A DNA stretch of 33,114 nucleotides, taken from positions 1 through 33,114 of the forward strand of contig JAQWFN010000033.1 of NCBI GenBank assembly GCA_029238785.1, read 5' to 3'. Numbering within the stretch: the stretch's first letter is position 1; every line of letters begins with the position of its first letter. Under the pieces are notes generated by a model. It made no database searches. It was given only the letters and a program-made list of their open reading frames with translations, and had not been told where the DNA came from. The DNA is from Flavobacteriales bacterium (GTDB lineage: Bacteria; Bacteroidota; Bacteroidia; Flavobacteriales_D; Sanyastnellaceae). A program made the position numbers and the translations under genes. Of this stretch, positions 1 through 33,114 are shown one piece after another.

Positions 1-418
1 AAAGAAAGGTTCCCAATGAAGGGCTGCGGTTAACTCGTCCCAGCGGGTTGGCCTGGAAGTCGAGTTGATTGTAGTAGATATCAGAGATTTCGTTGGTCCA
101 ATCGGTTGTGAAAGCACCTTCTGTATTTGTGGCTGCCAAACTACCAGAGTGAATCGCCACTACGCAGATATCTTGCCCATAAGTTGCCTCCAGGGCTTCA
201 GCAACAATTGCGGCAGCAGGGCAGTTTCCACATTGATGGGCTGTAAAATCTTCTAAAAGCACATTGCGCGAAAGATCTTCAGGTGCTCCAAAGCTTGGAG
301 GAGGCCCGTAAGTGGCTTCATCATAATTCGTGGTTACAGGAATGATTGGGTCTTCAATAACATCGCAAGAAGCCAAAAGTCCAATGCTTGCGATAAGAAA
401 GAATGCTGTCTTTTTCAT
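1..418 (-). CDS. Omp28-like lipoprotein with thioredoxin-type CxxC (3' end missing)
   Basis: The frame is open from an ATG at 416-418 to the left edge, so the C-terminus is missing. The N-terminus MKKTAFFLIASIGLLASC is a lipoprotein signal with a lipobox ending at Cys18. A proline-rich linker follows, then a segment reading EDFTAHQCGNCPAA with a redox-type CxxC at Cys63/Cys66 at the start of a thioredoxin-like fold. This resembles Bacteroidota Omp28-related outer-membrane lipoproteins. Function inside the family is poorly defined; thiol chemistry at the cell surface or in the periplasm is inferred from the CxxC. It starts 11 bases after the stop of the DUF6029-like gene and is probably the last gene of that operon seen here. 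Confidence 0.75.
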   Translation of the reverse strand, partial: MKKTAFFLIASIGLLASCDVIEDPIIPVTTNYDEATYGPPPSFGAPEDLSRNVLLEDFTAHQCGNCPAAAIVAEALEATYGQDICVVAIHSGSLAATNTEGAFTTDWTNEISDIYYNQLDFQANPLGRVNRSPSLGTFL

Positions 419-429
419 AGTGCTGCTGC

Positions 430-2106
430 TTAGAAACTACTTGTTATCGTTAATTCAAATCCGTTAGATGCAGGAACGGCTCTACAAACACCTCCTACAC
501 AGAAGATACCTTCTCTTCGTTTTCCGTATCCAACAGATATTCTATTAGAACCATTAATATAGCCCATTGTTCCATAAACGTAATGAACACGCTCTTCCGT
601 ATTATCATTACCGTAATTGTATTGGTCCATGATACTGAAGAACCAGTGAGGCGACCAGTTGTATTCGAGAATAACCGTTGCCCAATCTCCTTTATCTTGC
701 TCTGTAAAGAGCGTTTGCGCTTCTAAACGAATAGAGTGCTTAGGTTTAATCTTGTAGTTTAATTCAAGTACGTGGATATCAGCGAAGATCATGCCCTTCT
801 CATCGGTTGTTACCGGTGTTGCCAGTGGGTTGAACTCTAAGTAGTAGTAAGTGTACTTCGCTTTGAGATCCTTATTGATTTTTCTTGAAATTTGAGCGTT
901 GAAGTCGCGAACATACTTCGTTCCGCCAAAGCCCCAAGAGTTGCGTGTATATCCGTCTACCACTCCTTCTACGCCAGCGAGCTGGGTTGTATCAAGAGAG
1001 TTGGCTGCAGCGTAGTTCATGGTGATGTTGGTTCCATACTTTCCACCCAAGGCTGTTCCTTTTGGGATTTTGAAGAAGACTTCACCACTATAGCTTGCTT
1101 CTCCGTTGATTACTGTTGCGTAGGGATACAGCGTTGCTGCTAAGTTATAGGTATGCTGTTGTGTAATTGCTGGAATGAAGTTAATTGGTGCGTCAAAGAG
1201 GAGTAGGTTTCGGTCTGAACGAAAGCTCATGTTATCTACCACCTTGGCTTGAAGGTTGAATCCAAATCCTTTTTGACTGTAGCTGAGGTTGGTAAAAAAG
1301 CCTTCTCCAGCGCGGTAGGTAAATCCGTTATCGGCATTGGGATCATTGATTTTCGCAACATATTCCCCATAGAAGTTCCAATTCCCTCGGATCACATTAA
1401 GTCTTGCTGCATAGGAGCCCACATTGTCTGGAACTTCCAAGACGAGGGTGTCTTTTTCAATGGTACCTCCACTTTGAAAACGAGTCACAAAGGATCCTCC
1501 AAGGGTGATTTTGGTTTTTTTCTCGGCGAGTGATTCGAAGGCCTCATTCAAGAAGATTTCTCCATCTAAAGCTCGAATAATACCTGGGCCATTCACCAAA
1601 CCATCTTCAAAATCGAGACGTTGTTTTCCGTAAATACCTTTCAAGTAAACACCTGCAACAGGATTAAATTTCACCCTAAAACCATCAAGGGCATTATCTA
1701 ATCCAAGGTTTCGTTCTTCGTAAGCGCGAAAAATCAAACCGCTTCCAAATTGGTCGTAAAAGTTACCAATGGTAATGTCGAATTTCTGGTGTTGGTACTG
1801 CGCAAAGCGATAGCCGATACCCGAGCCTTTGAATCGACCAGGAAAACCTAGCACGGCATTCAGATAAGACTCATAACGCATTCCAGCAGAGAAATTTCCT
1901 TTGGTGTAAATCAAGTTTCCAAAAGCATTGAAACCCGATTTCTCTGGAGGAACAATTGCGCCAATCAGCGAGTCTTCACTATACGTTTGGAAGAGGATTT
2001 GTACGTTTCCGTGAATTTGACCTTGATCTGCAGGGGTGTTTTGTGCTTTGATTTGAAAAGACAAAAGTGCAAACAGACCTAGAATTAGGAACTTAAAGTA
2101 CTTCAA
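430..2106 (-). CDS. DUF6029-like outer-membrane beta-barrel protein
   Basis: 558 residues. It has a Sec signal (MKYFKFLILGLFALLSFQIKAQ) and then a long run of alternating aromatic/polar strands with short turns, ending in Phe (ELTITSSF), as in outer-membrane barrels. Overall it resembles the DUF6029 family of Bacteroidota porin-like proteins (recognised by eye). A Cys pair near the C-terminus (GIFCVGGVCRAV) is unusual for a barrel and may form a disulfide. The start codon is TTG; no in-frame ATG lies near it, and the signal peptide begins exactly there. It lies 49 bases after tlpA and 11 bases before the Omp28-like gene, so it is probably co-transcribed with two thioredoxin-fold proteins. Substrate unknown. 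Confidence 0.75.
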   Translation of the reverse strand: MKYFKFLILGLFALLSFQIKAQNTPADQGQIHGNVQILFQTYSEDSLIGAIVPPEKSGFNAFGNLIYTKGNFSAGMRYESYLNAVLGFPGRFKGSGIGYRFAQYQHQKFDITIGNFYDQFGSGLIFRAYEERNLGLDNALDGFRVKFNPVAGVYLKGIYGKQRLDFEDGLVNGPGIIRALDGEIFLNEAFESLAEKKTKITLGGSFVTRFQSGGTIEKDTLVLEVPDNVGSYAARLNVIRGNWNFYGEYVAKINDPNADNGFTYRAGEGFFTNLSYSQKGFGFNLQAKVVDNMSFRSDRNLLLFDAPINFIPAITQQHTYNLAATLYPYATVINGEASYSGEVFFKIPKGTALGGKYGTNITMNYAAANSLDTTQLAGVEGVVDGYTRNSWGFGGTKYVRDFNAQISRKINKDLKAKYTYYYLEFNPLATPVTTDEKGMIFADIHVLELNYKIKPKHSIRLEAQTLFTEQDKGDWATVILEYNWSPHWFFSIMDQYNYGNDNTEERVHYVYGTMGYINGSNRISVGYGKRREGIFCVGGVCRAVPASNGFELTITSSF

Positions 2107-2155
2107 GATGTTTTTGGTTTTTTGGTTTTGGTAGTCTTTTGATGAACGCGGGGGC

Positions 2156-2647
2156 TTATTTCATCAATTTGAGCAACTCTGCGTAAAGTTCTTCTTCATC
2201 GCCTTCAGCGTAGTTGTTGTGCTGCCAAACGATGTTTCCCTCACCGTCTACCAAGAAGGTGTGAGGAACGTTAATCACTTGCATAGCGCGTGAGAAGTCT
2301 TTGTTAGGATCGAGAAGAATTTCGAAATCCCACTCAACGGAATTCACATAAGGTCCAACACGAGAAACTGAACGCTGGTCGTCAATAGTCACAGCAATGA
2401 TTTTCACACCAGTTTCTTCTTGCCATTCTTCGTAGAGTTCTGAGTAGTTGTTCAATTCACGTTTGCAAGGGCTGCACCATGTTGCCCAAAAGGAAATGAT
2501 AATCGGTTTACCGTCGTTGGCTAATGCTCCAGTATCAACAGTATTACCGGCAAGGTCTTTAAGTTTAGTACTAGGTACTTGGTTGTTTTGTGCAAGGCTA
2601 GTGAATGAGCAAACAAATGCTAAGGCAATTACGATGAATGATTTCAT
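2156..2647 (-). CDS. TlpA-family periplasmic thioredoxin-like disulfide reductase
   Basis: 163 residues with a signal peptide (cleavage near SLAQ, residue 20). The redoxin domain shows FWATWCSPCKRE with the catalytic pair Cys58/Cys61 and the cis-proline segment INVPHTFLVDGEGNIV, both typical of TlpA/ResA. The family reduces disulfides in exported proteins, for example in cytochrome c maturation or copper handling; which client applies here is not visible. The ATG start gives a complete signal peptide. The gene follows a hairpin with a T-run only about 20 bases upstream, so its expression probably depends on read-through from the T9SS thioredoxin gene or on a promoter hidden in the hairpin region. 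Confidence 0.88.
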   Translation of the reverse strand: MKSFIVIALAFVCSFTSLAQNNQVPSTKLKDLAGNTVDTGALANDGKPIIISFWATWCSPCKRELNNYSELYEEWQEETGVKIIAVTIDDQRSVSRVGPYVNSVEWDFEILLDPNKDFSRAMQVINVPHTFLVDGEGNIVWQHNNYAEGDEEELYAELLKLMK

Positions 2648-2665
2648 TGGTGTTTTTGTTTAATT

Positions 2666-2718
2666 AAAAAAAGGATCAGCAGCTAGAATACAACATGCGT
2701 ACCAAACTACTGATCCTT
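2666..2718 (-). terminator. Intrinsic terminator between the T9SS thioredoxin gene and tlpA
   Basis: The 9-base inverted repeat AAGGATCAG (2671-2679) and its complement (2710-2718) form a stem with a loop of about 30 bases. On the minus strand it is followed by seven T (2666-2672). The loop is long for a classic terminator. It lies between two same-strand genes and could be partial. Confidence 0.6.
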
Positions 2719-2733
2719 CTCAATATTTACTCA

Positions 2734-2750
2734 ATCGCTTATTTAGCGAT
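2734..2750 (-). other. Short hairpin overlapping the stop codon
   Basis: ATCGCT, five bases, AGCGAT: a 6-bp stem that contains the TAA stop of the upstream T9SS thioredoxin gene (2739-2741). It sits just before the terminator-like hairpin and might affect termination or mRNA stability. Short and possibly chance. Confidence 0.3.
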
Positions 2751-4217
2751 AGTAATTCTTGTGCTAGCAACTGTAGTACCAGCAGTAACATTGATCATGT
2801 AAACACCTGCTTCGAGGTTGTTCATGTCCAAAGTTACTCGCTGCTCTCCTGGAGCCAAAGTTCCAAGTGCGTTGTTTGCAACAACTTTACCTACCATATC
2901 AACGATTTGGTAGCTTACTTCAGTTGAAGTAGCAACAACAAAGTTCAATGTAGCTTCTCCTACAGTTGGATTTGGATATACATTCATAGAAGCTTCAAAA
3001 GCAACAGCTTCGTCTACAGATACAGATGCAACGTTTCCGTTTCCTGAGTCTGAGGTGAAGTCATAAGAACCGTCGTAGTAGTAGAACGTGCTGTTTCCAT
3101 CAGTGTCGATAGACTCTACACTAACAAAACCGTCAACACCACCCCATTGAGTTCCGTGCATTCCATCACCATAAGAATCAATCCAAGTGAATTCCCAACA
3201 TCCTAGATCTCCGTCAACAGCGAAATCATGGAAAATAGCAACTGGAGTACCGTTACCATCATTTGGGTAACCACCACCTGTTTGAACAACATTTCCGTTT
3301 CCATCTCTCAATTCCCAAGAAGCTTCTTCTGGCCAGTTGTCAGTAGAACCGTTGATTTGGAAGTGAGTGGTGTGGTCAGATGCATACATGAATGCAGAAG
3401 CCGCGTTGTTTCCAACGTTTCCATCTCCCGAAGTAGTTACATCAAAAGTTACGTTTTGATCTCCATCAATCTGAATTCCAGTGATTGAGGTAGTCGCAGT
3501 TCCGTAAGTGTCGATGCTTCCTGACCAGTTAGAAGTCAAAGGACAGTTGCTGCATCCGTTAGCAGTTACAGTTGCGCTTGAAAGTGCGTTGGTTCCTAGG
3601 TTCATGAACTCTACATCAGCAGAGAAAACACCTGTACAACCATCACCTGAAGTTGCAACATCAATCATTGCAGGGTCTACTGCTTGAGTAGCTGCTTGGC
3701 AAGTAGCTGCAGAAGCCTCAGCCCACAAAGTAGATGCACTAGCTTGACCCATCTCAGTAATGATACGGTTAGGACAAACCAAGTAAATTGTTGGGAATGC
3801 AGTTACAGCCAACAAATCGCTGATGCCAGCGTCATCAATGATCGGGAAGTTTGTACCGGCAGTCCAATTTCCTTGAGTGTTACCACCTGTTCCTTGGATA
3901 TCAGCCAAAGTAGTTGCAGCATCTCCTTCAATCCAGAAAACCATCAAGTCGTCAGAACCATCTGGTCCGTGCTCTTCATAAAGGTCTTCCAATGCACCAG
4001 TGTTATGGTAGTTCCAGCAAGGCCCACACCAAGTTGCAGATACATCAATAATTACTTGCTTCCCTTCGTCCAAAACGTCGTAAAGGTTCCAAGTATTTCC
4101 GTTGATGTCAGTACCTGTCCAATCAGGGCAGATAGATCCATCAGGCAACTGCGCGTAAGCGAAGTTCACCGTCATTGCCGCGAAAGCGACCATCAAAAAG
4201 CGTAAAGTTCTTTTCAT
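2739..4217 (-). CDS. Secreted T9SS cargo with N-terminal thioredoxin domain
   Basis: 492 residues. A signal peptide (ending near AYAQ, residue 23) is followed by a thioredoxin-like domain (about 25-170) with VSATWCGPCWNYHNTG, catalytic Cys64/Cys67. A middle region rich in Gly/Asn/Asp/Thr has beta-sandwich-like repeats and aromatic/Gly stretches such as WIDSYGDGMHGTQWGG. The C-terminal ~80 residues (VYPNPTVGEATLNF ... GVYMINVT ... ITIAK) form a type A T9SS sorting domain, which directs export across the outer membrane and surface attachment or release. So this is a redox-type domain placed outside the cell. It is the first gene of the minus-strand cluster containing tlpA, and has a promoter-like site upstream. 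The substrate is unknown. Confidence 0.88.
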   Translation of the reverse strand: MKRTLRFLMVAFAAMTVNFAYAQLPDGSICPDWTGTDINGNTWNLYDVLDEGKQVIIDVSATWCGPCWNYHNTGALEDLYEEHGPDGSDDLMVFWIEGDAATTLADIQGTGGNTQGNWTAGTNFPIIDDAGISDLLAVTAFPTIYLVCPNRIITEMGQASASTLWAEASAATCQAATQAVDPAMIDVATSGDGCTGVFSADVEFMNLGTNALSSATVTANGCSNCPLTSNWSGSIDTYGTATTSITGIQIDGDQNVTFDVTTSGDGNVGNNAASAFMYASDHTTHFQINGSTDNWPEEASWELRDGNGNVVQTGGGYPNDGNGTPVAIFHDFAVDGDLGCWEFTWIDSYGDGMHGTQWGGVDGFVSVESIDTDGNSTFYYYDGSYDFTSDSGNGNVASVSVDEAVAFEASMNVYPNPTVGEATLNFVVATSTEVSYQIVDMVGKVVANNALGTLAPGEQRVTLDMNNLEAGVYMINVTAGTTVASTRITIAK

Positions 4218-4255
4218 AATTATTGTATTTGATCTAAGCTTGATTTAGCGAATCG

Positions 4256-4288
4256 TAAATGTAGATTTTTTTTAACGTAAATATCAAA
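4256..4288 (-). promoter_or_regulatory. Possible Bacteroidota-type promoter for the T9SS thioredoxin gene
   Basis: On the minus strand TTTG (4285-4288), 21 bases, then TACATTTA (4256-4263), which matches TAnnTTTG at 7 of 8 positions. The -7 element lies about 38 bases upstream of the ATG. Spacing is slightly long. Confidence 0.35.
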
Positions 4289-4515
4289 TGGATTTGAATT
4301 GAATATCGAAGTCCTTTTACTAGAAAATGCTTGAAATTCGACTTGTTTCGTTACCTCTTTGTGTGCTTAAGAGCCTCGTTATGTGATTGTTTTCGGATGT
4401 TGCAGGGGTTTTTGGAGTGAAGTTTTAGTGGTGAAATTGTCACTTGTTTCTTGGTCTCCTAAAAGTGATGAGGCTAATGTTGAACTGCGATTTAGCAGTA
4501 CTCGAGAGTGCAGTA

Positions 4516-4740
4516 TCATGAGGAATCAGACTGCAGGTAAAAAATGAAGCTTGAAATAATCCTTTTATTCAGGGTCGTCAATAAATAGCTTTCCAATCTT
4601 CTTTCTGCAGCTGGTGAAGTTTCATCGGCGAGCAGTGCCAAGACTTCTTGTTTCTCAGCTAGCGCCAAGCCTTTCGAATCTGTGATGTAAGAAATTACTC
4701 GCTTTAAAAACCCAAGTATGATTACAGAATGAGGTGGGGT
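4516..4740 (-). pseudogene. Possible gene remnant without start codon
   Basis: The minus-strand frame between stops (TGA at 4741-4743 and TGA at 4516-4518) is open for 74 codons. It reads in natural-looking, helix-prone protein: a stretch ending in SKGLALAEKQEVLALLADE, then SPAAERRLESYLLTTLNKR. No ATG, GTG or TTG precedes the protein-like part, so it looks like the C-terminal part of a decayed gene. The parent family is not recognised. A chance open frame is possible at this length. Confidence 0.25.
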
Positions 4741-4782
4741 TCAGCCTTATTCTTTTGTATATTGCAGTGAAAACCGAGAAAT

Positions 4783-5526
4783 ATGAAAAAAAATCTACTC
4801 TTTATAGCTGCAATTTTCCTTGGTGCTAGCCTTTTTGCTCAAAACTTAGAAATTATTGAGCCTACAAACCTCGTTACTGGAGACCCAACGGTAACTGAAG
4901 ACAATACAATCGCTGTTTACTGGGATGTACAGAATAACGGAGACACACCTGTGCAAGTGAGATGTAGAAGAGAGATCCTCGTTTTGCAAGATGGAGCAAG
5001 AGAGCGTTTCTGTTGGGGTCCACTTTGCTACGATTGGGGAACAGAAATGTCATTGGCTAACGGAGCTTCTCTTGTGAACATTCCTTCAGGTGAATTCAAC
5101 AGTACTTTTGTTGGTGACTATCAACATCAAGGTAATCCGGGAACTTCTTTGATTCGTTACTGCTTCTTCAATAATCAAGACCCAACTGAGGAAGTGTGTT
5201 TTGATGTAACATATTGCGTTGATGAGAATTCACAAAATTGCGCGGTGAGTGTGGAGCAGGTTTCTAACGAAAGCGCCAGCTTCCAAATTTCACCAAACCC
5301 AGTTGCGAACACTGCAAGAATTGACTTTAATGTGCCCAACTGGACACCAAACAGCAAAGTTGTGGTGTACAACATGGTAGGAGAAGTAATGACTGAAGTT
5401 GTTTTAACTAGAAACCATGGAGCTGCCCAAATTGATGCAAGTGAATTGGCGAATGGAGTTTACTTCTACGCACTTGTAGTTAACGAACAAGTACTAAGCA
5501 CCAAGAAATTGGTGGTGTCGAAATAA
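4783..5526 (+). CDS. Cys-rich T9SS type A sorting-domain protein
   Basis: 247 residues. A signal peptide (MKKNLLFIAAIFLGASLFAQ) is followed by a domain (about 22-155) with seven Cys (61, 77, 82, 127, 139, 145, 153) and a motif region FCWGPLCYDWG. This layout occurs in many small secreted Bacteroidota proteins with Ig-like folds. The C-terminal ~75 residues (ISPNPVANTARIDF ... GVYFYALVV ... KKLVVSK) are a type A T9SS sorting domain. It is therefore exported by the translocon whose SprA subunit is encoded further along this window. No enzymatic motif is visible. It is a single-gene unit, closed by a strong terminator 20 bases after the stop. Confidence 0.82.
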   Translation: MKKNLLFIAAIFLGASLFAQNLEIIEPTNLVTGDPTVTEDNTIAVYWDVQNNGDTPVQVRCRREILVLQDGARERFCWGPLCYDWGTEMSLANGASLVNIPSGEFNSTFVGDYQHQGNPGTSLIRYCFFNNQDPTEEVCFDVTYCVDENSQNCAVSVEQVSNESASFQISPNPVANTARIDFNVPNWTPNSKVVVYNMVGEVMTEVVLTRNHGAAQIDASELANGVYFYALVVNEQVLSTKKLVVSK

Positions 5527-5545
5527 GATTTTCTTAGCATATTTG

Positions 5546-5578
5546 AAGGTCGATTCTTAAAGGATCGACCTTTTTTTT
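5546..5578 (+). terminator. Intrinsic terminator after the Cys-rich T9SS gene
   Basis: A 9-bp stem AAGGTCGAT (5546-5554) pairs with ATCGACCTT (5564-5572) around a 9-base loop and runs directly into a tract of T to 5578. Confidence 0.88.
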
Positions 5579-5593
5579 ACCATCTACTTTCCC

Positions 5594-8500
5594 ATGAAAA
5601 AACTCCTTTACATTCTTTGTTCTTGTTTTTTACTGATTTCATGTAGTGAAGAGGAAACGCAAAATCTCCCATCAAGTGAAGCGGATCAATCACTACTACG
5701 ATTCAGCCAGCACTCGGCTTCGAACTCAGGGGTAACTTTTCAAAACACCATCACCGAAACAGAAGAGGTAAATCACTTGGAATGGGATGCCGTTTATTAC
5801 GGTGGAGGTGTTGCAGCGGGTGATTTAAATGGCGACGGCTTGCCTGATTTATATTTTTCGGGCAATCAAGTGGAAGATGCAGTTTATCTAAATAAGGGCA
5901 ATTTTCAGTTTGAGGACGCATCGCTTCAAGCCAAAATCCAAGAGCCAGGAACATGGTCTAATGGGGTGGCCATGGCTGATGTAAATGGCGATGGACACCT
6001 CGATATCTATGTGTGCAGGTCATCATGGCGAATGGATGACGACCAGCCTGAGCTTAGAAGAAATCGCTTGTTCATCAACCAAAAAGATGGGAGCTTTAAG
6101 GATGAAGCAGCTGCTTATGGCGTTGATAATATTGGATACAGTACACAGGCGTCTTTCTTTGATTATGATCATGATGGCGACTTGGATCTATTTCTCCTCA
6201 ACGCACCAAGCAACAACCTTGATCAAAAAATCCGCTACCAAGAAACGGGCTTTCCAGAATTTTCGAGCGATAAGCTTTACCGCAATGAAGGAGGGACAGT
6301 TTTTACCGACGTTTCAAAGGAAGCAGGTGTGGATGCTTATTCCTTTGGATTAGGCGTGGTTTGTTCAGACTTGAATCATGATGGCTGGGTAGACATCTAC
6401 GTGGCGAACGATTATGAGCGACCAGATTACATGTACATCAACCAGCGAAATGGAACCTTTGTAAATCAGTTGAATGAACGCATCAAGCACACGGCCTTTA
6501 CTGCAATGGGTTGTGATGCGGCAGATTTGAATAACGATGGTTTTGTAGATCTCACGGTGCTCGATATGCAAGCAGAAGATCATCAGCGATCAAAAACCAA
6601 CATGCCTTCAATGCAGCCAGAAAACTTTTGGAGTTATGTGTCGAAAGGCTACAACTACCAATACATGAGTAATGTACTACAAATGAACAACGGAACAGGC
6701 TTCTTTTCTGATGTAGCACAGATGGCTGGCATCGCTTCAACCGATTGGAGTTGGGCTGTTTTGGCGAGTGATTTCGATCAAGACGGATGGAATGATTTGT
6801 ATGTAACAAACGGCATCAATAGAGACATTAGGAACAACGATTTTGCTTTGAGCTTTGAAGAGAAACTGGAGCAAGGAGTACAAGTGAACCTCTTTGAAAT
6901 GGTGGAAGAGGCGCCAGTAACATTAACACCCAACTACCTGTTCCATAATAAAGGTAATTTCCACTTTGAAAAAACCACAGATGATTGGGGCTTGGCTGAA
7001 CCAGCATTTAGTTTTGGCGCAATTACCGCAGACCTCGACCAAGATGGTGATTTGGATTTGATCGTGAACAACAACAATGCACATCCTTTCATTTACGAAA
7101 ATCAAGTGTCGACTGGAAATTGGTTACAAGTAGCGGCCAATGCGGGAACCATGAATCAACAAGGTTTAGGAACGAAAGCCATTGCCTTTGTAGATGGAGA
7201 AATCAGGTATCAAGAATTAACAGGGGTTCGCGCTTACCAATCTTCATCAGAACCGATTATGCACTTTGGTCTAGGAGAACAAACAGTTATTGATTCCTTG
7301 CTTGTTATTTTTCCTGATGGAAAGGCGATCAAACGCTACGATGTGCCAGCTAATCAACGCATCACCTTCAATTCGAAAGAAGCAAAAGTGCAAGCGATAA
7401 AGGTGTATGATTTCAAACCAGCGCTCCTTAGAGACTATTCACAAGCCATCGCAAGTGCAGTTCCACATCAAGAAAACGCTTATGACGATTTCAGTAGAGA
7501 GATTTTATTGCCACACAAACAAAGCGAGCACGGTCCGGCTCTTGCTGTTGGCGACATAAATGGCGACGGTTTAGAAGATGCCTTTCTCGGCGCCTCCATT
7601 GGTTTTGAATCGCAATTTCTTTTGCAAAACAAGCAAGGCGGCTTTGATGTGAGGGCCTCAGGTTTGAAAGATGAGATGTATGAAGACGTGTCGGCAATTT
7701 TGTTTGACGCTGATCAGGATGGAGATCAAGATTTGGTAGTGGCCAGTGGTGGTTATGAATTTGAAGTGAATAGTTCACGTTATGCTGCACGCTTGTACAT
7801 GAATAACAGTGGGAGCTTCGAAAGGGCAAGTGCTGGAGCATGGCCGGAAATCACCACCAACGCCTCAGTGGTGAAAGCCCTAGATTGGGATCTCGATGGC
7901 GATGTAGATGTCTTTCTTGCTGGAGGGGTATTGCCGGGGAAATATCCTCAGATTGATCGATCTTACTTACTCGAAAACTTGGGCGACGGGAAATTCTCTG
8001 CTCAAGATGTAAGCGACTTGTTAGGACAAAATGGGGTCATTACCGATGTGAGATGGGCCAACCTGGAGGGCGATGAGCGTCCAGAACTTATTGCTGTGGG
8101 TGAATGGATGAGTCCGAGCATTTTCACTTGGGGCGAAAGCGGCTTAGAAAAATCGCCATTGAGTTCAGGTTTAGAAGCTTTCCGAGGATGGTGGTGGAGC
8201 ATTGATTTAGCTGATGTCGATAATGATGGTCAGCTCGATCTACTCCTGGGCAACATGGGCGAAAACACCAAGTTTCACGTCAGCAACAAAAAACCACTTC
8301 GTGTTTATGCCAAAGATTTTGATGGAAATGGAACCAACGATGTGGTGCTTTCTAAGAGCTATAAGGATGAGTTTGTTCCGGTGAGAGGGAGAGAATGTTC
8401 TTCCGAGCAAATGCCTTTTGTTAAAGAGAAATTTACAGATTATAAAAGCTTCAGCGAGGCCAATATACAAGAGGTTTTGGGTGCTGGAATTGACGATGCC

Positions 8501-8899
8501 TTGTATCTGGAGGTGAATGAGTTCCGCTCTGGGATTGCTTACAGAGACGGCAGCGGATGGCGTTTTGAAGCCTTGCCTGCATTAGCCCAGATTTCCGCAC
8601 TAAAGTCGATTATTGCTCGAGATTTGAATGGAGATGGTCGATTAGACTTGGTTCTTGCAGGGAATCATTTTGGTGCAGAGGTGGAAACCACGAGGCATGA
8701 TGCATCGAACGGCTTGGTGCTTGTTCAAATGGCCGATGGAAGCTTTGAGGAGCGTCGGGTTTTAGAAAGTGGCTTCTACGCTCCAGGTAATGTGGTAGAC
8801 ATGCAATGTGTTTTTGTGCCATCGCTTGGAAAAGAAGTTCTTATCGTAGCTTCAAACAATAGCAGGTATGCTGCATTTGTTCTTGGCTTAAGGCCTTAG
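5594..8899 (+). CDS. FG-GAP/VCBS repeat lipoprotein with central ASPIC/UnbV domain (CRTAC1 family)
   Basis: 1101 residues. The N-terminus MKKLLYILCSCFLLISC is a lipoprotein signal. Two blocks of FG-GAP/VCBS repeats follow, each with a DxDxDG-type calcium loop. Block one (about residues 70-500) includes DLNGDGLPDLYF, DVNGDGHLDIYV, DYDHDGDLDLFL, DLNHDGWVDIYV, DFDQDGWNDLYV and DLDQDGDLDLIV. Block two (about 640-1080) includes DINGDGLEDAFL, DADQDGDQDLVV, DWDLDGDVDVFL, DVDNDGQLDLLL and DLNGDGRLDLVL. Between them (about 505-592) lies an ASPIC/UnbV domain (LLVIFPDGKAIKRYDVPANQ). Such proteins fold as Ca-bound beta-propellers exposed at the cell surface, often in polysaccharide or adhesion contexts; the ligand is unknown. 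Its ATG lies 15 bases after a terminator T-run, so promoter space is very tight. Confidence 0.88.
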   Translation: MKKLLYILCSCFLLISCSEEETQNLPSSEADQSLLRFSQHSASNSGVTFQNTITETEEVNHLEWDAVYYGGGVAAGDLNGDGLPDLYFSGNQVEDAVYLNKGNFQFEDASLQAKIQEPGTWSNGVAMADVNGDGHLDIYVCRSSWRMDDDQPELRRNRLFINQKDGSFKDEAAAYGVDNIGYSTQASFFDYDHDGDLDLFLLNAPSNNLDQKIRYQETGFPEFSSDKLYRNEGGTVFTDVSKEAGVDAYSFGLGVVCSDLNHDGWVDIYVANDYERPDYMYINQRNGTFVNQLNERIKHTAFTAMGCDAADLNNDGFVDLTVLDMQAEDHQRSKTNMPSMQPENFWSYVSKGYNYQYMSNVLQMNNGTGFFSDVAQMAGIASTDWSWAVLASDFDQDGWNDLYVTNGINRDIRNNDFALSFEEKLEQGVQVNLFEMVEEAPVTLTPNYLFHNKGNFHFEKTTDDWGLAEPAFSFGAITADLDQDGDLDLIVNNNNAHPFIYENQVSTGNWLQVAANAGTMNQQGLGTKAIAFVDGEIRYQELTGVRAYQSSSEPIMHFGLGEQTVIDSLLVIFPDGKAIKRYDVPANQRITFNSKEAKVQAIKVYDFKPALLRDYSQAIASAVPHQENAYDDFSREILLPHKQSEHGPALAVGDINGDGLEDAFLGASIGFESQFLLQNKQGGFDVRASGLKDEMYEDVSAILFDADQDGDQDLVVASGGYEFEVNSSRYAARLYMNNSGSFERASAGAWPEITTNASVVKALDWDLDGDVDVFLAGGVLPGKYPQIDRSYLLENLGDGKFSAQDVSDLLGQNGVITDVRWANLEGDERPELIAVGEWMSPSIFTWGESGLEKSPLSSGLEAFRGWWWSIDLADVDNDGQLDLLLGNMGENTKFHVSNKKPLRVYAKDFDGNGTNDVVLSKSYKDEFVPVRGRECSSEQMPFVKEKFTDYKSFSEANIQEVLGAGIDDALYLEVNEFRSGIAYRDGSGWRFEALPALAQISALKSIIARDLNGDGRLDLVLAGNHFGAEVETTRHDASNGLVLVQMADGSFEERRVLESGFYAPGNVVDMQCVFVPSLGKEVLIVASNNSRYAAFVLGLRP

Positions 8900-8972
8900 A
8901 CTTAAGATTGGTGATAAACTGCTCTCTAGGAATATTGGAACACCCAATGCTTACCACTATCTTTACGCCCTC

Positions 8973-11237
8973 ATGAACAAAATCAGAAAACAACAGGCAC
9001 TTGATTATCATTCTCAAGGCCGAAAGGGGAAGTTGGAAGTTATTCCTACGAAGCCTTACAGTTCTCAACTCGATTTATCTTTGGCCTACTCTCCGGGAGT
9101 GGCTGAACCTTGTCTTGCCATCGCTGAAAGACCTGAGGACGTTTACGAATACACGACCAAAGGAAACCTTGTAGCCGTGATTTCAAACGGAACAGCAGTG
9201 CTTGGGTTGGGCGATATTGGTCCGGAAGCCAGCAAACCAGTAATGGAAGGAAAAGGCTTGCTTTTCAAAATATTTGCAGACATCGACGTTTTCGACATTG
9301 AGGTGGACGCGAGTGATGTTGACCTTTTTGTTCAAACGGTTAAGGCCATAGCTCCAACATTTGGAGGGATTAACCTAGAAGATATTAAAGCTCCGGAAGC
9401 CTTTGAAATTGAAGAAAGATTAAAGGCTGAATTGAACATCCCGATCATGCATGATGACCAGCACGGAACGGCCATCATTTCTTCTGCCGCCCTCTTGAAC
9501 GCCTTGGAATTGGCAGAGAAAAGCATTGAAAATGTGCGCATTGTTATTAGTGGAGCAGGTGCAGCGGCCATGTCTTGTGTAGACTTGTATTTAAAATTGG
9601 GTGCGCGACTTGAGAACATGGTGATGTTCGATTCCAAAGGAGCGATCAGCAAAACCCGCACTGATCTCGACAAGAGAAAGCAGCGTTTTGCTGGAGATCA
9701 TGATTTTAAAGATTTGGCCGAGGCAATGAAAAATTGCGATGTGTTTTTGGGTTTGAGCAAAGGTGGTGTTGTGAATAAAGACATGATTGCAAGCATGGCT
9801 GAAAACCCGATTGTTTTTGCTCTCGCGAATCCAGATCCTGAAATTGCATACGACGAAGCAAAGAGTGTTCGCAAAGATGTGATTATGGCAACCGGGAGGT
9901 CTGACAATCCCAACCAAGTGAACAATGTACTTGGTTTTCCATATATATTCAGAGGTGCCTTAGACGTGCGAGCAACATGCATTAATGATGAAATGAAGCT
10001 CGCTGCCGTAAAGGCCATTGCAGATTTAGCTAAGGAAAACGTGCCTGAAGAGGTGAATGAGGCTTACGACTTGAAGAACATGTCTTTCGGGAAAGAACTC
10101 ATCATCCCAAAACCAATGGATCCAAGATTGATCACTACTGTTAGTATGGCGGTGGCGAAAGGAGCGATGGATTCTGGGGTAGCGCAAAAACCAATTTTAA
10201 ATTGGGATGCCTACGCAAGAGAATTGAGAAGACGACTAGGTCAGGACAATAAACTTATAAGAAGTATCTCCGAGCGCGCGAAGAAGCGACCGAAGAAAGT
10301 GGTTTTTGCTGAGGCGGATAATTATAAAATACTCAAAGCTGCGGAACAAGCGGTAGATGAGGGTATTGCGGTGCCAATTCTTTTGGGTGATATTGAACTG
10401 ATTCAGAAAATGATTGAGGACAACAACCTGGAGTTGGAGGGTGTTGAGATTGTTGATGCTCGTGCCGCAAGTGAACGTGCACGCCGCGATTATTTCGGAA
10501 GTATACTTTTTGAGAAGCGAAAACGAAAAGGACTCACTTTGAGTGAAGCAGTGCGCTCAATGAGAGACCGAAATTATTTTGGGGCGATGCTGGTTGAGAC
10601 AGGCTATGCAGACGCCTTGATTTCTGGAATTGCTAGAAACTATAGAAACGTTATTCGTCCGGCCCTCCAAATCATTGGAATGGAAGAAGGCGCCAAGCAA
10701 GTCGCGGGGATGTACATCATCGAGTCGAAAAAAGGTCCGGTTTTCTTTGCAGACACCACCGTGAACCTAGACCCCACGGCTGAAGAGATTGTAGATATCA
10801 CGCTTTTGGTGAACAAAACAATCCAAAAGATGAGCATCACGCCAAAAATTGCGCTTTTATCGTACTCGAATTTCGGGTCGGCAGAAGGGGCAGATGCACA
10901 GAAAATGCGCAAGGCGACGGAATTGCTTCACCGCAATCATCCAGAATTAATCGTGGACGGAGAGATTCAAGCGAATTTTGCGCTCAACAACGAAATGGCT
11001 GCTGAGCTTTTTCCATTTTCCCAATTAAAAAATAGAACTACCAATACCCTTATTTTCCCTAACCTCGCTTCAGGAAATATCGCCTATAAGTTGATGCAAG
11101 AGATGGGGGAGAAGGAAGTTATTGGGCCCATCCTTTTAGGGATGAAGAAGTCTTTCCACATTCTTCAAATGGGTTGCAGTGTTCGAGAAATAGTGAATAT
11201 GGTGCGCATCGCAGTTGTTGACGCCCAAACGAAATAA
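8973..11237 (+). CDS. maeB: NADP-dependent malic enzyme with C-terminal phosphotransacetylase-like domain
   Basis: 754 residues. It converts malate to pyruvate and CO2 with reduction of NADP, supplying NADPH and linking the TCA cycle to pyruvate. The malic domain (about 1-425) shows [57 protein letters not shown] and the dinucleotide-binding GAGAAAMSC near residue 194. From about 440 ([20 protein letters not shown]) a phosphotransacetylase-like domain follows; in MaeB enzymes this part is regulatory (acetyl-CoA sensing), not catalytic. The ATG gives the usual family N-terminus. A weak promoter-like pair (ATTG 8934-8937, TATCTTTA 8958-8965) would start transcription almost at the ATG, so its reality is doubtful. 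ruvA follows 3 bases after the stop. Confidence 0.95.
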
Positions 11238-11240
11238 ATT

Positions 11241-11825
11241 ATGATACATCACCTTAACGGTCGATTGATCGAAAAATCCCCCACGCATGCTGTTATTGAA
11301 TGTGCCGGAGTAGGCTACTTTGTTAATATCAGTTTGCACACGTATTCAGCCCTTGGAGACGATGAAAATGTTCGCCTCTTAACCCACTTGGTAGTTCGAG
11401 AAGATGCCCATACCTTATATGGCTTTCATCAAGAAGATGAACGGTCTGTATTTCTGAAGCTCATCTCTGTTTCTGGCGTTGGGGCTTCTACCGGGAGAAT
11501 GATCATCTCGTCAATGAGTCCGGATGAGGTGAAAACAGCCATCTTAAGTGGCGATGTCAAAGCCATCCAAAATGTGAAAGGAATTGGTGCTAAAACTGCG
11601 CAACGAATTATTGTAGATTTGCAGGACAAAATTGGAGAAGTTAGTGGTGGAGGAGAAATTATTTCACTTGGGGGCAATACAGCAAAGCTTGAAGCGTTAT
11701 CTGCATTGTCGTCGCTCGGCTTCGACAACACCAAAGCGAACAAAACTCTCGAGTCTATCTTGAAACAGCACGGTACTGACCTTTCAGTAGAAGCGTTGAT
11801 TAAGATGGCGCTCAAATTGATGTAA
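11241..11825 (+). CDS. ruvA: Holliday junction branch migration protein RuvA
   Basis: 194 residues, the normal family length. RuvA binds four-way DNA junctions as a tetramer and loads the RuvB motor in recombinational repair. Domain I (1-65, MIHHLNGRLIEKSPTHAVIE) is an OB fold. Domain II carries two helix-hairpin-helix motifs, VSGVGASTGRMII (about residues 77-89) and VKGIGAKTAQRII (about 112-124). Domain III (about 150-194) is the RuvB-binding end. No ruvB is nearby. It sits 3 bases after maeB and 3 bases before the sprA frame, so the three genes are very likely one transcript. Confidence 0.95.
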   Translation: MIHHLNGRLIEKSPTHAVIECAGVGYFVNISLHTYSALGDDENVRLLTHLVVREDAHTLYGFHQEDERSVFLKLISVSGVGASTGRMIISSMSPDEVKTAILSGDVKAIQNVKGIGAKTAQRIIVDLQDKIGEVSGGGEIISLGGNTAKLEALSALSSLGFDNTKANKTLESILKQHGTDLSVEALIKMALKLM

Positions 11826-11828
11826 TAC

Positions 11829-14800
11829 GTGATCTTGAGCTCTAAAAAATGGATGAAGTACTCATTGGCAATCGGCCTTCTGAGTATTGTGTGGATAGGT
11901 TTCTCTAACAATGTGGAGAGTTCCTTTGTGAATCCATTGCACCCCAAAGTTCGACGAGAAAAAATAGCAGTTCAAGCTGTTGATACAGGAGATGTGGTGC
12001 TCCCGCTTCCACATGGTGAAGACAGCAACAACCCGGTAGAAAATACGGGTGGAGTTTCCCTCGATTGGCCAGATAACATTCAGTATTCGGTTGAGTACGA
12101 CCCCGAAACAGGGAATTATGTGGTTTACCAAACCATCGGTGATTCACTGCGCTTTAGAATGCCTACCACCTACACGCTGGATGAATACCTAGAAACCAGC
12201 ATTAATGAAAACGTTTCTGAATATTGGACGAGGCTGCAGGAAGAAGAAGATGAAGAAGATCGTGCTTTTGAACCTAAACTTACTGTTGGTGGAGAAGGTT
12301 TTGACCGAATTTTTGGTGGAAATGAAATCTCAATTCGACCACAAGGATCTGCAGAATTGACCTTTGGTGTTAATGTCAGCAAAACAGAAAACCCAAGAAT
12401 TCCAGAGCGTCAGAGAACCATCAGTACCTTCGATTTCCGTCAAAGAATTCAATTAAATGTAGTGGGGAATATTGGTGAGAAAATGCAACTGACTACCCAA
12501 TACAACACCGAAGCAACTTTTGATTTCGAGAACCAAATGAAATTGGAGTACACGGGCGATGAGGATGAAATCATTAAAAAAATTGAGGCAGGTAACGTGA
12601 GTTTGCCGCTCCGTGGGACACTCATCTCAGGAAGTTCAAGTCTATTTGGTCTGAAATTGGAAACGCAGTTTGGTCGCTTAAGAAACACCACCGTTTTCTC
12701 TCAACAAAAAGGGGAACGAAAAGAAATTGAGGTAGAAGGAGGTGCACAAACCCAACTTTTCGACATTCGTGCAGACAACTACGAAGCCAACAAACACTAC
12801 TTCCTCTCAAATTGGTTCAGAGACCAATATGATATTGCCCTTCAAAGTCTTCCTGTGGTGAATTCTGGTGTGAACATCACCCGTATCGAAGTTTGGGTGG
12901 TGAACCAACAAGCGAACACCCAAGACGTCAGGAATGTGATTGGTTTCGCTGATCTTGGTGAGAACCAAGCTTACATGTCGAGCAACATCAACGTTCCTTC
13001 ATATGTGGATGATCCCAACTTGGCCATCACCCCAAATCCATCGAACCTCAATAATGAGATTTTTAGTCGTGTCACTAGCAACCCAGATATCATGGGCTTT
13101 AGTGGAGCAAACGCGGCCATTGCTGCGGAGTTCCCAGAATTTCAACAAGGGATTCACTATGAAAGGGTTGGAAATGCTAGGAAACTTAGTCCTTCTGAGT
13201 ACTCTTACAATACAAGACTAGGGTTTGTCTCACTTCGTCAGGCGCTCAATAATGCCGAGGTACTTGCGGTGTCTTATGAGTATACCCTGAACGGTGAAAC
13301 CTTTCAAGTAGGTACCTTGAGCCAAGATGGATACACTGCACCAAGTGCACTTGCATTGAAAATGCTGAAAAGTTCTATTACGCAAGTAAGTTTAGACAAC
13401 GGCGATCCTTCTCCAATGTGGGACTTGATGATGAAAAACGTCTACAGCATTGGCGCATTTGGGGTGAACAGAGACAACTTTAGATTGGATGTTTGGTATA
13501 ACGATCCCTCAACGGGGGTTGACCTGAATTATATTCCAAGAGAGCCTTTGGACGGACAGCTTTTGATTCAAGTTTTGAACATGGATCAATTGGACGTCAA
13601 CGGAATGAATAACCCAGATGGTGTTTTCGATTTTGTTGATCAGGCAGCTACCATGGGTGGTTTGATTCAAAGTGATAATGGTAGGATTTTCTTCCCAGTT
13701 GTAGAGCCTTTTGGTGAACACCTGGCCAATGAAATTCGAACAAGATTGCCTGCAGAACCCGCATTAGCAGAGGCGGTGGTAAATACCGTGGTTTTCCAGC
13801 CTTTGTATGATAGTACGAAAACAGCTGCGCAACAAATTCCATCCTTAAATCGATTCAGACTTCGCGGACAGTATCAAAGTTCTTCTTCATCAGAGATCCC
13901 ATTGAATGCTTTCAACGTGCCTCAAGGTTCGGTTACTGTTACTGCAGGAGGTGTGAGATTGGTAGAGAACCAAGATTATACGGTTGACTATAAACTCGGT
14001 CGGGTTCGAATTTTGAATGAAGGACTCCTCGACTCTGGTCAGCCCATCAAAGTATCACTCGAAAGTAACTCCCTCTTCAACATTCAAACAAAAACAATGA
14101 TTGGAACCCGCTTCGATTATGAGGTGAGTGATAATTTCAATGTTGGGGCCACCATGCTTAATTTGCGGGAGCGACCCCTAACACAGAAGGTAAATATTGG
14201 TGATGAACCAGTAAACAATACCATCTTGGGAACCGACCTCTCTTACCAAACAGAGTCTGGTTTCCTAACCAAAATGGTTGATAAAATTCCATTCATCGAA
14301 ACCAAAGAGAAGTCGAGCATTGATTTTTCTGCGGAGGCGGCCTACCTTATTCCTGGGCACTCCAGAGCCATTGGTAGAGATGGAAATGCTTACCTCGACG
14401 ATTTCGAAGGAAGCCAAAGTACCATCGATATTCGTTCCATCAATCAGTGGTTCTTGGCGAGTACACCTAAGTTACAGCAAGACCTTTTCCCAGAGGGTGA
14501 TATTGAAGACAATCTCCAATACAACTATAATAGAGCGAAATTAAGCTGGTACATTATTGATCCGCAGTTCTTCCGTGGGAATGGATTGAATGACGGACAG
14601 GTTGATGATGCCATTCGAAGCGACCACAGAATGCGTGAGGTGCTTGAGAACGAGGTATTCCCAAACCGTGAACTTCCTGCAGGAACACCTCCAAACATCG
14701 CCACACTTGATTTAACCTATTACCCCGATGAACGTGGTCCGTATAACTATGTACCACCAGGAGGAGATCAGTTTGCCGATGGATTGAATCCAGACGGTAG

Positions 14801-17800
14801 CTTGGCCAATCCTGAGGAAAGCTGGGGTGGTATTCAACGCGCCTTAACAACCACCGATTTTGAAGCCTCAAACATTGAGTTTATTCAATTTTGGTTGATG
14901 GATCCTTTTAATGACGATTCGCCGAACCAAAGTGGTGGTGACCTCTATTTCAACTTAGGGAACGTTTCGGAAGATGTCTTGAACGATAGCCAATTGAGCT
15001 ACGAGAACGGTATGCCGAGTGAAAACCAAGACCTTCCAATATTGACGGGCACATGGGGATTCTATCCAGACCCTTCTACTTTTAACGTCGTAAATGCCTT
15101 CGATAACTCAGTAGGTAACTACCAGCAGCAAGATATTGGTTTGGATGGATTGAACAGCGACGCAGAGCAAGACTTCTTTGCTGATTGGCTCGCTGATTTG
15201 CAGGCCTTCCTTACTCCTGAAGCCTATTCTCGTTATGTGAACGACCCTTCTGCTGATGACTTTGAATACTTCCGAACGCCTGAGGCCCAAGCTGCCAATG
15301 CTACCATCTTGCAGCGTTACAAGGACTTCAACGGTTATGAAGGAAACGCCAACACGGCCAGCCCGAACGGTTACCCAATTACGGCAACCACCATTCCGAA
15401 TACGGAGGACATCAATGGCGACATTACGCTTGGAACCATCGAAAGCTACTACCAATATAAAGTTAGTCTTCGTCAGCCAGACCTCGGAGAGCAAAACATT
15501 GGAAACAACTACATCTTTGATAGCTTCGAACAAAACGTGAATACACCAGAGGGTGACCGAAATGTTCGTTGGTACCAGTTTAGAATTCCAGTGCGTGAAT
15601 TCCAACGACGTGTAGGAAGCATCTCTGATTTTAGAAGTATTCGTTTCATGAGAATGTTCATGAAGGGATGGAATGAAGAAGTTACCCTGCGTTTTGCTCG
15701 TTTGGAGTTGATTCGTGGTGAATGGAGACAATTCCTCGGGTCACTCGAAGGTGCTCAAGAGATCGAACCTGGAGATCCAGAACCAACTACCTTTAATATC
15801 AACGCCGTAAACATCGAGGAAAACGGAAACAGAGATCCAATTCCTTATGTTACCCCTCCTGGAATTCAGCGAGAAATTGATGTGGCAACCGCCAATCAAC
15901 GTCAGTTGAACGAACAATCGCTCGCCTTAAACGTTTGCAACCTCGAAGATGGTGATGCACGAGCCGCCTACCGGAACGTGAACTTCGACATGAGGATGTA
16001 CGAAAAGCTGAAGATGTTCGTGCATGCGGAAGCCGGCACGGATGAAGAGGTGCTGGCCAATAAAGATGTGACGTGTTTTATTAGACTGGGTAGTGATTTC
16101 GACGATAATTACTACGAGTATGAATTACCAATGACCGTCACCCCATGGTACACAGGAGACCCCGATGCCATCTGGCCCGAGGCAAACGACTTTGAAATTG
16201 AATTTAAGAAACTACAAACGCTTAAGGTAGAACGACCTTCTGGTTTCCCTGTTCAGCAAGTCTTCACACAAAGAGATGGTGAAGCTTTAATTAAAATCAA
16301 GGGTAATCCAAACTTGGCGAATGTTATTGTTTTAATGATTGGCGTTCGAAACCCGGATAAAGATGACGGAAATTTTGCCGGCGATGATGGCTTGGCGAAG
16401 TGTGCTACCATTTGGGCAAATGAGCTTCGTTTGACCGACTTTAATGAAGAGGGCGGTTGGGCTGCAGTAGCTCGTATGAATGCCACACTTGCTGATTTCG
16501 GTAATATTTCTGTAGCAGGTAATATTTCTACTCCAGGGTGGGGAACACTGGAGCAAAGAGTTCAAGAGCGCCAACGAGAAACAGTAATTGGTGTAGACGC
16601 GAACTCAACGCTTCAATTAGGGAAATTCTTCCCAGAAGAATATGGTGTTCAGCTTCCTTTGTACTTGGGGTACTCTGAAAGTGTAACAACACCACAGTTC
16701 GATCCGCTCAGACCAGATATTGAGATTGATGAAGTTCAGTTGACAAGACCTCAGCGAAAGCGGGCCCAACAAATTGTAAGAAGACGAAGCATCAACGTTA
16801 CCAACTTTAGGATTGCGCCAACCGGTAATGCACCAAAAGAGGCAGGAAAAGGTAAAGACGGGAAAAACGATAATCCATCGAAGGGTGGAAAAGGTGGTTC
16901 TGGAGGAAGTTCAGATCCCCGATTCTATAATATTTCGAACTTCAGTTTGTCATACGGTTACAATGAAACCTACCGACGCGACATCAACATGGAGTTCCTC
17001 ATGAACAAGCAATACCGAGGTGGATTGAACTACAGCTTCAACAACAAACCTACCGAGGTAAAACCTTTCAATAAGTTGATAGGAAATGCAGCTTATTTGA
17101 AGTGGTTAAAGGACTTTAACTTCTACACAGGAATCAAGCAGTTTTCATTCAGCACGCTCATGGATCGTACCTACGAAACCAGTAGACTGAGAAACAACAC
17201 AGGAGCACTCTTCGGAGTGGAGTCTGATGTCTTGATTCAAACGCAGGTACTCAAGCAGTGGAACTGGAAGCGAGATTACAACTTGCAGTACGACATCACT
17301 AAAAACCTCAAGTTCGATTTTAACGCAAGCAACTTAGCCTTGGTTGGTGAACCTACAGGAGTTATTGATCGTGAAGCAGAGGGTTACAGTGCCTATCGTG
17401 ATACCGTTTGGAACAACATTCGAGGTTTTGGTGAAACCACCAATTACAATCACACCTCTTCTCTCTCATACAAGCTTCCTTTTGATAAAATTCCACTCTT
17501 AGATTTCATCAGCTCGGATGCTAGATATCAATCGGCCTACCGCTGGGACCGAGCACCATTTGCGCAAGATTCCTTGGGGCACACCATTCAGAACAGCCGA
17601 AACTTGAGCTTGAATGCACAAGCAAATTTGGTGAATTGGTACAATAAGATCGATTACTTCAAAGACATCAACAATGCCAAGCCAGCACGCCAGAACAATC
17701 GGAATACCGATAATTCTAGGAAAAATGGCTTTGGTGAAACGGAAGAGGAAGAGGAAGAAGAAAAGGCGAAAATTGACCCAGTAAAGAGCATTGCCCGCCT

Positions 17801-19196
17801 CTTGATGATGGTGCGAAATGTTTCTGGGTCTTATACTAGAAACGAAGGAATACTCTTACCGGGATATGACAGAAGAACGCAGTTTGTAGGAATGGACGAG
17901 AATTTCGATGGTCCGGGTGTAGGGTTTATCTTTGGTCAACAGAACACCGATATTTTCGGGAATGAAATTGATAACTACGCCATCCAAGCAGCTCAAAACG
18001 GTTGGTTGGTGCAACAACCTTTCTTGAACCAGCAGTACAGCGAAACCTACTCTGAGAATTGGAATGTTAGAGCCAATATTGAGCCTTTCAAGTACTTCAA
18101 AGTAGAGCTTACCGCAAACAGAACCAACTCCACCAACAAGCAGAGTTTCTTTAGGTATGATGAAGATTCAGACTCCTTCAACTTTGAATCGCCAATGGAA
18201 ACCGGAAACTTGTCAGCTTCCATTATCACTTGGCCAACCGCGTTTTCAAATGATGATGAAGACTTCAATTCAGAGGTGTTTGAGCAGTTCTTGTTGAATA
18301 GATTAACGATTTCAGACCGCCTGAACCAAGAGTCGTATCAATTGTCTGATGCCGAAGATAATGGTTACTACCAAGGATGGGGACCAACCTCTCAGGACGT
18401 GACTATTCCAGCTTTTATCGCTGCTTACACTGGCAAAGACCCTTCTGAAGTACCTTTGGATGTGTTCAAAACAAAAGCACAGCCCAACTGGAGAATTACC
18501 TATGATGGTTTAACCAAGTTGCCTTCAGTTAAAAAGCACTTCAAGCAGTTTAACGTGAGCCATACCTACCGTTCTACCATGACCACTTCGTATGTTACGA
18601 ACTTGAGTTACGAAGAGAACGAAGCCGGTTTGCCAAGTGCTTTGGATCAAAGTGATTTCCCGAACTTTATTGCTCAACGTCAGATCAATACTGTGAGCAT
18701 CAGCGAGCAATTAGCGCCTTTGATTGGATTCGATATGACCTTAAAAACAAAAGGCAAGAACGATCCACAAGTAAGAGTGGAATTGAAAAGAGACCGAACA
18801 GTGACCTTGGGCTTGAGTAACTTTCAGATTACCGAAACAAAGAGCAATTCCTTGGTGATTGGTTTAGGGTATAAGCTGACTGAAATTCCAAATCCTTTCT
18901 TGAGAACCAAAGGAAGATTGCCTGTTCAGATGTTAGAGAAAACGCAATTGAGTATTCGTGCCGATTTAACCATTAGAGACAATGTTACCTTGATTCGAAA
19001 GATGGTAGAGCGTCAGAATCAGGTCACTGCTGGGCAGAAAATCATTTCGATCAAAACCAGTGCGGATCTTGAAATGTCGAAGAAATTGACCTTGCGATTC
19101 TTCTATGATCACCAATTAACTCGACCAAAAATTTCAACCTCTTTCCCTACGTCAAACATTAGTTCAGGTATCACCTTGAGGTTTACTTTGAACTAA
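11829..19196 (+). CDS. sprA: T9SS outer-membrane translocon / gliding motility protein SprA
   Basis: About 2450 residues, the size typical for SprA, a giant 36-strand barrel that is the protein-conducting channel of the type IX secretion system. Visible hallmarks are the N-terminal signal region, repeated SprA_N-type segments (TFGVNVSKTENPRIPERQR ... FDFRQRIQLNVVGNIGEK), GRDGNAYLDDFEGSQSTID, and a long C-terminal strand-rich half ending in Phe-Thr-Leu-Asn. The ruvA-sprA-gcvH order is familiar from other flavobacteria. The frame given begins at GTG, 3 bases after ruvA; an ATG at 11853 (MKYSLAIGLLSIVWIGFSN) gives a cleaner signal peptide and may be the true start. Two low-complexity inserts stand out: a Gly/Lys/Ser stretch near residues 1668-1698 and a Glu run near 1971-1979. 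Confidence 0.95.
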   Translation: MILSSKKWMKYSLAIGLLSIVWIGFSNNVESSFVNPLHPKVRREKIAVQAVDTGDVVLPLPHGEDSNNPVENTGGVSLDWPDNIQYSVEYDPETGNYVVYQTIGDSLRFRMPTTYTLDEYLETSINENVSEYWTRLQEEEDEEDRAFEPKLTVGGEGFDRIFGGNEISIRPQGSAELTFGVNVSKTENPRIPERQRTISTFDFRQRIQLNVVGNIGEKMQLTTQYNTEATFDFENQMKLEYTGDEDEIIKKIEAGNVSLPLRGTLISGSSSLFGLKLETQFGRLRNTTVFSQQKGERKEIEVEGGAQTQLFDIRADNYEANKHYFLSNWFRDQYDIALQSLPVVNSGVNITRIEVWVVNQQANTQDVRNVIGFADLGENQAYMSSNINVPSYVDDPNLAITPNPSNLNNEIFSRVTSNPDIMGFSGANAAIAAEFPEFQQGIHYERVGNARKLSPSEYSYNTRLGFVSLRQALNNAEVLAVSYEYTLNGETFQVGTLSQDGYTAPSALALKMLKSSITQVSLDNGDPSPMWDLMMKNVYSIGAFGVNRDNFRLDVWYNDPSTGVDLNYIPREPLDGQLLIQVLNMDQLDVNGMNNPDGVFDFVDQAATMGGLIQSDNGRIFFPVVEPFGEHLANEIRTRLPAEPALAEAVVNTVVFQPLYDSTKTAAQQIPSLNRFRLRGQYQSSSSSEIPLNAFNVPQGSVTVTAGGVRLVENQDYTVDYKLGRVRILNEGLLDSGQPIKVSLESNSLFNIQTKTMIGTRFDYEVSDNFNVGATMLNLRERPLTQKVNIGDEPVNNTILGTDLSYQTESGFLTKMVDKIPFIETKEKSSIDFSAEAAYLIPGHSRAIGRDGNAYLDDFEGSQSTIDIRSINQWFLASTPKLQQDLFPEGDIEDNLQYNYNRAKLSWYIIDPQFFRGNGLNDGQVDDAIRSDHRMREVLENEVFPNRELPAGTPPNIATLDLTYYPDERGPYNYVPPGGDQFADGLNPDGSLANPEESWGGIQRALTTTDFEASNIEFIQFWLMDPFNDDSPNQSGGDLYFNLGNVSEDVLNDSQLSYENGMPSENQDLPILTGTWGFYPDPSTFNVVNAFDNSVGNYQQQDIGLDGLNSDAEQDFFADWLADLQAFLTPEAYSRYVNDPSADDFEYFRTPEAQAANATILQRYKDFNGYEGNANTASPNGYPITATTIPNTEDINGDITLGTIESYYQYKVSLRQPDLGEQNIGNNYIFDSFEQNVNTPEGDRNVRWYQFRIPVREFQRRVGSISDFRSIRFMRMFMKGWNEEVTLRFARLELIRGEWRQFLGSLEGAQEIEPGDPEPTTFNINAVNIEENGNRDPIPYVTPPGIQREIDVATANQRQLNEQSLALNVCNLEDGDARAAYRNVNFDMRMYEKLKMFVHAEAGTDEEVLANKDVTCFIRLGSDFDDNYYEYELPMTVTPWYTGDPDAIWPEANDFEIEFKKLQTLKVERPSGFPVQQVFTQRDGEALIKIKGNPNLANVIVLMIGVRNPDKDDGNFAGDDGLAKCATIWANELRLTDFNEEGGWAAVARMNATLADFGNISVAGNISTPGWGTLEQRVQERQRETVIGVDANSTLQLGKFFPEEYGVQLPLYLGYSESVTTPQFDPLRPDIEIDEVQLTRPQRKRAQQIVRRRSINVTNFRIAPTGNAPKEAGKGKDGKNDNPSKGGKGGSGGSSDPRFYNISNFSLSYGYNETYRRDINMEFLMNKQYRGGLNYSFNNKPTEVKPFNKLIGNAAYLKWLKDFNFYTGIKQFSFSTLMDRTYETSRLRNNTGALFGVESDVLIQTQVLKQWNWKRDYNLQYDITKNLKFDFNASNLALVGEPTGVIDREAEGYSAYRDTVWNNIRGFGETTNYNHTSSLSYKLPFDKIPLLDFISSDARYQSAYRWDRAPFAQDSLGHTIQNSRNLSLNAQANLVNWYNKIDYFKDINNAKPARQNNRNTDNSRKNGFGETEEEEEEEKAKIDPVKSIARLLMMVRNVSGSYTRNEGILLPGYDRRTQFVGMDENFDGPGVGFIFGQQNTDIFGNEIDNYAIQAAQNGWLVQQPFLNQQYSETYSENWNVRANIEPFKYFKVELTANRTNSTNKQSFFRYDEDSDSFNFESPMETGNLSASIITWPTAFSNDDEDFNSEVFEQFLLNRLTISDRLNQESYQLSDAEDNGYYQGWGPTSQDVTIPAFIAAYTGKDPSEVPLDVFKTKAQPNWRITYDGLTKLPSVKKHFKQFNVSHTYRSTMTTSYVTNLSYEENEAGLPSALDQSDFPNFIAQRQINTVSISEQLAPLIGFDMTLKTKGKNDPQVRVELKRDRTVTLGLSNFQITETKSNSLVIGLGYKLTEIPNPFLRTKGRLPVQMLEKTQLSIRADLTIRDNVTLIRKMVERQNQVTAGQKIISIKTSADLEMSKKLTLRFFYDHQLTRPKISTSFPTSNISSGITLRFTLN

Positions 19197-19200
19197 GCTA

Positions 19201-19230
19201 TTTGATAGCTCATTAAAAGCACTATTTTTG
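19201..19230 (+). promoter_or_regulatory. Bacteroidota-type promoter for gcvH
   Basis: TTTG (19201-19204), 18 bases, then TATTTTTG (19223-19230), an exact match to TAnnTTTG. It lies just after the sprA stop and 17 bases before the gcvH ATG, giving gcvH expression independent of the sprA transcript. Confidence 0.7.
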
Positions 19231-19247
19231 CCCAAAATCTGGATAAA

Positions 19248-19625
19248 ATGAATATCCCTGCAGAATTAAAATACACGAAAGACCACGAGTGGATTCGCCT
19301 AGAAGGAGATACCGCTGTTATTGGCATTACTGATTACGCGCAAGATCAATTGGGCGATATCGTTTACGTTGAAATTGAAACCGAAGGTGAGACTTTGGAT
19401 AATGAAGAAGTGTTTGGAACTGTTGAAGCAGTTAAAACCGTTTCTGACTTGTTTATGCCGATTGCTGGTGAGGTGATTGAATTTAACAGTGCCTTGGAAG
19501 ATAATCCAGCATTGGTGAATGAAGACCCTTATGGTGAAGGCTGGATGATCAAAGTGAAGGTGAGCGATTCAAGTGAGCTAAGTGCTCTTCTCGATGCTGC
19601 TGCTTACCAAGACTTGATTGCCTAA
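19248..19625 (+). CDS. gcvH: Glycine cleavage system H protein
   Basis: 125 residues, normal length. GcvH carries a lipoyl arm that shuttles the aminomethyl group between the P, T and L proteins of glycine cleavage. The lipoylation site is visible in [16 protein letters not shown] (Lys63), and the N-terminus has the usual YTKDHEWI. gcvP and gcvT are not in the window; isolated gcvH next to sprA is common in this group. A near-perfect promoter lies directly upstream. The stop overlaps the next ATG by one base (TAATG), so it is co-translated with the VanZ-like gene. Confidence 0.95.
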
Positions 19626-20011
19626 TGGACATACTTCGTCACATGATTTGGTCCTTTTCGTGGATCATTGTTGTGGCTTTGCTTTATGCTATTCCTGGAG
19701 GAGACCTACCAGTGGTCGATGTCTGGGATTTATTGAGCTTCGATAAAATTGCCCACTTCGGTGTGTTTGCCCTTTTATCCTTGTTCATTAGTATTGGGCT
19801 GAAACGGCAAATGAGTTTTCCAACTTTGAGAAGACGAGCTTTGAGAACGGCTGCTTTGTTCTCCCTTGTTTACGGGGGAGTTTTAGAAGCATTGCAGGGT
19901 GTTCTCTTTCAAGATCGCTATTCAGACTGGTTCGATTTTGCCGCCAATACACTGGGTGTGTTGCTTGGACTTGTTATTTTTCGCCTACTTTATGGTAAAG
20001 AAGCTATATAG
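19625..20011 (+). CDS. VanZ-like family membrane protein
   Basis: 128 residues with four predicted membrane helices (about 8-25, 40-57, 75-92 and 105-122). The first loop has the VanZ-like SFDKIAHFGVFALLSLF segment, and the Asp-Trp-Phe-Asp-Phe-Ala-Ala-Asn block before the last helix is typical of the family. VanZ-like proteins are inner-membrane proteins; VanZ itself gives low-level teicoplanin resistance, but chromosomal homologues have no settled role. The one-base overlap with gcvH suggests translational coupling. Confidence 0.85.
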   Translation: MDILRHMIWSFSWIIVVALLYAIPGGDLPVVDVWDLLSFDKIAHFGVFALLSLFISIGLKRQMSFPTLRRRALRTAALFSLVYGGVLEALQGVLFQDRYSDWFDFAANTLGVLLGLVIFRLLYGKEAI

Positions 20012-20052
20012 AGGCATGTTTTTTGTTATTTTTAGGGCTGATAAATGAACCA

Positions 20053-20760
20053 ATGGAAAAACGTAAAACTCCAGAAGCAGATATAGAACGCAAGCGAGTA
20101 GCTTGGCGAATTTTAGGATTTATGGCTGTATTTGCCTTCATCCTTAGCGCCTTAGCGTGGACTTCATACGAAATCAAAGAGACAGGTGGTTTGGCATTTG
20201 ACCAACTCGACATGCTCGAAGATGAAATTATTCCTGTGGCTACCACGCCACCACCACCACCGCCACCACCACCACCGGCGACTACGGTTATTGAAATCGT
20301 AGAAGATGAGGAGGAAATCGAAGAGGAGTTGGTTGTTGAAGATCTTGACTTGGATGAAAATACCGAAATTGTAGAGATCGAATATGAAGAAGAGGAAGTG
20401 GTTGATGATACCCCATTCATGGTGGTAGAAAACATGCCTGCTCTTGGTGAGTGTAAAGAGTTGAGAGGCGACGAAAGAAACCAATGTACTCAACTTGAGA
20501 TCATTAAATTTATTCAGAAAAATACCAAATACCCGCCAATTGCAAAAGACGCTGGGATTCAAGGAACTGTTTTCGTATATTTCGTTGTGGATAGAGACGG
20601 AAAGGTGAAAGATGCTAAAGTACTTCGCCCCGTTGATAGCCGCCTTGACAAGGAAGCTTTGCGCGTGGTGAACAGCCTACCTACTTTCGAGCCAGGTAAG
20701 CAACGCGGTAAGTCGGTGAACGTACAGTACACCATCCCTGTGAAGTTTGTGATAAGATAA
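20053..20760 (+). CDS. tonB: TonB-family energy transducer
   Basis: 235 residues from the ATG at 20053. It transmits proton-motive force from ExbB/ExbD to outer-membrane receptors. A cytoplasmic stretch (MEKRKTPEADIERKRVAW) is followed by one membrane helix (about 20-40), a run of ten prolines (about 69-78), a strongly acidic Glu/Asp/Val linker of about 45 residues, and a C-terminal TonB domain (about 155-235: YPPIAKDAGIQGTVFVYFVV ... YTIPVKFVIR). The open frame extends upstream to a TTG at 20023, but the MEKRK start matches the usual Bacteroidota TonB N-terminus. No exbB/exbD is adjacent. The acidic linker is longer than in many homologues. It is followed by a terminator shared with the convergent gene. 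Confidence 0.92.
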   Translation: MEKRKTPEADIERKRVAWRILGFMAVFAFILSALAWTSYEIKETGGLAFDQLDMLEDEIIPVATTPPPPPPPPPPATTVIEIVEDEEEIEEELVVEDLDLDENTEIVEIEYEEEEVVDDTPFMVVENMPALGECKELRGDERNQCTQLEIIKFIQKNTKYPPIAKDAGIQGTVFVYFVVDRDGKVKDAKVLRPVDSRLDKEALRVVNSLPTFEPGKQRGKSVNVQYTIPVKFVIR

Positions 20761-20802
20761 AACGAGCTTTCACTTGTAGGTGAAAACAATTAAACAATCG
20801 GG

Positions 20803-20834
20803 AAAAGCCATTCTGCAAAGAGTGGCTTTTTTTT
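20803..20834 (+). terminator. Terminator after tonB
   Basis: Stem AAAAGCCA (20803-20810) and TGGCTTTT (20823-20830), 12-base loop, continuing into eight T in all. On the minus strand four T follow the stem, so it may also serve the convergent kinase gene. Confidence 0.82.
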
Positions 20835-20885
20835 GTACTTCAATTTGAGGGTGATTTAGATTGGGCAATGTAAAGAGGCTGTTGA

Positions 20886-21401
20886 TTAGCCTTGAGCGAG
20901 ATGATTCAATACCGACTCCAAACGCTGTTCAAGCTTTCCTTCCACCACTTTAAATTTGGCTTGAGTGCTCCCTAAGCGTTCGTGATATCGCTGAAACAAG
21001 CGATCTCGGTCTAAAGGGTTTTCACGCAGTGGGTCGGGTTCCCAGGGGATGTCCGGACTACAAAGCACGTGGAAATCGATTTCCCATAATGCTTTATTAG
21101 GCTCCCAGCCTGGAGGAAGGCGATTGAATTTCTCTTGAAACCAGATTTCCAACACCAGGTGGTCGCTATCAAGCACCATGTATTCTGAGTTGGAAAAGCT
21201 TTTTGCTTTTTGAAGGGCTTCGAGTTGTAAGCGCGCAATGTGAGCTATATCCTCAAAGGTGTAGTTTGGCTTGTCTTTCAAAAAAAAGCGCGCAATTTCT
21301 GGGATATAAGCACAGCCCAATTCACGAGCCAGCGCTATGGCCAAACTTGTTTTTCCCGAACTCTCAGGTCCGCTGATGGCAATGATTTTCTTTTTATCCA
21401 T
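20886..21401 (-). CDS. NadR-like P-loop kinase (AAA domain), probably phosphorylates a PnuC-imported vitamin
   Basis: 171 residues from the ATG at 21399-21401. The Walker A motif GPESSGKT is at residues 11-18, followed by a helix and YIPEIARFFL, as in the ribosylnicotinamide-kinase part of NadR and related AAA ATPases. DSDHLVLEIWFQEKF is a plausible Walker B/substrate region. The NMN adenylyltransferase domain of full NadR is absent. With pnuC directly upstream (8-base overlap), the likely role is trapping imported nicotinamide riboside as the mononucleotide; thiamine or another vitamin is possible given the YkoF-like gene in the operon. An upstream ATG at 21411-21413 is an alternative start adding four residues. 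Confidence 0.78.
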   Translation of the reverse strand: MDKKKIIAISGPESSGKTSLAIALARELGCAYIPEIARFFLKDKPNYTFEDIAHIARLQLEALQKAKSFSNSEYMVLDSDHLVLEIWFQEKFNRLPPGWEPNKALWEIDFHVLCSPDIPWEPDPLRENPLDRDRLFQRYHERLGSTQAKFKVVEGKLEQRLESVLNHLAQG

Positions 21402-21960
21402 TGATGAAACCATATATCGCCAAGAAAAAATAAATCACAAACAAAACAGCGCCAAAGTAAAGTTTGCGCTTGAGGTAGAGCAGCGCTGAAACCGCGTCAA
21501 TCACAATCCAATAGCCCCAATTTTCATGGATGAAGTTCACCATCAGCACGGTTGCAACAAGGCTAAATACGGTAGTAAAGGCATCCAGAAATGGCGCCGC
21601 AGCATTACTGAATCGCTTCAGCCCAAAACCAAGCAGGGCTGTGCCTAAAATAGCAGTGATGAGGTAGGGAATGTTTTCCCACCAGGTGTGATGGAGCACC
21701 AACCACCCATCGCTGGTGTTGAGGTAGCCATAAATCGCAAATCCCACGTAGAAGAGTTGGAGGGCGCTTTCGGCATAAATCCGTTTCAGCCAGCATAAAT
21801 AAACAAATCCTAAAGCCCCTAAACCCCCGAAAATAAAGCACCACGAATGGCCTTGGATATAGGTCCAAGTATAAATGAGACTAAAGACCACCGAAACAAT
21901 TTCGATGAGCTTTAGCACTTGCTGCTTAGGCTGTAGGTTGGTGCTCGTAGCTGCTGACAT
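21394..21960 (-). CDS. pnuC: PnuC-family vitamin transporter
   Basis: 188 residues, seven hydrophobic segments, as in PnuC facilitators that import nicotinamide riboside and rely on intracellular phosphorylation. Recognisable features are the N-terminal EIVSVVFSLIYTWTYIQGHSW segment (first helices), YGYLNTSDGWLVLHH (YGW-type loop) and the last helices with AVLFVIYFFLAIYGF. Family members also include PnuT (thiamine) and PnuX (riboflavin), so the substrate is not certain. The reading overlaps the YkoF-like gene by 35 bases; a GTG at 21918 would remove the overlap but is less likely than the ATG. The 3' end overlaps the kinase start by 8 bases, which supports a transporter-kinase pair. Confidence 0.88.
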   Translation of the reverse strand: MSAATSTNLQPKQQVLKLIEIVSVVFSLIYTWTYIQGHSWCFIFGGLGALGFVYLCWLKRIYAESALQLFYVGFAIYGYLNTSDGWLVLHHTWWENIPYLITAILGTALLGFGLKRFSNAAAPFLDAFTTVFSLVATVLMVNFIHENWGYWIVIDAVSALLYLKRKLYFGAVLFVIYFFLAIYGFING

Positions 21961-22201
21961 CGCCTTTGAGGAATTTCATCACAAATACCGATTGTTCTCC
22001 ATCGTTCCAAGTGGATTTCATCCCTTCTTGGATCAGCGGCATTAGCGTGTCTATTGGTCCGTACACCTGCGTGCTCATGCCGTTAGTGACGATTTTTACA
22101 TCGGGAGCTTGTTCGAGTTCAGCAATAAACTTCAAAACAGCTTGTTCGTACGCTTGGTGCAAGGGGTACAAACTTATTTCAATGGAGACAAAGTGGTTCA
22201 T
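21926..22201 (-). CDS. YkoF-like thiamine/HMP-binding domain protein
   Basis: 91 residues, one ACT-like alpha/beta domain. The N-terminus FVSIEISLYPL, central VTNGMSTQVYGPID (residues 38-51) and C-terminal FVMKF are the pattern of the YkoF/MTH1187 group that binds thiamine or hydroxymethylpyrimidine. No signal peptide, so it is cytoplasmic. In other bacteria such proteins are linked to vitamin transporters. Here it lies directly upstream of a PnuC transporter and overlaps the LRR gene by 4 bases (ATGA). Binding specificity cannot be read from the sequence. Confidence 0.72.
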   Translation of the reverse strand: MNHFVSIEISLYPLHQAYEQAVLKFIAELEQAPDVKIVTNGMSTQVYGPIDTLMPLIQEGMKSTWNDGEQSVFVMKFLKGDVSSYEHQPTA

Positions 22202-22806
22202 TCGTCGTCAAAGGTACAAACACAAGGCGCAGAAAGAATGATTTCGACCTCAGGAAGCAGAAATCGAAGTGTTTCTTGCTCGCTGGCGTTCATATCGTTG
22301 TTCAGTAGGTCCAGCTTCACTAAGTATTGCAGTCGGCTCAAGCTTTGCGGAAAATAGCTCACCACGTTGCTCCACAAGAGCAGTTCTTGGAGTTTTTTGA
22401 GCTGATAAATGTCGTCTGGAATTTTAGAGATAAAGTTATCGCCGAAAGAAAGGATTACAAGTGCTTTACAGGCCAATACTCCTTCGGGGAAGGGGTCGAT
22501 GTTGTTGTGGTCGGCGCGTAAGATTTGCAAGTTTTTTAGCTTCGCGATGGAGGCCGGAATGGAATCGAGTTTGTTTCTGTCAAGGATCAACTCGTTTAAA
22601 TAGGTGAGTTGAGTAATTTCTTCGGGAAATGATTTGAGGCGCTGTCTTGTAAGGTCCAAGCGATAAACCGGAAGAGGAGATTGCAGCGCAGCTTCGATCG
22701 AGGTGAACACCTTAGCCGTATCAAGCTGATCGTAATCGATCAACTCAATTTGGGCGCTGAGGTTCAGGCCAGATAGAAGAAATAGACAAAGCAATATTCG
22801 TTTCAT
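22198..22806 (-). CDS. Exported leucine-rich repeat protein
   Basis: 202 residues. A signal peptide (MKRILLCLFLLSGLNLSA) is followed by about six LRR units of ~23 residues: LTRQRLKSFPEEITQLTYL, NELILDRNKLDSIPASIAKL, QILRADHNNIDPFPEGVLAC, VILSFGDNFISKIPDDIYQL and so on, each with LxxLxLxxNxL/I spacing. The C-terminus is short and ends CVCTFDDE, with two Cys. LRR proteins bind other proteins; the partner is unknown. It overlaps ribF at its start and the YkoF-like gene at its end, each by 4 bases (ATGA), so a periplasmic or surface LRR protein is firmly embedded in a cofactor/vitamin operon, which is odd. Confidence 0.85.
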   Translation of the reverse strand: MKRILLCLFLLSGLNLSAQIELIDYDQLDTAKVFTSIEAALQSPLPVYRLDLTRQRLKSFPEEITQLTYLNELILDRNKLDSIPASIAKLKNLQILRADHNNIDPFPEGVLACKALVILSFGDNFISKIPDDIYQLKKLQELLLWSNVVSYFPQSLSRLQYLVKLDLLNNDMNASEQETLRFLLPEVEIILSAPCVCTFDDE

Positions 22807-23732
22807 GCAAGTGTGTTCAGTGCGGCTTGTTTGTCTTGGCTAAGCTGTGCTTTCAATTCGTCAAAAGAAAGAAAACGCTTTTCGCTGCGAATTCGATCAA
22901 TCAAATGTAAGGTGATTTTCTCACCATAGATGTTCTCATCAAAGTCGAAGAGGTGTGCTTCAATTCGAAGTTCACCTTCTTCATTCACCGTAGGTCGGTT
23001 CCCGATGTTCAGCATCCCTTTTAAGTGTTGTCCCTTTATTGTTGCGGTAATAGCGTAAACACCATTTCCTGGGAGCAGCTTATTTGGGTTGCTGACTTGA
23101 ACATTTGCTGTAGCAAAACCAAGTTTGTTGCCAATGCCGTCTCCTTCAATAACGATGCCATGGAGCGGATAGTTGTATCCGAGGTAGTGATTTGCTGTAG
23201 AAATATCTCCTTCGGCTACTGCTTTTCTAATTTTTGTAGAGCTCACGTTCACTTCTTCCAGCATTTGAGCGGGGATTTCTTCGACCAGAAATTCGAACAT
23301 TTCTCCATATTCTACAAGGTGTTGAAAGTCGCCTTCGCGGTTTTTTCCAAAGCGATGATCGTAGCCCACCACCATTTTATAGGGTTGAATTCCTTCTACT
23401 AAAAGTTCCCGTACATATTCGAGGGCGGTTTTTTTCGAAAAGTCTTTCGTGAAAGGTTGAATCACCAGGTTTTGGAGTCCGGCCGCTTCCAAACAGGCAA
23501 TTTTTTCATCTTCCGTATTGAGGAGCTTTAAGCCGTGATCGTCTGGGAAGATCACCATTCGGGGATGGGGTGAAAAAGTGAGCATGACCGATTCTCCACC
23601 CACCTCCTCTGCGATGGTGTTGATGCGATGAATGATGCTCTTGTGTCCGATATGGACGCCGTCAAAAGTTCCCGTCGTTAAAACAGGTTTATTAACATTT
23701 TTGAAAGAATGTACGCCGTGATAAATGTTCAA
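22803..23732 (-). CDS. ribF: Bifunctional riboflavin kinase / FAD synthetase RibF
   Basis: 309 residues from a TTG at 23730-23732, the usual length. It converts riboflavin to FMN and FMN to FAD. The N-terminal FAD synthetase domain shows TTGTFDGVHIGH (19-30) and FSPHPR (53-58), then VSSTKIRKAV (163-172). The C-terminal riboflavin kinase domain begins about 185. Its motif, normally GFPTAN, reads GFATAN (205-210), with Ala in place of the Pro. The open frame extends to another TTG at 23765, but that codon lies inside a perfect -7 element (TATATTTG), and the MNIYHG start fits family N-termini. It is first of five overlapping genes, diverging from atpD. Confidence 0.93.
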   Translation of the reverse strand: MNIYHGVHSFKNVNKPVLTTGTFDGVHIGHKSIIHRINTIAEEVGGESVMLTFSPHPRMVIFPDDHGLKLLNTEDEKIACLEAAGLQNLVIQPFTKDFSKKTALEYVRELLVEGIQPYKMVVGYDHRFGKNREGDFQHLVEYGEMFEFLVEEIPAQMLEEVNVSSTKIRKAVAEGDISTANHYLGYNYPLHGIVIEGDGIGNKLGFATANVQVSNPNKLLPGNGVYAITATIKGQHLKGMLNIGNRPTVNEEGELRIEAHLFDFDENIYGEKITLHLIDRIRSEKRFLSFDELKAQLSQDKQAALNTLA

Positions 23733-23762
23733 AGTAAATTTGCTTTCGCGCTTGATAAGGCA

Positions 23763-23770
23763 CAAATATA
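23763..23770 (-). promoter_or_regulatory. -7 element of the ribF operon promoter
   Basis: On the minus strand TATATTTG exactly matches TAnnTTTG. The -33 box is poor (TCTG at about the expected distance). Transcription would start near 23756, leaving about 24 bases before the TTG start at 23732. That leaves no room for an FMN or TPP riboswitch. Confidence 0.5.
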
Positions 23771-23831
23771 GCGGATTTGCGGCCTTTGCTCAGATTTCTC
23801 AACACCTTTGCGTGCATTTTTATCCACATCC

Positions 23832-23863
23832 TTTGTTTAAGAGCAGCAATCGACGTACTTTTG
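23832..23863 (+). promoter_or_regulatory. Bacteroidota-type promoter for atpD-atpC
   Basis: TTTG (23832-23835), 20 bases, TACTTTTG (23856-23863), an exact -7 match. It lies 35 bases before the atpD ATG, in the gap between the divergent ribF and atpD. Confidence 0.6.
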
Positions 23864-23883
23864 CAGCGATTTTTAAGGTATAG

Positions 23884-25407
<1,524 letters not shown>

Positions 25408-25418
25408 TTCGCTTTAAA

Positions 25419-25652
25419 ATGACAGTAGAAATAATCACACCAGAGCGCACGCTTTTCGAAGGACCAGCAACTTCAGTTACCTTACCAGGTGCTGATGGAA
25501 GTTTGGGAGTTCTTGATCGTCATGCCCCAATGATCACTACCCTTCAAAAGGGTACCGTGAAAATTAAAACCGATAAAAGCGAAGAGAACTTCGAAGTTAA
25601 CGGTGGAACCGTGGAAGTGTTCAATAACCGTGTGATGATTTTGGCCGAATAA
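25419..25652 (+). CDS. atpC: ATP synthase F1 subunit epsilon, short form
   Basis: 77 residues. Only the N-terminal beta-sandwich domain is present (VEIITPERTLFEGPATSVTLPGADGSLGVLDRHAPMITTL); the C-terminal two-helix arm that can inhibit the rotor in other bacteria is missing. The gene ends cleanly at a stop and then a strong terminator, so this is a natural short form as seen in other Bacteroidota, not a frameshift. It joins the gamma subunit to the c-ring. Regulation by an extended epsilon arm is therefore not expected. Confidence 0.95.
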   Translation: MTVEIITPERTLFEGPATSVTLPGADGSLGVLDRHAPMITTLQKGTVKIKTDKSEENFEVNGGTVEVFNNRVMILAE

Positions 25653-25674
25653 GCCACTAGATATAAAATTGATC

Positions 25675-25708
25675 AAAAGAGATTCCTTCGGGAGTCTCTT
25701 TTTTTTTT
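25675..25708 (+). terminator. Strong UUCG-loop terminator after atpC
   Basis: A 12-bp stem AAAAGAGATTCC (25675-25686) pairs with GGAGTCTCTTTT (25691-25702), with one G-T pair, around the stable TTCG loop, and continues in T to 25708. Confidence 0.92.
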
Positions 25709-25726
25709 GCCGAACATTTTAAACGC

Positions 25727-27106
25727 TCAAGCTTTAAATCGTTTCGGGCGTTTGGGCCTCATTTCCTTGCCCACCCCAACAAAAACCATCAACACCGCCA
25801 TGTAAAGCGGAATCAAAGGGATTTTAAAGCGCACCAAAGCTCCAAAGTTGGAGGAGGTAATGCCAATCATAAAGGCAAACAAGACCGAGAAAACCAAAGC
25901 ATAGAGGAGAACGGGATAGGCCGAGAATAATGGTCGGATCACCCGAAAAGGGATTTTCCAAAGGGCGTAAACCGTGAGCAAGAGCATGAAGAGGTTTTCT
26001 AAGCCTGCGAGGATCATCACCAAATTTCTGCTTTCCCAAAGGTAAGGACGGTACAAACCGGCAGTTGTTGCCGCGGGGAATTTAGCGGCGATGGAGGGCA
26101 AGGTGGCGTCGAATTCACCAATGTCGAAGCTGTTACCATCGTAATAATCCTGTTTTAAGTCGTTTTGGATGATCACTGCAGTGTTAAGCGCTTCATCTAA
26201 AGAAAACCTACCCAGGGAATCACCAAAGAGCGTGAGTGCGCCATAGCTTCCTCCGAGGATAAGGATGTAGATCAAAGGAACAATGACCGTTCTGAAATAA
26301 ACATTTTTGATGCTTCTAATTTTAGAATAGAAGTACCAGACAAGTGTTGAGGGGATTAGGATGATGATGATGTATGGTTTGATGGCTAGAATGGCAGCAC
26401 CACTAATAAGCTGCTTGATGATTCTCGTTTTCCAGTTGGGTTTTCTGAGTACCATGTCGTTGGTGGCCACCACAAAGTAGCACGTGGCGGCCAAGGTGAT
26501 GCTGTCTTTCAACATGCCTGAACCCCAGAAGGCCAGCGAAGGCATAAATAGAATGGCCACCGATAGCAATTTGTAATACTTGGGAAAGTAGCTCACAAAC
26601 ATGCGGTACAATTGCCAGAGTCCGCCATAGCTCAGCAGCGCAATCCACATGGTGGCCAGGAAGTACTTCTTCGCCCCGAGAAAAACAAAAGGCACCATGA
26701 GTTTACTCACCACACGGGTTTTGTCGTTAAAAAAGATGTATCCCAAAGGCGTCCCCGTTTCATTGGTAAACAGGCTTCTCATTTCGGCTGTGCCTCCGCC
26801 AAAATAAGCTTCAAAAAAGGCACTTGGACTGTGCCAAAAAAGGTTCACAAAGGCCAAGGCACATTCGTAGTAGCTGGTAGTATCGCCACCCTCGTAATAG
26901 AAGATATAAATCACCCCGAAAAAGAGTCCACCTAGCAGTTTCACCAACATTCCCGGGAGGAAGAAGCGAAAGGAAGGGTCTGTTTTCACCTCTCGGTATT
27001 GAATGCGGTAGGTCCACCCCCCAAAGACCAAGAACATGAGCAGCAAGACCGCAATTTCCCAGAGTTCGATGGGTATTTTACCGTATGTAAAGGTGGGGAT
27101 GTACAT
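25727..27106 (-). CDS. Unassigned polytopic inner-membrane protein
   Basis: 459 residues with about ten hydrophobic helices spread over the whole length, for example IAVLLLMFLVFGGWTY, LVKLLGGLFFGVIYIFYY and ILILGGSYGALTLF. The first external loop holds YYEGGDTTSYYECAL, an acidic/aromatic motif. A loop with EFDATLPSIAAKFPAATTAGLYRPYLWE precedes the last helices, and the C-terminus is basic (KEMRPKRPKRFKA), so it is probably cytoplasmic. The layout resembles O-antigen polymerases and GT-C glycosyltransferases, but no diagnostic catalytic motif was recognised, so no function is given. It overlaps rlmH by one base (TAATG), so the two are co-translated. Confidence 0.75.
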   Translation of the reverse strand: MYIPTFTYGKIPIELWEIAVLLLMFLVFGGWTYRIQYREVKTDPSFRFFLPGMLVKLLGGLFFGVIYIFYYEGGDTTSYYECALAFVNLFWHSPSAFFEAYFGGGTAEMRSLFTNETGTPLGYIFFNDKTRVVSKLMVPFVFLGAKKYFLATMWIALLSYGGLWQLYRMFVSYFPKYYKLLSVAILFMPSLAFWGSGMLKDSITLAATCYFVVATNDMVLRKPNWKTRIIKQLISGAAILAIKPYIIIILIPSTLVWYFYSKIRSIKNVYFRTVIVPLIYILILGGSYGALTLFGDSLGRFSLDEALNTAVIIQNDLKQDYYDGNSFDIGEFDATLPSIAAKFPAATTAGLYRPYLWESRNLVMILAGLENLFMLLLTVYALWKIPFRVIRPLFSAYPVLLYALVFSVLFAFMIGITSSNFGALVRFKIPLIPLYMAVLMVFVGVGKEMRPKRPKRFKA

Positions 27107-27582
27107 TAAACGTGGTGGTAAGGTTCGTTAGCGAGAATGGTTTGCGCGCGATAAATTTGTTCTACCGCAAGGAGTCGGATCATCTGATGGGAGAAGGTCA
27201 TTTTACTCAAAGCAATTTTTTGCTGGGCGATGCAGTGAATGCTTTCATCAAAACCATAAGCGCCACCGATAACAAGTGCCATGTGTTTTACCCCCATGAG
27301 GTTCTTCTTTTCCCACCACTGGGAGAATTGTACCGAGGTAAATTCTTTTCCGAATTCGTCAAAGAGGATAATGTGATCACAGGTTTCTAGGGCTTTTTCT
27401 AGTTTTTTAGCCTCTTCGTTTTTGACTTGCGCTTCTTGGATTTTGCTTCCTTTAAGCTTTACATCGGGAAGTTCAAGCAGCTCGAATTTGAGGTAGTGCT
27501 TCAAGCGGTCGGTATAAATTTTGATACCTTCTTGGAGGTAGGCATCTTTGGTTTTGCCAATGCAGATTAGGGAAACTTTCAT
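27106..27582 (-). CDS. rlmH: 23S rRNA (pseudouridine-1915-N3)-methyltransferase RlmH
   Basis: 158 residues, normal length. RlmH is a small SPOUT methyltransferase that methylates pseudouridine 1915 in helix 69 of 23S rRNA, using S-adenosylmethionine. Visible motifs are ICIGKTKDAYLQEGIKIYTDRL at the N-terminus, LVIGGAYGFDESI (the SAM-binding loop of the knot) and LSKMTFSHQMIRLLAVEQIYRA with the final HHV end typical of the family. It is the first gene of a two-gene unit with the membrane protein. Confidence 0.96.
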   Translation of the reverse strand: MKVSLICIGKTKDAYLQEGIKIYTDRLKHYLKFELLELPDVKLKGSKIQEAQVKNEEAKKLEKALETCDHIILFDEFGKEFTSVQFSQWWEKKNLMGVKHMALVIGGAYGFDESIHCIAQQKIALSKMTFSHQMIRLLAVEQIYRAQTILANEPYHHV

Positions 27583-27622
27583 GATGGGATAAAGATGCGA
27601 AAAAATGGATTCTTAACTTAGG

Positions 27623-27653
27623 CTTGAGGTACATCCTCTTTTTCTTACCTTTA
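27623..27653 (+). promoter_or_regulatory. Possible promoter for the DUF4783-like gene
   Basis: CTTG (27623-27626), 19 bases, TACCTTTA (27646-27653), 7 of 8 to TAnnTTTG. It would give a leader of about 60 bases. Confidence 0.4.
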
Positions 27654-27718
27654 GAATTATAATATTCATTCGAAAGTTTGGCGCAATAGTTGCTAGAACT
27701 TGAGCAAAATAGTTGACC

Positions 27719-28108
27719 ATGAAATTAATGTTGACCCTTGTACTTTTTTCTTTCAGTGCGCTTGTTTTCGCTCAAGAAGACGCTGCTGCTAAGGTGAGTT
27801 GGGCTATTGAAAATGGTGATGCGCTCACGCTTCAAGACATGATGATGTCGAGCGTTGATTTGAGTATATTAGATGATGAAGACATGTACCCGGCCGATGA
27901 GGCGGTGCGTAAATTGAGTTCTTTTTTCAAGCAACACCCACCACAATCCTTTACGGTGAAACACAAAGGAACATCAAAGCTCGATGATCATTACCGCATT
28001 GGTACTTTGCAGACCAAAAAGGGCACTTTCCGCGTGACCTTCTTTTTAAAGAAAACCCCATCGGGCATGATGATCAAGCAGATTCGTATTGAAGAAGATG
28101 AGGATTGA
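27719..28108 (+). CDS. DUF4783-like small exported protein
   Basis: 129 residues from the ATG at 27719 (a TTG six bases upstream is also in frame but less likely). A signal peptide (MKLMLTLVLFSFSALVFA) is followed by one alpha/beta domain with conserved-looking elements: ENGDALTLQDMM, VRKLSSFFKQHPPQSFTVKHKG, YRIGTLQTKKGTFRVTFFLKK and IKQIRIEE. This is the pattern of DUF4783, an NTF2-like fold that often lies next to nadC in Bacteroidota. Role unknown. It is closed by a terminator, so nadC is transcribed separately. Confidence 0.8.
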   Translation: MKLMLTLVLFSFSALVFAQEDAAAKVSWAIENGDALTLQDMMMSSVDLSILDDEDMYPADEAVRKLSSFFKQHPPQSFTVKHKGTSKLDDHYRIGTLQTKKGTFRVTFFLKKTPSGMMIKQIRIEEDED

Positions 28109-28133
28109 TTTTCTTATAAATAAATAAAACTAG

Positions 28134-28160
28134 AGCACTCCAAATGGGGTGCTTTTTTTT
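28134..28160 (+). terminator. Terminator after the DUF4783-like gene
   Basis: Stem AGCACTCC (28134-28141) with GGGGTGCT (28146-28153), AAAT loop, one T-G pair, followed by T to 28160. Confidence 0.85.
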
Positions 28161-28164
28161 GGCT

Positions 28165-28199
28165 TGACTTCTGACTTCTGACTTCTGACTTCTGACTTC
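28165..28199. repeat. 7-bp tandem repeat, five exact units
   Basis: Five perfect copies of TGACTTC in direct array (starts 28165, 28172, 28179, 28186, 28193). The last unit runs directly into the palindromic element. Such an array can expand or contract by slippage. Confidence 0.9.
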
Positions 28200-28255
28200 G
28201 GCTCCGCTCAGTCAGCGGAGTTGGTTGATGCAGCCTGAGCGGAGTCGAAGGCTGC
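28196..28255. repeat. Palindromic intergenic element, copy A
   Basis: CTTCGGCTCCGCTCAG (28196-28211) is the reverse complement, with one G-T pair, of CTGAGCGGAGTCGAAG (28235-28250). A competing smaller hairpin, GCAGCCT (28230-28236) with AGGCTGC (28249-28255), uses the same right arm. Nearly the same ~70 bases recur at 30167-30240. It lies between the DUF4783-like gene and nadC. Confidence 0.85.
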
Positions 28256-28268
28256 GTTTGTGGATTCA

Positions 28269-28296
28269 ATTCCTTATTCCTCATTCCCAATTCCTA
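28269..28296. repeat. Second 7-bp-period array upstream of nadC
   Basis: ATTCC recurs at 28269, 28276, 28283 and 28290, exactly every 7 bases with the other two bases varying. A further ATTCC at 28301 is out of phase. The array ends about 25 bases before the nadC ATG. Confidence 0.65.
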
Positions 28297-28320
28297 ATTA
28301 ATTCCCGTAATTTTACCCAC

Positions 28321-29178
28321 ATGAGGGCAGAACACTTTAATATGGATGAGTTCATTGAGCATGCATTGTTTGAGGACTTGAATAACGAGGGCGATCACAC
28401 CACACTGGCTTGCGTGCCGCCAAAGGCGGAGCGCAGGGCGCGTTTGTTGGTGAAGGAAGATGGGATTATTGCCGGTATTGAAGTGGCTCGAAAGGTGTTT
28501 GCCAAGGTAGATCCCAAGTTGATGATGGAGGTTTTCGTGAAGGATGGAGATGCGGTGAAGTATGGCGATGAGGCCTTTTATGTTTCGGGTTCTGCGCGTT
28601 CTATTTTGACGGCTGAGCGACTCGTTTTAAACTTGATGCAACGCATGAGCGGGGTGGCTACGAAGGCCAATCGTGTTCAAGCTTTGTTAAAGGGAACAAA
28701 GGCCAAGGTGCTCGATACGCGGAAAACCACACCCGGGATGCGCTATTTTGAGAAATGGGCCGTGGCCATTGGTGGTGGAACGAATCACCGTTATGGTTTG
28801 TTCGACATGATCATGATCAAAGACAACCACGTGGATTATGCAGGGGGAATTCCCGAGGCGATACAGCGGGTGAAGGATTATCTTGAAGCCCATTGTTTGG
28901 ATTTGAAAATTGAAGTGGAAGCACGAAATTTAGAAGAGGTGAAGGCCATTTTAAAGGCAGGAGGCGTAGATCGTATCATGCTCGACAACTTCACCCCAGA
29001 AGCCACAATGGAGGCCTTGAAGGTGATTGATGGTGCTACCGAGACCGAATCTTCGGGGGGAATCACCGAAAGTACCATTCGTGCTTATGCTGAAACGGGG
29101 GTGGATTTTATTTCCATGGGCGCTTTAACTCATAGTGTTTCTTCTTTAGACATGAGCTTGAAGGCTTTGGCGGAATGA
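28321..29178 (+). CDS. nadC: Nicotinate-nucleotide pyrophosphorylase (carboxylating), quinolinate PRTase
   Basis: 286 residues from the ATG at 28321. It makes nicotinate mononucleotide from quinolinate and PRPP in de novo NAD synthesis. Motifs: LFEDLNNEGDHTTLA (N-terminal), LTAERLVLNLMQRMSGVAT (97-115), DTRKTTPG (132-139), GGGTNHRYGL (151-160), KDNH (167-170), and the C-terminal barrel end SSGGITESTIRAYAETGVDFIS. The frame is open 32 codons further upstream, but that part is repeat-derived sequence and not protein-like. The ATG at 28342 (MDEFIEHALFED) is a second possible start. A -7-like TAATTTTA lies at 28308-28315. It overlaps yihY by 4 bases (ATGA). Confidence 0.95.
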   Translation: MRAEHFNMDEFIEHALFEDLNNEGDHTTLACVPPKAERRARLLVKEDGIIAGIEVARKVFAKVDPKLMMEVFVKDGDAVKYGDEAFYVSGSARSILTAERLVLNLMQRMSGVATKANRVQALLKGTKAKVLDTRKTTPGMRYFEKWAVAIGGGTNHRYGLFDMIMIKDNHVDYAGGIPEAIQRVKDYLEAHCLDLKIEVEARNLEEVKAILKAGGVDRIMLDNFTPEATMEALKVIDGATETESSGGITESTIRAYAETGVDFISMGALTHSVSSLDMSLKALAE

Positions 29179-30125
29179 TTCGACGACTGATTAATCGGAT
29201 TTTGAATTCCGGCTTGGTGCGCTGGATTTTTTCCTTTGCTCGGGCAGTGAAACCCTGGGGCTTTGAAGGATTGAGTTTGTACGCTGTGTCCAAGTTCTTC
29301 ATTGAAGGTTTACAGAAGGGCTCGGTTTCTACACGGGCAGCGGCCATTTCTTACCGACTCATTATCTCGCTTTTTCCAATTGTAATTGTGCTCTTTTCAT
29401 CTTTGCCCTACATTCCCGTTGAAGGATTTCAGGAGAGTTTGTTTGAGAGCATCAAAGATTTTTTTCCGGGCGATACGTTCAGCTATATCGAAGAGAAAAT
29501 TGCCGTGCTCTTTGAAAAGGGACACTCCAGTATCATTTCGATTGGTTCGATTTTATCGATTTTCTATGCTTCGAGTAGTGTGAATGCCATCATGCAAGGC
29601 TTCAACGGCTCGTATCACTTAGAGCAAAAAGGGAATGCCTTCATCATGCGTTTGATCTCGATTGTTTTGTTTATCGGACTCGGTTTGTTGGTGGTGATTG
29701 CAGTGAGTATTATTATTTTCAGTGGGATGCTCTTCGATAAGTTCTTAGAGATGGGCTGGGTAACAGAAAACTTGCACTTTCTACTTACTGTGGCGAAGTA
29801 TGTTGTTTCTGTATTGTTGATTTACGCCTCCATTACCATCTTATACAACATTGGCGACCACAAGAACAAGGCTTGGAAAACCTTCAGTGCAGGAGCTACC
29901 TTCACCACTGTTCTCTTTTTGCTCACTTCGATTGGTTTCTCTTGGTTTGTGAGCAACTTCAATACCTACTCCGCCCTCTATAGCACCTTGGGGAACTTTC
30001 TTTTGCTTCTCGTGTGGCTGAACCTCAACTGCAACATTCTCTTGTTGGGCTTTGAGTTGAATACGAGCATTTATCGCGCAAAGTTGGACTTGCGGGACAC
30101 GACGCTGCAGAAGTTGGAGGAGTGA
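29175..30125 (+). CDS. YihY/virulence factor BrkB family membrane protein
   Basis: 316 residues, six membrane helices. After a cytoplasmic N-terminus (about 1-45), the family signature STRAAAISYRLIISLFPIVIV leads into the first helix. FYASSSVNAIMQGFNGSYH and the YSALYSTLGNFLLLLVWLNL segment near the end are also typical. The family was once called ribonuclease BN by error; its true role, perhaps in envelope transport, is unsettled. Start is the ATG overlapping the nadC stop. The stop codon TGA is the first three bases of a repeat unit (TGACTTC), so the gene ends right at the edge of the palindromic element. Confidence 0.93.
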   Translation: MIRRLINRILNSGLVRWIFSFARAVKPWGFEGLSLYAVSKFFIEGLQKGSVSTRAAAISYRLIISLFPIVIVLFSSLPYIPVEGFQESLFESIKDFFPGDTFSYIEEKIAVLFEKGHSSIISIGSILSIFYASSSVNAIMQGFNGSYHLEQKGNAFIMRLISIVLFIGLGLLVVIAVSIIIFSGMLFDKFLEMGWVTENLHFLLTVAKYVVSVLLIYASITILYNIGDHKNKAWKTFSAGATFTTVLFLLTSIGFSWFVSNFNTYSALYSTLGNFLLLLVWLNLNCNILLLGFELNTSIYRAKLDLRDTTLQKLEE

Positions 30126-30275
30126 CTTCGACTCCGCCCAGTCACCTGACTTCGGTTACTGATATCTGACTTCGGCTCCGCTCAGTCAGCGGGTTGTGTT
30201 GTTGCAGCCTGAGCGGAGTCGAAGGCTGCGTTTGGGGGTTCGGTTGGCTGCAGCCTGAGCGGAGTCGAAGGCTGC
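30123..30275. repeat. Palindromic intergenic element cluster, copy B
   Basis: Between the convergent yihY-type and Bax-1 genes. It contains TGACTTC at 30123, 30147 and 30167, left arms CTTCGACTCCGCCCAG (30126-30141) and CTTCGGCTCCGCTCAG (30170-30185), and right arms CTGAGCGGAGTCGAAG at 30209-30224 and 30255-30270. Each right arm sits in a GCAGCCT...AGGCTGC hairpin (30204-30229, 30250-30275). The 30167-30240 part closely matches copy A. The last hairpin is followed by TTTT and might end yihY transcription. Confidence 0.88.
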
Positions 30276-30281
30276 TTTTCG

Positions 30282-31043
30282 TTAATCTCGCGCTAGTTTA
30301 GAAAGCAAACGAAGCACTTCCAAGTATAACCAAACAATGGTAACAATCAGTCCCATGGCGAAGAACCACTCCATGTGCTGGGGCAATTGAGCTTCTTCGC
30401 CTTTGTCGAAGTTGTCGAAATCGAGGAGGAGGTTCATGCAAGCGATGCCAATGAAAACCACAGAGATGCCGATGCCCATGAGTCCGGTTTCGTGCAAGAA
30501 AGGCATTTCAATTCCGAAGAACGAGAGTCCCCAAGAAGCCAAGTAAACGAGGAAAACGCCCATGGTAGCCATGATCACGCCCGATCTGAATTTTTGGGTA
30601 ACGGTGATGATTTTCGCTTTGTACAAGAAGAGCATGGAGAAGAAGAGGGCCATGGTGAGCAAAATGGCATTCGCTACCAAACCGTCAAAAGCTGCGGCAT
30701 AGATGGCGGTGATTCCACCAACGAAGACTCCTTCAAAAACGGCGTAGAGCGGAGCCAGGATGTTGGAGTACTGTGGCTTGAAACTGGCCACGAGCACCAT
30801 CACGAAGCCCAAAATACCGGATCCTATTAAAAGCACATGGTTGGCATAAATAAACCCAAATGCGGCGAAAACCAGGACAATTAAGCCCAAGATGATGGAC
30901 TTGTTGCTTGCTCCTTGCGCCGTCATGAACTTGAAGGTGCCGGTGATGGCTTCTTCGCCAAAGGCACGCTCTGTGCTTTGCGACATCATTTTTTCACTGA
31001 ACATGGGGTTGCTACTAGAGCTAAAGAGATTTTTACGGGCCAT
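30282..31043 (-). CDS. Bax inhibitor-1/YccA family membrane protein
   Basis: 253 residues from the ATG at 31041-31043 (MARKNLFSSSSNPMFSEK); the frame continues eight codons further to a weaker start. A ~50-residue cytoplasmic N-terminus is followed by seven hydrophobic helices, ending in FAMGLIVTIVWLYLEVLRLLSKL, as in BI-1-like proteins of the YccA/YbhL type. Bacterial members act as pH-sensitive calcium leak channels or interact with membrane proteases. The middle helix pairs with PQYSNILAPLYAVFEGVFVGG, a familiar family segment. It is convergent with the yihY-type gene and lies 37 bases after the flippase-proximal strand gene that precedes it. Confidence 0.9.
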   Translation of the reverse strand: MARKNLFSSSSNPMFSEKMMSQSTERAFGEEAITGTFKFMTAQGASNKSIILGLIVLVFAAFGFIYANHVLLIGSGILGFVMVLVASFKPQYSNILAPLYAVFEGVFVGGITAIYAAAFDGLVANAILLTMALFFSMLFLYKAKIITVTQKFRSGVIMATMGVFLVYLASWGLSFFGIEMPFLHETGLMGIGISVVFIGIACMNLLLDFDNFDKGEEAQLPQHMEWFFAMGLIVTIVWLYLEVLRLLSKLARD

Positions 31044-31080
31044 TTTAGATGTATTTTTTAGGGACAACTAAGTTAGCAAA

Positions 31081-32565
31081 TCAATCGCGCTGAAGCATGG
31101 ATTTTGGATTTTTTAAAAAGTCGATCAATTCTGGGGCAAGGCGGAAGATGAGTGCAAGGGCGGTAAACATCGCGAAGCAAAGCCCACTTTTCACCACAAT
31201 TAAAAGCAAAGGATGGGCCTCGAAGGGATCCCAGAGTTCGATGAGTGAACAAAGCACAATTAAAATGCTGGTAAGGAGGAATTTCTTGCTGAAGGGCGAC
31301 ACCTTGAATTCGCGCTCCGCAATGATGATTTTAGCGATGTTATAGATGAACAAAGCAATGGCCGTTGCCATGGCAGCTCCGGTGATGCCCAGGTTTCCAA
31401 GTTGGGGTGAAATGAAGAGGTAATTGGTGATGATGGTGAGGATAATGAGTACAAAATTGAGATAGAAGTTCTTTTTAAAATGCTCGGAGTAGACAAGGAG
31501 TCCGCCCGAAACGCCAGCGGCCATGTTGAAGAGTTTCGAGAGTCCGATGTAGAAGATCACCCATTCGCTTCCTTGGAATTTTTCAGGGAGGAGGAGCATG
31601 ATTTCATCCACACTCACCCAAGTGCAGGTGAAAATGAGTCCGCCCAAGAGCAATTGAATCATGCTGGAAGAGGAATAGATGAATTGCAGGTTTTCTCTAT
31701 TTTTTTCACTGAGTGCTTTAGCGGCAAGGGGGTTGGCGATGCTGATGATGGACTTTTGAGGAATCATGGTAACCGACCCGATGTAGAATGCAAGGGTGTA
31801 AAAGGCCACTTCTTCGAGTCCGATCATGAAGGCGATCATGATGATGTCGAGTTTATTGACGAAGATGTTGGCTCCTTTGTCGAGAACAGAATAAAGGCTG
31901 TACACCACATATTCTCCATAAGCGAGTCCTTTCCTAGGCCAAGCCATTTGGAGCGCTTGTTTTTTGGCGTAAATGAGTAGCAGTAAGGTGGCCACGCAAT
32001 ACGTCCCCACATAGCTCCAGAGGTAGTGTTCAAAGGAAAGGAGATCAAAATAATAGGCAAGGGTGAGCAGGAGGTAGCTCACTTTCAACCAAACTTCTTG
32101 CAAGAATTGGAAGTAGGAAGTTTTGAGGATAACACTCACGTAGCCGTTGAGTCCGTAGAAAAAAGCCAAACTGGAGGCGAGGACCAAGAGTTTGAGCGTT
32201 TGTCCGTTCAGTAAGGCAGCGTCTTCCTGACTAATGAGGGCAAAAAGGTCGGTACCACCAAAAAACAGCAGGAGGCCAAGCAGGGCGATACCGATGAGCG
32301 GAAAGGCCATAGCAAACCCCAGGAATTGTGGTTTTTTGCTGGTTTCAATGTTGTTGAAAAAGCGGATGATGAGGTTGGATATTCCGCCATTGATGATTTG
32401 CGATAAAATGATTCCCCAAGCAATGAGCACAGAAACGAGTCCCCAACCTTCGGGAAATTCACCAAAGGCCATAGGCAGCACCAAAATGGTGTTCACGGCA
32501 CCGGCGATGGTACCGATGGCGATGCTGACGGCGTTTTTGGCGGCTTGTTTGGCAACGATTCCCAA
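31081..32565 (-). CDS. Polysaccharide biosynthesis flippase (Wzx/MATE-like)
   Basis: 494 residues with 12-14 hydrophobic helices. The N-terminus (GIVAKQAAKNAVSIAIGTIAGAVNTILVLP) and paired helices throughout match oligosaccharide flippases that move lipid-linked sugar units across the inner membrane. The start codon is TTG; the frame stays open upstream but without ATG, and MGIVAKQ is the usual family start. It follows a GT4 glycosyltransferase on the same strand, so a surface polysaccharide locus probably extends to the right of the window. Confidence 0.88.
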   Translation of the reverse strand: MGIVAKQAAKNAVSIAIGTIAGAVNTILVLPMAFGEFPEGWGLVSVLIAWGIILSQIINGGISNLIIRFFNNIETSKKPQFLGFAMAFPLIGIALLGLLLFFGGTDLFALISQEDAALLNGQTLKLLVLASSLAFFYGLNGYVSVILKTSYFQFLQEVWLKVSYLLLTLAYYFDLLSFEHYLWSYVGTYCVATLLLLIYAKKQALQMAWPRKGLAYGEYVVYSLYSVLDKGANIFVNKLDIIMIAFMIGLEEVAFYTLAFYIGSVTMIPQKSIISIANPLAAKALSEKNRENLQFIYSSSSMIQLLLGGLIFTCTWVSVDEIMLLLPEKFQGSEWVIFYIGLSKLFNMAAGVSGGLLVYSEHFKKNFYLNFVLIILTIITNYLFISPQLGNLGITGAAMATAIALFIYNIAKIIIAEREFKVSPFSKKFLLTSILIVLCSLIELWDPFEAHPLLLIVVKSGLCFAMFTALALIFRLAPELIDFLKNPKSMLQRD

Positions 32566-32700
32566 GGGTGTTCTTTTTTTATCGTTGGTAAAGATGGTGA
32601 AAAAAGGAGATGTGGGTTTTTTGAAGTAGGGTTTTTGCTTATTTCGGGCTGCGCCTGTTTAAGGTCGCTGCGCTCCGGTTTAGGCTGGCTTTCAGAAATT

Positions 32701-32729
32701 GCATATAAATATGCGACCCCGCTGGGGTC
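32701..32729. repeat. Double palindrome in the flippase upstream region
   Basis: Two perfect inverted repeats side by side: GCATAT, AA, ATATGC (32701-32714), then GACCCC, GCT, GGGGTC (32715-32729), with ATTTTG following on the plus strand. It lies in a 209-base gap between the flippase and the GT4 gene (both minus). The plus-strand T-rich tail is on the wrong strand to end the GT4 transcript, so a dispersed repeat is more likely than a terminator. Confidence 0.6.
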
Positions 32730-32774
32730 ATTTTGATTGTTGTTTTTATGTTCTGATTAGACCTGCCCTCATTC

Positions 32775-33114
32775 TCATTCTGCTTCTCGCTCTGATATTC
32801 CTCCATACACCCCAAACAATACCTCCACGGTCTTTTCCCAATTGAACTCGTTTTCAACCGAAATGAGGGCGTTTTTGGTTTTTTCGGCGGTTTTTTGTGG
32901 GTTTTGATGCATTTCTAGGGCTTTTTTTGCAAAATCGTGCGGATTGCTGGCTTCGAAGATGTAACCGCCGTCGCTCTGTTTTACGATGCGGGCGAGGGGT
33001 TGGCAATCGCTCACCAAAAGCGGTGCACCGCTCATCATGATTTGAAAGAGCTTGTGGGGAATGGTGTTGTTGGTGTGCTCGTTTTGAACGTGAGGAATGA
33101 TATTTACCTCACTG
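32775..33114 (-). CDS. GT4 family glycosyltransferase, C-terminal part only
   Basis: The frame is open from its stop (TGA, 32775-32777) to the right edge, so the N-terminus lies outside the window. The visible 112 residues begin SEVNIIPHVQNEHTNNTIPH, then KLFQIMMSGAPLLVSDCQPL and ARIVKQSDGGYIFEASNPHDFAKKAL. This is the C-terminal Rossmann half of GT-B glycosyltransferases of family 4, where the PHKLFE-like loop and the following Ser-Asp-Cys segment bind the nucleotide sugar. It probably adds a sugar during assembly of the polysaccharide handled by the adjacent flippase. The sugar is unknown. Confidence 0.88.
   Translation of the reverse strand, partial: SEVNIIPHVQNEHTNNTIPHKLFQIMMSGAPLLVSDCQPLARIVKQSDGGYIFEASNPHDFAKKALEMHQNPQKTAEKTKNALISVENEFNWEKTVEVLFGVYGGISEREAE

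Follow-up and report, generated by a model that had tools for sequence, protein, structure and literature searches.

The window analysed is a 33,114-nucleotide stretch of DNA from a bacterium of the order Flavobacteriales, and it carries a run of five genes on the reverse strand. The first gene, ribF (22803-23732), encodes the bifunctional riboflavin kinase/FAD synthetase RibF, which matches FAD_syn, Flavokinase and TIGR00083 (241.8 bits, passing the curated cut-off of 184.35); it has a TTG start, and another in-frame TTG lies at 23765. The second (22198-22806) encodes an LRR protein with LRR repeats above cut-off (LRR_8, 49.3 bits against 27; LRR_14, 51.3 bits), a hydrophobic, signal-peptide-like N-terminus and a C-terminal PCxC tail. 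These are followed by genes for a YkoF/UPF0045-like putative thiamine-binding protein, here called TBP (21926-22201), a PnuC-family permease proposed to import thiamine in the role of PnuT (21394-21960), and a NadR-RNK-like P-loop kinase proposed to be a thiamine kinase (20886-21413). Consecutive genes overlap by 4, 4, 35 and 20 bases, beginning with the ATG of the LRR gene, which overlaps the ribF stop by 4. A preliminary description of this DNA had given 8 for the last overlap, which holds if the kinase begins at an alternative inner ATG at 21401; its other three values were correct. The five-gene run is confirmed as real, and its order is not due to chance because the same order recurs in relatives. 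The neighborhood survey proposed in that description was run on 150 genomes of the order (the window's own genome being G000), and the LRR and YkoF-like genes are present in the operon of at least some relatives. The five genes are two units joined: unit A, which is ribF and the LRR gene, and unit B, which is PnuC and the kinase, preceded by TBP where TBP is present.

Unit A is a separate and older-looking pair. In 129 of the 136 genomes listing both genes, ribF adjoins the LRR gene, and 86 of these 129 pairs have neither PnuC nor the kinase inside 3 kb. The counts of 136 and 129 cover the LRR matches listed and leave out G030, G287, G289, G299 and G341, of which G030, G289 and G299 do have the pair. 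The other seven genomes retain both genes, apart from each other. Matches to the LRR profile occur in 143 of the 150 genomes, although a few may be generic LRR proteins, and the pair is kept where neither PnuC nor the kinase was found (for example, G029, G312 and G344). In 12 sampled loci of family f9 the pair is constant and the flanking ORF lengths vary; one opposite-strand ORF separates the two genes in two f9 genomes (G032 and G310). The 4-base overlap is seen in 22 of 33 loci, a count biased toward overlap by choosing the start nearest the ribF stop. The LRR gene lies away from ribF in six f54 genomes, in one of which (G295) ribF itself was not found. A NAD synthase gene lies near the f54 LRR gene in the single locus scanned (L150). 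Of 59 ribF loci computed, 27 (L189-L215) were inspected; the pair is present in three (L189, L190 and L191) and absent in 24, which include L194 (titled Flavobacteriaceae), some loci titled outside Bacteroidota (for example, L210 and L214) and L199, which is truncated directly after ribF. In a phylum-wide search for the LRR protein, matches outside the order were mostly partial and to generic LRR proteins.

The sole invariant residues of the LRR family are those of the C-terminal CxC, with C195 and C197 present in 75 of 75 proteins chosen for a length of up to 275 aa and a match extending to profile position 195, a selection that leans toward CxC. One of the other 28 LRR matches ends in CxC. 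The invariant CxC is likely the working part of the protein, with metal or thiol chemistry. The AF2 model is a solenoid with a mean pLDDT of 87.9, in which the PCxC tail has low confidence. Foldseek returned only LRR folds among the 50 matches listed, the best being 4tzh (E 1.7e-11). The LRR fold is shared with the exported Leptospira LRR proteins 4tzh, 4u06 and 7yjw. The Flavobacteriales family differs in its position behind ribF and probably in its invariant C-terminal CxC. This ribF-linked LRR-CxC family, for which no described function was found, occurs in the majority of the genomes of the survey.

Judging from its N-terminus, the LRR protein looks exported, so that its coupling to RibF probably goes no further than shared expression. 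The adjacency could also be a frozen accident with no functional meaning, a reading that we find plausible enough to keep in mind and still somewhat improbable. It would suit a cytoplasmic RibF beside a protein that looks exported, the seven genomes that keep the genes apart and the lone ribF of L194. It fits less well with a pair that stays constant amid the varying flanks of the f9 loci, the intervening ORF of G032 and G310 notwithstanding, and with the LRR match found in nearly all genomes of the survey. A third reading, raised in the preliminary description, makes the LRR protein a partner of uptake, that is, of the thiamine receptor or permease. In several families the LRR gene does lie between RibF and TBP or PnuC, and ribF-LRR is followed by a TPP riboswitch in three genomes, all of one genus (in the two scanned, this riboswitch precedes thiC). 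Against this, the LRR gene stays with ribF, mostly with neither PnuC nor the kinase nearby, as counted above, and also in genomes such as G029, where neither was found; and 57 of 98 PnuC-kinase pairs are not near the LRR gene. A role in uptake is therefore unlikely.

The family matches of unit B support the preliminary description, which placed a Pnu permease, a trapping kinase and a likely vitamin-binding protein in a cofactor operon. The permease matches PF04973 (134.8 bits; gathering 27.3) and TIGR01528 (63.2 bits; 42.45), for which the NCBIfam name is nicotinamide riboside (NR) transporter, and a profile of the relatives' PnuC proteins matches PnuC 4qtn (E 2.6e-20). It shares PF04973 and a WxxW motif with PnuC, PnuT and PnuX (4qtn) and differs from them in its context in relatives, which is a TPP riboswitch and a thiamine-type receptor. 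According to PMC7162841, WxxW in TM6 of these permeases binds substrate. The motif was rejected as a substrate test and cannot separate substrates here, because TPP riboswitch-linked PnuC proteins (L248-L250 and L257) carry the same WxxW. TBP reaches 21.7 bits against PF01910 Thiamine_BP, under the cut-off of 24.9, and matches the UPF0045 protein MJ1052 (2eky, E 0.0022); it is likely a distant relative of PF01910. TBP is missing from 117 of the 150 genomes. Rows were omitted from alignments A1 (L060 of G037, interrupted frame), A2 (L078, L081, L084 and L086) and A3 (L048).

The kinase matches PF13521 AAA_28 with 71.8 bits (cut-off 27). It scores 52.3 bits against NadR TIGR01526, where the cut-off is 341.15, and covers positions 163-319 of 325 only. 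The best fold matches are NadR, deoxynucleoside and thymidylate kinases (8x7f: Z 16.4, rmsd 3.3 over 174). The structural match indicates a fold and not one enzyme, because deoxyadenosine and thymidylate kinases are within 1 Z of 8x7f. The nearest relatives in both sequence and fold are NR and nucleoside kinases. The kinase resembles the NadR RNK domain (1lw7, 8x7f and 6gye) in fold, Walker A, D-T-D and W-x-x-D-x-L-R. It differs in having no NMNAT domain, in an invariant Trp91 where three aligned NadR proteins have Phe or Tyr, and in its genomic context in relatives, which is thiamine. Nearly all of 27 kinase sequences lack the Trp/Tyr pair that serves as nicotinamide clamp in H. influenzae NadR.

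TPP riboswitches surround unit B in other families. In 27 of 117 kinase genomes one follows the kinase on its own strand at a distance of at most 600 nt, against about 0.01 expected from a rough random-placement estimate; 11 of the 27 exceed the Rfam gathering score. Where checked, they precede a TonB-dependent receptor. TBP-PnuC-kinase is itself preceded by a TPP riboswitch in G315 (65.7 bits) and in G287 (32.1 bits, which falls short of gathering); in G372 one precedes PnuC. Further TPP riboswitches were sampled, 12 of them from the window's own family, and all 20 stand before an ORF with a receptor Plug domain. A profile of these receptors matches 20 of 20 kinase- or PnuC-adjacent receptor ORFs (373-1121 bits; 19 are distinct, L029 and L273 being one gene) and none of five other large ORFs. 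In G028, G039 and G309, the kinase is followed by a large ORF other than this receptor. In G000, a riboswitch at C88:31551-31659 (51.3 bits; gathering 54.3) precedes two ORFs of the same receptor, which is split across them and encoded away from the five-gene run. Rfam found no riboswitch in the window, and all 27 kinase-adjacent riboswitches come from families other than that of the window; regulon membership here therefore rests on other families and the receptor. No FMN or NAD riboswitch was among the Rfam matches in the window and the relatives' loci scanned (28 at the gathering threshold). Riboflavin, suggested by the ribF neighbor, was rejected as the PnuC substrate on this ground and because the two genes come within 3 kb of each other in 41 of the 118 genomes with both.

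The kinase also exchanges with thiamine pyrophosphokinase. The family PF04263 is found in six of the 150 genomes, precisely the six that have PnuC and no kinase, and above gathering in none of the 117 kinase genomes, G000 included (p 2.6e-10, uncorrected for phylogeny). The PnuC loci of these six had been chosen for the absence of the kinase before PF04263 was searched for. The six genomes span five genera, and g29 and g174 also contain kinase-bearing species. ThiL is present in 148 of the 150 genomes, G000 included. The riboswitch context alone would suit any thiamine vitamer, and the kinase might act on a breakdown product or precursor (HMP or thiazole alcohol). We consider this improbable, since PF04263 enzymes substitute for the kinase and the two of six that were scanned match TIGR01378 thiamine diphosphokinase, the enzyme of thiamine itself (131.6 and 140.9 bits; cut-off 76.4). 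An ordinary NR route, with NR brought in by PnuC and turned into NMN by the kinase, is likewise improbable. The TIGR01528 match, the partial NadR match below cut-off, the retained WxxW and the RNK-like fold agree with it. It is opposed, first, by the TPP riboswitches and the exact exchange with thiamine pyrophosphokinase; secondly, by the TPP-linked PnuC proteins that have the same WxxW; third, by NadC, encoded in the window at 28225-29178, which fits de novo NAD synthesis; and lastly by the missing Trp/Tyr pair, a weak argument because the solved NadR 9x6f is also without it. Thus, of the three substrates named in the preliminary description (NR, thiamine and riboflavin), thiamine is favored and riboflavin is not.

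We consider it quite probable that unit B serves thiamine salvage, separate from ribF-LRR, with the NadR-RNK-like kinase replacing Tnr3/ThiN. A TonB-dependent receptor under TPP riboswitch control would bring thiamine through the outer membrane and the PnuC-family permease would pass it across the inner membrane. The kinase would trap it as thiamine monophosphate (TMP), and ThiL would convert TMP to TPP. For this organism the substrate of permease and kinase, the TMP product and any part played by TBP are inferred from sequence. In most gut Bacteroidetes studied, OMthi, pnuT and tnr3 are in one operon, with TPP riboswitches, according to PMC5613172. This locus and the unit B system share a TonB-dependent receptor, a Pnu permease, a thiamine-phosphorylating enzyme and the link to TPP riboswitches. 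They differ in several ways. First, thiamine would be phosphorylated by a NadR-RNK-like AAA_28 kinase, in place of the thiamine pyrophosphokinase (Tnr3/ThiN). Secondly, a PF01910-like protein is present in some Flavobacteriales genomes. Third, unit B follows ribF-LRR in the window and the receptor is elsewhere in the genome.

Putting a name to the thiamine kinase that Flavobacteriales use would fill a missing step of their B1 salvage. It would also set right labels such as "nicotinamide riboside transporter PnuC" (TIGR01528), which are otherwise read as B3 use. NR and thiamine are both positively charged heterocycles bearing an alcohol, and therefore a switch of specificity is testable. In the Baltic Sea, Bacteroidetes expression of B1 genes is dominated by those for uptake, according to PMC12442306; therefore the ecology hinges on who can use imported thiamine. 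It seems reasonably likely that both members of a B3 salvage pair, the PnuC-type permease as well as the NadR-type RNK domain, have been re-purposed for B1 in Flavobacteriales. This would make the kinase a new, non-orthologous thiamine kinase family, easily mistaken for NR kinase, that replaces thiamine pyrophosphokinase in 117 of the 150 genomes, and would place ribF beside an exported LRR protein, as yet undescribed, in which the C-terminal CxC is obligatory. The kinase is matched without PnuC in two genomes, G309 and G398, the matches in G398 being weak.

The five minus-strand genes of the window were found as in the preliminary description, and the overlaps claimed for them are present, except that the kinase gene overlaps its neighbor by 20 bases when read from its first ATG and by 8 only from an inner ATG. 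The operon is composed of unit A (ribF-LRR) followed by unit B (TBP-PnuC-kinase). This division follows from gene pairing in a survey of 150 genomes of the order, each at least 90% complete. Profiles for RibF matched in 147 of these genomes, LRR in 143 (a few possibly generic LRR proteins), PnuC in 121, the kinase in 117 and TBP, the YkoF/UPF0045-like protein (PF01910), in 33. Distances were calculated from the match positions listed, and two genes were counted as a pair if they share a strand and are less than 3 kb apart. By this measure ribF and LRR are paired in 129 of the 136 genomes having both, with at most 300 bp separating them in 124; in addition, LRR follows ribF directly or with an overlap in all 33 relatives' loci inspected, with or without PnuC and the kinase downstream. 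PnuC and the kinase are paired in 98 of 115 genomes, and TBP is close to one of them in 24 of 33. Each unit also occurs apart from the other: 86 of the 129 ribF-LRR pairs have no PnuC or kinase inside 3 kb, and LRR is remote from the PnuC-kinase pair in 57 of 98 cases. Two PF01910-like genes remote from PnuC and the kinase were noted, one behind an FAD-dependent oxidoreductase gene (PF01266; locus L027 of G026, 7947-8195) and one adjoining a UbiA-type gene (locus L021 of G031, 4739-4996).

Judging from gene content, the NadR-like kinase appears to stand in for thiamine pyrophosphokinase (TPK, PF04263). Six genomes contain PnuC and lack the kinase (G318, G327, G330, G337, G350 and G370), and their PnuC loci, chosen for this reason, were among 20 retrieved before the PF04263 search. 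The PF04263 enzyme was identified in 6 of 150 genomes, which are exactly these six; the same search detected the enzyme in 6 of 14 controls, one of them a Bacteroides genome. For the 121 PnuC genomes the resulting table (6/0/0/115) gives a Fisher value of 2.6e-10 with relatedness ignored. The six TPK genomes are spread over five genera, of which g29 contains 17 kinase genomes and one TPK genome, and g174 two and one. Neither enzyme was found in 27 of the 29 genomes lacking PnuC. ThiL was matched in 148 of 150 genomes; thus, a kinase that yields TMP would suffice. According to excerpts of PMC5613172, OMthi-pnuT-tnr3 is a single operon in most gut Bacteroidetes examined, whereas here a NadR-like kinase sits in place of tnr3.

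By structure, the kinase model is about as close to deoxynucleoside kinases and to thymidylate kinases as it is to NadR, and therefore the fold does not indicate the substrate. The Trp/Tyr pair of H. influenzae NadR, which we take to be the nicotinamide clamp (its residue numbering was inferred), is missing from the alignment of 27 kinases, except that one of them has Trp at the second of the two positions. The kinases also show a new invariant Trp. The solved NadR 9x6f likewise does not contain the pair.

Unit B would best be read as a thiamine unit. At the Rfam gathering threshold, five loci in a set of 28 carry a TPP riboswitch in the gap that separates a TonB-dependent receptor gene from the kinase gene (in G370, from PnuC). 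When six loci, all but one from that set, were scanned permissively, each showed one in this gap (37.9-47.2 bits, gathering score 54.3, one partial), and G315 and G287 have an additional TPP riboswitch upstream of TBP-PnuC-kinase (65.7 and 32.1 bits, respectively). TPP riboswitch matches occur in 134 of 150 genomes, above the gathering score in 64. In 27 of 117 kinase genomes (11 above the gathering score) a match lies downstream of the kinase at a distance of at most 600 nt, versus 0.01 expected by a rough random-placement estimate; none of the 27 belongs to the window's family, and the window itself contains no Rfam family at the gathering threshold and no tRNA. Twenty other TPP riboswitches, 12 from the window's family, each head an ORF of 747-897 aa with a Plug domain. 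The profile built from these 20 receptors recognizes all 20 kinase- or PnuC-adjacent receptor ORFs tested (19 distinct). It does not recognize any of five further large ORFs, among them three behind the kinase in G028, G039 and G309. It also matches both ORFs behind the riboswitch of the window's own genome, which therefore encodes a TPP-linked receptor of this type, spread over two ORFs (locus L288, G000:C88:24000-36000, positions 4807-5724 and 5748-7499, minus strand). The split may be a draft error or a real break. The counterpart in G001, a relative of the same genus, is a single ORF of 894 aa.

Excerpts of PMC12442306 report that omr1 and pnuC dominate Bacteroidetes B1 expression in the Baltic Sea, which agrees with unit B. 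The locus is of a known kind, Bacteroidota thiamine acquisition, carrying an apparently new kinase, and is joined here to an undescribed ribF-linked LRR family. Titles and abstract openings gave no description of a thiamine kinase that is NadR-like or from Flavobacterium, nor of the LRR-ribF link; subscription literature falls mostly outside this scope, and an earlier description of either is possible.

A hydrophobic N-terminal stretch is present in 73 of 75 LRR proteins, and the C-terminus as a rule is [SD]-x-[PSA]-C-x-C followed by at most 12 residues. C195 and C197 are invariant in all 75, a set whose selection leans toward CxC, and are conserved above the tabulated structural LRR positions; position 145 is Trp in 56. 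Model confidence is high up to and including the final strand (188-192) and low for the tail. ORFs flanking ribF-LRR at 12 loci of family f9, compared by length alone, vary in length. Three genomes of genus g157 have a TPP riboswitch downstream of ribF-LRR, which precedes thiC in the two scanned (L290 of G298 and L291 of G288); in G288, thiC is split across two ORFs. A tentative guess is that the LRR protein might serve as a scaffold outside the cytoplasm, in which two cysteines form a metal or thiol site, and be expressed together with flavin synthesis. In L150-L155 (family f54) the LRR-CxC gene is not next to ribF, and in L150 it is followed on the opposite strand by outer-membrane-protein and NAD synthase genes.

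Elsewhere in the window, a 459-aa protein is encoded at 25727-27106 by a gene that overlaps rlmH by one base; its position between atpD and rlmH is kept in relatives (L018, L026 and L030). Convergent with the operon, 11829-20760 contains a 2455-aa ORF, presumably SprA-like, followed by GcvH-like, VanZ-like and TonB genes, and this row also occurs in the same three loci.
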